Source: Brachycybe producta (Eukaryota; Arthropoda; Diplopoda; Playtdesmida; Andrognathidae). Taken from it: 64,000 nt of DNA. This document shows positions 1 through 64,000 of the stretch, piece by piece (within the stretch, counting starts at the first letter, position 1; each line of letters begins with the position of its first letter). The position numbers and the translations under genes are program-made. The notes below the pieces were generated by a model, which saw nothing but the letters and a program-made list of their open reading frames with translations, searched no databases and was not told the origin of the DNA. The DNA lies in NCBI GenBank assembly GCA_036925085.1, contig JAUPFP010000064.1, positions 283,330-347,329 on the forward strand, written 5' to 3'.

Positions 1-1320
1 AGATTGATTTTATTTTATTTGTTAAAAAACTTTGTATTTAAAAATTGTTTTTATTTCAATTTTATTTTTTAAAAAAGTTATTTTTATTTAAAATTTTATT
101 TTTTAAAAAAGTTATTTTTATTTAAATATTTTAAGATATAAATATTTGAAGTTTTTTTTGTTTTTAAAATCACATTTTTATTTAAATATTTAAAATTTAA
201 ATATTTGAAATTTTGTTTAAAAAAAATTTCTAATTTTTATTTAATTAGATTTTTTATTCGTAAAATTAATTTTTTTTTTCATTTTTTGATTTAATTCCAT
301 TGGAAAAAATAAGTTGGAGGGAAAAATGAATTCTTATTGCGATCCAATTTATAAAGAATGACATAAGGTATTTATAATATGGCATTTTTAAGAAATCGAA
401 CGGATAAATAAGTTTTCGGTCCTATTTTGAATTGTTTTGATGTGTTGTAGAGGGCCTACTTGAAACTACTTTTTCTTAAAAAATTAATTAAGGTGAAACT
501 GTATTTTATAAATTGGTATACTTTCAAGTTAGAAATTAGTGATAAAACGTGAAATTTGGTATTTTTCAAGCATTATACAGTATTTGAAAGGTACCATCGT
601 AAAATTACTTTTGCGAGGAACCCTTTTTACTTGTTCTAGTTTTCTTACAAACTTTTTAATTTCTTTCTGAAAATCACTTTTGATAACTTTGAAGGCATAT
701 AACGATGCATTTGATTAAAGTTCTTTTAAGTTCTTTTAGTGCCACACAACCTCTTTAAAGAGTTGTTGTTGCCCATAGTTAAGTTTTCAATTGGACATGA
801 AGAAGAATTTCTGGGATTGTGTTTAAGATTTCGTGTTTTCTGAAAACAGAATGAAAGTTCCGCATTTTCTTTGGTCATTTTTCATTTTTTTTTTGTTGAA
901 GAATTCTAATGAATACCATTGAATTGATTTGAATAAGTAGAAGATCTCCTAGACTCCTAGGCGTTTCTTGGTTTGAAAATATTTAATAATTTGTGTATTA
1001 AAGGGGGGAGGGTGGTGTTCTTTCACTCTTTTTTTTTTGCTGTTTTGGATGAGAGTGTGTTTTTCATGGAATGAAAGTTAGTGGCGCCCCTGGCAACATT
1101 TCAAAGCTTTTCCTTTCGATCTCTCTTTCCATACATTATATACTAGGTGGCACAATTAAAACGTTCCATGTTTAGAACTATATAAAATGCTGCACAATTG
1201 AAATTTTACACAGTTGTTTACAATAAAAAAAATTTAATTGTGCACAAGAATGGAAACATACCGGTTAAAAATGAAAAAAATTATTAAACTTGAAAAAGTC
1301 GAAAGGAAAAAAAAAATTCA
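1..1320. other. AT-rich non-coding stretch
   Basis: I see no gene here. The first 250 bases are nearly pure A/T with long T and A runs. The remainder is mixed AT-rich sequence with no inverted-repeat ends and no open frame of note. Confidence 0.6.
58..124. repeat. Two-copy AT-only tandem repeat, about 34-bp period
   Basis: A 33-base A/T string containing TTTTTTAAAAAAG followed by TTATTTTTATTTA occurs twice back to back with one extra A between the copies. Related TTATTTAAATATTT pieces continue to about 230. This looks like a small decaying minisatellite. Confidence 0.7.
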
Positions 1321-1612
1321 CACTGGACCTACGTTATGGTGGATAAAGTGGTCATTTTTTAACTGGTTATTGATTTACATAAGGGATCTTACACCTAAGC
1401 CACAGCCACCGTTTTTGTGTACCACAGTGATGATGAATGATTGAGTCCTGCGGCTCCTGCGTAAGTGGCATCAACCGCCTGTTCTTCAGGCTGCACTGAC
1501 AGCGGGACATTGTTTTTAATGGTGGTTCCTATGAGCAAACCACGCCAACCACTATTGATTGAGACGCCAAAAAGTAGTTCTACAAAAGTGGTTCGTGTGA
1601 AGCCGGTCTTAC
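1320..1612. mobile_element. Possible relic of the CCACTTTTGTGG MITE family (family C)
   Basis: The segment is richer in G+C than its surroundings. Its right edge reads GTGGTTCGTGTGAAGCCGG, close to GTGGTTCGTATAAAGCGGG at about 9188. The reverse complement resembles the left edge of the element at 3758. Only one edge can be aligned by eye, so the extent is approximate. Confidence 0.3.
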
Positions 1613-2292
1613 TTAGACTTAAAGAAGCGATTTTTAAACATCATTTTTTTAAAAAAAATTCAATAAAAGAAGATATTTAATGTTTTTTTCACACGAATAA
1701 ATTTTATGATATTAAAACGCTTCAAATTACAAAAAAAATATGTAATTATTTTTTTTTCCTCTGACAAATTGTTCTTTAAACATTACGCGTTTTCTTTGCG
1801 CCACTCTGATATTTTTGATGTATGTATGGATGTCAAAATATAAGAAGAAGAAGAAAAAAAAAAGAAAAAAAAAAACCGCTCTCATCTTACACCATAGGAA
1901 ATTGAATAGTGATTATCGCCTTTGATCGTCATGATGACAGATGCCTTTCTCTTCTTTATATATATCTATGTACCCCCCATTATTGAATGAATGGGCGACC
2001 AGTGTCCAATTTTTTTTTATATATATATATATACAGTACATGTATATATATAGGATATATGAAAAAAAGTATAATGTCTGGTCTAGTCTGGTCTTAGCAA
2101 TAGCTGTCAGCGTTTTGATAAGGCACCCGTCATATTTTAAACCTAGAGGATATTTGGAGGATTTTCTTATCCGAATATGAACGAGAGTTTTTCATTTTTT
2201 CTTTTGCCTCTTCTGACATTGTCTACATTTTGCAATGTATGACCTTATACTCTATTGAGACCTATATATATTTATTTATTTCACTTTGAAAT

Positions 2293-2295
<3 letters not shown>
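1613..2295. other. AT-rich non-coding stretch with short TA runs
   Basis: No gene is seen. Short TATATA tracts lie near 1955, 2018 and 2045, with an A/AAG-rich patch near 1850. Nothing else is supported. Confidence 0.5.

Positions 2296-2367
<72 letters not shown>
2296..2367. repeat. (AG)n microsatellite
   Basis: About 36 uninterrupted AG units. It creates no believable protein. Confidence 0.98.
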
Positions 2368-2369
<2 letters not shown>

Positions 2370-2429
2370 ATGAAAAAAAACTATAACTGGACATGAGTTG
2401 GTCTGAAATAAGAATTTAGTCTTATTTGC

Positions 2430-2441
2430 TGTGTGTGTGTG

Positions 2442-2526
<85 letters not shown>
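2430..2526. repeat. Compound (GT)n(TA)n microsatellite
   Basis: Six GT units pass directly into a long TA tract with a few CA interruptions. The Tyr-Ile repeat peptides in both strands here are translations of this tract, not genes. Confidence 0.97.
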
Positions 2527-2528
<2 letters not shown>

Positions 2529-3104
2529 TTGTATGAAGTTGAAACATTATTTTCACTTGAAATTGGACGTTTTACACGATGTGTGTTTTTCAATCAGAAC
2601 AAGACAAGAAAATGAAATCTTGAAGAAAAAGAAGAAGAAGAAAATTTCGGGGGGTTTCTTTTTCTGGTTTTTTCTTCTTCTTATAAATTAGATAAATCTT
2701 TTGAAATGATGCAACATTCAATTTCTTCGGTTGAATTATTATTTTTTTTTTGTAGAAAATGGTTGTTTGTTATGGTTGACTGAGTTGGGGGGGGGGTGAC
2801 TGGATGGATATAAGATCTGAGTTGTGAGATATTTGACAGATTTAATGTCCAATGATACTGAATAATATTATCGTTATATATATGAAAGATGGAAGAAGCA
2901 AAAGCAATGAGCAGAAACAAGCAGTTAAATTGTAAAGGGACACACACTTAACTCAGATTAATAGCTATCAATATTACTTTTTTTTTTTGAAAGCTGGTGT
3001 TTGTAACTACATGGTGGCGTTACAGTAGAAAAAAAGGGGGGGGGGGAATTGTATATTAATCGAATTTTATTGTATAGAAATACTTTTAATATTTCCCTCT
3101 CCCC

Positions 3105-3136
3105 CTTAAGCCTTGGCAATCACTGATAGCTACTGT
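3105..3136 (+). repeat. Copy of a small hairpin-repeat family (family D)
   Basis: The string CCCCCTTAAGCC is followed by TTGGCAATCACTGATAGC. It matches the left arm of the complete 68-bp palindrome at 31210 and partial copies at 21172 and 52182. Only the left arm is clear here. Confidence 0.5.
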
Positions 3137-3171
3137 AGTTTTATAGGTCTTCTTGTAAATAACCAAAGACC

Positions 3172-3755
3172 AAAGGGTCTCTCCAAACTACGGCCCACGG
3201 GCCAAATCCAGTTTGAAAAAAGATTTTATTTTGCCTGAGAATATTTTATTTAATATTTGACACCAGGCATAAATTGTTAACTTTTTTAAATTCTCAGTTT
3301 TCTTATCAAAAAATATTTTTCCTTGCATTATTTATATTTAAGGTGGTTTTAAAGTATAAACGCCTCTCAATTCTGTCTCTTTCACTTAAAAAATGAAGAG
3401 AAACTTGAATGTGTTTTAGAAACTAGAAGTGTAGCTTAATTATTTGAAGGCGTTATTGTGTTGATATTTTTCAAAATAAGCTTTTTATGCGAGTTTGAAA
3501 GGGATTCAACTTTAAAAACATTATAAAAGTTTATTTTGAAAAATATCAACATGAAATAGTACCGTTATGTGATTGAACTAACTTTCTAGTTTCTTAAAAC
3601 ACTTTCTAGTTTGTTTCTTAATGTTGCTCTTTATATCTGTACAAGCGCCTATAGGATTTATAGACCAAAAAATTATCTGTTTGTCGGTCTGGCCCACTAA
3701 GCACTTTCAACATTTTTATTTGGTCCTATTGAGGCTGACCATTTTTTCTCTTAAG
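3172..3755. mobile_element. hAT-type transposon relic, split by a nested MITE
   Basis: The left edge reads GGGTCTCTCCAAACTACGG followed by CCCACGGGCCAAATCC. The right part has GTCTGGCCCACTAAGCAC then TTTCAACATTTTTATTTGG. Ends of this kind (GGTCTCCAAACTACGGCCCG and GGCCCGCTGAGCACTTTCAA) are typical of animal hAT elements. A family A hairpin MITE occupies about 3368-3640 between these parts, so the hAT copy is the older insertion. No transposase frame is visible. The exact right boundary is uncertain. Confidence 0.6.
3368..3640. mobile_element. Family A hairpin MITE, copy 1
   Basis: Long inverted arms face each other. The left arm contains TTTTAGAAACTAGAAGTGTA and TTGATATTTTTCAAAATAAG; the right arm contains the reverse complement of closely similar strings. 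The same arms occur at 49386 and 52792, with fragments at 14660, 20536 and 61319. There is no coding capacity. Confidence 0.75.
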
Positions 3756-3757
3756 AT

Positions 3758-3935
3758 TGTAAGACGGGAACCACTTTGAGTGGTCGATTTCGACTGCAAA
3801 ATGAAGTCGTAGTGTCGCCCAAAACGGACCACTTTGAACCTTTGTCATAAAAGATACATTGCAGCCACAGCTCAACCACCTGCAACTTCATTTTACAGTC
3901 GAAATGAACAACCACCGTAAGTGGTCTGTGTGTGG
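3758..3935. mobile_element. Family C MITE, copy with both ends
   Basis: The left arm carries CCACTTTGAGTGGTCG followed by ATTTCGACTGCAAAATGAAG. The right arm carries CTTCATTTTACAGTCGAAAT then ACCACCGTAAGTGGTC, its inverted counterpart. A second copy with the same TTTCGACTGCAAAATG core lies at 26760. The element is about 178 bp and non-coding. Confidence 0.65.
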
Positions 3936-5018
3936 AAAGGGCATTTGTTTTGTGATAAGAGGGTCAGAGTTCTGGATTGTGTGGCTCCTTGTTTTAATTT
4001 CATTTTGCGTGCAATTTTCGGTACAAACCTCTGTTATCGTTGATCGCAATGATCGGTAAAAAAAACTCCTAGTAGACACATAAAAGTCAATATAGACATT
4101 CGCAAATAGCACTTAAAAGTTTGGTTTAAATGACTATTTGAGCTTAACTTTTAATCTGGTAGTTTTTAATTCATGTGATTGAAATTCACACGGACTTTTT
4201 TTTTTGGTTCAAATCTCATTAAACAATTGTCGGTTTTGAAGAGAAGTTAATTTTCATATAAATATAAATATATATTTACATTTTTGTTTGTGTATATTAA
4301 ATGCAGTTTTCCATATGCGCAATTAGGTAGATAAAGGAGGCCGGGGGGGGGGAGTTATGAATATTTGATGATCATAACTAAAAAGACCTTTTGTGGCTAT
4401 TTATGGAGATTAACTATTTGAAACCATTTTCAACTCTGTAATAAAAGCGTTCATTAATATTTGTTCGTTCTGTTATTGTTTATATATATATATATATTTT
4501 TTTGGTTGTCATGATTCTCCAAATGTCCTATATTAATAAATATGTATACCTGAAGGTCAAATACGGTTTTTTTCTCTCTATTGTTTTGAGGCTTTTGTGT
4601 TTACAGGTGGCACTAAATTTTGCTTTTCTAGTTAATACAATAATCAGCTTTAGTTTTAGGTATGTCATTTCTACTATATATAATAATGATCACGCTATTC
4701 TCCTCCCACTTCCTCTATATATATTTTTGCTAGCAAATAGTTTTTCTATTCATCTATAATGGTCAGACTATGCATTTGCATTAATAATTCATATTTATGC
4801 ATTTTGCACTTTTTTTTGTCTATTTATACATTCGTTTTTGATTTTTTTTTTTGGCATTAATTATTCGAGATCGATTAAATAGCTTACTCTCAGCTGCTTT
4901 TTTTTAGAATTGCTGGCTGCAGTGGTTTTATAGTTGCCTTTATGTTAGATGAAGTTTGTGACGACAGAGGGATTGACAAAAAAAATTTAAAATTGTGTTA
5001 TTTTGTCTGATGAAAAAC
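3936..5018. other. AT-rich non-coding stretch with a weak ratchet-like site
   Basis: No gene is seen. A G8 run lies near 4346 and a short TA run near 4480. At 4659/4660 a TTAGTTTTAG is followed by GTATGT, a weak version of the juxtaposed splice sites found at 10170 and 46235. Confidence 0.4.
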
Positions 5019-5032
5019 GGGGGGGGGGGGGG
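5019..5032 (+). repeat. G14 homopolymer
   Basis: Fourteen consecutive G in AT-rich surroundings. It is one of roughly 20 G or C runs of eight or more in the window. Confidence 0.95.
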
Positions 5033-5096
5033 ATAACAAATGAATGCCAGAAACAATTTTGTTTAACTGTTGAGGACATTTGATAAGTTTGATAAC

Positions 5097-5352
5097 TAGG
5101 GTTCGGATTTTGATGCAATATTAACCGGACTGTTTCTCAGTTTGTGACCCCAAGTGCCAATTGTGCTGGTTAGCGAGGCTAGATGTCTGGTTACTATCAG
5201 TTGTCAACTAGAGTTCTAGCCTCTAATCATTATTTTTTTAATTAGAAAGAACATTTTTTTTTTATCTAAACGAGAATGTTACTTTACAATTCTCATTTGG
5301 GCCACGTATTGAGAAACGTTCTGGTTGATACTGCATCAAAATCCGATCCCTA
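5097..5352. mobile_element. hAT-type MITE (family B, copy 1) with perfect 8-bp target duplication
   Basis: The element starts TAGGGTTCGGATTTTGATGC and ends with the inverse GCATCAAAATCCGATCCCTA. The inverted repeat continues inward for about 50 bases through TTTCTCA. It is flanked on both sides by TTGATAAC (5089-5096 and 5353-5360). Eight-base duplications with a TAGGG-type terminus are the hAT signature. The interior, including CTATCAGTTGTCAACTA, is shared with the copy at 8734. It is non-coding. Confidence 0.88.
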
Positions 5353-5360
5353 TTGATAAC

Positions 5361-6318
5361 ACAATTTTAAATTTTTTTAACAACCCTAGTGAGGCAACTG
5401 TAGTTAATTTTTATTGTTTTACTTAAGTCTAAAGTATACATATTTTATAATCACAATTCACCAGATACACATAGTTGTTTGTTTCACTTCAAGTTATACT
5501 GTTAACAATAGGGTGACCGCCATTTCCAATTTTTCTGTTAGGAGATCAGCTCTACTTAAAAATAACAAAATAAAATATATTTGATTTTTTTAAAATTTAA
5601 AATTATGTGATTTCAATCAATTTAATCTGTGACTATGCAGCGAGTTATTGATTTATCCAAAAATAGATAAAAAAAATATATTGAATGATTTTACATTAGC
5701 CGAATTGACTTTTAATTTGAAAGCTAAGAAGAAGGCCCTCAAGAACTTTTAGAAATGGTTATATGAAATTTTTTTTTAATTAAAAAAATAATATATATAT
5801 TTATACATTGAATAGTTTGTTTGTTTTGTCAGTTTTCCACCAAAAAATAGAATTGAAATTCTTCTCAAAATGAATATTTGTTTAGCATTTAAACTGGGTT
5901 CAATAAAAGAATATTTTTTTTTCTTCTTCATTTTATTTATTCAATTTAAGAATATTATAGAAAAATAGGTAGAAAAACAAATTAATTTCTTATTTGTTTT
6001 TGTCATCTCATTTTGCACATGTACATTGTATATACAGGTATTTGTGTGTTGTGTTGTGTGCGTGTCTATGTATGTTTTCTCTTTCAATGCTTGCACAAAA
6101 TACTGCTTCTGCTGCATCATGGGAATTTTCTTTCATAAAAATCTAATTTGCTTTTAGACCCTTTTTATCGTTATCATTCACTGGAAACCTTTAAGAATGA
6201 TAGCTTAATGTGAGTGAGTGAAAGAGTGAAAGGTGGGGGGGGGGCTGGCTACATATTATAATGCTGGTGGTGGTGGTGGTGTTATATGGAAAGGCGTTTT
6301 TTTTAGAATAGATAAGCA

Positions 6319-6356
<38 letters not shown>

Positions 6357-7255
6357 TAGCTGAAATTTGCCGTGCTTCTCAAATATATAAATAATTGAAC
6401 GATTTCTCCACCTTCTTAACAAACCCATGCTGTTTACAACATGTATAAGGCCTATGCTTTTTATCTGTTTTTTTTTCAACTTGCTATAAGCGAATAAAAA
6501 AGTGAAGAAAAAGGGAGGTTTTTACTAGGAAGGGAAAAAAAATTCGATCATATTCATGAAGTTTTTCTCTAGGTTGCTTAGGTTGGTTATATGTCGTCTA
6601 TACTTGGTGACGTCACTGTGGTCCGGCCACTTCGACTTCAAATATAGTCTGAGCTCTCTGGACAATCTCTATCACCACAATGTCACCTTAGTAGAACTCG
6701 TGCAGGAAAAAAAATAATAATGATGAATAAGGAAGGTGTTGTTGCTTGCTACTTGTGTCTTTTGTCTGGTTCATAAATATTTGTGCACTTGATGTGTGTG
6801 ACTGAACATAGCCAGGTTGCAGATTTTCAATATTTCTTGGTCACTTAATCTTCCATGACAACTGATGGTGTGATGGTGAATACAAAAAAAAAATAAGGAG
6901 GTCTAGGTTCTTGAATGATTTTCATGTATTAAAAAAAAATCCCCACAATGTGTTTGTTTGTTTGTTTGGCACAATGTGGATGTTTGGTGGTTTAGTAGCT
7001 GCTCAATTGTTGGGATGGGTTATATTTAGATAAAAGTATGGTTTGGATCTGTTTTTTGAATCTGTTTCTATTGAAACGAATATTAATAGAGAGAAGAAGA
7101 AAAAAATGTATAAAAGTCGCATTCAGAAAGGAGGCAGACTACAAACACGCACAATCTAAGGGTGGCTCCAGACGATGCGTGCACTTTTCGCATTGTCACT
7201 TTGAATATTGTGCAAAGAGGTTCAAGGTGAAAATATGACAACTGCACTGTGTTTT
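5361..7255. other. AT-rich non-coding stretch
   Basis: No gene is seen. It contains a G10 run near 6234, a short (GGT)n near 6265, an AG microsatellite, and TTTG repeats near 6950. About 7155-7235 reads like a MITE edge (TAAGGGTGGCTCCAGACG) whose partner end I could not locate. Confidence 0.45.
6321..6352. repeat. (AG)n microsatellite
   Basis: About 16 uninterrupted GA units. Confidence 0.95.
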
Positions 7256-7771
7256 CCAAAAAAAAATATATACACTTTGGTTGTTAATAACTGCCATGTT
7301 TATTTACTTAAATTTAATTTAATAATTTTCTAATTATGAGAATATAATTGTTACAATAAAAATAAAATATAACAGCATTGCATGTTTTATATTTAAATGG
7401 GGCAATTATCTCAAGTTTGTCAAATTGTCGTCCATTCTCATCAAGGCATTTCTGACATTGGCAAGAAACTGATTTGCAAACATTAAATGGGAAGAAATCA
7501 AACAATTGTCGCACAACAATTGCAAGATGTGCGCTAATTTAATTATCGATGTTTGAAGATCAGTTTCTTTTAATTGTAAGCAACGCGATTATGCGAATGG
7601 AAGACATTTTGAACACTTCAGAAGTTGAGATAATTATGCCTCATTTAAACATAAAACATGCAATGCTGTTATATCTAATCTTTATTGTAATATTTACTTG
7701 TAATTCTAAAATTAAAATTAAGAAAATAACCATGGCAGTTATTTACAACCAAAGTGTGTATATATTTTTGG
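7256..7771. mobile_element. 516-bp palindromic element, possibly Tc1/mariner-type
   Basis: Arms of about 220 bases (7256-7485 and 7550-7771) are inverted copies separated by about 60 bases. The outer part reads TATATACACTTTGGTTGT on the left and ACAACCAAAGTGTGTATATA on the right; GCATTGCATGTTTTAT and AGAAACTGAT recur inverted inside. TA dinucleotides sit at both edges of the ACACTTTGGTTG ends, which would suit a Tc1/mariner derivative. The two open frames here (66 and 81 codons) lie on opposite arms and only mirror each other. Confidence 0.65.
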
Positions 7772-7797
7772 GGCACACTTTCTGTATGTATTGATCC

Positions 7798-8195
7798 AAC
7801 CTAAGGCCAGTAGCAAAATGAGGCAGCAGTCTCCTCATATCGTTGAGTACTTGCTACAGTTGACTGTGATGTCCACTGCAGCTTGCAGCTCATAAAATGA
7901 GAGCAGCAGTTGAAAGCAGCTACTTTCAGGTAGCTAAGGCTGCCATTGCTTGGATTGACCTGCGATCAATCCAGGTAGCGAGTTGAAGCAACAGAACAAT
8001 CTGCGCATGAGCAGATTACAAAAGGAGATCTTCATCTGTGCATATAATTAAAAAGATTTATTTGCCATATTGAAAGGGGGGGGGAACTTAAGTTGTTTCA
8101 TGACAGTAAGCTGCTTCATTTGCTCATAGTTCAATAGTTACATTAATTCCATGCACTGTTGCACGAAGCAAGACACCGTCTAAACGAGGCTTTAA
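7798..8195. mobile_element. AGC-rich MITE-like repeat (family E, copy 1)
   Basis: The left edge CTAAGGCCAGTAGCAAAATG and the following GAGGCAGCAG match the reverse complement of the segment ending near 26412. Inside, CAGC/GCTG words are dense (GCAGCTTGCAGCTC). The inverse of AGCAAATGAAGCAGC near the right side pairs with the left end. The right boundary is guessed at ACGAGGCTTTAAG. Confidence 0.45.
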
Positions 8196-8733
8196 GCATA
8201 CTTTATAAAGAAAAAACCTTTATCCACAATTTTCTTGTAAACTCATCATGGTGTAACCGTTTCGTTTTTCTCTCATATTGCTTTTACTATGTCTAAACAA
8301 GTTTATATAGTGAGTTTTATGTTGTTCCCTTTTCTCTTAGTTTTGTTGCCTATTTCATTATTGAGCGTCAATGTAACAATTGCCAATTAGGTGTTCCTCC
8401 TTATCTAGACTTAGACTTGTGGAGGTACCTCAAATTATTTTCTTTTATTACTCAAATACCAGTGTTAGACGGTAATAAAAGAGATCTCTTTACAAGTTAA
8501 ACTGAAAAGTGGCGTGTTTACATGGAAATTGAAATGAAATCAATCAATATTTTAAGTTATTTGGCTTTTTTTTTATACTTTTTTTTTATTACTTGTAATC
8601 AATAAACCATATTAAAACAACCTTTATGCCATACATTTTTTTTTTAAAAATAATTATAAATTTACAATGTTATTTAAATTAATTGGTTAATGTAACTTAC
8701 GTTAAATACCAATTTTTTATTATTAAATTGTAA
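8196..8733. other. AT-rich non-coding stretch
   Basis: No gene and no repeat structure is seen beyond T runs near 8570. Confidence 0.5.
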
Positions 8734-9007
8734 TAGGGCTCGAAATTTTATGCAAAATCAAGAGATTGAAGTTCCTATTGTGAAGTAATCATCATCATGA
8801 GAGTAACTGCAGTTATGCTTGTTCTAATTAAAAATGCTGGTTAGAGGTTAGAGGCTAGATGGCTGGTTTACTATCAGTTGTCAACTACAGTGACTTTTGA
8901 CTGAAACAAACAATTGTTGGTTGATCTAAATGGGTCACAATTGGCTATTCGGCCACGCATGGAGAAACAACATTTGCTTTGATTTTGCATAAAAATCCGA
9001 GACCTTA
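8734..9007. mobile_element. hAT-type MITE (family B, copy 2)
   Basis: The left end TAGGGCTCGAAATTTTATGC and the right end GCATAAAAATCCGAGACCTTA are inverted. The interior holds GGCTAGATGGCTGG and CTATCAGTTGTCAACTA, shared with the 5097 copy, and GGCCACGCATGGAGAAAC matches its right arm. No target duplication is recognisable, so this copy looks older or its flanks have diverged. Confidence 0.75.
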
Positions 9008-9014
9008 TGATTAA

Positions 9015-9210
9015 AATCAAATATGGCAAACAGGCGGTGTTCGCCACTTGTGGCTGGGCTTGACCACTTTTCAACAATGTTTTGCAACCCCCCCCCCCTG
9101 CGGTGGCAGTGAGTGGGTTGTGTGAAAACACCTCCTTTGCAATCAATGATCTGCTAAAAACGGCCACTGTATTTGTCTACACAAAGTGTGGTTCGTATAA
9201 AGCGGGCTTT
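9015..9210. mobile_element. Family C-like MITE relic next to copy 2 of family B
   Basis: The segment contains GACCACTTTTCAACAATG, TTTTGCAACC, a C10 run, and the edge GTGGTTCGTATAAAGCGGG. These resemble pieces of the elements at 1320, 3758 and 26760. The arms are too diverged for exact borders. Confidence 0.35.
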
Positions 9211-10134
9211 ATCCTTTATCATTTGCGTTTATTGAAGTTATAAATACGTGTGTTAAATTCCATTTTTTTTATTTTGGACTGAAAACATTTTCGTCATTGC
9301 TATAAATTTTGGAACTTCTACTTTTGTGAAATGTGTTTGAATTTGTGGAATGTGAAACATGAGTTTTTGGCTGCGAATTCTTTATTTAATGTCCACCCCA
9401 TCCCCTCTCGCTCTCTCTCTCTCTCTCGATATATATTTCTTTAACCTTTAACGTCATCAGTTTGACACCTTTTTTTTTCTATTCTAGTCTCTATATAAGT
9501 CTAGCTGTATAATAAATATTTTGGTGCAGAAATAAAAGTTCTACAAAGTACAGTAGAAGCAGAAAAAGCTAATGAGAAATTCTTTCCACACATAAATGCA
9601 TACGTGGAATTTAGAACATTTTTTGGTGAATATACAATGCAAGAGTGCAAAAGTCACACATGATCAATTGTTTTTTTGCATATTGAGAGAGAGAGAAGGT
9701 AAGTTCACTTGGGGCTTTTCATGTGGAACTTCCATACAGTTCCACGGCTGATATTTTGAGAAGTAGTAGTTCCATGGAGGGCAAATAGATGGCAGTCTAC
9801 CCCTCAACTATATTTTTGACGATTTTCGGCGGTTCTTCGATTAAATTCGTCGGACTTAGCCTTATTCGGTTAACAATCGGATATTCGACTGATTTGGGGC
9901 TTCAAGTTCCGAGCAGTTGAAAGTTTGAGTAAATTTGGTGCCACATTTAAATGAACTAACCAGTAATCTCAAGTTGACAATTGGTAACATTTCTAAAACT
10001 ATAAAATTTCTATACATGTTGATCAACAACTCCCCCCCCCCGGTCTTTTGAGAATATTTATTTTTTAAAAATGGGGGGCATCACCTTTCTAACTTTGAAA
10101 CAGTTTTTTTATTGTTATTGGTTATTTATTACCT
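9211..10134. other. AT-rich non-coding stretch with one isolated consensus donor
   Basis: No gene is seen. GAGAAG then GTAAGT at 9698/9699 is a consensus 5' splice site. It is preceded by a frame open for about 37 codons from an ATG at about 9588, with no recognisable product. A C9 run lies near 10030. Confidence 0.4.
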
Positions 10135-10138
10135 TTTA

Positions 10139-10170
10139 TTAATTATTATTTCTTGTTTCGTTTTTTGCAG
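10139..10170 (+). promoter_or_regulatory. 3' splice site part of a candidate recursive (ratchet) splice site
   Basis: A branch-point-like TTAAT at 10139-10143 is followed by the pyrimidine tract TTTCTTGTTTCGTTTTTT and then GCAG ending at 10170. GTAAGC follows at once, so acceptor and donor abut with no exon between. Known recursive splice sites in long fly and vertebrate introns have this form: pyrimidine tract, YAG, then GTRAG. Confidence 0.6.
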
Positions 10171-10221
10171 GTAAGCTCGTTTTACTGTTTCTCTCCGAAT
10201 ATGTCTTCAGTTGCACATATC
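10171..10221 (+). other. Candidate 51-nt recursive-splicing exon or microexon
   Basis: The segment begins GTAAGCTCG, directly after the acceptor at 10170. It ends ATATC before a strong donor GTAAGTTAG at 10222. Vertebrate ratchet points are followed by such a short exon with its own donor. Two frames are open. The first would read VSSFYCFSPNMSSVAHI; another begins with the third base; the remaining one stops immediately at TAA. I do not recognise either peptide. It could equally be a rarely used alternative microexon. Confidence 0.4.
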
Positions 10222-10689
10222 GTAAGTTAGCGCTGTTTTTAGTTTATTTTTATTTTAAAGAACTAAAAAGTTTGTGGTGAAATTATTTTTAAAAAAATAT
10301 TTCAAGGAGGTTTTTTTTATATATATATTGATAAAATCATAATGAAAATGAGTGTAAAAATAATATATTTTGTTGCGTAGCAAAGTTTATCCAAAACGTT
10401 TATTTGAACTTATTCGTTTCTCTTGTTGTTTGTGTTTCTCGTGGCTCTGGTAAACTATAATGCCATTGGGTCGTATTAATAAAGTTGAGCATTTTACTCA
10501 CGAGTAATTAATAAACAAAAAAAGCAGAGTAAAATCCTAAAGAAATTAATATAGTAGCCGTATACGGAAACGATGTATTAGTATAACATAAATAAATTCT
10601 CTCGCAGTTTGAGTAAATACTTAATTTGTTTTATTTATCCCAAGTCGAGCACTTAGTGCTCCAAAAAGTTTGAGAAAAGAGCAAGTACT
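10222..10689. other. AT-rich non-coding stretch
   Basis: No gene or repeat structure is seen downstream of the putative ratchet exon. Confidence 0.5.
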
Positions 10690-10900
10690 CAAGTCATAGT
10701 TTTGACAGGGGTTTACTCCCCGGGGGGGGGGGGCGTCACTTTTTTACCGTTCTCAACGTATGGCCACCGTGACCAGTTTTGACCATGGTAAGTCCCCCTT
10801 TTGACCACGGTTGGCCGGAAGTGGGCCCGGGGTTGCCGACCACCCTGCCGGGTCCTAACCGACCAGGATCGGTCGACGTTTTTTCGACCGCAAACAAGTT
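10690..10900. repeat. GC-rich patch with G12 run
   Basis: G+C rises sharply, with a G12 run at 10722-10733 and the words GACCACGGTTGGCCGG, GGGCCCGGGGTTGCCG and GGTCGACGTTTTTTCGACC. It also contains ATGGTAAGTCC near 10786. The composition resembles MITE ends elsewhere in the window, but I could not pair two ends. Confidence 0.35.
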
Positions 10901-11217
10901 TTATTAATGCCACCCCTTTTCTGATAACAACATTGCAAGACAAAAAGATCTCCTCAATGATGATGTCACAATTTTACTCTTTTAACTTTTTTTTCTTTCT
11001 TCTTCTCACTTAATTCAAGTTATAGTTACCCGAACCATTGTTTTGTGCTCCAAATTTAATTAAAATGGGGAATGAAGGTTCTGAGGGAGAAGAGCAATAA
11101 TTTTACTACTATGCAGTTCCTATACTAGCTACAATAATACTATTACGTTGCCAGGGTTTTAATTTAGCCATTGCGTTTGTATTTCGTGGTGTTCTTTCAG
11201 TAATTATTGTTAGAAAT

Positions 11218-11229
11218 GGGGGGGGGGGG
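11218..11229 (+). repeat. G12 homopolymer
   Basis: Twelve G followed by purine-rich GAGAGAG and GGGGGAAGGGG, a purine-skewed patch. Confidence 0.9.
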
Positions 11230-11639
11230 AGAGAGTTTGGCTGGGGGAAGGGGTGGAGGTGGAGGGTTAGTAAAAGTGTTTACAACAAAACCTACAAATG
11301 TACACATATTTGTTAAGGTGTATATATAGAATTTCTTCATAAGATCGAGTTTGAATTACAAGAGAAAAAAAAATGTTTCTAGCCTGAAGTCCATCCACAC
11401 CATTTGAAACAAAAAAAAAATTACAAATTACAACTTTTTTTTTGTTATCTTTTGTTTTATTTGTTGAAAATAATAAGAAAAAAAAGTTGTAATTGCATTG
11501 GCTGCAATTTCACAAGCTGAAAAAAATATTTCTTCTCAACGCTTGTTGAAAATGTTTCTATCTTCGTTTCGAAAATTGAGTGTTAGTTTTGTTCTGAATC
11601 CTTCATATATAAGTGAGAATCTGGTTGGTTAAATTGAAT

Positions 11640-12720
11640 TAGGTTTGGGATGTCGAAATTGAACAAGAAGCAAGCAAGCTACAAAGCAATTCAGTTTAGC
11701 ACCTTTTTTCTGTTGATGTTATTCATTCTTAGCACTTGTTGAGCTTTGTTAAAACTTAAAAGTGCTAAATTGAATATGAGCTTTAAATCCGAGCAAGCAC
11801 TCTGTAAGAGCTAAAGAAACAAGCTCGAAATTTGATCACATACTTGTACTTCTACGACTACAGAGCCAGTGCTTAACTTGCGTAGAACCTACAAAAACAA
11901 TGTGGCAAATTAAAAATAGCTAAATAAAGAAGCGCCAAACTTATTTAGCCTTATAAGGGCAAAATTGAGAACGAGTTAAAACAAGCTTACAAACTTACTT
12001 TCTAAATAAATTCAAAACTGGCTCTATAGGATGTACATGCTAAATAGGAGAAAGATAAAAAACAAGCACCAACCAGAATAAAGCTTGGTTTATACTCTAG
12101 CAAAGCTGCAAAACATACATCGGAAAACTTCAAGAAATGACGTCAGAGCTTCAGATTTTTGCCAGAGCATGAAGCTAGCTTTGAAATTGTTTAACTTTTC
12201 AAAGCTTAACAATTCAATTAAGCACAAATCATAAAACAGATGCACAAAATGTAGTTATCAAGTTACACCTTCTTTCTTCCATAAGGTGTTTATATAGGAT
12301 TATAATGGTTATAAAAATATTATTGTTAAGCTTTGGCAAGACGATGTGTTTGTATGAACAAGCTAAGCTTTATGGAACTAATTTTTAGCAGATTCAAAGC
12401 TCCAAATCTTAGCAAAATTTGGAGTATAAATCTGCTCTAAAAGCTGCAACAAATAAGCTCTGAACTTTTCAAGACCTGAAAAGCAAGTTCTAATTTGATT
12501 AGACCTACAAAAATTCTAAAACTAAAAATCAAGTGCTAAATACTGTTTGTGCTATAAACTGTGTTAAACTGAAAAAGTTCCTGCATTACATAAAGGAAAC
12601 TATAAACTGAAAATGTGTGCTATAGGAAAGGAGCTAAACTGAAAATTTCTAAAAGTTTGCATAAAATGTACATTAACATGAGCTTGACTTAAACATGCAC
12701 CTAATACTTAAAACTATACT
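11640..12720. repeat. Decayed A-rich array of AAGCT/GCTAAA words
   Basis: For about 1.1 kb the + strand becomes A-rich instead of T-rich, and the words AAGCT, GCTAAA, CTAAACTG and AGCAAGC recur at irregular spacing. This looks like an old tandem array whose period has been lost. A similar texture occurs at 40490-41790. No frame is open. Confidence 0.35.
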
Positions 12721-12789
12721 AATGTAATCGGATTTCCGTTTAGTACTTGTTAAACTTTAGCTGCTTCTTTGAAACAGAAGCTGTTTTTA

Positions 12790-12809
12790 CCCCCCCCCCC
12801 CCCCCCCCC
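12790..12809 (-). repeat. C20 homopolymer
   Basis: Twenty consecutive C, the longest homopolymer of either G or C in the window. Confidence 0.95.
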
Positions 12810-13780
12810 AATTTAGGATTTGCACCATTTGTAGAGATTGCAAATAAAAAAATTTCAATTTGAACACATGGCTTTTGTACTGCATCACAAGATTACAATT
12901 GAGTTTTGCTCATTTTTTTTGTGTAGTTTTTTTTTATATATATATGTCCACAGTTAGTACATTTTAGAACCAAAATTGTTTTCTCTAGTACGCCTTTTTA
13001 GTAGGCTTTACTGGGATGAACTTAACAAAGCCGTCCAAAATGGGAAACAAATTCAAAGCATAATAAAAGGACCATCCATGTCTCTTTTATGCTGGATTTT
13101 GGTTGTATTTCAGAGCTTATTTTTTTTTGTTTTGTTAGTTTAACATTTATAGGAGCATGTGTTTGTAGTTGCGTTTCAATTATACATTAGAATTAGATAG
13201 AATCCAACGAGGGTAAAAGTGGGGGGAGGGTGGAGTTAAAGCGAGGAAAAGTGATGATTAATATATACAGTAGTCACCACCCACCATCACCATTAGTAAT
13301 AGATGGCTTTGAATTGGTAGTAAAAAATACAGAGTGACCACAATGTCTTGTTACCCATTGTTGAAATTGGTTACATTGCTGAGATTTTGTAACCATAATT
13401 TTCATTCGTTCATTCACTCAAGTTTATGAAAATGAAATTTTTTAAAAGAAAATAATGCAAATTTATGTTTTGAATTTGAAAAATTCTGCGATGAGGAGGA
13501 GGTCAATGGAAGAGGTCTGTCGCAGATTAAACAATTGTTGTTTTAAGTTCAGCATGTAAAAATGGACTGTCAAAACCAGAAAACATAAAAATAATAATTC
13601 CACTGTGCATTCATTCATGCAGGTTAAGCTGCATTGTTTCAGAAAAAAAAAATCTATAAAACTCATGAAACAATTCATTTTTAAGCACAAACTTTGTTCG
13701 AAAGTGAGTTTCATTATGAAATAACTGTATGATTGGACAAATGACCAGTAACTATGAGTCTGTTTTTGTAGAAATCTCTT
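12810..13780. other. AT-rich non-coding stretch
   Basis: No gene is seen. The minus-strand frame near 13463-13714 is Leu/Phe-rich with no family resemblance. Confidence 0.5.
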
Positions 13781-13826
13781 AATTTTGCTAGTGGTGGGTC
13801 AGGGATGACCCACCACTAGCAAAATT
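13781..13826. repeat. Perfect 21-bp hairpin with GGGA loop
   Basis: AATTTTGCTAGTGGTGGGTC and a final A form the left arm (13781-13801). The loop is GGGA. The right arm (13806-13826) is the exact reverse complement. The arms end abruptly at AATT/AATT. No other copy is seen in the window. Confidence 0.95.
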
Positions 13827-14367
13827 ATACTGAAATTATACCAAAAATATACTGTGGAGATAATTTTTCCTTGAAGTTAGTTGGTTTAGAACAAAACCCA
13901 ATGTTTTATCCATTTGATGATATATAGAAATTCACAAATAAATCTAGCAATGTTGCATTTATTTTTGTATGGTGAAACAATAAGACGTTATAATCACCCT
14001 GTAGTATAAACAATTTGTTTAATCGATTTGTTACTTTGCTTTTGTCTTAATGAGGTAAAACAAAAAGCTTCGGATACAGTGGGGGGGGGGGGGAAAGGAG
14101 GGAAGGAGATTGAAATGTGCCCCTCTGGTACTGCCATTTTGTATTACTGATAATTGTGTATGGCACTCTGTCAACACCTGAGCACAATCATAAAAGTTGA
14201 TCCTCTTTTTCTTTTCTTACACTCTCCCCTCCCCCTCTCTCCCTCTTTCTTTCTCAAATTGCCACCACCTTGGTGCAAATTGAGCAACATCGAAAACGAC
14301 CAAAACCCTGCTTTTGTTATGTATTACTTACAAGCAAAAGCAACGTTCAAGTTTTAATTTATCTTTT

Positions 14368-14371
<4 letters not shown>
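13827..14371. other. AT-rich non-coding stretch with G13 run
   Basis: No gene is seen. A G13 run lies at 14081-14093. Confidence 0.5.

Positions 14372-14407
<36 letters not shown>
14372..14407 (+). repeat. (CT)n microsatellite
   Basis: About 17 CT units, preceded by a T run. Confidence 0.95.
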
Positions 14408-14409
<2 letters not shown>

Positions 14410-14659
14410 AATCTCCCTTTTTGTGTGGCTTTTGTCTACATTCTATCTCTTGTTTTAAACTTTGTCTTTCATTAGAGGTTTTTACTAAACCCAGAGTTCT
14501 TCTGTTAATTGAGATTTGATAGATAATAATAAATAACAGGCTTGTAAGATAACGTAAAACTTTCAGAACTGCTTTTATGTAAGATGCTGTTTTTATAAAC
14601 AGCCATTGCAAAATATGCAAATGAAGGAGAACTATTTAAATAGAACTCTTGTCATTGTG

Positions 14660-14745
14660 CTTTTCAGAATTAAGAAAAAAATTGAAAGTGGTTTTTTTTA
14701 GAAACTAGAAGAGTAAAATGAAATCAAGAGATTTTCTAAAAAGTA
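14660..14745 (+). mobile_element. Family A hairpin MITE, left-arm fragment
   Basis: TTTTCAGAATTAAGAAAAAA then TTTAGAAACTAGAAGAGTAA match the left arm of the copy at 52792. The upstream TAGAACTCTTG is also shared with sequence just outside that copy, so the true element end may lie further out than drawn there. The second arm is missing. Confidence 0.55.
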
Positions 14746-14873
14746 AAAATAAAAATCATCATTATTTATTTATCCAAAAATAAAATAGTTCCCAGAATGA
14801 ATATTATGCCAGTAGTGAGCTGATAGGTTGGGACAACCCACATTAGCCACCATTGGTGTTGTTGAACATATGG

Positions 14874-15242
14874 AGCCTGGTGCAAAAAGTTGTCAACATG
14901 CGGAATGCAACAGGCTGCAGAGGCTGTGTATTCAGGACGACGACATTCTCCAACTGTTATGTTTCAAGCAGAACTTTTGTCTGCAAGTAAAGCATGTTGT
15001 CTCTTAGCACAACAAAACTGGGTAGATTGGAGTCTTTCTCGCACTGTGACTTGACACTGAACTAGTTTGAAACATTCTCAGAATACAATACAAATTTACA
15101 TTCATCGAATGTATTATATTATTTGTTGCTTTTTCTAATTTATGTTGAAAATTAGTTTACAAAATAACGTAAATTGCGTTTTTTCTGATGTTTTTTTTTT
15201 CTCATGGTGCCATACTATGTTAACTAAATTTGCACCAGGTTT
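14874..15242. mobile_element. MITE with CCTGGTGCAAA ends
   Basis: The left end GAGCCTGGTGCAAAAAGTTG followed by TCAACATG pairs with the right end CATACTATGTTAAC then TAAATTTGCACCAGGTTT. The inverted repeats are about 25 bases and imperfect. The element is about 369 bp. The middle holds moderately GC-rich unique sequence and no open frame. Confidence 0.6.
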
Positions 15243-15555
15243 GACGCCAATATGACATCGTTCCTATATTGGCGTACCATTTAAGCATAAAACCTCTCTA
15301 TTTTCATTTTGTTTTCTTTTAATACTGTGAAATCAATTAAATATAACTTATCTAAATTTACAAGTGATCTTCACGAAGAATTTAAAACTTCTCTTTGTTT
15401 CTATCAAACGAAAGGGCTAAGAGGAAGGAGGAGGCAACAACGCGTTTAATTTTCTGCGAAAATTGAGTTTTTTGGTTTTTCGATACCTAATTGTTTTGAT
15501 GTTTCTTTAATAAAAATTCTTTCCAAGATTCTATTTCTATTCTGAATTACTTTCT

Positions 15556-15966
15556 AAAGCCTTGTTTTCACGATGATAGTTTTCACGATAGTTGCTGTCA
15601 TGATAGCAGCAACAATCGCGAGAACTATCATCTTGAAGACCACATGTTATAGCCACTATGACACTGTTGCGATAGCTCTATCACAACTATTTCGTTTGAC
15701 TAGATAGTTGATAGTACTGTCAAGCTATAGTAATAGTTGTTGGAGTGGTCCGTTTTGTAGGGAAATATCCACTTTTTGTAGGGAGAGAGAGGCAACACTG
15801 TTGTGTTGACTCAATATGATATCTGTGAAGTAGACGTCACACTTCTCATGACAGAAGTATCACGTTCCTTCAACACGTATAGAAAGTTGCTATCGTGAGA
15901 GTGAACTATCGCAACTTTCGTGACAACTACTCTCATGAAAGAACAATCTCTGTGAAAACGAGGCTG
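15556..15966. mobile_element. MITE with AAGCCTNGTTTTCAC ends and ACTATC/GATAGT repeats
   Basis: The left end is AAAGCCTTGTTTTCACGATG. The right end, GTGAAAACGAGGCTGAAG, is its inverse. The interior repeats GATAGTT and AACTATC words in both orientations, making many local hairpins. The termini resemble those of the element at 60615 (GTTTTACGCGACGATA). Confidence 0.65.
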
Positions 15967-17673
15967 AAGTTTCTTTTCTATCATTTCTTTCTGTTGATGC
16001 TATCTTTTTTTAAAAAAAACTTCTTTTTCCCCTCCTTCCTATTTGTCCTTATATCTATTTGCACGTAAATTGAACGTAATGATACCAAATGACAAATGCT
16101 TAAGTGAATGGAAAGTAATTTAATCCCAGGAATGCGTTTATAAGACGAAACTATCCAATCCTATCCTGTTGTAAGCGCTAAACATAATAATTACGACTAA
16201 TCTGAATGGTGTGTACACACTATACTACACTATGATATATATATTATATCAAATAATATCACAAACCTAAATACTTTGCACTTACATGCAATGAATAAAT
16301 AATATACTGGATGGTGCAAAACCAATTTGCCAAGTCTTTGAAAAAGAGGTACACTAATTCAAGTTCTAGTAATAAAGCTTACATTGTTGAAACTCTTAAG
16401 GGCCTACTCATTAAATGGCTTCAAGTTTACTTCTACTATGTACAACCTATGGAAGGCATTTTTCAAGAAGGGAAGTTGGCAATTGAACTTTTTTTAAAAA
16501 AAAAATGTTAGTTGGGTTTTGTCCCAAGCTAACCGCTAGTACACTGTGCAAAGCTGTACATTATGGGTAGAGGTGACCACTCTTAAGAAAATTTAAGATT
16601 TCCGCACATACACACTCGTATTTTTGGGTCATTTGTACCTAGGGTGATATTCGACAAAGGAATTTACTTCCAGAGGAGGTTGTGCATGGGGAACATTTTG
16701 ATTTAGGCAATTTGCTACCATTCAACTTAATGTTATATTTGCATGAGGAGTTGTTATAGTAGGTGATAGAAGTTTATTTTGACAATGCATTTCTATGCAG
16801 CTTGTCCAAGCCCCTGTTATTCAAATTATTAAAAAAATAATCCAAGTGGATCTTTCTATAATGATACCATGCTTAAAGAGTTGAGGTTCAAAGTGCACAG
16901 AGTTTTTTCTTTAATTTGTGTTTTAATCTTACTATTATAACTATTGTTAATGACACAATAAGTACCTTATTCGTTCAGCCCATTGATTTTAATTTGAATT
17001 AAGTATTTTTGTTAATATTTGAAAATGAATATACATCATTCTGATTTGATTAAACGATTGCCTATAAAATGTACGGTAGTGTAATTTATTTTTTTAATTT
17101 ATAAATGATAAAGAAATGGAAGTTGTAGAGCCTAGCTTTAGCTTTCTTAGCTCAAATCAAGCTAGATTTTTCAGAGAGAAAAAAAATGCATGTTGATGAT
17201 GATGATGAATGAATGTTTCCAAGACTTGTTCTATGCAAGTATTACATTCTATAAAGTAAATCAGAATGAGAAAAAAAAAACTTCATTGCATGCTGATGCA
17301 ACCCCCAATGTCTTATGCATGCATTTTGTCATTAGTTCTCATGCTTCTTTTTTTTTCTTGATGTCGAATCTCCTTCATGAAAACACACACATACAAGTAC
17401 AACACAATCACACCACCGTGAGCTATATAGACATGATTCTCTCTCTTTCTATCTCTCCTTATTTCTCTTGTCTACCGATTTTCAGAAACTTTTTTTCCAA
17501 AATGGAATTAAGTCGAAATAATTACACGATTATGTGTAATAGCATTAGGCGCTTCATCTAAATTACTCGACGAAGCAGAAACATGGAAAGAGGAAAGTGT
17601 TGGTTGTATGATGAATGGTGACTGACGACACACGCACACACACACACTATATCAAGAGTAAACCAACCGCACT

Positions 17674-17677
<4 letters not shown>
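15967..17677. other. AT-rich non-coding stretch
   Basis: No gene is seen. It includes a short TATATATAT near 16234 and a (GAT)n near 17195. The 123-codon frame at 17190-17561 is a low-complexity Met/His/Ser-rich translation without a domain. Confidence 0.45.

Positions 17678-17717
<40 letters not shown>
17678..17717. repeat. (GT)n microsatellite
   Basis: About 20 GT units followed by degenerate TGTGT-rich sequence to about 17860. Confidence 0.96.
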
Positions 17718-17719
<2 letters not shown>

Positions 17720-18195
17720 CGTTGCATGGGGTGTTTGTCAGTTGGTGTCTTGTGTATGTGTGTGCCTGCTTATTTCCGTATGCTTTTTGGGTGGAATAGG
17801 TATGTACTCGCCAGTGTCTCTGTGTGCCACACTTTATGTAATTAATGTTTGTGTGTTTTAAGATTTATGGCCCACCCACCAAGAGTTTTTAGGCCCGTCA
17901 TCAAAAAGTCCTTTTATCATTCCTGTTACTGGGCTCTCATAGGTGACCACTGCTGACCAGGCACTGCATAAACAATGCAGGTTTCTTTATGGCTATATCC
18001 AGAGACACAGATCTAACACCACTGCAAAGCATACCATAGATTCTCTGGCAAACTCACCACTATCTCTATTACTGTGATCAGACTGCAATTAGGATTGAAT
18101 GCTGCATTAGTAAATGCATCATTGAAGCAGTTTTGAAACCACTTTTATGTTCAGACTACCACTTTCAATCTGGTTTTTAGAATATGTTGTTAGAG

Positions 18196-18468
18196 CAGTG
18201 GTCTTAAAACATTTTTGGTCGTGCACCGCCCCTACTTCCTGAATAAAACGGAGCACGCACCCCCGAAATAAATAACTGGTGACTTGACAGTCACCACCAC
18301 TTACTTTCCTGTCCGATTACTTGATCGACAGGCACCATTTTCCTTTTTAGCGCACTTTCTGGTGCAGACAAGATTCTAACATAGCCCAAATGAATAAATA
18401 TCAATTCATTGCAAATTTTGCACACACTCCCATGGACCATCTCGTGAACCACACTTTGGAGACCACTG
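18196..18468. mobile_element. hAT MITE with CAGTGGT ends
   Basis: The left end CAGTGGTCTTAAAACATTTT pairs with the right end CACACTTTGGAGACCACTG. The flanks TGTTAGAG (left) and TGTTAAGAG (right) are a near-identical target duplication with one inserted base. CAGTGGTTCTCAAACTTT-type ends plus 8-bp duplications define many animal hAT elements. It is 273 bp and non-coding. Confidence 0.85.
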
Positions 18469-20530
18469 TGTTAAGAGCGTTACTTGTATAAATAGCAACC
18501 AAAATGCATTTATAAACTTGTGTGCACTTTATGCGTCATTTTTTTTTTTTCAAGTTTTGTTAATATTTCATGAAAATATTTACTGAAATCAAAAAGTACA
18601 TATATTTTAGAGCATATAATGATATATTCATATAAACATTTGTGAGATTTTCTCGTAATAATTTTTTTTAAAATTATTTATTTAACATTTATATGTAGTA
18701 ATCTAGTTTTTTTTCATCATCACAAAATGTATGCCGAGTTTGTTGCCATACAACGATTAAAATCCTAAAGAAATTCAGGCTTTTTTGAATGTTTTCTTTT
18801 TTTTTTTTGAGTTGATAAAAAAAACTTAATAATAATTAAAATAAACTTTGTTAAGACAAAATTGGCAAATTGTTTACTAAAAGTTGTTCTGAAATATATG
18901 TACTTTTTTATTTCAATAAAGATTTCCATGAGATTCTCACAGAAATTGATGAAATTTAGCTCTAACGTAGGTTGCTATTAATTTTCCCTTAGCTGTAAAA
19001 GCGTATGTGGGCAATATACGTGTGTGTGTGTGTGTGTTTGTGCGGTGTGTGAGATTGTCTTGAATACGTGTTATGTGTGGGATACATGTAGATACACCGT
19101 GTTTGTCCTTTCGTTTTTTGTGTCAGATTTTGTTGTTGTTGCGACAGTGATGATGATGAAGACTGGTTGTTTGCTTGTAATTGAATTTCTGCCACCGCCA
19201 CCAACGCAACTTTTACCCATCCCTTTTCCATTTTTTTTTTTCACCCTCGTCCTCCTCTTCCATCATGTTTTTTTTTTAAGTTTTTGGTCGAATAATGAGA
19301 ATGTATGGAATAATTCGTCTACGCTTATGTTAGCATATAGTCTATCCAAACTCCATCCTTTGAATAAAATACGATGTTCACAACTTCACATACTCTCTCA
19401 TACATGAATTTTTTTTTTCTACATCCTAGACTAGGGTTTTTTTTGTACAAAAGACTTATTACAGGACCGAACATCGGAGTATTTTTTTTTTCGCAATTCG
19501 TTCTCCTTGAAGTTATTATAATTTTGTGAGGGTGGATGAGAGAAGAGAGATCAGAACATGAAATGAGCTCTATGTATATATTAATATTTATCTGAAGTGA
19601 ATAAATATACTACCAGACCTCCCTCCCTCCTCCTCTACTCCCCCCATACACATACTGTAGATTTTTTTTTTTTGAGAAGAAGAAAAAATATATGATTAAG
19701 GGGCAGGAAAACTAATTTTCGAAGCTGAAAATATTATTACTTTCTTATGAGTTTGGGCATTTCTTTATATATAGATAGATAGAGAGAGAGGTCATCTCTT
19801 GAGTGTAGGCCTACCTCGATTTTTTTTTATTCATCATAAATGAATATATTATCTAAAAAGCAGATTAAAACACGAACACACAGAAATAATCAATACAGTT
19901 CAAAAAATTGAATTGAAAGATCCATGCATAAATAGCATTGATAAATTAGATTAAAAAAAATGGTTAATGTGGTTTAGTAGTCCTCTGTTCAGACGAGATA
20001 GTTTGATGTTGGTTATGATAACTTGAGTTTCTGGAAGTTAGTTATTGAAACTTAGGTTAAAGTTACAGTTGTAGTTTTGATTAAAAGTCTCTTGTCTCTG
20101 AACATGGGTATTTAAAGGAGAGGATGTGGACAAAGTGCGATGAAGTTTTTTTTTAATGGCAATTATAAATAGGGATACAGTCATTGCAGTTATTGATTTT
20201 AACGTTAACATGTGGGCCGTCAAGAAATGGATGTCTATTTTGGACGAGCAAAGCAGGTGGCTAAATTATGAATTGACGTTGTGTTTTCAGATCTCTCCCT
20301 ATCTCGATGTTGTTTGCTGTATTAACGTGAATGTAGTTCGGGTAGAGAGATTGTTGTTTAAATGTTGTGGGGACAAAACCACATCCAAACACCCCACCCT
20401 CACAACAAACACGTGTGTTGTTTAGACACAAACACGCACAAACTATATCTATTGCCATATAAACAATTTAATGAGAATATTGACGTAAGAGTACTTTGTG
20501 GTGTCTACGTATCCAGAAGTAATACAATAA
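18469..20530. other. AT-rich non-coding stretch
   Basis: No gene is seen. It holds a short GT tract at 19020-19037, T-rich runs and a (GATA/GA)n patch near 19772. Local open frames are short, overlap on both strands and lack recognisable content. Confidence 0.45.
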
Positions 20531-20535
20531 ATTTG

Positions 20536-20573
20536 AGTGTTTTAAAAACTAGAAGAGTAAATTAATCACTTAA
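20536..20573 (+). mobile_element. Family A hairpin MITE, short fragment
   Basis: GTGTTTTAAAAACTAGAAGA followed by GTAAATTAATCACTTAAG matches the left arm of the family A elements at 3368 and 52792. Confidence 0.45.
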
Positions 20574-20887
20574 GACGATCGTCATCGAATTAAAGTATAA
20601 TATAATGTATATAACGATTTAAAATTGTCGGTTTTCGTTTTCCACTTTAAATTAGCCCAAAATGCGGAAACCGTTCTACTTGTCAATTTTCAAATGTTGT
20701 CATAAAAATGTTTGTAATTTGAACCTGTCACTGTAAATAAAATACGGTATTCTTGCGTAATTCATCTACTTTTGGAGTTTTTTTAAAACATTTTAAGTTT
20801 TTTTGAATTTTGATATTCTAAAACGTTGCTTAAAATAAAGCTAAGCTTAAATTAAGACTTTTGACAAATTTTTCTATAACAAGCCTA

Positions 20888-20933
20888 TGACGAAGTTTTA
20901 AGTTGTAACTTTGTCAACTTAAAACTGTAACGT
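20888..20933. repeat. Short hairpin, 12-bp perfect core stem
   Basis: AGTTTTAAGTTG (20894-20905) and CAACTTAAAACT (20915-20926) are exact inverse copies around a 9-base loop. TGACG and CGTCA form an outer stem after a small bulge. Confidence 0.8.
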
Positions 20934-20991
20934 CAGAGAGCTTTTTATCATTTTCTCTCTTAAAAATGACTTAATAAAAGTAGGCCTATTC

Positions 20992-21002
20992 GGGGGGGGG
21001 GG
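20992..21002 (+). repeat. G11 homopolymer
   Basis: Eleven G. Downstream, AAATTTTGGTGTCATCT and AGATGACGCACGCCGAAATT form an imperfect inverted repeat. Confidence 0.85.
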
Positions 21003-21171
21003 AAACTTTTTGCTTTAAACTATTGAGAAATTTTGGTGTCATCTCTGACGACAAGATGACGCACGCCGAAATTTTCTATTGAAGTTTCGAGTTGTATTTG
21101 GCGAGTGTACAATGTAAATTAATACCCACGTTACGATAATACTGTAGCATGCCCTTTGTAATGTATGGTTG

Positions 21172-21204
21172 ATCCCCTGGATGTAGGCAATCACTGCTAA
21201 CAAA
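21172..21204 (+). repeat. Family D hairpin repeat, partial copy
   Basis: ATCCCCTGGATGTAGG and GGCAATCACTGCTAACA match the arm of the complete palindrome at 31210. Confidence 0.55.
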
Positions 21205-21611
21205 CAAAATTGTAGAACTTCCCATTTTTCATGTAGAAAAACCTAAACTTGTTATTTGTTGATGGACTTTGTATATTGAGGAGTGAGTTTAGATTGTAGG
21301 GCTAGTAATTAAATTAGGTTCTAATTGGATATTTCTTGTTTATGTTTGTTATTTTTCTAGAGTTGGCTTTATGTCTTGTTTTTGTAATTTATTGCCATTT
21401 TCCATTACTTTTATCATTAGCTGAATAAACTTTGAGCCAATTAGAAGTGCGCAAAGAGCGAAAGAGTTTGGTTGCGGGTTCTAATGGTCATCATCATCAT
21501 CATCATTATCACTGGACAATACGAAGTAGATGTGTATAATGACGGGGTCAGTGTTTTTAAAATAATACAGTAGAGAAGGAACTGGACCAAACACTCTACG
21601 AAATCGTACAT

Positions 21612-21767
<156 letters not shown>

Positions 21768-22157
21768 GGATAAGTCCATATTGTTGAAACACAATGGAAA
21801 AAGTTGGTTCTTTTTTTTTAACTGACTCTTCTGAATTTGTGTTAAAAATTCGTGTTTTGCCTAATGAGTTGGAAATGTTGAGCCTTTCAGTCAAATTACT
21901 TTAACATTGAATGTATATAATCATTATGAAAAGCTTTTCATTGTATAAAATGTGTCTGATTTTGGGGTGTTGAAAAGCGTTTGAAAATGTTTGGAATTTT
22001 CTCTCTCTCTCTCTCTCTTTCATGAGTGCATCGTAGAAAAATAACCACTGTATTTACTGGGGGCATATTGCAATGTGGTGAAAGGGTTGTCCAGATAACA
22101 AGCATAAAGAGTTTGAGTTATGACCAAATACAAAAAGTTGTATTGATGTTAAAGAAT

Positions 22158-22182
22158 TGAATCTCTCTCTCTCTCTCTTGTT

Positions 22183-22214
<32 letters not shown>

Positions 22215-22400
22215 TGTTTTCTCTTTCTCTCTCTCTCTCTCTTGTTTTCTCTTTCTCTCTCTCTCTCTCTCTCTTGTTTTCTCTTTCTCTCTCTCTCTCT
22301 CTTGTTTTCTCTTTCTCTCTCTCTCTCTCTCTTGTTTTCTCTTTCTCTCTCTCTCTTGTTTTCTCTTTCTCTCTCTCTTGTTTTTTCTCTCTCTCACTCT
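22158..22400 (+). repeat. Higher-order CT repeat with a GTTTTCTCTTT spacer
   Basis: Runs of CT alternate with the string CTTGTTTTCTCTTTCT at least eight times with variable CT length. It is therefore a tandem array whose unit is itself a microsatellite plus a unique spacer. The Arg/Glu/Lys-rich minus-strand frames are its translation. Confidence 0.92.
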
Positions 22401-22655
22401 TCATCCTACGCTTGTTGTTAGGTTTTACTATATACAAGTCAGTTATATTGAGAGAGAGAGAGAGTGATAGAGAAAGAGAGCAACATTGAAATGATCATCG
22501 GTAAACAGAATGTTGTGTAACCCCTTATGTCCAGAGAATGGCTTTAATTAAATTTAATGGTGGTATCAAGTGGAATTTGCAGTTTGTCAGATTTAGAGAC
22601 AATAATGATAAGAGTGACCCATTGAGATGGGCGAAGAGAAACTTGAATTTTAAGG

Positions 22656-22658
<3 letters not shown>

Positions 22659-22688
<30 letters not shown>
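22659..22688. repeat. (GA)n microsatellite
   Basis: About 14 GA units, with a shorter GA tract at about 22450. Confidence 0.93.
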
Positions 22689-22691
<3 letters not shown>

Positions 22692-23085
22692 TGTTGGAGG
22701 GGATTTTGGGAGGGGTGCAATCTTTTGGAGTGACCAACTTCAGATTGGGGGGTCCAACTATAAAAGTGGTCCTTATTTTAATTGTGAACGTTGATTCGTT
22801 TTTTAACTATACACACGCACATTACTGAAGAAAATTGTCAACAGACTCTTTAGAAACAATTGGTTGGTTGGGGGGGGGAGGAGAGATGTAGCTTCATGTG
22901 TATTGTCGTAAATTATTGTCAAGTTGTTCACGAAATAGGTTCCTCTTATTCCGCACTATAAGTTTAAATAATTACCGACTTAAAACAATCAAAACCGTTT
23001 TGAAACACTTTGATTTGAAAATATATGTTGGGGTGAGGGGTGGTGATTATCGTATGAACAGAAAAGTATTCTAAAAGTACTTTTA

Positions 23086-23420
23086 ATGTGTGTTATCTCT
23101 TTGTACGTGTATTCTGTGTATGTGTGTTGCTCTCACTCTTTGTGAGTACTTAACAATGGGTGTTTGTGTTTTGTGTACGTGTGTTTTCAATGGGTGTTTG
23201 TGTGTGTGTGTATTTCTTCGCTGTGTGTTTGTATTTTATTTGCATGTTTTCTATCTGCGTTTTTATGTTGTTGTGTGCGTATTTTCATATGTGTGCGTGC
23301 ATTGTTTAATCTTATTGTGCGTGCTTCTGTTTTGTCTGCGTGTTTTTTTTAGTTCTTCTTCTCTGCATTGAATGTGTGTTCTCTGTGTAGAATCTACATG
23401 TGTTTGTACATGTAGTGTCA
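23086..23420. repeat. Degenerate TGTGTGTTT-rich tract
   Basis: For about 330 bases the + strand is almost entirely T and G with occasional C, built of GTGTG, TGTTT and TGCGTG words. A similar tract follows at 24580. The two may be one array split by the insertion between them. Cys/Val/Phe-rich frames here are compositional. Confidence 0.6.
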
Positions 23421-23444
23421 TTTTCCGTGAGAGAGTATCTTTTT

Positions 23445-23715
23445 ATTATTAAGTACTCGCTTTTATTTAATTTCCATAATTTGTTTGTTTTGTCCACTGC
23501 CACCTTCTGAAATTTTTGAAAGAAATTCACACCGCACGGGGATTGAGACCCCATGACCCAACAATTTCCATGGGCAATGAGGGGATAAGATCTTTTTTTT
23601 TACCCTTTTTTTTTACTCTCTTTTAATTTAATTTCATAATTTATTTGAAAATTAATTCACACGGTATGTTAATCGAACCCATGACCAACACTTACCATAG
23701 TTGAGATCTTGTTTT
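23445..23715 (-). repeat. Two-copy tandem duplicate with tRNA-like B-box strings (possible SINE)
   Basis: Two related units (about 23445-23600 and 23610-23715) share CTTTTATTTAATTTCC/TTTTAATTTAATTTC, AAATTCACACCG/AATTCACACGG and ATGACC near their ends. Read on the minus strand they contain GGTCATGGGTTCGATTAAC and GGTCATGGGGTCTCAATCC, which resemble a tRNA B box (GGTTCGANNCC). No A box is clear, so SINE origin is only a possibility. Confidence 0.35.
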
Positions 23716-23759
23716 GTTTTACTTTTTAGACTTTTTTTTAGACCTTATTCTCATTCGAT

Positions 23760-24560
23760 ATTTGTGTGACGAATTTAGGATTCATCGTTTTAATGCATCC
23801 TGTAATAAAGAATGTTTTATCGAAGGTTCTCACCTCATGCTTGGGGGTGGCTGGGAGGTCATCACGACAATACCTCCCTGCCCACCAAGATGAGAAGAAT
23901 AGGCAAGAGACCTGCATCGGTGATTTTAATAGGACGTATCCTAGAGAAATCGATGATGCAGAACTCTTGGTCTGTGAGAATCTTTAGAAAGTTTGTAAGA
24001 AGGATTTACGAATATCCTTCTTAATTGTCATATTTATTTCATCTTATAGATGTTCTATTGTATATTTTTATATAGTTATTTCAAGGTCCTGGTTGTGTCC
24101 AAGGAACTTGGACAGACCTGGCGCCTTTGTTATTTTGGATCACATGTATTGTATTATTTGGTATAAATACAGGACCACATGGATTGAGAAGACAGACTGA
24201 TGATTGCCACAAATAAGGAATCACCTAGATCTTGCTCGCTTCTCAATCCAGGGCAAGTTGCTGTCTTTGTAAATAAAGAGACATTATCTAAACTATCAAA
24301 TCCATGTGTGGACTCTGTTATTTTTGGGACATGGGACTTGAGATTGCAGCCACCACTCAGCCAATCATTCGACCGACAGAGGAAGTCTCCAGCAGCCATG
24401 TGTAAGCAGATTCGACAATGCTATTTTCTACCTCTGGACTCCTGAGGTACCGACCCTTGTGTCCCTGGTGTTCAAGTATACAACACAGGAGCCAATAGAC
24501 CGAAAGACTTGAGCATCAACGTTCAATCAACACTTTCAAATGGCTACCAGAGATCTCTGT
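23760..24560 (+). mobile_element. Possible fossil LTR-retroelement fragment (LTR-like)
   Basis: Within moderately GC-richer sequence, TATAAATA at 24162 is followed 110 bases later by AATAAA at 24272, then by a GT-rich string. This order is usual for the promoter and polyadenylation signals of an LTR. No matching second LTR and no recognisable gag or pol is present, so it would be a broken remnant or solo LTR. Family and age cannot be given. Ends are uncertain. Confidence 0.3.
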
Positions 24561-24579
24561 GGGCCGTGAGAAAACGGGA

Positions 24580-24890
24580 ATGTTACATTTGTGTTTGTGT
24601 GTTTGTTGTTTGTGTTGTGATGGTGTGCGTGTGTTTTCTATTTCTGTGTGTTGAACGACAACGTGTTTGTACTCTTGTTTTAGTTTTGCTCGTTCATTGT
24701 GTGTATGTTTTTTTCAATCTGTATTGGAACACAAGTGTGTTTTTAAATCTTTGGGTGTGACTGCATATGTACATGCAGTATGTGTATTTTGTATAATTAA
24801 GTGCAATTCCATGTGTGTTCACTGTTCTCTCTCTTCTTCGTGTGTCTCGATCGTCTCTCTTATATTTTGTCATTAGTTGTTCCGTTGGTT
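24580..24890. repeat. Degenerate TGTGTGTTT-rich tract
   Basis: The composition is the same as in the tract at 23086, with TGTTTGTGTGTTTGTTG and CATGTGTGTTCACTG words. It lies just downstream of the LTR-like segment. Confidence 0.55.
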
Positions 24891-25801
24891 TTAATTGTAC
24901 TTTCCACTTGACAATCACTCAAAAAGGCAAAACCCATTTTGATTCTTTTTTTTTTCTCTCTCTTTATTTTGTGCATTTGCTTTGTTTTTGAGTCCTCTTA
25001 ATTAATGACAATGAATTTGAGGACGCATTTTTTTTGTTGAAAGATTTAGCGTCTCAGTGCACCATTTGATAGACGTATAAATACCATTCATCTTTTTTTT
25101 CCTTCAGTGTTCTCTCGCTCTATATATATTTTAAACTATATTTTCTCTACAAATTTTCAATTGTATAAATTTCTATATTAAGTTTGTGTTTGTCACTTTT
25201 TCTTTTTAATATTATTTTTTCTCACTCACTCACTTTTGCTCTTGTCTTAAAAATGAGCTGTAAGAAGCAATTGTGCCAAATGTGTGTTCATAAATGATCT
25301 CATTTGCATGCGTGATGGAAGCAATGTTCAACTTGGTACATTTATTTCTTCTGAACTTTTATAATGAGTTAATATATTATTTTTTTTTTCTAGATAGAGA
25401 GAGAGAGAGAAAGAGTAAGAAATAAGTAGAGATTTAAACATTCTTCTTACCCAAACCTCCCTCCCCATCATCCAATCTCCTCTCATGATTCTTTATATGA
25501 ATAAAAATGTTGCATACACTATTTATTATGCAAAAATATGAAGTGAAAACTTCTCCCTTTCTCTTTTATTTCTTTTGTCTATATATAGGCTACATTATAC
25601 TATGAACGAGCTCGCACATACTGAATATGCATCTTTTTCACTTTTTTTTTGTGTGTTTGTTGTACATTAATTATGCCCTGTGTCGATGCTAAGACATGCG
25701 AATTTAGTGAAGGGCTTCCAAGTTCTTGTGTGTGTTACTTATTTTTTAATCCATCTTTCTTGTGTATGTGTTTTTCTTGCTTTTCTTGCGAGATTACAAA
25801 T
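24891..25801. other. AT-rich non-coding stretch
   Basis: No gene is seen. A short GA tract lies at about 25394-25412 and T-rich runs are frequent. Confidence 0.5.
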
Positions 25802-25932
25802 CAGTGGTTCTCAAACTTTTTTTTTCTGGTTCACGGCACAGTTTTCTGAAGCGGATGGCAACATGGTGCAATTTACACACAACAAAACCAGTTGTAGCAA
25901 CTGCAATTTTTTATTTGTTGCTAGCAACTCTT

Positions 25933-26170
25933 AATACCTAGTAGAGACTTGATAATTTAAGTGCATTTAAATAATAAACGTTTATTCAGTTAATTAATCT
26001 GAAAATATTGAGTTAATTAACTTAAATATAATATGTAAACTATTGACAAAGTATTGATTTAGTATTTCAATTTAAAATATTAATGAAAAATGATTTTTAT
26101 TTGGTGTTCATGTCCTTAACTGGATTACGTATCATTCACCTAAACACATTTAATTTGAATTCATTCGCAA
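25933..26170 (-). repeat. Family F AT-rich repeat, copy 1 (inverted)
   Basis: Read on the minus strand it has TGAATTCAAATTAAATGTGT, CCAGTTAAGGACATGAAC and ATATTTAAGTTAATTAACTC. These match the + strand at 31675-31990 with few differences, and the start matches 30369. It lies just inside the left end of the hAT element, which suggests the other two loci are pieces of related hAT copies. Confidence 0.8.
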
Positions 26171-26199
26171 ATTACGGAACCAAATGAACGAGCGACCAA

Positions 26200-26412
26200 A
26201 AGAAGAAAGTGGTTTATGGCACACAATGGTTGCTTGTTGCCTCTGCTCACCATACTGAGCAGAGGCAGCATCCACTTACTACTGTTGCCAACTACTAATT
26301 TGGTGCCTGCAAATTCAGTGTTGGTGCTAGGGTAATGTCACCAGCAACAGTTGCTGGAGACTGTTGCTGATTGCAAGCTTGCATTGTTGCCTAATTTGCG
26401 CCTGGCCTTATA
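26200..26412 (-). mobile_element. Family E AGC-rich repeat, copy 2
   Basis: Read on the minus strand it begins TAAGGCCAGGCGCAAATTAG and is followed by GCAACA words. This matches the left edge at 7798. It contains CTGAGCAGAGGCAGC and CAGCAACAGTTGCTGG palindromes. Confidence 0.45.
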
Positions 26413-26520
26413 ACACAAGGAGCAAACATGTTTCTGGCAATTATTGAATGCAACAGAAAATAAAACAGTGAGTGTTGTCGTTTGTGTGAAGAAGAGATCA
26501 ACGTGGTGATGACCGTTGTT

Positions 26521-26530
26521 TCCCCCCCCC
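26521..26530 (-). repeat. C-rich homopolymer run
   Basis: About ten C within the composite hAT element. Confidence 0.8.
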
Positions 26531-26759
26531 TTTAGTTGTAGTCACGTGATTTTAAAACAAGTTGTTCACTGATAATTACACGAAACAATTGCTTGAAAAT
26601 AGAACCAGGTTCTGTTCGAATATTCCACTGCTTCTGTGCGTTGTGAGCCACAATTTTTCTGTGTGTTGGTAGAAAAAAATAGGATATGACAAATTTCAAC
26701 ATACACGGAACAATAGAGCAACAAACCCGTGTTGCTCCAAAATCGGTTGAAAGTTGAAT

Positions 26760-26922
26760 TGTGTGTCATCTCCTTTAGGTTTTTGGTCAATTTCGACTGC
26801 AAAATGAAGTGGCGTTGTCGTTTGTGTGCCAAGGTCTGGCTTTTTTCATAGCCACCAGCCACCTGCGACAACATTTTGCAGTCGAAATCGACCACCAAAA
26901 GTAGTCTTGTGTGCCATGCCTC
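26760..26922. mobile_element. Family C MITE nested in the hAT element
   Basis: The left arm GGTCAATTTCGACTGCAAAA and the right arm TTTTGCAGTCGAAATCGACC are inverted, with GTGTGTCAT and its counterpart GTGCCATGCC outside them. It shares the core of the element at 3758. It appears to have inserted into the hAT copy. Confidence 0.7.
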
Positions 26923-27204
26923 TTAAGTCGTGCGAAACCGCTGCATGGTGAATATTTAAAGCCGGCTACAGACTTGTGCATTTTACCGTAAAGTAACCGC
27001 GTCGCGTACAAGTATGTTATAGTTGTGACGATAAGCTAGAATGTTTTGAGTTGAAGTTTCGACCCCTCAATCTTGTGCCTGGCACAACAGCATTGCATAG
27101 CATTCTTTCAGTTACGAACACACGAGAAGCTTTCAGCTTTATGTCAATGTAATATCTGTGTAACATTCAGTGCATGCGTATCAATTTTGATGAACACTAT
27201 TGGC

Positions 27205-27470
27205 GGTCCTAGCGAAATTCGTAGCACACCTGGTGAAACTTAGCGCACACACCTAGCGAAATTTACGGCACACTTAACGCAACTCCTGGCACATTTAGCA
27301 AAACTCGCAGCACAATTGAATAAACTCTCGGCACACTTAGCGAAACTAGTGACACGCCTAGCGTAACTGGTGCCACACCTAGCTAAATTCGTAGCACACC
27401 TAGCGAAATTCGTGGCACACAATTGGCGCAACTCCCGGCACATCTTGCTAGACTCGTGGCACATTCTTTG
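27205..27470. repeat. 21-bp minisatellite, about 12 copies, at a hAT end
   Basis: The unit CTAGCGAAATTCGTAGCACA plus one C repeats about 12 times with substitutions. The last unit, TCGTGGCACATTC, merges into the terminal repeat TTTGAGAACCACTG. Because 21 is a multiple of three, the minus strand stays open for about 74 codons as a heptad such as CATNFAR. Subterminal repeats of this kind are usually transposase-binding sites in hAT elements. Confidence 0.88.
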
Positions 27471-27480
27471 AGAACCACTG

Positions 27481-28529
27481 CTTATATAATGTCTTTTTCT
27501 CCTCTCGATTCTATGATAAATTACTCCTTTTCAATGAGTCGTCTTCTACTTTTCTTAATTGAATACTATGGCAAAGGTTTTCGTTTACATTATTATTCTT
27601 TTAGGTAGTATTAACTACTAAAGCGGTTTACTCTCTGATAATGTTTCTTATATGCAAAATTTATTCAATTATTCATTTTTTGTTCATGCATTTGTGTGTA
27701 GAGAATTTATTTTATGGCTTAAAATTATTTTCTGAGATCAACTAACTGCATGAACTTATTTATGTAGGTTTTTGTTTTTATTTGTGGAGCAAACAACAAT
27801 TGCTTTTTTTTTGTTTGTAGTTTTAAATAAAAAAAATGACTGGTTAAAGGCTAGATAGAAATTTCTAGTTGACAAATGGTGACTTTTTGACAAATGTTTT
27901 AAAATGACTAATTTTCATTTTATTACTTAAAGCTTGGTTTCATAATGTGTAAACCGCCCTTTGAACTCCAGTTATTTCGTTTGAGGAGCAAAAACTGGGA
28001 TTGTAGTACACAAATGTATAATTGGCCTCCTGCGTTATGGTATGTCGCTGCGAATAAGCTAATAATGCTCATTATATTCTCATTTTTTAAATGTTATCAT
28101 TTTTAAGCTACGATTAATTACGACAATTATGTCTTAACTTTGATTAAATGACAATCATTTATGATTGCGAATTCTAAAATAATTTGAACTTTTAATTTGA
28201 ACTGATAAAAGTTGCATGATTTTTCGACATTTTATCTTGCCATCTTGTCACATTAAAAGAAAAGAGTTGAAGGACCAAAAAATGTTGACACTCTTTTCCA
28301 AAATGAACTTCTATAATTTGCTATTATCATAAATGTTCACCTCTTGTTTCATGTGTTTCATCAAGTCTTAAAACGTTTTTGCTTTCTGAACGTTTAAAGG
28401 GTCGTAAAGGTCTATTCTTAATGATTGCTAAGACATAGATAGTGCTAAACGTAAGATTTTTCGATTGTAAAAGTTTCATGTGAAAGTTAATGAGTTTAGC
28501 ACACTATACCTTTCAATTAAACATTATGA
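27481..28529. other. AT-rich non-coding stretch
   Basis: No gene or clear repeat is seen. Confidence 0.5.
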
Positions 28530-28745
28530 AGGTCTGGACATACATGTCCGGGCCGAGTCAAGGCCGGAGGTCAGCCGAGTGACGGTCGTCAGTCACCCGT
28601 TGAAGGAAATGGACCTATTAAATTCAATGGGTCTGTTCTCATAACAGCGTGCCGTGACAGGACAGTGCCCTGGCTCTCTTGGACAAGTGTGGTTTCCAGA
28701 TTACCGGGCCAAGACTGGACCAGAGGTAGACCGTTTTTTCGGCCC
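28530..28745. repeat. GC-rich transposon-like patch
   Basis: A sharp rise in G+C with ACATACATGTCCGGGCCGAG, AATGGACCTATTAAATTC and AATGGGTCTG. A central AATGG...CAATGGG palindrome inside a GC-rich block is common in MITEs. Clear terminal inverted repeats are not visible. Confidence 0.35.
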
Positions 28746-29028
28746 TGTCTCCTTCTGGTCACTTTGCTTCAGTGCATTTTTGTTTTTTAAGACCTCTGAA
28801 TTAGGAAGTGTTTTGGTTCCTTTTTGTTTTGTTATTTGAGAAGATTTTCTTTTTCGTTTAGAAGACGTAAAAAGTTAAAAGGACCCGCTTTCTTAATAAT
28901 AATTGTTTTCTTATATTTTCTTTATCCTAGGGTTTTTTTCTTTTCTTATTCACTTTTTATTTGGTCTTATTTTCTTTGACAACTCGTTTCTATGGCCTTA
29001 TAACGTATAAGACCCTCATTCTATGCTA

Positions 29029-29478
29029 TATATGTGGTAGAAATCTGAGCAGCCCAGAGATATCTGCAGCGACGGCAGCTTCCTCTAGAGCACACTGCGG
29101 CCGCAATCTCATCCGAGTATTCTGCAGCCAAGTCGCTTTATTATTGGAAACAATGGCGGTAAACGCCTTTAATCAGCGATTCAAGAAGGAAAGTGTTAGA
29201 AAGAAACGAAAGAAAGTTGGGATGGGGAGGGGGAAACACTTTTTTCTCTCTCTTTTGAAAGTAAATTAGGTTCGGTTCGGTTAGGTTTGGTTACTGTAAA
29301 ATGTGTTTTTTCTTTTCTCTTCCAAAATTTCTTTTGTTTCTTTCTAACACCTCCTTGTTAAAATAGGGGGAGAGACTGGCTGCAGAATACTCGGATGAGA
29401 TTGCGGCCGCAGCATGTTCTAGAGGAAGCTGCCGCCGCTGCAGATGACTCTGGGCTGCTCAGATTTCTGCCACATATA
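29029..29478. mobile_element. 450-bp CpG-rich long inverted-repeat (foldback) element
   Basis: Outer arms of about 105 bases (29029-29134 and 29374-29478) are inverted near-copies with about ten differences. They carry TATATGTGG, AATCTGAGCAGCCCAGAG, GCGGCCGCAATCTCATCC and GAGTATTCTGCAGCC. A second inner pair, GTGTTAGAAAGAAACGAAAG against its inverse near 29325-29360, extends the palindrome. The loop contains TTCGGTTCGGTTAGGTTTGG. The arms hold far more CpG than the surroundings. No target duplication is evident. Confidence 0.85.
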
Positions 29479-30368
29479 CACGGAAAGAAAAATGAAAGAG
29501 AGGGAGGGCGGGAGGCCTTGTATATATTGGTATATTATGTGAGAAATTATATGTTGGTTCCCTATGTTTTTACTATGTGGGTGTTGTTGTTGGCAATCTG
29601 GTGTCAAAAGAAAAAGGAAAGTTTGGCTTCTATTTTTTTTTTCGGCTTTTACAAAACAGGAAGGTGATAAATGCCATTTGTAAATTACTTGACACGTCGC
29701 TCTAGAATTTTAGCTGAAAAAAAAAAACTTCTTTCATATTTGGTTCTATGTTTTGGAGCTTAAATAACATAAAAATTTATAAGAGAATTTAGAGAAAAAC
29801 GAAGAAGAAAAAAATCAGCACATATTTCTCTCTGTTGGAATTTTTAATTAAAACAGTTGGTTCTTTTTTTTTTTGTTTGCCCCTTTTCTGAAAATGTCTT
29901 GTATTGTATTTTTTTTTTTACTAGACATTTGTTGCTTAAAGGTTATAGTTGACCCGCATTTTGTTGTCAGTTTCTCTAGGGCTTCTATGGCTTGATATTT
30001 TTTTCCTGCTTTTTATGGTCAGCAAAAAGGCTATTGTTCGAAGTTTGTTTTTTATACAAGTTGAAAGATTGAAGCTGTGGTCACAGTACTCAACAAATTG
30101 TTGTAACAGTTATGTAACATCACACATCACTTGAAACGTGTTTGTCTGTGTTGTCGGGAATAGAACGAAGTTCAGTTTTTTTTTACAAGATTTTATTTAA
30201 GTTGACATGCCCGTTGTTCGTTTGCATGGACACTTCTATTTTTCCTATTTTAACCAACTTCCCCATAACCTAAGCGGAAATTTTGTACAGTGCAGCCTCT
30301 ACTAGTACGACCTGTTAATCTGTCAAATTTTGACAGATCCTCGAATGACCTGTCCAGAATCTGCCGTA
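29479..30368. other. AT-rich non-coding stretch
   Basis: No gene or repeat structure is seen. Confidence 0.5.
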
Positions 30369-30477
30369 ATACCTTGTATACACACATGAATTAAATGAAT
30401 TCAAATTAAATGTGTTTAGGTGAATTATACGGAATCCAGTTAAAGACATAACTCAAATAAAAATTAACTTTAAGCAA
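30369..30477 (+). repeat. Family F repeat, partial copy 2
   Basis: ACCTTGTATACACACATG, ATGAATTCAAATTAAATGTG and AATCCAGTTAAAGACATAA match the beginning of the copy at 31675. It stops after about 110 bases at AAATTAACTTTAA. Confidence 0.75.
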
Positions 30478-30556
30478 ACACACGTGAGGGGGGTGTGGGA
30501 GAGGGGAGAAGGAAACGTCCTTCATTGAGTGACCTTCAGAATTTGAATAAAATAGT

Positions 30557-30640
30557 TAAACTAGAATGTCCCGTCATACATCACGGGACACGGGTTACCC
30601 ACGTCAGGTATGACGGGTTACCCCACTAGTTTAATTATAA
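30557..30640. mobile_element. Small palindromic MITE, about 84 bp
   Basis: TTAAACTAGAATGTCCCGTC and its inverted partner GACGGGTTACCCCACTAGTT frame ATCACGGGACACGGGTTACC. The CTAG-type ends and GTCCCGTCA core resemble very short MITEs. No duplicate is seen nearby. Confidence 0.55.
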
Positions 30641-31209
30641 AAGGTTACAATTCTTAAGTGTTGGTTTGGCTAAAATGAGAATGCTATGTTTCGTATTACA
30701 TGTACAGTATATATGCTAGTAGACAATAAATTCTTACTGGTATTCATTTTAAAGTGCGTTTTATTTCTTCTCAAATTATATTCTGCTGGTCAGAAGAAGA
30801 AAAAAAATGATTTAAAAGGTTTATTATGTTTTTATATAGGGGTCATCTTTTTGTCTTTTTATTACTGTGGACCGAAAAAGGTTCTTAAGATGCGTATAAA
30901 TAATGTTTGTTGCTGTAAGAGAGTGAGACGGAAAGGTGTTTATGCATTTGGGAATTAGGAAAAAAAAATGTTTCCTTATTCTTTGATCCCTGTGATCTTC
31001 GTATTTATAAACAACACGAAAGACATCTTTTAATCTGTCTCTCCTTTTTTCTTTCTTCATTCAATGCAATTACCAAATCTGTAATTATTAATCCCATTGT
31101 TTTCACGCTCTGAATCTTAGATTATGTTTTCCGGGAAGCTTTTTTTTTCCTATTTCTTGTAATAATTCTTGACTGGTTGCAAAAAAAAAAAAAAGTGGAC
31201 GGACAAATA

Positions 31210-31277
31210 AGTCCCCTTATAAGTAGGCAATCACTGCAAACACCACGTTTGCAGTGAATGCCTGTTTACAAGGGGCT
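31210..31277. mobile_element. Family D hairpin MITE, complete 68-bp palindrome
   Basis: The left arm (31210-31241) holds AGTCCCCTTATAAGTAGGC then AATCACTGCAAAC. The right arm (31247-31277) is its inverse, with a 5-base loop. Single arms of this element occur at 3105, 21172 and 52182. Confidence 0.8.
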
Positions 31278-31674
31278 GGCTTGTATATTTTTCATCAACA
31301 TTCATTTTATACATAAAAAAAAGGCTTTTTCATCAAAGGTTGTGAAATGTTATTCTTAAAGGTTCATGTTGAAGTTCAAGTGTTAAGACTCAAAATTCAA
31401 GGAGACTTGGCGCTTGAGCTCCAACTTTAGTCTTCTGAGCAGGGTTTTAAGATTCGGTAAAATGTTGTCTTTATTTTGTAATAAGACTGTTCTAAGCCTA
31501 CAAGTTTTTTTAAGCTTCGTATTCGTAATGACTGCTAATTCAAAATATAGTGTGCTAAACTCATGGCTAGTGCTAAACTTATGAACTTTAATATTCTTAA
31601 TTTGGTTAGCAGATGAATAAAAGAAGCATTAGGATATGCTAAACCTAATTATCATAAGTTCATAACTCATGTTA

Positions 31675-31990
31675 TACCTTGTACACACATATAAGTTAGA
31701 TGAATTCAAATTAAATGTGTTTAGGTGAATTTTACGGAGTCCAGTTAAGGACATAAACCCAAATAAAAATTGACTTTAATTATTAATATTTTAAATTGAA
31801 ATACTAAATCAATATTTTTTTGTCAATAGTTTCTATATTATATTTAAGTATTAACTCAATTATTTTGAGATTATTAACTGAATAAATTGAACTCGATGAT
31901 ATATTGTTTGTTTGCTGTTCACAGAGGGCTCTGTAGAACACGTTTATTATTTAAATGCATTTAAATTATCAGGTGTGTACTAGGTAATTA
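31675..31990 (+). repeat. Family F repeat, copy 3 with an internal 55-bp difference
   Basis: The sequence aligns with the inverse of 25933-26170 almost throughout. Between GAATAAA and CGTTTATTATTT it has about 55 additional bases, including ACAGAGGGCTCTGT, which copy 1 lacks. It begins with ACCTTGTACACACATA, shared with the partial copy at 30369. Confidence 0.8.
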
Positions 31991-32029
31991 GGCACGAAAA
32001 TAAACGTTTGGTTTCTTAGTATCTCTTCA

Positions 32030-32115
32030 AGACATGAAATGTAAGGTGAGCCACTTCTAAGCTAACCACTTGCGTAGCTGAGCTGCGCCAGTGCTCCATC
32101 TCTAAGCACCCATTT
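32030..32115 (-). repeat. tRNA A-box-like string (possible SINE fragment)
   Basis: Read on the minus strand, GAGCACTGGCGCAGCTCAG is followed by CTACGCAAGTGGTTAG, which resembles the A-box region of a tRNA-derived SINE head. No B box follows, so this is weak. Confidence 0.2.
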
Positions 32116-32221
32116 AAGATATCACAATAATGGCTAAGACACAAGTTCGAGTAGGCGTGGCACTTTGCATAATCAAACTGGGTTTTTTGAACTTTTTTTT
32201 TTCTATAGTCGAACTCTGATA

Positions 32222-32332
32222 TAGACACTTGCCCTAAAGGGAGATTTGCTCTAAAATCACTTTTTATTCCTCGCTTTTCATACAGTTTAGGTTTTTTTTG
32301 GTGGAACAAGTGTCTTTAGGGCAAATGTCACA
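32222..32332. repeat. TTTGCCCTAAAG repeat (family G), inverted pair
   Basis: TAGACACTTGCCCTAAAGGG on the left and the inverse of GTGTGACATTTGCCC with CTAAAGACACTTG on the right face each other. The same words form an array at 46957. Confidence 0.6.
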
Positions 32333-33374
32333 CATCCATTCGAACTGTGCTGATGGTGTTTCATGTAGAAGTTTTAAGTGCCAAGTTACTCTTTTTTTTT
32401 TAAAAAAAAAGAAACTTGTGCCATGGTTTTTTTTGGTGAATTTTGGCCTAAGAATCAATCTATCGACAACCGAATAATAGATGTTGTTAGGTTTTTCTCT
32501 TTATTACTAAATGAAGTCATCGATTGTGATGAATAGAGCGACTAAACAAAAAAAAAGTGTTTCTTGATCAATGATCACTTGTTTTGTTTTCTTGAGCTCC
32601 ACTTTTGATGAAGTGTTGTATTTACAATTTGGTTGTTTACTGTGTGAATACAGTAGGATTTTATTAGAAGAAACTTTTAAAAGAAAAAAAAAAGGGTGAG
32701 CTTTTTTTTTCTTCTTGTCACATCTTTAGGGGGTTTTAGATGCATTAGTTTCAGAGGTCGTTGTTGTTCAGAGGAGGGGTTTTTTGAGAAAAAAAAGCTT
32801 TTCGATTAAGGCGTGAAGAGTGCGGAGAGAGAGAGAGAGAGAGGAAGGAAGGAGGAGGGATGGAGGTTGTGGAGAGAGAGGGGTGCACAGCTTGACTTTA
32901 ATCACCTTACACTCGTGAAAAATTGATCAGAAATCGATAGCATTTTTTTTTTCGTTCTTGTGGACGACCTCACGTCTTATTTTTCTCTTTCCTTCTTTCT
33001 TTCTTTTTTTTTTTTCTCAGTTAACGAATCGTTGTGTTTTTGAACATTTCTATCAACGAGAACTTATAGATCTGTGTGTAGGTCCTATTTGTTCTCATGT
33101 ATGGTGTATACACACAGTTAGCCTAAGCTGGTTACTTGTTTCCTTTTTGATATAAATTTTATATATAGATGTGTAGCTATATTGGACATGACAGGCTGTT
33201 GCCAACATAAACTCAAACACGTACACCAGTCCAGTTCAGTCCAGTCTCCGGCGCTCCACGCACACACCCACACTCACGCCCACAAACAGACAAACATAAA
33301 CAGGCAAAAAAAAAGACACGAATGACACAGAGCCATAGGTATTCCATGTGCAGAGCCTCTAATTTGGACAGAAG
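32333..33374. other. AT-rich non-coding stretch with purine and CA patches
   Basis: No gene is seen. A GA-rich patch lies at about 32825-32885 and a CA-rich patch at 33255-33300. A strong pyrimidine tract ends in CTCAG at 33020, followed by about 45 open codons but no clear donor. Confidence 0.4.
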
Positions 33375-33580
33375 ACAGGCAGTTAGAAATCGGAGAGAAC
33401 TTCAGTTGGCTCCGCCCTTGTTATGACGACTGGCAACTTCTAATTTGCTGGTTATGTAGTCTGACGTCACATGCTCCGCCCTATTCAACGTCGAACCACA
33501 CTACAAACCAATTAGAAGTTGCCGGTCGTCATAACAAGGGCGGAGCCAACTGAAGTTCTCCCCGATTTCTAACTGCCTGT
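33375..33580. mobile_element. 206-bp Mutator-like MITE with 9-bp target duplication
   Basis: The element begins ACAGGCAGTTAGAAATCGG and ends with the inverse CTAACTGCCTGT. The terminal inverted repeats are about 71 bases with only two mismatches and contain GGCTCCGCCCTTGTTATGAC. The identical nonamer GGACAGAAG flanks both sides (33366-33374 and 33581-33589). Long inverted repeats with 9-bp duplications are characteristic of the Mutator superfamily. The near-identity of the arms suggests recent insertion. Confidence 0.9.
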
Positions 33581-33693
33581 GGACAGAAGTGAAATTCGAG
33601 TCGGCTATTACCTGAGACACCTGACACACTCACACATGTAGCAAATAGAGATGACACCGATGAATCACAGGAGTCATACTAAATGTATACAGT

Positions 33694-33830
33694 CAGTGTC
33701 GTAGTTAGGATATGGTTGCGCCTCCTCCTCTACCGTCCCTGCTGCTTAAAACGTTACGCCCCCTCTGAACCTCCAAACTGCGCCCCCCCCTCCGCAGTTG
33801 CGGGGCCGCGGGTCTCTAGCTACGCCCTTC
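33694..33830. mobile_element. 137-bp MITE with GCGTAGCTA-type ends and 8-bp target duplication
   Basis: The left end CAGTGTCGTAGTTAGGA pairs with the right end CTCTAGCTACGCCCTTC. TATACAGT flanks both sides (33686-33693 and 33831-33838). The interior is C-rich with a C9 run and the GCGGGGCCGCGG string. GGCGTAGCTAGG ends are widespread in animal MITEs. Superfamily is not certain (hAT or Zisupton-like from the 8-bp duplication). Confidence 0.75.
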
Positions 33831-33839
33831 TATACAGTT

Positions 33840-34210
33840 GCCACACAAAAGTGAAAAAGCACAACAGGTACAGAAATAACAAAATAAAAGCGCAGAGTGA
33901 ATGTGTGCGTATGGAAAACACACACGTATAACAAAGAAACATGCTCACACAACGTAAAAAAAATATTAATGAAGAACATGCAAATAAATAACACCGATGT
34001 CACACCCCACGCATAACAGACAGCAAAATTACGAATAACAAATAGAAAAACAAAACATGCAAAGAAAAAACACGCACGAAAACACACACACACACAGGGG
34101 TAACACGCACAAAACAGTATATATATAAATTATAAAGAACACACGTGCACAAGCAGAGATATGCAGAACATACACACACGCAGAAAGCAAAGATAGAGAG
34201 CACGCACCCA
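33840..34210. repeat. Degenerate CA-rich tract
   Basis: A/C-dominated sequence with ACACACACG, AACACGCAC and ACATGC words, the complement of the TG-rich tracts at 23086 and 24580. It continues past the MITE that follows, to about 34515, which suggests the MITE inserted into it. Confidence 0.55.
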
Positions 34211-34480
34211 TCACACCTCGGTAGCAGAGTGACACAACTCAAAAAACCACTTTTTTTTGGGGGGGGGGGGGGGGGAATGAGTTTAAAATTAAGAGAAAAT
34301 TCATAGCATACTTTGCTTAGTTTTTCAAATGCAAAAACCATTTTGACTATTCACAGTATCCGTTTATTTAGGTCCTCTACAATAGATTAAGATGGGAGAA
34401 AATGCAAAGTTTTTAAACTCATTTTCCCCCAAAAAAAGTGTTTTTTTGAGTTGTGCCAATCATCTTGCCGAGGTGCGACA
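34211..34480. mobile_element. 270-bp MITE with long inverted repeats and G17 run
   Basis: The left arm ACACCTCGGTAGCAGAG, GACACAACTCAAAAAACCAC and GAATGAGTTTAAAA pairs with the right arm AGTTTTTAAACTCATTTTCC, GTTGTGCCAATCATC and TTGCCGAGGTGCGAC. The left arm carries a G17 run where the right has only C5, a clear homopolymer expansion in one arm. Confidence 0.7.
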
Positions 34481-35448
34481 TATACGCGCATAAAAGTGCG
34501 AACACACGCACAGTGAGAATTCATACAGCTGCAATATTTTATTGATTTTGTTTGTTACTTCTCCCAAAATAAAGCCTTTTTGATCATCAATATATTTTTT
34601 TTTGTGTGTTTTTACTTAGAAAACAATTTGTAGATTTTTATATAGTTTATTTTATTTATATATTTTTTTAATTAATATTAATATAGATCTATACTTATTA
34701 AATATGAAGCTTGATTTCACAATTTTAAATTGGGAGTGGTTCTAAATTGGCAATTAGTCAGTGATGCAGATGGCTCCATCTAGTAACAGATATTTGTAGT
34801 TTTGTCAGTTTTTCTTAACTTTTTTTTTCCCTGAATAGAAGACTCTGCCTGTTGAAATTTTAGCTTAGACTATTAGCTTAGCACATACAAGTTATACATA
34901 CAATCAATTTACATTTGTTACATTGTTTGTGTGTTTGTACCGCATTGCAAATGTGTATTCATATGTGCGTCCGTATGGGTGGATTGTGAGAAAAAAAAAA
35001 TTTATTCACGTAAAAAAAATGAGTTCAAGCTTTATTTTGTGTCATTTATTTTGAACGCAAATCCTTTTTTATATTACGGATGCTCGAATTTTTTTTATGA
35101 ATTACTATCCGCATCATTGCATTTGCAAAATACTTTTCCATTTGTTTTTTTTTGGGTTTTTTGTTGTTGTTGCAAGAAATCATCTATGTAGAAAATTGAA
35201 TAAAAAATAGAATATAATAGTATATAACAAAATTGATAGCAAATTATGATGATGATAAAGTACCCTTATAAGTGTGTGTGTGTGTTTGGGGTTTTTTACT
35301 GGTTAAATTTCAGAAACATTTTTATTGCATTTTTTGACCTATTGGACACACAAACACATCACCTTTGAAAAATTGCTAGGTCTTTCTGAACTCAAAGTTT
35401 TAGGAGAAAAAAAAGTTCTTTTTTTAACCTTTATCCATTTATGCACTA
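34481..35448. other. AT-rich non-coding stretch
   Basis: No gene is seen. It contains T runs and a short TG tract near 35274. Confidence 0.5.
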
Positions 35449-35463
35449 GGGGGGGGGGGGGGG
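35449..35463 (+). repeat. G15 homopolymer
   Basis: Fifteen G followed by TTGGGGG. Confidence 0.95.
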
Positions 35464-35924
35464 TTGGGGGTTTAGAATGTGAGCCTCTTGTTTCTAGTGA
35501 AGCGAAACTAAGATAAAATCTATGATGTAACAAAACAGAAAAGTTTTTTTTTAATATGTACATTATGTGGTAGAACATTCTGCTTTCTAAGAGAAACTCT
35601 TGCTGTTTGGATTTTTGCTAGATGGTGCTAGCCTCTGTGAAGAGGCCTTTCGCCTTGTAACAACTTATGAGCGTCAGCACTGTGTATGTGTGCCAAACCC
35701 CATAATTTAATTTCAGAAAAGGAGGCACATGACAACTGAAATAAATAGCCCAAATCAGGGATGTTTAACTACGGTATATTGGGAAAAACCAGTATGAGAA
35801 TACATTTTGTAGACGTGGTATCAACATGTTTTCAAAATGGTGGACTGGAGTTAACGTTAAGGTGCCAGGTTTAACAAAATCAAGTGGCGGAGTTAGACTG
35901 TAGAATTCTAGATTTTGGGCCAGA

Positions 35925-36095
35925 TGTCCTAGTTGGTATTGGTGTGGGTTATTCTTTTGAGGCTTGCTTACTGAGGCTAGCAGTGACATAAGATGTCAGG
36001 TCAAATGGCCCATTTGGTCAATTGGCATATGGCGTTGGTCATTCATTCTTTTGAACCCTGTACACTGAGACTAGAAGTGACTCCAATAGCTTATT
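35925..36095 (+). repeat. Diverged tandem duplication, roughly 90-bp period
   Basis: GTTATTCTTTTGAGGCTTGC then TTACTGAGGCTAGCAGTGAC recurs as CATTCTTTTGAACCCTG then TACACTGAGACTAGAAGTGA. GTCAAATGG words link it to the minisatellite at the right end of the window. Confidence 0.5.
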
Positions 36096-37839
36096 TTTCT
36101 GATAGCATGTTTTTCGGTCATTTATGTGTATAGGTGGTAAAGTAATGAAGAAATGAGCAAAACATAGTCCACTGACAGACTGAGATCCTTCAAGAGTTAT
36201 GTCCAAACTATTTTCTCCATCTCAAGAGAGGTTTTTTCTTTCTTTTCTCTTTTTTTTTCAACTAGAGATTTGTAGGACCCTATAGGAAGAAGAAGAAGAT
36301 CTTAAGATGTTGCATTTATTCTCCACAATTTTTTTTCCCTCTCTCTGGAGTACATGTGTATATATATAGTTGAGAGTGGAGCTTAAGATTTCACCCAAAT
36401 CATCGAACAAGAAAAAAGGAGAAAGAACCGAAGAAAAAAAAAACCCTTTGAGGAGAAAAAGAAGAGTATTTTTTTTTCATGAAGAAATAATGTTATCTGT
36501 ATCGAATGAGAAATTTGAAATTGTGATGCCGTGTGTATTGATGGTGATGGTGGTGCGTTATTTGTGGAGAGAAACTCTCCTTTAGGTTTTGTGTCTTGTC
36601 TGTCTGTTTGTCTGTCTGTCTGTGTGCCTCTCAACTCTTGTGATAAATGGCTGTGATTATTGGTGGGTGCAATTGATGTCCATGTACTTTTTTACAATAT
36701 CAATCACCTGGTTTTCAATTGTAATTAAGGGGCGCACGAGTATGGATGAGACAGAAACCAACTTTTTTTTTTGTTGGTCATTTTTAACTTCATGCGCATG
36801 AAATACAGAGTGGGAGGGTCATATTTCCAAAAAAAAAAAAAAAATTTATATCACAGATTTTGGGCAAACTTTTATGACTTGCATATCATCCCCGAATGCC
36901 AATGATTTGATCCGAAAGGACGAATAAAATCAAAGGGGCATCGTAGCAACTGTGCCGCAACCTACACTGTAGAAGAACTACGTCAACTGTCACTAGTTCA
37001 TGGCACTATCTCGCTTCGCTCGTCATGTTCAGAACATATTTTAAATGAACAGTATGTTGCTTATATATGACTTGTTCTCCTGATTTTTTTTATATTTAGG
37101 GATGTCGCTAATTTGAAAGTGAAATAAAAGCAAATATCATTAAGTTAAGTAAAACAAAAATAAAATTGTATTGGATAAATTGAACCAAGAATTCTTAGAG
37201 AGAGTTTCTGGGAAAAAGGATTGTTTGATTTCGGTATAAAAAGGATGTCTTCTTGCCTTTACTTCGAAGTTAATTTTATACAAGTACAAAAAAAAAGGAC
37301 ATTACTGCCTGTCACTGTTAGTTTTTGGGTCTTTTGGAATAATGGAGAGTGTACTATTATTTATATCAGTACATGCAGATATCTATAATGTGTGGCTCTG
37401 TGTTGTATTGGTTTAGTGACAGCTATGTATAAGATTCTGTAATCTTATGTCCGGTTTTGCTTTCTTCTTAGAACGGAAGGTAGATAGCCCTAAGTGAAAG
37501 TAGACGATGATTTATCAGTTAGTAGAAAAAGAGAGAGGGGGATATTTTAAGCCTCAAACTGTCGACTTTCTTGTCAGTACTAGCATTAGTTCCTTTTTAT
37601 ATATATATTTCTATATATTGTATATAGGACATGGCTCTAGTTTTATTATGAAGTGACAGGAAGTTTGAAAAGAGTGGTTGGTATATGGATTCCTGTATGT
37701 GTAGGTGGTTTCTGTAAAAAAAAAAGGTCATATTGAGCTTTATCGTACAAATTACGAGCTTATTTTTCTGCCAATAGGAATAAAAGGGTCTCTACTTTTT
37801 CAAATGTATGGCCTGAAATGGATAGTGGAACTTTTAGAG
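36096..37839. other. AT-rich non-coding stretch
   Basis: No gene is seen. It holds a (TGTC)n patch near 36600, an A16 run at about 36829, and a slightly GC-richer block to about 37030 with CTCGCTTCGCTCG, unassigned. Confidence 0.45.
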
Positions 37840-38385
37840 CAGTGGTTCTCAAACTGTGCTCTGTGGACCAGTTGTGGGCCGTGGAGGTGTTCTCCCAGGT
37901 GGTCCGCAGATGGGACCAAAGAGAAAAAAAATATTTTTACACTCAAATTAATTAACTTCCGTTCTGATAGAGAACAGAAGTTAAAATAAAGCCTTGCTAG
38001 AGCTCAATGAGAAGAAAACTGAAAAAATATTCCAAAAACGTAACTTCTCCAAAATTGTAACTCAGAAAATAATTCGCAGCCTATAATAGCATGGTGAAAA
38101 CTCTGAAAATGCTCGCTGTTGTCTGCACATGGCCACCCAGACCTTTGCAGTGTTGCATTTTTCCTAGATTCCCTATTGTATTTCTAAACGTTTTATTTCA
38201 AGAGTATTCTGAAATAATGTTAAAAAACATTATTTCAAGAGTATTCAAATTTGTGCTCATAGTGTGCTTAAAAGTGTGCTCTATTACTGGTTCAAGGGTA
38301 TTGGCGCCAGTGCGGCGGGGTGGTCCGCATGTGCATCCACAACTCTCCTAGTGGTCTGTCAATGAGAACAGTTTGAGAAATACTG
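37840..38385. mobile_element. 546-bp hAT element with CAGTGGTTCTCAAACTGT ends
   Basis: The left end CAGTGGTTCTCAAACTGTGC pairs with the right end ACAGTTTGAGAAATACTG. The flanks TTTTAGAG and TTTTAAGAG are a near-identical target duplication, of the same form as at 18196. GTGGACCAG and GTGGTCCGC words lie near both ends. No transposase frame is present. Confidence 0.85.
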
Positions 38386-39757
38386 TTTTAAGAGTGTTTG
38401 CCACTTATTGCCTCTTTTGTTAGTTTTTTTTTGTATGAAATTCATTTTTTTGCCTGATTGTGGGCCTCATATTCCTCAAACAGAGCCCTACAACTATTGT
38501 GGGTTTGACTGGTATTCTAGACCACGGGGTCGTTCTTCAAGGTGGCCATAATAACAGCATACAATAGCAATATACCGTATGTCAACATTTCCAATACAAA
38601 TTTATAAAATTCTTTAAACCTTTTATAATTTACAAATTATTATAAAATCTATTTTTACATTTATTACATAATTCATTAATTATTAAAGGTTAACAATTCC
38701 ATCACAGAAGGAGTAGAAAAGAAAGCATGTGACGAATGCAGCACTGTCAAACAGTTTGGATTAAAGCATTACATATTCTTTCTGTGGTTCTTTCCTAAGT
38801 TCTGTGTGAGTTTGCTTAAAATAAGCTCGCAGAGAAGATTGAGGCTGGTTGTGCATACTTTTCAAACGACATTTTTTTACAACTTTTTTTTTTTGGCCAA
38901 CAGTTAGAAAAAGATTGAACCATGGCTGTAAAGAGTAGGTCCCTGAAATCAAGAGTTTGAGGGTCCTTTTACACTTAGAAATCAGCTTTATTTCTTTGTT
39001 TTCGCTTTGTTAGCTACCAAGTGGGCCTAAGTTTGTTGTTAAAATGATTGCAAAAGTTTATTTGCGATAATAAACCCAATAGTAGTTTTCTTTTCAAAGT
39101 ATATGTCACATGTGCGCAAACCTATCTGATACCCCTATTGCCTGCCTCAACCAACCCTTGCCTTCTCTATTATCTGCTTCCAAACGTGTGTATAATACAG
39201 TATGCTTCAATGTGTACCTGAATGTATCTTTTCTACCTAAGTTTGTGTCTCATTTCTTTCTCAGTGTTCGTGGGTGGGTGTCTTGGTGAAAGAATGGCAA
39301 AATGAGTTTTAAGAACTTGTCTGGACGATTTAGATAGTAAACCCACAGAACTTTTTTATATATATATTATATATAAGAACCATAGCTAGCTTTTTCAACA
39401 CCCTTCTTTCTTTTCTTTTCTTTTCTTCTTACTTTTGCAATTGCATCACATAAAAGACGTGCTTCATCATAAAAGGGGAATATTTGGAGGATTTGGGAGT
39501 CTTTTGAGCAACGACAATCTAGCTAGTACCTACTTCCTTTACCTATTTCTTCTATCTATCTTTTCTGTTCCTTTTTGGCTCTTTATTTCACCAATTTTTA
39601 CCGTAGGTTCCACTATCTTATGTAGACTTTAACACGGTGAGGCCATTTCCTTTTTTTTTGGTTCAGTGTATGTGTGTTGCTGAAAGATGTCATATTATAG
39701 CTTTTGTAGCATGTACAGTATATGTGTTGTGTTACTACATGAAAAGAAGTGATGAGT

Positions 39758-39761
<4 letters not shown>
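38386..39761. other. AT-rich non-coding stretch
   Basis: No gene is seen; a short TATATATAT lies near 39358. Confidence 0.5.

Positions 39762-39791
<30 letters not shown>
39762..39791. repeat. (GT)n microsatellite
   Basis: About 15 GT units. Confidence 0.95.
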
Positions 39792-39793
<2 letters not shown>

Positions 39794-40489
39794 TAATCTG
39801 TTACAAAGAAACTAGGAAGTGATTGCTAGATTGGTATTATATTGAAGGTGGGTGGCCCTGATTGAAATTGTTCTTATTAGAGAAGTGAATGAAAGACATA
39901 ATATAATCTCTAGTTATTATCTAAGTCTTACAAGTTTCTTAGTAAAGCTTTTTTTTTCCTCTTGGCTATTGCCTGGCAACGTCGAGGTTTTTTTTTCTGT
40001 TGTTGCTGTGTTTTCTCTTTATAGTGTCCATTTTTTGTGTGTGAAATTTATTAGGGATTAGTTTTAATTAGTCAAGGTTATTTATATATTAATTTAGTTA
40101 TATACTAAATTCAGTAAATTTTTATAAATTATTCAATTTCGTATATTTTGTTTTTCTCTGACGACTTTATGGTTTTGGAATCTTGTCTATGAGTGAAAAC
40201 ACCGTCATGCACATTGCACGAATTGAAAATGACTATTAAGATTGCTATGCTAGAACACAAGCCTCTCTCTGTTGGGTTTGCTGTTTTTTGAATGAATCCG
40301 GATTGTTCTTATGCACGCTCATTTCGTGTTTACCAATTATTTTATTTAAGTACGTTTTTGTTTTGGCTCAATACAATGAATGCATGCAATTTTTTGTTTT
40401 TTCATTGCTAAATTTGATTTAAGATTTATTGTATATCCTAAATCTAAATCGGATAGGAGTTAAAATGGGCATTGTTTAAATTGCACATG

Positions 40490-41790
40490 AACTAAACTTT
40501 AAGAGAGCTATAGTTTACTGTGGACGAGATTTTAACTGGACAAGAACTTAACTAGACAAGAACTTTATTGGGCAAGAACTCTATTAGAAAACAACTTCAG
40601 TGGACAATAAATTTACTGTGCAAATTCTTCATAAGAACTTAAACTGGGCATTTACATAACTTAAGTTGGTATTAACTTAAGTTGGCATTAACTTAAGTTG
40701 GCATTAACTTAAGTTGGCATTAACTTAAGTTGGCATTAACTTAAGTTGGCATTAACTTAAGTTGGCATTAACTTAAGTTGGCATTAACTTAAGTTGGCAT
40801 TAACTTAAGTTGGCATTAACTTAAGTTGGCATCAACTTAACAAGCAATTAACTTAACAAGCAATTAACTTAAGTTGGTATCAACTTAACTGGGCATTAAT
40901 TTAACTGTACTTGAAGTGAACTGAGCAAGGACTTCGTTAAGGTATAACTTTCCTAGTAAAGAACTTCATTGGAAAACAACTTCAATGAACAATAAATTTA
41001 CTGACATACAAATTCTCAACTCCACAAGAATTAATGTGACCCGAGTCACAAATAGAGGTAGAAAAAAAAATCCACAATAGCTTCCATCTTTCTGAGTCTT
41101 TTAATTATTATGGCGATGCCTTCCAATTATTCATTACAGTCACTGTTCACTTACGAATTTCAAAACTTTACAATTAGGTTTATGCCTTCAATTATGGAAA
41201 TACTCATAGGTTGAAAAATTCATTTAAAACAAACACAAATAGGCCTAAACGTTCATTTAACAAAACAAATAGGGTACCATAGCTTTCAAGACATTTCCAA
41301 GTGGAGCTGTCTCTAATGTTACATTTCTGGTTCCCTTTTGGACAAGACTCAATTAATCCCAAAGTTAGCTTTTATAGGTGTTTGTGCTGAGAATTAACTG
41401 AAACATTTCCCAATGGAAAAATATGAAAAGCCCCATCATCCTTTAATGAGTTAAAAAGATCACGCAATAAAAGAGATATTCAAACAACAGACATTTTGGA
41501 AACTTAACTGGGTATTAACTTACTTGTAATTGTACAAGAACTTAACTGAGCAAAGTCTTTACAGGAGAGGTTCCCTATAAAAACTTCCTTGGCAGGAACT
41601 TCAATAGGACCAGAAATTCACTATGCAAGAACTTGACTCCACAAGGACTGGGGTAATGAATGACTCACTGAACAAGAACTAAACTGGACATGGGCTAAAC
41701 TAAACAAGAGCTAAACAAATACAAGAGTAAAACTACTCAAAAACTAAATAGGAAGTGTGCTAAATTGGATATGATCTAAACTAGACACTT
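40490..41790. repeat. Decayed array of CAAGAACTTAACT words
   Basis: Words such as GACAAGAACTTAACT, GGGCAAGAACT and CTAAACTGGACA recur irregularly on an A-rich + strand. The 16-bp array lies inside. The texture resembles 11640-12720. Confidence 0.45.
40660..40905. repeat. 16-bp minisatellite, about 11 near-perfect copies
   Basis: The unit TTAAGTTGGCATTAAC repeats almost without change from about 40660 to 40840, then degenerates through CAAGCAATTAACTT to about 40905. Each junction contains the palindrome AACTTAAGTT. Confidence 0.95.
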
Positions 41791-43179
41791 AAATTAATCA
41801 AAATTCGAGGTTGTTGCAGTTTGATGCCTAGTATTTTATTCAATTTGGCGTTTATTGAATTCTACTACTACCACCTAATAATAAATTTAATTTCGCAGAT
41901 GCTTTTTCTAAATAAAGATTTGAGATTTCCAATTTGTCTAGCTATAGTCGAGAAGTGAAAGAAGAATGATTTTCTCGTTTTTTTAGATTGTGTTGGGTTG
42001 TTAGTCTCACTTGATACTTTATTACTGGGACTTGTGCTTGGCTTTAGTTATCTGCTTTTCTTGTCAAATAAGGTGTCTTATTATCAGATCCTTTTTTTTT
42101 CATCATCACAAATGGTTCAATCATTCCACCTCTTATATACTATATAATATAGCTCATGTGATGTCTGATTCCTGTGTTGAAAAGACTTCTCTTTTTCCTT
42201 TTTTTTATCCTTCAACTTTCTCCTTCTCTTATTTGATATTATGTATTTTACCGCCTGTAGGGATTTGAATTCAGTTGAGGTTTATCGGACCTGAACTCTT
42301 TGGAGAAGATCCAGAGAGAAGAAGAAGAAGAAAAAATAGATAGAAAGAGAGAAATGTACTCCTTTCATGCATAAATCTACCATGAATACACATATATGTA
42401 CACATACTGTATAAAAGGAATAGTGTGGGTGCCATGGGAGACACTCTAAGGAGAAATGGGAATCCTTCTTCTACTATTTTGTTCTCTTTTTTCTATCTCT
42501 TTCAGAGGCCCTCTTTCATGAGAGACGATTTGAAATATACTTGGAAAGTTCATGGTTGCTTGCATTGCAATTGACAGAAATTTGGTCTCCAATTGGGCTA
42601 CGTATTGAGATCTCATTAGATTTGGCTTGCCAAAAATGGCTCGGAGAAAGAAAGAAAAAGGAAAGAAAGAAAAATCGAAAATTGTTGCGTGCCACCAACA
42701 GATGAAAAGAAAATCCATTCGGAAAAAAAAAAGAAGAAAAAGTCTTCTAAATTTGAGGCTTGTTGGGATGTTTGAATGTGTGTGGACTAGCATTTCATGT
42801 CTCAACATGTTTTTTTTTTCTTTTTCTACTTGAAGTTTGAGGTTTTCAGAATTTCGATAGCATTAAACATGGTCTATAATCAGTGTTTGTCAACTCAAGA
42901 TTACTGGTTACGTTAGGATGATTTTTTTTTTCCTGATTGGTGGTATAATGAAGGGATCAGGAAAGAAACTTAGGTAAACCAAGGGCCGCCGCGTGCGGTT
43001 GTGCACTACTCAACCTCGCCTGATGAAAGGGGAGCATTTGGAAGCATGGGAGCATGGAGGCATTTTTCGTTAAGTTAAAAAAAATTCCTGCAAAATAATT
43101 TCTGCCTTACAAAAAAATGTTTAGCGAATGGCAATGAGTGCTACATTGCATGACTTTTCTTTCTTTCTTTTTCTTTCTA
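41791..43179. other. AT-rich non-coding stretch
   Basis: No gene is seen. A good pyrimidine tract ends in CTTTCAG at 42506, followed by frames open for up to about 65 codons on a Lys-rich translation, but there is no donor or recognisable product. GGGCTACGTATTGAGA near 42596 weakly resembles a family B arm. Confidence 0.4.
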
Positions 43180-43569
43180 AAGCCTGGAACACACACGCGG
43201 AATTCCGCTCAGAAAATAATAACAATGTTTAAATGAAACAATTTTCCATAAAAAGTGAACGGAAAATTCATTAAAAATGAGTTGAACAAAGCTCAACTTT
43301 TTCCGTTCTCAAAATATTCCGTTCAAATTCCCACCAATCAGAAAGAAGCATGACGTGACATGACAAAAAAGCAAATTGGAATCTATTTTGGCAATAGATC
43401 TAAGTATAATGTTTCTTTTCTTGCTCAATAGAGGGTGCCCACAACTTTCCTCATTACTTTTCTGTTTCTATGTGTGAACAACAGAGATACAGAAAAAGAA
43501 AATGACGTTTTTTTTTCTTTTCCTATTTTCTTTTTCTTTGGCGGAATTCCGCGTGTGTGTTCCAGGCTT
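43180..43569. mobile_element. 390-bp MITE with perfect 29-bp inverted repeats
   Basis: The ends are AAGCCTGGAACACACACGCG followed by GAATTCCGC, with an exact inverse at 43541-43569. TA lies on each side, which suits a TA target duplication. The interior has AATTTTCCATAAAAAGTGAA and CTTTTTCCGTTC words and an ACCAATCAGAAAG segment. The element at 50880 has closely similar ends. The perfect ends suggest youth. Confidence 0.88.
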
Positions 43570-45829
43570 TAAGGGTGGTAGATTGCCAAAAAGAAACTGA
43601 AAAAACTTGTAAATTTCAAATTCACTAAATATTTCTTATTTTGACTGCAATATTTAAAAATGAATTTTTTTTAAAGATTTTTAGGTCACTCACTTCATTT
43701 GTCATAATTTATAAATAAGAACAAGAAGAAATTTTGACTGTTTTTGGCTCGCTCCACTTAATATAATTTATAAACAACAATGTAAGCATTTATTTCAAAG
43801 CTTCTCAACGTAATTCCACTGAATTTCAGAGTATCTACCGGCGTGTATACCCTGGGGAAAGAATTGACCAAAAATTACCCTGTAAAACCTGAAAAACTTC
43901 AGGAAATTGAAAATTTGATATTTAATGGAAAGCCTGTTAAAATGAATAGGCATTTTTTGGCATTTTTTTTAGTGTTTGTGCTCTGGTGGACAATATCTAT
44001 GCAATGCATGTGTGTGACCGTGTGTTGGTGGACGTAATGTTTCGTGCCAAACTCTACTTCGTTATTTCCTGTTGACAACCTAAGTCCTGTTTCATATTTT
44101 TTTCATATATAATGTACATTAATACAATGTCCTCCCTTGTTATTTATATATTTTTTTTTATCTTTTGTGGCTTGATGTTAGTGGTCCAAATTATCCTCTT
44201 TCACATTAAAAACAAGGTTCGGGTGAGCTGGCTAAATTAAAAAGCCAAAAATTTATGATGTTGGGCAGCCTGTGTGTCCATAAAAAAAATGAATACTTCA
44301 AATACAACAAAAACAGTCGACTTCAATGAAAGCAATTATGAACTGCACTGATGAATAAGTTGGTGCCTTGAAAATGGGTTTATGGAGGTAGATATGTTAG
44401 AGGGGTAGGGGGGAGACACACACACGAGAGACATACACACATCATGTAGTTGATGATTCATTATTATTATTATTAGTCCATGAAAAATGACCATATTATT
44501 TTTATACATAAAAAAATAAGTATAGAGCCCAAAAAACATTGTCATTTCATGAAGCTTTTTCAATGAAGTTATTTATTATGTTTTTTTATTTATCTGGGTT
44601 GCCATCAGGGGGTAGAAGAAGAAAAAGAAAATTGACCATATGGAGGAAACTATGCTAAAATAATTTTAGTGATATTTTTATGTGAGATAGTTATTGGATC
44701 ATGTGGATTGGGATATGGATTGAGGGAGTCAATATATATATGTATATATATAGGGAGAGAGAGAGGGGGTGGTTGGTGATGGTAACCAGACTCCGCGGAG
44801 TTTTGTAGGGAGTTAGGGAGAAAAAGTTGATTTGGTAAAGGTTCCATGGTGAGCCAATTAGTTTTTTCTATCCCTCTTTTTTTTTTTCCTTTTATGTTTC
44901 CATTCACTTGTTATCTATCCATCAAACATCACATTGCCTTTTTTTCCAACAATAAGTCTCTACTTATTATAGTCACAAATAGTTTTTCTTCTTCTCTCCT
45001 TTTCTTTTGTTTTGTTATTGTAAAAGAATCAAAACTTTGAGAATATTATTATTATTGTCCATTCACTGACCACCATGGTCATTTTATCCAATTTCTTGTC
45101 AATTTTTTTATTGTCGTTTTCTCTCTTGATTGGAAACAAATGGTTTTTCTTTTTTTTTTTTTGGTTCTGAAATCAATTGTTAAAATGACATTAAATTTCA
45201 GTGTTGTAGGGTTATTCTTTTAGGCCTCTATGAGGCGCCCATTTGTAAACCTCATTCATTGTTCTTCTTCTCTTTTAAAAAACAATCGAGTGTTAGTTAT
45301 CTGTTTACTTTGAAAACTCTTTTTTTTTTTCTTCTTATTATTTCTTATTTGTTATTATCTGTCTGTCTGTGTCTATATGGGCGTGCTATCATTTTTCTTA
45401 GATTGGTTACAATGGACGTTTTCTTCCAGCTCAGATTTCCAATTTAGGATTCAATTACGAGATATATATATTTTTCCAATAGGTTTTTCTTTCATCTCGA
45501 TTGTTAACCTTTTCTGTTTAAAATGAATCAAATGATATTCTAGAAAAGTTGTTTGGAGTTAACCCTCTAGACCTTTTTTTTTTTCTTGATGTGTTTATTG
45601 TATTTTCTTCCCGTGTATGGATGTGTGTGTTAGATTGTCTGTGTTGCAAGCTGTAATAATCTGCTAACAGGTGTTACAATTGGTTAAGGTTATTGGGTAC
45701 CTTTTAAACCAGGTTTATTCAGTAATACCTAAATCTATACGTTGAAAGCTATTAAATAGTTATTTGTTTGCTCTCTATGGTGGCCGGTTGAAACACTTGT
45801 AATAGTTTTGACTGTGATCATGTTATCGG
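43570..45829. other. AT-rich non-coding stretch
   Basis: No gene is seen. It includes short (CA), (TTA) and (TA) runs near 44420, 44462 and 44735 and many T runs. Confidence 0.45.
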
Positions 45830-46115
45830 TCAGGTAACTGCAGTTAACTATAACTTTGTTTATATAACTGCAGTTAATTTTCGTAGCGGAATCGAGGTAA
45901 AAGGATTGTAACTTAACTATAACTTTGTTTATATAACTGCAGTTAACTATAACTTTGTATAACTGCCGTTAACTATAACTTTGTTTATATAACTGCAGTT
46001 AATTTTTGTAGCGGAAGTGAGGTATTAGGATTGTCAGTTAACTGCAGTTAACTCTAACTTTATATAACTGCATTAAATTTGTAGCAGAAGTGAGGTATAA
46101 GGATTGTCCGCGTAT
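45830..46115. repeat. Higher-order minisatellite of GTTAACTATAACTTTG units
   Basis: GTTAACTATAACTTTGTTTA and TATAACTGCAGTTAA alternate with TTTGTAGCGGAAGTGAGGTA and TTAGGATTGT. The short unit is about 30 bases and the longer period about 65-70. GTTAACTGCAGTTAAC is a perfect palindrome. The array ends about 120 bases before the second ratchet site. Confidence 0.85.
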
Positions 46116-46201
46116 TCTTGATCAGACCATAATACCCTTTTACCACTTGTCATAATTTTGAAACAATGTGTTAAATTAATTTTGTTTAAATTGTCTTTTA
46201 T

Positions 46202-46235
46202 CTAATTATTTTATTTTTTTTATTTGTCTTTATAG
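46202..46235 (+). promoter_or_regulatory. 3' splice site part of a second candidate recursive splice site
   Basis: CTAAT at 46202-46206, an excellent branch-point match, is followed by TTTTATTTTTTTTATTTG and TCTTTATAG ending at 46235. GTAAGTCAG begins at 46236. Acceptor and donor abut exactly, as at 10170/10171 and in the same orientation. Confidence 0.62.
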
Positions 46236-46313
46236 GTAAGTCAGTTTTGGAGTTGTAATTGATGAAATGTTGGTCAAAGACAATCAATATTGAACATTTA
46301 AAAATGTCTGCTT
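46236..46313 (+). other. Candidate 78-nt recursive-splicing exon
   Basis: The segment starts GTAAGTCAG and ends GTCTGCTT before a second near-consensus donor GTAAGTAC at 46314. All three frames contain a stop, so if retained it would be a non-coding or poison exon. That matches the known role of ratchet exons, which are normally removed by re-splicing from the upstream-regenerated donor. Confidence 0.42.
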
Positions 46314-46956
46314 GTAAGTACATAAAGTTCATAAACTTTTTCTTGACTAAAAATATTATTGTATAAACGCTTTGTCGTTTATAGTTTTATCAGTTATACC
46401 CACCACCAAGTGCTGTATTTTATGTGAAAATCCACTTGTGTCTTTGGGTAGAGAAGGGGGTTAATTCTAGTGATATTTGCGCGAGGGTATCTTTTTTTTT
46501 TTTTTGCTAGTATGTTTCTGAGTGGATTTGATTGCACTTAAAAAAAAAAAAAGAAGTGTATTTTTTCAGTAGGTGATTTCTCAAGAAAATTGCTTTCATG
46601 TTATACTTCTTGAAGGTTCAGTTTAGGATCATCAACAAGCAAAAAAAAAAAACAATGTTTTTGAACACGAAATTTTTGTGAAACACGATGTGTCATCTGT
46701 TATCAAGTTAAATTCAAATTTATCAACTCACTTCTTTAATGATGAGTTATTTTTTGCCACATGAGAATTACATTAAAGGGATAGTAGTAGCCTATATAAT
46801 CATTTCTGCTAGAATAAATGTCAAATTTTTTTGTTGTTGGCGTTTTTTTTTAAAAAAAAGATTGGTTCTACCAATCTACTTCTACAGTATGTTCCAGAAC
46901 CAAATGCCCCACAATATTCTTATTGTATACATACATAAAACTATATAGAAAAGGGG
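46314..46956. other. AT-rich non-coding stretch
   Basis: No gene is seen, only A and T homopolymers. Confidence 0.5.
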
Positions 46957-47140
46957 TGTGTGACATTTTTCCTCAAGACATTTGCCCTACAAACAGTTAC
47001 CCTAAAGCTATTTGCCCTAAAAGGACATTTTCTCTAAAGACACTTGCCTTAAACCATTTGCCCTAAAGGGATATTTGCTATAAAACCATTTGCCCTAAAG
47101 GGACGTTTGTCCTAAAACCACTTTCCCTAAAGGGGGACTT
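46957..47140 (+). repeat. TTTGCCCTAAAG array (family G), about 32-bp period
   Basis: It begins GTGTGACATTTTTCCTC, like the inverse of the right end at 32332. It then repeats AAACCATTTGCCCTAAAGGG with ATATTTGC or ACGTTTGT about five times with decay. Confidence 0.7.
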
Positions 47141-47294
47141 TTACTTTTGTTTATAACAACCACCTTAAATTTTAAATGTGCTCCTTATATTTTTTTTCTG
47201 AAATATTCAATTTTAAGACAGGCAACAGCAGGCAATTGGTTGCCAGACAGTTGAGTCAGAATGAACAGTATGGCTTCTTACAGGGTTACTTACT

Positions 47295-47645
47295 GCACAC
47301 GGCCGACTAATTTAGACGGACCAACATAAAAGATGGGACGTGTTCCATTTTGTTTTTTCCACAGACACAATCGTCGGCAGTGGAATGGAAAACCTGTAAA
47401 CGGCCGTGGACGCGCACATGAACTACTAGTTAAGTCGGGCGGTTTATAGTGTTTACAATAGGTTCTGGACGGTGCACGCACAAGATGGCAGGCATCCACG
47501 AACAAGCACAACCACCGACGATGTGACAGTTGTGTGCGCTTGCGTTTTGTCGGTCTCTGACATCTTGACAGACTGTCGGTCGTGTGCACTGACCTTACTA
47601 CAGTTTAGTCCATCACCGACTGTCTGTCGTCTGCGGTCGCCCTTA
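47295..47645. mobile_element. GC-rich MITE-like block
   Basis: GCACACGGCCGAC at 47295 and its inverse GTCGGTCGTGTGC at 47575 differ by one base. Between and after them lie many CGTGTGC, CGGTC and GTCTGTCG words. Terminal repeats beyond 13 bases are not visible. Overlapping frames on both strands are side effects of the high G+C. Confidence 0.4.
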
Positions 47646-49385
47646 CTCAAGTATACTTTGATAATAGATTGGGGCATTTTTTTTTTCTTCTGTTACATAG
47701 TGTATTTTGAGGAGTTGTTTTAGATACATATACTGCATGGTAATAAATTAATAATCATCAGCTTTGGTTATAGATACAGTATTAGTCTTTATTTTTTAAA
47801 TGCCACTGTAATGATATGGTTTTTTATGTATGGGTGTTTGATGTGAGCCACCATCACTTTTCATTTATTTTCGCGTTTTTTCTATTATATTTTGGGGTTA
47901 ATGGAGATTTTTTTTTCTTCTTCTTTGCTTTTTCAATGTTCGCTTTTGGTTGGTTGGTTGGTTGGTTTGTGAATTTATTTTTTTCTTCTCGAGAATGTAT
48001 GTATGTATGGATTTGTTCTTTCAGTATTTTGCTAAAGAATGAAGTGAACACACTCAAAATGAAAGAAAAAGAAGAAGAAAAAAAGTGTGCGACATTAAGA
48101 AACAGTTATTTTTTTTTATAATGTTTCTCTTCTATTTCAATAAAAAAAAATATATAAGTGGATTGGTTTGTTGCTTGAAAATCGACACGCTTTTGCGATT
48201 TATCACAAAAAAAAACGAGGGGGTTTGAGTTCTTTCCCCCCGCCTTTTTCTTCCTATATATAAAGAATGTATTATTTTATAAATGTCCTAACTTGGACAT
48301 AATTCCATTTCTCTTTTTTTTTTTGAGTTGTGATTTTTTTCTTCTTCTTCTTCTTGAAGCTGGAGAAGTAAAAAAAAGTGAGCCTTATGACGTCATTGGT
48401 TCACTCAATTGCGAGTTGTTTCTATTACATTAATAATATTTGAGAGGTTTTTGTTTTATTTATCTTTTGTTTGGTGAAATTGGATGGAGAGAAAGAGAGA
48501 GAAAAGGCTTTGTGTAACCTTTGACCCCTGCTAGCTAGCTAGCTAGCTTTTATTTCCTCCCCTTTTTTTGTAACTCCTCCACCCACACTTCTCAAAGTGA
48601 GATTGTGCAGTAATTTTGATTGTACACAACATTTGCCTTTTGTGATTTATGGCTGCCAATGATTGATTACCTGTCAACGGATTGCTTTTGCTCTAAGAAA
48701 CTTAACTTTTTTTTTAAAACATTTATATTTTTTGTTGTTGTTGATGACTCTCATAGTAATTGTATGTTTGGAGATATACATACATATAGTATATGAGATG
48801 GGCTATTAAAAACGACAACTACATTTGATTGTTTATTTTTCTATTTATTATCCACAATCCATATTTGTGTTGTTTTTTTTTACCTTTTCTTATTTTTCTT
48901 CTTAGTGGCTTTATGGTAGACATTTAATAGCAGAGAATATTCCTATGGGTCAATTATTTTTATTACTTCGAATATTAGTTTTCACGTGTGAATCTTGGCT
49001 GACCCGTAACTAGATAATTTTGCCCCAAAGGGAAAAACAAAACTGGCGCGCCCCTCTTAGTATTCTCATTCTGCTTATTTTGCGCGCCTAAGCTTTGCAC
49101 TCAAGGAAGGGGCCGTCACTCGCCGCATCCTACAATTACAATTAGTACTCTGCTAGCAGCCAAATAGGCCTATGGCAGAGGGACACAAAAGTCCACATGC
49201 AGCATTAAGCATTGTCAAGCACATATACATGCACGTATATATAAAAAAAAAGAATATACAATTGTCAATCCCACAAAACAAAATTATCCCCATTCACCAC
49301 TTCCTAGTTGCTCCTCTCTCCTCTCTCCTCTCTTGGCCAATAATACAGGAGCAGAAATTATCAAGTAGGGAATAATGTACTTAAG
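47646..49385. other. AT-rich non-coding stretch
   Basis: No gene is seen. It contains (GGTT)n near 47950, (CTAG)4 at 48531, and an isolated GC-richer block at about 49015-49170 with GGCGCGCCCC and GCGCGCC, unassigned. Confidence 0.45.
48531..48548. repeat. (CTAG)n, self-complementary tetranucleotide repeat
   Basis: Four and a half CTAG units; the tract is its own reverse complement. Confidence 0.9.
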
Positions 49386-49708
49386 ATTTTTTTAGAAGAC
49401 TAGAAGTATCTTTTTAAAATAATTTCAAAGTCCTTTTGAAAGTTGTAAGAATAAAGAAAATGGAAGTGGTAGCATTTTTTGACATCTTTCAAAATAAACT
49501 CATTTATTGTAGTTTGAAAAATGACACAAATTTGTTGGTTTGATGGAAAATTGGCAACAAAAAGTTTTTTTAAAAAAAAAAAGAAAGTCGTTTTTCAAAC
49601 TGCCATAAACAGTTTATTTTGAAAGATATCGTATTTTGCCATTCTTACCACTCAGTTCTTTTACTGTTCAACTTTCAAAACTGCTTTTAAATTTCTTTTT
49701 AATGTTTC
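49386..49708. mobile_element. Family A hairpin MITE, diverged copy
   Basis: TTTTTTAGAAGACTAGAAG, then GACATCTTTCAAAATAAACT facing AGTTTATTTTGAAAGATATC, are the family arms. This copy is longer in the middle than those at 3368 and 52792. Confidence 0.65.
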
Positions 49709-49814
49709 GATTAGGTGTGTGGTTGGCGTGACTTTCACGTCAAAATATTCGAATTTTGGTAACCACTGATTAAAAGTATTACATACATGTATTAGTGTCA
49801 TAAATTAAAGAGAC

Positions 49815-49990
49815 ACAATCTGCAGACATGGTCCCCCACAGACTATACATCTCACGTTTGTCTCATGGTGTATGAAGTCTGCAGACCGGTCTACGACGTG
49901 GAAGTACAAGTTCACTGTATACATAATGACATACTATGTCTGTGAAAAACTTTGACCTTGTCTGTTGAAGACCCGTGTCTGCAGACGGCG
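49815..49990. mobile_element. MITE with TCTGCAGACA ends
   Basis: The left TCTGCAGACATGGTCCCCCA then CAGAC pairs with the right GTCTGTTGAAGACCCGTG then TCTGCAGA. The inverted repeat is about 25 bases with a few mismatches. GTCTGCAGAC also occurs in the middle. Confidence 0.6.
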
Positions 49991-50879
49991 TATGATAGTG
50001 GTCGGCTTGCTTAATAGATGTTCAACTATGTTATCAGATTTTAGAGGTTAAATAACTTTTTATGTTCAAAATGAATGAACCCTTGTGATTTCGAGTGAGA
50101 GGCCCTTACAGTAAATAAGTGGCTCAAACTTTAAAGTTGTTTGGTTGATTCTCTCTTCCTTAATATGATTTTTCTCTCTCTCTCTCTCTCTGTCTCTCTG
50201 TCTCTCCCTCTCTCTCTCTCTCCTCATTTATTCATTCATGTTTGTGTTTGTATGGAAATCAATCTCTTTTTTTTTTGTTGACTCATGTACATTGTAAATG
50301 GCATAAACCTCCAATTCTTCTCTCCATTTTTCCCACTTTCAACTTTTAAATTTCTTATCTGTGGCATGCACAGGGCGCCACTTTATTTTCATTTGTCAAA
50401 TGTCTCGGCTTGTAAAATTGTAGATTGTGTTTGACACACACACACACATTGTATAGTGTGTTTGCATACTCAGTTTTACCTTAATGAAAGAATTGATAGC
50501 TTTTCCACTTTTTATACCTCTACATATCACCTATATACAGTGTATATTTCCTATTCACTTTGGCATAAAGAATAATTTGAAACTCAATTTTAGCCAATTT
50601 AAAAATATCATTTATATTTTCGTTTTTAAACGCATATCAAATAGTTTGATTTGTCAGGTCAAAGAACGTAATTGTCCAAGTCGTTTAGAAAATTACTTTT
50701 AAGAATAGAAATAGAAATTTGTATTAGAACATGCAAATGTAAAGGATAAGGCTAAAGGTTCTTCTAAGGGTTCATAGCTTTAAAAATAAACTATGCCACT
50801 AATGATAATCACACTTGAAAATCACAAAAGAAATGCGATTGAAAAATTCATTTATTCAATGTACATGTATAAGTCAATA
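49991..50879. other. AT-rich non-coding stretch with CT microsatellite
   Basis: No gene is seen. An interrupted (CT)n with TGTCTC variants spans about 50171-50222, and a short CA run lies near 50438. Confidence 0.5.
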
Positions 50880-51522
50880 ATGCCAGGAACACACATGCAG
50901 AAAACATGTAAAAAAACAGAAAACAGGCAATTCTTCTGCTTTCAAGTGCAAGAAACAGAACAGAAACCTGAGATCGAGCTTTTGCTCTATTTTTTTCTGT
51001 TCTTTCCCTGCTTTCTATTATAAATGAACCAATAGGATCGTAGCTTGTATGACATCATCAAAACATTTTGTAGACTCAAAGCAAAGAAAACTGTGGAACA
51101 CATGTTGTCTATTATATGTCTCACAATAGAAACTGTGACGCATTTTTGTTCTGAATGTGTTCATCACATGCAAACAGAAAAAGAAAACGAACAGAATTTC
51201 TTTTGTTGAAGTGGTTTTCTTGTGTGTTTTCTGTTGTATGTTTCCGCATGTGTGTCCCTGACTTAAGTTGGCAGAATAAAAAAAGGGAAACCTTTTTCCG
51301 TGCCACGCAGAATTGCGTTTTGTCATCCAATAAGAAGGCGTTCTTAGATGCATCATTTTTTATGGCTCCTCCTATTCTTTCTTTTCCACTTCCAATAAAT
51401 TCAACAATATCTTCAAGTGTAATGTGCGAGAACCTTTGAACGTGAAGGAAAGCAGAAATTAAGAGGAAACACTTTTATTTTTCTATTTTCTGTTATGTTT
51501 ACTGCATGTGGGATCCAGGCCT
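50880..51522. mobile_element. Composite MITE with three related ends
   Basis: The left end GCCAGGAACACACATGCAGA and AAACATG pairs both with GCATGTGTGTCCCTGAC at 51246-51262 and with ACTGCATGTGGGATCCAGGC near 51500-51520. Either one element lies beside a half copy or an element gained an internal end. The ends resemble the 43180 element (GCCTGGAACACACACGC). Confidence 0.65.
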
Positions 51523-52181
51523 TATATAGTATTTGCCTTGCAATTGATCAAAAATATGTATAATTTGGTTATTTTCAAACTATAGTAATAAAATAAATTC
51601 TTTTTTGAACTTTCTAAAATTATTTCTAATCGATTATTTTAAAAGATTTAACTAAAGCACATTTTTTTGCTCTTTTTAGTTTTGTTTTTCTAATGACATA
51701 ATTAAAAGAAATTACTTGTAAAAAAGATATTTGAAACTTTTAACCGTATTTCTGAAGCGAACAAAAATATGCTTTTTCTTAATTAAAAGACGGTTTGTAG
51801 GCTAAATATGTAGAGCAACTCTTAAGTGTTTTATTACATCTAGAAGAACTCTAGCCTCTAAACAGTCTTTTTAATTAAAAAATGCATACTTCATATTCTG
51901 TTACATATTTACTATATTTTGTATGACACTTTGTATAATGAGACAATTCAGATTTTACAGTAGATGTTCGACATTAGTTCCGATAATCAAAAGTTCATAT
52001 GATTTGAACTCTCGTTAAAGTGGAGGAAAATAAGAATGAAAAAAAAAACGATTTCAAAGATTTTTTTTTTATTTCCATAATGATAAGTAAAAAAAAAATT
52101 GTTGCGATAATCGACGCTCTACCGTATTGTGAAATACATTTAGATGTCCCTTAGACGTGTTGATAGTGTCCCTAGACACTT
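51523..52181. other. AT-rich non-coding stretch
   Basis: No gene or repeat structure is seen. Confidence 0.5.
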
Positions 52182-52212
52182 CCCTTGAATATGGCAATCA
52201 CTGCTAACACAC
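52182..52212 (+). repeat. Family D hairpin repeat, partial copy
   Basis: TCCCTTGAATATGGCAATCA followed by CTGCTAACAC matches the arm of the complete copy at 31210. Confidence 0.55.
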
Positions 52213-52791
52213 ACTGTAAAGTGCAGTTCGTTTTGAGTGTCCTTAGTTTGGTAGGATCTATTTGGTTTTCTTGTGGAGTTTCTTCTTGACAATTTTAAGT
52301 GTCGTTTTTCATCAGACAAAATAGAAGAAGACGACGACAAAAAAAATGTGTTGACTTAACTTATTTAATTCCAAATGTTAACATGACAATTACAATGTGT
52401 TTACATTTGTATAGCTCACCTCTTGAGTTAAGCCAATTACTTAAATGGAGCATGTTTTTTTTTTCTTCTTCGACATGCTATTTAGCAAAGATTATACTAA
52501 GAACACGTCGAGTTATTTTTGTTAAACTTCATTTTTGTCATTTTTTTTTTTAAATGCTATTTTTTAAAATCTGCTTTTTTAAGAAGCTGCTGCTGCTTTG
52601 CAATTTTTCTTGTTTTTTGTTTTTTTTCCTGGCCAGCAAAATGTGTTACTTAGTAACTTTAATTTTCTTAATTAGTATTCTAAATGTGATTTAATAAATA
52701 TAATTGTTTCTGAAAACTTGTTTAAGATATCACAAAAATAACGGCTCAACAGTAAGGTTTAAAATTTGCGCCAAACTCCTCTAGAACTCTT

Positions 52792-53063
52792 GATTATTCT
52801 GTCTTTCAGGTGCAAAATTAAGAGAAACTAGAAAGTGTTTTAGAAACTAGTAGAGTAACTCAATTATTTGAGGGTATTTTCATGTCGATATCTTTCAAAA
52901 TGAACTTTTTATAGGAGTTTTTTTTAATTTTTGTGTATAAAAAGTTTATTTTGAAAGATATCAACAGGAAAAAAAAACACCCTTAAGTGATTAAACTATC
53001 CTTCTAGTTTCTAAAGCACTTTTATAGTTTCTTTTAATTTTGTTTCTGAAAGACAGAATAATC
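52792..53063. mobile_element. Family A hairpin MITE, best-preserved copy
   Basis: The left arm TGATTATTCTGTCTTTCAG, GTTTTAGAAACTAGTAGAG and GATATCTTTCAAAATGAAC meets a right arm that ends GAAAGACAGAATAATCT. The arms are about 120 bases each with a short AT spacer. The + strand left end reads as a 3' splice-site-like TTCTGTCTTTCAG. Confidence 0.85.
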
Positions 53064-54909
53064 TGATTTTGTAAATCATTTTTTCATAAAACTATCTTGG
53101 GTTACCCATTTGTGTGATGCCTGTAAAATTAATTATTTAGTATGAATTGAAGACAAAGTTAACCGGTTTCTATGCCACCTAGTCTCGACGTTGATGGTTT
53201 CAGAATATACATAATTGACTATCACCATTTTCCATCCAAATCTAATTGCATTATATTCGCTAGCTATGTACAGTTAATTTCTACAAATGTTTTGTTCTTT
53301 GGAATTTGGTCTTTTTAAGTTTAGTTCCATTTGTAGGCAGGCCTGTATTTAAACGTCCCAGAACCTGTTTGTAACCTCAATGTAGCTGTTAAAGCAGGCT
53401 GAATTGGGATTGATAGTGATATTGTAAATGAGTTTTTTTTTTTCATCAAGATTTCAGAAAACAAGCTTTTAAAAGCTTATTTGTAAGATTTCTTTTCTAA
53501 AACAATTCGAATTTTTTCGTAATGTTTTTTTTTTCTGAAAAAAGTTTGACTCTAAAGTTGAAAATCCTAAAAAAAAAAGTGTACAGAATCGCAGGATGAG
53601 GAGATCAACTATTCAGCCACCTTAATGTTTGAACAGTGTCATTTAACCATGGTTCAATATTGTAGCCAATAAGTTATATGTGAACCGCCTGAACTATGCA
53701 TTTATAAGTTAGCTTATTATGAATTTAGCATTGATAGGTTTTAACATTATGTACAGTATGTCCTTTCAGTACACACAGTGTTGCAAGTTATTCGAGTTTG
53801 GGACACATTATAGTGTTTTTTTATTGAATTTATTTTGTTGTTGTTGTTTTTTTGTTTTTTCAAGACAACAAGTCAATCCAATTCTAGATAAATTCGTGAT
53901 CTCAATTTTGACCACAGCAAAAGTTTCTCCAGAGAGGAAAAGTGTTTTAACTTCAAATGGAAAATGTAGCGAGGAAAAGGGTGAAGGGGTGGTGGGTTGG
54001 TAAAGAGTTTTGTGGCGTATGTGTGTGTGTGTGTGTGTTGATTGCTAATGCGCATGCGTCTTTGCATGTTAACCTGTCGTAACCTCAGCACCACTTTGCT
54101 TCACTTCTCATTTTATTGATCATCTCTCTCTCTCTATCCACCCATCAATTTCAGAAACTATTTTATAGGGAGGGAAATCAATCACGCATTTACCCTTAAA
54201 AAATACAACCTCCTCCCCCTATACCCAACCCTCCTCTCCCTCTTTTTCCTTTTCTTTTTTGCGCTTGTCCTCAAAAATTCTATTTGATGCTCAAGAGACT
54301 TTCACAGATTTTCTTATTTTGTTCATGATGTGACTTTCTTCTTTTTTTTTTCTGTTGTGGAACTATTTCCCAAAAGGTTTTAAGTCTTGTCTGTCCCACT
54401 CAAACTCTTATTCAGTGTTTGAAAGTTAGTTGTTTTGTTTGTTACTGTCTTAGCTTTATTTTTTCATTCTTATCCTCATCTCTCTTCCAGTTTCTATGTA
54501 CGCTGGGGATTTCGCCCATATTCCAATGTTACAGGCCTACATGAGTGAGACACCCCCTTTCCCAACACATACACATACTGATATACCACATTTACAATTG
54601 TTGATGCATGGCAATGACATGATGATATGTGGTGATGCACGCAAACAAACAAGTGCTAGACAGGCACTTTGAAGTGTATCTTATCAGGGATTTTTTTTGT
54701 TAATGTACACTTATTTATCGGAGAATGAACAACTTTGATCTTTCTTGAAAAGTCCAGATAACAGCATTGAAGAAGTTGCTTAATAGGACTACACAACGAA
54801 TGTGTGCATCACTTGAAATCAATATTACAAAAAAAACCTTTTTGTTATTCAATACCTAAACGCAGAAACTACGCAAATCTGGAAAGAATTTTCATTACCG
54901 TGACAAATT
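53064..54909. other. AT-rich non-coding stretch
   Basis: No gene is seen. A GT microsatellite lies at about 54019-54039. Confidence 0.45.
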
Positions 54910-55500
54910 ACTTGCTGTTTTCTGAATATTCTTTGCAACTTTCTGAATATTTTTTACAGTTTTCTAAAGAGATGTCTTTCAGTTTTTTGAAGATTTTTTT
55001 CAGTTTTTTGAAGATTTTTTTTCAGTTTTCTGAAGATTTTTTTTTCAGTTTTCTGAAGATTTTTTTTTCAGTTTTCTGAAGATTTTTTTTCAGTTTTCTG
55101 AAGATTTTTTTTTCAGTTTTCTGAAGATTTTTTTTTCAGTTTTCTGAAGATTTTTTTTTCAGTTTTCTGAAGATTTTTTTTTTCAGTTTTCTGAAGATTT
55201 TTTTTTTCAGTTTTCTGAAGATTTTTTTTTTCAGTTTTCTGAAGATTTTTTTTTTCAGTTTTCTGAAGATTTATTTTTTCAGTTTTCTGAAGATTTTTTT
55301 TTTTCAGTTTTCTGAAGATTTTTTTTTTTCAGTTTTCTGAAGATTTTTTTTTTCAGTTTTCTGAAGATTTTTTTTTTTTCAGTTTTCTGAAGATTTTTTT
55401 TTTTTCAGTTTTCTGAAGATTTTTTTTTTTCAGTTTTCTGAAGATTTCTTTTAGCTTTTTAAAAAAAAAGTATTTCTTGCAGTTTTCTGAAGAATTCTTA
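54910..55500 (+). repeat. Minisatellite of CAGTTTTCTGAAG + T8-T11, about 20 copies
   Basis: The unit CAGTTTTCTGAAGATTTTTT plus a few T repeats with a 20-25 base period, mainly because the T run varies in length. Flanking units are more diverged (CTTTCTGAATATTTT on the left; CTTGCAGTTTTCTGAAGAAT on the right). Every unit contains a T run followed by CAG. Phe/Ser/Glu/Lys-rich frames on both strands are its translation. Confidence 0.96.
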
Positions 55501-56672
55501 GGTTTTTTATTACAACACAATGTTTTTGCAGTTTTACAATTTTGCAATTATTAATTATCTTGTTCGACTTTTTATGGAAATTTAACTTCAGTCGTAACAT
55601 TCATTACAAGAAATGCGACAGGCATAATGTTATTACTTATTAGTATCATTTTCTGACATTCAGTTTGCAAGAAATATTTAAACAGTCGCATCAAGGACAT
55701 TATAAAAATGATAATCACAATTTACCATTATAGAATTTATCTTTGTTTTAAACAAAACAAACTAGTTTGATAAGAAAAAGATGTCTGCAATACAATTGAG
55801 CAATTTAAATTAGGAAAAGGATCAGGAAGATGGGAAGAAACGGAGTTAGGGTAAATAGGAAAACTTTTGACAAATGTTATTACTAAAATGGCTAATGTTG
55901 TGTAAGAAGTGTAGATTAATAGGTAATTTATATCAATGCTGGAGTTTGCCGTTAGTTTGAAGCCTAAATTCTGTTCCTACTGCTGTGGCAGGCGCTTCTA
56001 TTGGCAATTTTTTTGAAATTACAAAAGGCCAAATTATTCTTCTTGTTTTTGTGTTTCCCCCCCCTTTTCTCCCACTCACTTTTAAGAGATACTGACATAT
56101 GTTGCCATGAAAAAAAATGTGTCCCATTGTGACATTGTCTTGCCTGACAGTGTTGACTGTACTTTATTGGTTTGTGAAAGTGCCAGTGTAATTTTGTCAA
56201 GTAATAAAACAGGCACGAATGGTGTTCCTGGCCTTTCTGTCCTTTTTATTTTTTTTTTCTTCTTATTTCTGGACAGAAACAGTAGTTGCAAGGTGTTGTC
56301 CGTTTTCTTTTACAACACATTATTTATATAGTTTACATCCGGAGAGTTGTGAATCACGGTTTGATACTAGGACGCCATTATTTTATTTTTTTCATACTTT
56401 GAGGGGCACCTTCTTTAGTATTTGTGTGTGTCTTTTAGTGAGGTTATAAAGATGTAGACACGTTTTTCCTACCATTAGTGCGATGTGAACTATTATGAAA
56501 TTAGTTATAAGGAGGAAATAAATACTGCTGTATAAGTACTGCCTTTTGCAACTTTTTCAACCTTTCTCTAAAAGCTTGCAGATATCATTGGAATTCAACC
56601 TTACGTTGTATATTATGTCATAGATGTCAACAACAACAACAAAAAAGAATTGCTGGATTTTAGTAGGGATAG
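55501..56672. other. AT-rich non-coding stretch
   Basis: No gene is seen. A C8 run lies near 56047. Frames on both strands at 55933-56331 overlap each other and lack any recognisable family. Confidence 0.45.
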
Positions 56673-56804
56673 ATCACACACGCTGAAAAAAAATCTCCCT
56701 TTGTAAGACATTTTGTTTACCAAAAGCGCCATATATCTTTTGGAGTACAAAGGAACTAAAAAAAAATTATTTCTAATTCTGGTGGTTTTTTCAGCGTGTG
56801 TGAT
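56673..56804. mobile_element. 132-bp MITE with ATCACACACGCTGAAAAAA ends
   Basis: The left ATCACACACGCTGAAAAAA and the right TTTTTTCAGCGTGTGTGAT are exact inverses (19 bases). Inside, TTTACCAAAAG and CTTTTGGAGTAC form a second inverted pair. No obvious target duplication is present. Confidence 0.8.
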
Positions 56805-57740
56805 TTTTTCTTAAGTGTCCATTTTCAGTAAGGAAATTTTGGTATTTGAAACTTGAATTTTAAACCCAATGAAATGATTATCAAATTAGAAAAAAACTTT
56901 TGTTTGCTTGAGCACAAATGGAATTCTGCTCACAGGGTTAGGATTAAAAGCAGCAAGTTTTGTTTTTGAATTTGGACCTTATTAAATTTGAACTTTTTAT
57001 AGCCACAACCAGCCCATTGTGAGACATGCCCGTAGTTTTTTTTTATATCTTAACAAATTGTCCTACCCGTTTTGTTCACTGCCATAAATGCGCGCATAAC
57101 TTAAAACAAATAGGTTTCTTAATTTAAATAATCCTACAAGTTACCTAGAATTGGTATGTAGAAGTGGATGTAAAATTATTTTTATTGCGAGCTTTTATGT
57201 TTTTTTTTTCCTGCTTTGAAACTTCGGATAGAATGCAAACTAATTGCAATTTTTCTACGTGAGGTATAAAATTATTGATATCAAATTTCATTTTATAGTT
57301 TCGTAGGTTCAAAACGAATCTAGTCGAAAAGGTGTTATTAAATTAGAATTTCTGCCCTCCTTCCCATTGTGAAAGTTCAACAGAAAATAGCTTGTTTGAA
57401 ATTACTAATACATGCTAGAGGCTTAGTTAATTATATGGTTTATAGTCAAAAATGAAAAGTGAGATCTCATTAAATGATGATGATGTTTGTATATAATGTA
57501 TATTAAATGGCTTTATGTATTCATGAAAGGGACCCACCTCCTTCCCCCTATCGTCATCAACACCACTAGCACCACCACCACCCAGCATCTCTCAAAATGC
57601 TTGTATATTTTCATATCTGACAAGTGTTTGGACTTAATGGAGCATAAAATGATATCGGGGTTAAGTTTCTATTCCACCAATGTTCATATGTAACATTATT
57701 ATGGATGGATGGCAATTCCTTCTTTTTTATAATGTATTTC
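56805..57740. other. AT-rich non-coding stretch
   Basis: No gene is seen; a short (CAC)n patch lies near 57560. Confidence 0.5.
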
Positions 57741-57742
57741 TA

Positions 57743-57796
<54 letters not shown>
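57741..57796. repeat. (TA)n microsatellite
   Basis: About 27 TA units with one GTG interruption near the start. Confidence 0.96.
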
Positions 57797-57799
<3 letters not shown>

Positions 57800-57994
57800 T
57801 TACGCCTTCATGATTAAATCTTGTAATAAATATATAATCATGGCTGCCACTTTTCCTCATTGTTGGAATTTGGTGCATTCAGATCACAATTTGTTTGTGG
57901 AAATATAACAGCATAATAATGTTGCAATGCAGATAATATTTTTGCTTTCTAAATGAGGTTGCAGTTTTTATTACTCTTTTGAAAGCTTTCTCAA

Positions 57995-58149
57995 GCTATG
58001 TTCACACCATCAAAGTAATGCAGCAACAATGTAAGGTTGCATTCTATGGCGCATGCGGCGTTGGCTTTAAATGCACCTACTAAAAATAGATGATACTGCG
58101 GTGACTACATTCAGCACATATGCGTCCTTGAATTAGTGTGAACCAGGCC
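57995..58149. mobile_element. 155-bp MITE with GTTCACAC ends
   Basis: The left GCTATGTTCACACCATCAAA and the right CCTTGAATTAGTGTGAACC then AGGC are inverted. The interior is GC-richer (GGCGCATGCGGCG). No target duplication is evident. Confidence 0.6.
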
Positions 58150-59939
58150 CGCATTCTCTTGGTGTGTTGCCTTGTATAACAAAAACGTGATAATCTTGTC
58201 TTGAACATCTTAATTTATCTCGTTTATGTCATTATGTGTAATTTGGAACGTTGTTTTTGTTTCTTTTGTTGCCTTCGGTGTTTAATTTAGTCTTATTATA
58301 TTAATTTTTTTTTTTAAAAAAAAAGAGAAGTTCAGATATGATTTGTAAAGCAATGGCATAAAGGTGTGAGTAAGCACTTTGGCCTAATTGACCAAGTTTT
58401 GTATTTAGTTATTTATGATAGTTGTGTCTTGAAAGAATAATTATGAGTTATTGAATGTGGTTTTCCACAAGAAACAAGAGGGTCAATGAGCTCATGACAG
58501 CCTCTTTCTTATACATGTACAGGGTGATGCCTTAGTAACCCACTGCATTATCATAAACTGACAAGTTTATTAGTTGTTGATACAAAAGCCCCACAACTGT
58601 CCTAGCATGATAGTTTTTTTTATTGCCCATAGTTAAGTGGTTGACGGTGTATCATACTGCTGTATTTTTTAGCTGAGAAGATATAACGTGGGGTTTCATG
58701 AGCGCTTTGAGATCACAAATTCAAGCGCTGAGCTGTGTGCAAAAAAAAAAAGATGTTTCTATAACTTGAATGAGTGTTGATTGACAAATCACACCTACGT
58801 GTGTAAATTTATTGAAAATTCTTCACTTCTTTACTAGTTGTGACGAAAATATACGTATGAAATTTCAACTTTCTTTGAAAAAGAAAAAAAGTTAAAACAG
58901 TCAAAGAGTCTCACCATATCTTAACTAACAGATGAGTCCTGTATGAATGATTAAAATAACTAAAGTAGAATTGCAGTTATCAACTTATCACACAGTTCTG
59001 ATTTTTAACTGCATCGTCCAGTTAATCTTCTGGTCCTGGTGACAAAGTTTTTACAAAAATTTTCACATGCCTATCTGTGGCCTATCTTAAAGTTGATCCA
59101 ATTTCAAACTTAATCCAAATTTCAAATCAAAGTTTCACTCGGGAGAAGAGTTAAGGTGCTGTTATTGGGGGCGGGGGGGGGGGAATTAACACTTAACAAA
59201 AATCAGTTATAGTGTGCTTTCTATTGAGTGTACTAATATTAATACTGCAATCACATCGATAGAAATATAGTTATTGATACAAAATCAATTTATGAAAACA
59301 ATTTTGCTTTATTTTAAAAGTTGGGTTTTAGATCATTTCTGGGCCTTTAGATGTAATTTGCAAAATAATGCAGTAATTTTGCAAACACTCTGTAAGGTGC
59401 TTCAGGTTAATCCATGTTTAAATTCTAAAATTGAGGCATGTCATCTGCGGTTTTTTTTAAATAATTCCCCTCTTTTTTTTTTCTTGAGAGATTTATTGTT
59501 ACCCCTCACTTATTATATTAAATGAAAAATGTATTCTACAATCTACCAAAAACTATCCTGAAATAAGTTTTTTTTTTTCAATCAAACCACTAATATAGGT
59601 GTCTTCTACGTTTTAACAATGGTGTTTTTGTATGTTGAAATTGGTAGTTTTGCTTTTTTTGTTTTGAGGTTTTGTGTGTGTGTGTCTTGTTATTGTTGTA
59701 TGGGACATTTTTCTTTAGTAGTATGAATGAGCCACATGTTTTTTATGGATTACCATTTGTCTTTGGCCTCTCTTATATTTTTCTATTGTGAAAGGGATGT
59801 AGTGGAAGAAGAAGAAGAAGAATGAAAAAAATAGGCATTTATAGTTTTTGTGTATGCACAATATAACAATATATATATATTGAAGTAATGGGAGCAGCTG
59901 TTGGTGTACAATGTTGGGGGATGTGTTGTTTGTATATGT
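58150..59939. other. AT-rich non-coding stretch
   Basis: No gene is seen. A GCG-G9 run lies near 59168. Confidence 0.45.
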
Positions 59940-59967
59940 GCATCATCATCATCATCATCATCATCAT
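59940..59967. repeat. (CAT)n microsatellite
   Basis: About nine CAT units. They encode the Asp run inside a 143-codon minus-strand frame that I reject as a gene. Confidence 0.95.
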
Positions 59968-60614
59968 GCATAATGGAAGATTTCAGGGTTTTTTTTGTCA
60001 GTATGTAGGCCCTACCCTTGTAATGTGGTGGTTGGCTGGTGGTTTTGGTGATGATTTCAGGCCTTTCTTCTTTCAAATAAATCCTTTTTTTCTGTTTTAC
60101 GCACAATTCTGATTTATTTCTAGACATTATTTTATTCCTTTTTTTTCTTCTTCTTCTTGTTCTTCTGCATGGAAAACTCAACGAGATTTTATTTCTTTCT
60201 TGTGTTTTTGTCATTTAAAAAAAAGTGATGTGGAGGAAGAGGGGAAGGAAGGTGGGTGGATGTCGTAGTAGAAGGTATAGAAGGTAATTCTAGTTCTTGT
60301 GACACAATTGGTCATTATTTTCTTATACAAGATGTCAACGACAAAGTTTAGTTATCTAACTAATCTTAGTTGTGTGTGTGTGTGTATTATGAGAACAATT
60401 TTTTGTTGTTGTTGTTGTTGTCTTAACATTTCTTTCTGAGGATTTCTAAATGAATAAAAACAATTGTTTTTGAAAGACTCCTAATTGAATATCATGATTT
60501 TTTTTTATCATTGTTGAGATTTAAATTTTTCTTGTGATCTACATTCACTGATTAGGGATATATTTGTCATTTGTAGTGTAACTTTTAATATCCGATTGGC
60601 TCAGAGTGAGCCTA

Positions 60615-61232
60615 GTTTTACGCGACGATACGCATATCCGATACGCGTATACGGGAATACACAAATAGACGATACTCGTGTGATACAGAATCCACCTGTG
60701 GGGGTGCCAGATCTTTTGTTTGTCAGTTGAGCGATATAAAAAGTCGCTGGCGGTCGACGTTCCCAAGTTGATACACAAAATCAGTATCGCGATACTTGCA
60801 TATATACCACGAGTATCGCCGTATGAACGCTTCTATTTGTGTACATGTAAATTCAATATCGATCACACGTATCGCGATACTGATGGTGATGACTCCCAGT
60901 GAGATACTAGTGGACAACCCCCCCCCTTTCAGCCTCTTTCTTACCAATGACGACTAAATCACCTGAACCGAACATTGAAACTCTGATAACACAGACCTGT
61001 TCGTCACAACCTAGTGCATAAACATTAGCTGCTAACCTAGAGGTAATTTGTTTATGTGGTACCCGACAGAGGTAGGGACCCCTAGGCTCTTGTCTATGGC
61101 CTTCCCGGTGAAGACCCTTCTTGTTAAGACTGCTGTACACCAACTGGTATAAGTGGCCTAAAGCCTATCGGCGGGCGGGCCGTAGTTATTTTTGCAACAC
61201 GTATCGCGATAACACGTATCGTCGTGTAAAAC
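60615..61232. mobile_element. 618-bp MITE with TATCGCGATA palindromes
   Basis: The left end GTTTTACGCGACGATACG and the right end CGTATCGTCGTGTAAAAC are inverted with one mismatch. CTAG lies at each edge, suiting a TA target duplication. TATCGCGATA occurs at about 60786, 60870 and 61202, and GATACGCGTATACGGG near the left end. The central 300 bases are GC-richer unique sequence without a convincing frame. Confidence 0.82.
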
Positions 61233-61318
61233 TAGTTTTGTTTAACATAAATTTATTATATTATAATTTAAAAATATTTTTAGCTAAACACCACCCCTAG
61301 TTGCTTTAGAATTGGTTT

Positions 61319-61370
61319 GCATTATTCTGTCTTTCAGGACCAAAATTAAGAAAAATTAGAAACTGGATAG
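61319..61370 (+). mobile_element. Family A hairpin MITE, left-end fragment
   Basis: GCATTATTCTGTCTTTCAGG then ACCAAAATTAAGAAAAATTA match the left end of the copy at 52792. Confidence 0.6.
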
Positions 61371-61535
61371 CTCATCTACCACATACTGTACATGATCAAT
61401 GTTTTCATTGAAACGCAAGGATTGACAAGCCAGAATTGATTGTTTTTACACAGCTTAAAAATTCTCACCGGGATTTCCTCCTTCCACGTTTGAGCTTAAT
61501 ACAAACCGGGTGATAATCACGAGAAACATTGTAGA

Positions 61536-61628
61536 GAGCGATGTTTTCCGGCGCCTTTTGACTGACTCCAAAGAAAGAATGTTGGTTGTTTCTCTTGTTT
61601 TCCCCACTTGAAATGGAAAACATCGCTC
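61536..61628. repeat. 14-bp perfect inverted repeat
   Basis: GAGCGATGTTTTCC (61536-61549) and GGAAAACATCGCTC (61615-61628) flank a 65-base spacer. It could be a very short MITE or a chance hairpin. Confidence 0.6.
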
Positions 61629-62869
61629 AGTATGTCTGTACCTAGAAGCGAACAAGCTACAAACTATTTTATTGTAAAGGGTTAATGGAAAAATAGTGAA
61701 ATTCTTCTTTTTCTTTGTGATTTATTATTTTATGTAAGTGAACAAACAACAGATACTGAATTTCTGCGAGTGGAATTCGGTTTGTACGCGCAACATCACT
61801 AGCCTCATGTATTGAGATACAAGTTGCTGATACTGTGTCCGTTCAAGTTGTTGTCAAGTCATTGTTTACGAGTGTCCGGCATTTATCGCCCGGTCTGTAC
61901 CAGGCTTTTTTTTAAAGTATAAAAGGCATTAAACAAAGAAATAAAGCAATAGAAAACCCTCTTCTTGTATTTCTTTTAAGGAAAAACAACAACTTCAATA
62001 TTGTTGTAGATACATAATTCCAAACTAAAAGCATCTGTGTGACCTAAAGTCGTTTTGTTGAGTTGCAACTGGGGTTTGCTGCAGATCTTTTCAAAAGACA
62101 ATGAATGAATGAATGAATGAACGTCAGTTGTAAATTCACTTAATATTGACTTTATGAGTCTGAAATTGTTTTGAAAATCTTTTCTTAAATTGCAATGGAT
62201 GTAAGAAGTGGTTGGTTGCTTGGTTGGTTGGTTGCTTGTTGGTTGGTACCTCTGTCCACATTCCGAAATTTCTTTCCATTATTTGTGAGTCCATTTGTCT
62301 CTAAATATATTGAAGATCGCTCTCTTTTTTTTATTTCTTTAGTGGATTGTCTTTAAGAACAGAAAAAAAAAATTTCGCAATTACTTGACTGTATTGTTTA
62401 AATGGGATTTTTATTGTTTGAATGTAGGACCCGTAGGCAGTTTTCTTTTGTCATGATCTGTATTTTCAGTACAGTATTACTTTTGATATTGCATTCCTTG
62501 TCTTTTATTTTTCTTCTTCTTCTCTTTCTCTTGTTTGATATTATTGTCACCCTTTTAACAAATAACAACACGTGTTGCTAACATCTGATGAAGGATCAGA
62601 ATTGTCTTTTTTTCTCTTTTTTTTTATAATAATAGTCGGGGTTTTTTTTCTTCTTGAATTATCACTTAATCTCTTGACAGTTTTGTGTCTTGTGAAAGAC
62701 TGAACACTTTTCCTATTATCTATATAGACTTGAAAAGTGAAAATTACTTAACCAGCTGTTGTACTTTTTATTTAATTTAATGGAATTACAGAAACGTGAA
62801 AAATAAATAGATTTCTTTTTTTTTTTCTTTCTCTTTTTCAGAATAAAAACTTGTTAGAATAAAGTTGTG
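61629..62869. other. AT-rich non-coding stretch
   Basis: No gene is seen. It contains (ATGA)n near 62102 and (GGTT)n near 62218. A strong pyrimidine tract ends in TTTTTCAG at 62841, but stops follow quickly in all frames and no donor is near. Confidence 0.45.
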
Positions 62870-64000
62870 CTGCAACTTGTGAGGCAATGGACCAATTTTT
62901 GGGGCTTGAGTCAAATTGGCCAATCTTTGGAAATGATATTCAAAATTTCAAATAGGAAAGTCATTTGGCATGTTTGTCAAATGTTACAATTATTTGACAT
63001 CATGGTCAAATGGCGCCAGTCATTGGTCATCAGCAGGGCAAGGAGGTTCATGCACTTAAAAGCAACAAATTATGCATGTATTCATGCAACAAAAAACAAC
63101 TAAATATGCCATTAAATATGCACTATAAAAAAATCTTATTCAAAATTTCACCCATGGAAATTGAAGAAAATGGCAAAAAGCAACATTTCAATTAAACATT
63201 TTCATTAAAATTCAAAACTTCATCGATCTTTTGCCAAAAAAATTTAATATTTAAAAAACTTTCTCTCAACATCAAAGGATGTACGAGGAGCGTAAATGGT
63301 TCAGAGTATAATTTGTATCAAGTTTTCATCGTTAAAAGTCAGAAAAGTTCTGAGACCAATTTTTTAAAAAAAAATATTGAAAAAATTACAATTTATGCAC
63401 TTTTTTTTTGCCAATTTTGGCAAAATATGCATGCTTTGAAAAAAAAATGACAAACTATGCAAAAACATGCATTATAAAATTCATATATTTAGCTTCAGCA
63501 TGATATGAATCATGTTCCTATCTCATCTAGCATGAATTCAGAGCCAGAATAGTAAACATGCATTTGCATGAACCTCTTTTCCCTGGTCATCAGAGTGAAA
63601 TGTGGGACAATTGTTTTGGCCATGATAGTGAAATTGGGAAAATCATTGGAACTTAAGTCAAATGGGCCAATCATTTGCTTATTATAGTCAAGTAGGGCAA
63701 GCATTTGGTATGTTGGTCAAATATGCCAATCTTTGGGTATGGTAGTCAAAGGTTGCAATTATTTGGCATGATAGTCAAATGGAAATGGGCCAATTATGGG
63801 ACATTGTCAAATATGGGCCAAACATTGGGCGTCAGATTCCAATTGGCTAATCATTTGGCATGATACTCAGATGGGCCATTTATGGGGCATGATAGTCAAA
63901 TGGGCCAATCATATTTCGTGACTGTCAGATGAGCCAGTCATTAAGCAGGCTTGTTAAATGGGCATATCATTGGGCAAGTGTGCATAGACGACATTTTGGC
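62870..64000. repeat. About 30-bp minisatellite, interrupted, running off the window
   Basis: Units resembling GGCATGATAGTCAAATGGGC then CAATCATTT repeat with heavy divergence at about 62875-63033 and 63586-64000. A hAT element separates the two parts. Similar words occur near 36000. Confidence 0.8.
63034..63585. mobile_element. 552-bp hAT element inserted in the minisatellite
   Basis: The left end CAGGGCAAGGAGGTTCATGC pairs with the right end GCATGAACCTCTTTTCCCTG. The octamer GTCATCAG flanks both sides exactly (63026-63033 and 63586-63593). CAGGG ends with 8-bp duplications are a hAT signature. The interior is rich in ATGCAT and TATGCA words. There is no transposase frame. Confidence 0.92.

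Follow-up and report, generated by a model that had tools for sequence, protein, structure and literature searches.

Does the junction at positions 10170/10171, where a complete 3' splice site meets a complete 5' splice site, mark a point at which a long intron is removed in steps, and what then would become of the 51 nucleotides that follow it? This question is raised by a locus in the genome of the millipede Brachycybe producta (295 Mb in 442 contigs). The window, that is, the whole stretch of 64,000 nucleotides analysed, corresponds to positions 283330-347329 of contig JAUPFP010000064.1 (hereafter C64), and positions refer to the window unless a contig is named. Experiments have documented ratchet points, at which introns are spliced recursively, in flies and, to a lesser extent, in vertebrates. 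The mechanism itself is already known, and the array described here is a probable further case of it.

The elements of the site lie close together on the plus strand. A branch-point-like TTAAT (10139..10143) starts 32 nt 5' of the junction and precedes the 3' splice site of the candidate ratchet point, a pyrimidine tract closed by a CAG (10148..10170), with pyrimidines at 16 of the 20 bases 5' of the CAG. This acceptor ends at 10170 and directly abuts a GTAAGC starting at 10171 (10171..10176), the 5' splice site that would be regenerated after the first splicing step; exactly 51 nt further on, at 10222, starts a GTAAGT (10222..10227) that would define a recursive-splicing exon (RS-exon) of 51 nt (10171..10221), open in two of the three reading frames. 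Both this motif layout and the two open frames agree with the original prediction. A repeat copy was considered and rejected, since the 201 bases around the junction match only themselves genome-wide (very common words being skipped by the search), and neither known RNA families nor tRNAs were found in the 64-kb window.

A second putative recursive splice site (46213-46319), which had gone unmentioned in the original prediction, is found 36.1 kb 3' of the first. It comprises a branch-point-like CTAAT (46202..46206), a pyrimidine tract with TAG (46213..46235), a ratchet 5' splice site GTAAGT (46236..46241) and a 78-nt RS-exon (46236..46313), with stops in all three frames, which would be defined by a further GTAAGT (46314..46319), all on the plus strand. 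These two are the sole occurrences of the core [CT]AG/GTRAG (the slash marks the junction) on the plus strand of the window, and the minus strand has none. Both have a tract of 16/20 and a GTAAGT 3' of the core, at 51 and 78 nt, respectively. In a null of 300 first-order shuffles the mean was 2.4 cores per strand, 0.49 when a tract of at least 13/20 was included and 0.007 when a GTAAGT within 60 nt was included too.

The original prediction depended on a plus-strand gene spanning the locus, and such a gene was found: the whole window (1..64000, plus strand) lies, we infer, within the first intron of a TMTC2-like gene. An open reading frame on the plus strand of C64 matches TMTC_DUF1736 (PF08409) with 108.6 bits (cut-off 27), and TPR families were matched on all three TPR-type exons submitted, with E-values down to 3.6e-6, each below the curated cut-off. 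The host gene thus combines the TMTC DUF1736 domain with TPR repeats, as a member of the TMTC family, and has its stop near 381.5 kb of C64; the search for further coding exons covered C64:83330-397329, and a few of the candidates were tested by homology. Exon 2 (C64:365463-366054, plus strand) starts 18.1 kb past the end of the window. It is the best of ten matches to a human TMTC2 N-terminus (83% over residues 21-76), and has no Pfam, NCBIfam or PDB match. Exon 1 (C5:5491997-5492235, plus strand) ends in ...TATGATGACAG followed by GTAAGG; its fusion to exon 2 yields an unbroken frame of 277 residues, with the intron between them in phase 2.

The search for exon 1 gave a single place in the genome, and the DUF1736 search gave six matches, including one on C64 but none on C5. 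Judging from the join of the two exons and from these searches, all eight sites described below would lie in intron 1. With exon 1 at 5.49 Mb of the 9.65-Mb scaffold C5 and exon 2 on C64, intron 1 is not contiguous in the assembly. As the next plus-strand match on C5 to a loose search pattern for such sites (T6), 3' of exon 1, comes only at 8.38 Mb, that scaffold does not display the ladder's first steps. The split is probably an assembly fault, and we think that either C64 is a fragment left unplaced or C5 was misjoined; that the two exons reside on separate chromosomes and are joined by trans-splicing is a remote alternative.

The two sites of the window belong to a larger array. We analysed C64:43330-397329, the window included (5,100 bases therein being N), and computed enrichment in the 322,133 bp (about 322 kb) 5' of exon 2, counting as strong sites those YAG trinucleotides preceded by at least 14/20 pyrimidines. 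On the plus strand, YAG/GTAAG junctions end at C64 positions 74430, 123614, 152673, 193165, 240398, 240584, 293499 and 329564, of which 293499 and 329564 are window positions 10170 and 46235. Thus, 8 of 750 strong sites are followed by GTAAG on the transcribed strand, against 0.41 expected (Poisson P about 1e-8), and 0 of 645 on the complementary strand of the same 322 kb; at 16/20 pyrimidines or more, the counts are 7 of 213 and 0 of 183. The background of GTAAG alone is similar on the two strands (175 on plus, 151 on minus). An additional plus-strand YAG/GTAAG at C64:59501 was left out of the count, its tract being poor (8/20).

A ranking with splice weight matrices, which are generic and not derived from this species, placed the seven sites identified by then at ranks 1-5, 7 and 8 among the 1480 AGGT sites that both strands of a 314-kb stretch contain; rank 6 is a minus-strand site. 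At scores of at least 10, the one threshold for which a null was run, there were two sites on the plus strand and none on the minus strand (shuffle mean 0.17), and at 11 or above no site was observed.

The spacing of the array is also regular. The steps between sites measure 49.2, 29.1, 40.5, 47.2, 53.1 and 36.1 kb, with 35.9 kb from the final site to exon 2, so that the sites divide the intron into segments of similar length. With the doublet at 240398/240584 (186 nt apart) entered as a single step, the coefficient of variation is 0.21, a value matched by 0.02% of uniform placements (P 2e-4). From the spacing of the sites known by then, a further plus-strand site was forecast at about C64:60000-83329 before the sequence was inspected, and was found at 74430, as the sole strong-tract YAG/GTAAG on either strand in that 40-kb stretch. 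Before 74 kb no further C64 site appeared among the matches listed by two patterns, which include just three and two of the eight known C64 sites.

The donors and the reading frame bear on the fate of the 51 nucleotides. A GTAAGT lies 20-100 nt 3' of three of the eight sites (at 51, 72 and 78 nt), compared with 11 of 1386 control acceptors (Fisher 4e-5); the remaining five have none within 100 nt. Branch-point-like elements (CTAAY, TTAAY or CTGAY) accompany five of the eight C64 sites and 69 of 420 control tracts (P 0.005), and are absent from the other three. According to the original prediction, the donor at 10222 was the stronger one, and this holds for its six intronic bases; with the exonic ATC included it does not, as ATC/GTAAGT scores 1.1 and the regenerated CAG/GTAAGC 8.5 with the generic matrices. 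Skipping of the 51 nt is thus predicted, the regenerated donor outscoring that of the RS-exon. With the same matrices, the regenerated donors (7.6-9.0) exceed the best donor 20-150 nt 3' (at most 4.2) at all eight sites. Site 240398 is nearly a tie, since the donor of its doublet partner, 186 nt further 3', scores 7.7 and the regenerated donor 7.6. Because the intron is in phase 2, any exon starting with GTAAG brings the same stop into frame, and inclusion of each of the three RS-exons tested gives GAC AGG TAA, with the stop at codon 81.

All together, these features are consistent with the following sequence of events. First, the acceptor at 10170 and the donor at 10222 would together mark the 51-nt unit as an exon. 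Joining of the upstream exon to 10171 would then regenerate CAG/GTAAGC, and this donor, rather than that at 10222, would be spliced to the next site at 46235 and onward to exon 2. The RS-exon would thereby be skipped, and the ladder would remove the intron in steps of about 40,000 bases. If skipping failed, the predicted mRNA would read ...GAC AGG TAA and stop at codon 81. The motifs, their strand bias and spacing, the host gene, the outcome for the reading frame and the computed donor scores come directly from the analysis; the use of the eight sites in vivo, the order in which they would be spliced and the fate of any mis-spliced mRNA are what we infer from this arrangement.

An ordinary cassette exon of 51 nt, rarely used or poisonous and never a recursive site, would likewise account for a complete acceptor and donor and for the premature stop that follows inclusion. 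For such a cassette a donor at the very start of the exon would be superfluous, but GTAAG is found in that position at eight sites where 0.41 are expected; moreover, these sites are evenly spaced, and five of them lack a GTAAGT within 100 nt. We therefore regard the cassette exon as unlikely.

A second alternative, that the sites are chance matches in T-rich intron sequence, leads to the rest of the genome, which is AT-rich. Over the whole assembly, matches to the loose T6 pattern show no excess over those to its reversed control (303/111 versus 257/597, counts inflated by runs of T), so that many isolated matches may be due to chance, and the case rests on clustering and strand. In this regard, a stricter pattern (T9: nine T, a gap of up to 14 and YAGGTAAG) gave 63 distinct sites in the genome, 38 on the plus and 25 on the minus strand. 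Neighbouring T9 sites within 150 kb were on the same strand in nine cases and on opposite strands in none (seven and none without C64), while random placement, with contig ends ignored, gave a mean of 0.99 same-strand pairs and never reached seven in 20,000 trials. Within 300 kb the numbers were 11 and 1, and within 60 kb, 3 and 0 (2 and 0 without C64, P 0.06). This one-sided clustering, together with the 0 of 645 on the opposite strand of the 322 kb, the even spacing and the finding of the forecast site, argues against chance, which we hold to be very improbable.

Same-strand clusters are found on C12 (4.67-5.29 Mb, plus strand), C17 (229-323 kb, plus strand), C84, C41, C16, C68 (minus strand) and C2 (10.74-10.79 Mb, plus strand), and these are likely to be other giant introns. 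We examined 17 site contexts, 15 from same-strand pairs outside C64 and two from C2, all chosen for clustering and not at random. Eight of these 17 have a GTAAGN 44-106 nt 3', an uncontrolled count. When the cluster-chosen and C64 sites are combined, a branch-like element is present in 16 of 23 as compared with 69 of 420 (two of the 25 sites were dropped, their upstream context being too short).

As for the sharing of RS-exon sequence, the C16 pair alone is clearly homologous. Its two sites, at 2.595 and 2.622 Mb (27 kb apart), are alike over the RS-exon and beyond, and the exons measure 44 and 46 nt, as would be expected if a non-coding unit had been duplicated. In the C17 array, the exons of three sites begin alike, with GTAAGTG(TG)GATTATT; the alignment scores of this trio are marginal, and some pairs from different loci score equally.

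The remaining alternative, a coding microexon of the TMTC2-like gene or of an unrecognised plus-strand gene, had been left open by the original prediction on the strength of the two open frames; it can be set aside as extremely unlikely, because in the host frame the exon reads AGG TAA and the stop at codon 81 excludes a coding microexon in the TMTC2-like gene, no frame is open across the second unit (46236-46313), and ten open reading frames of the window, compared with known families in Pfam, gave weak matches for three and none at the curated cut-off. Two short window frames compared with solved structures gave nothing convincing (best E-values 0.0047, to a designed helical protein, and 1.2).

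Some other sequences of the region may be recorded here. A protein-like open stretch, STGVYTLGKELTKNYPVKPEKLQEIENLIFNGKPVKMNR, lies at 43831-43950 (plus strand) after an acceptor-like site, and no family was found for it. At 54950-55452, a 24-base tandem array holds 21 copies of TTTTTTTCAGTTTTCTGAAGATTT, which amount to repeated acceptor-like TTTCAG units. Inside the intron, on the minus strand of C64 (159660-160370), there is an open reading frame of 237 amino acids with coding character and no Pfam match, possibly a nested gene. Elsewhere in the assembly, COX1 on contig C442 carries 10 in-frame TGA codons.

Taken together, the position in the first intron of a plus-strand gene, the strand bias of eight to none, the even spacing, the excess of GTAAGT and of branch-point-like elements, the forecast site and the clusters elsewhere in the genome support the reading first proposed for this locus: we consider it highly probable that 10139-10227 represents a recursive splice site and its 51-nt RS-exon, one of at least eight co-oriented sites in intron 1 of the TMTC2-like gene. 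With moderate confidence, we further propose that recursive steps of tens of kilobases are the general way in which this lineage removes its giant introns, and that the phase-2 TAA serves here as a built-in proof-reading device. The recognition of an evenly spaced array from sequence alone, including one site that was forecast and then found, suggests that giant introns outside flies and vertebrates can be read as ladders, with a step enlarged to about 40 kb. How widely recursive splicing occurs among animals could thus be examined in genomes and RNA data that already exist.

The RS-exon layout in a long intron, with a premature stop on inclusion, resembles that of vertebrate sites, for which the 2015 work of Sibley reportedly describes recursive sites with RS-exons in long introns and premature stops when these are included. 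That study is listed among the references of PMC13105047. In the library searched, no paper treated recursive splicing together with TMTC2, nor with octopus. Table 2 of PMC2773006 gives little motif enrichment for the large introns of vertebrates (ratio 0.9-1.5), unlike the eight to none between strands found here. For introns longer than 50 kb, the same table lists motif frequencies per 100 kb of 2.2 for fly, 0.54 for sea urchin and 0.12 for human; the present eight per 322 kb are fly-like in density, though scored differently from that work. An enrichment of such sites in large introns is also described in PMC2773006 for sea urchin, mosquito, bee and beetle, and the motif is likewise enriched on the transcribed strand here; in those animals, however, the enrichment is statistical and drawn from many introns, whereas here it takes the form of regularly spaced sites within a single identified gene.

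A close parallel is found in Drosophila, whose ratchet points were originally reported by Hatton, Burnette and Duff, as cited in PMC8605326 and PMC6110457. Fly ratchet points are described as enriched in first introns, with cryptic RS-exons of about 50 nt (PMC6110457, PMC8605326), and as following the rule that the stronger donor decides, so that the RS-exon is skipped (PMC8605326). The present array shares with them an acceptor that abuts a donor, an RS-exon some 50 nt long, generally out of frame and delimited by a donor on its 3' side, a stronger regenerated donor that would lead to skipping, the location in a first intron and the division of that intron into chunks of intermediate size. 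It differs in that GTAAGT lies within 100 nt at only three of the eight sites, and in that the array is known from its sequence alone. The steps differ as well: intron segments between fly ratchet points typically measure 9-15 kb (PMC6110457), whereas those of the millipede ladder span 29-53 kb.
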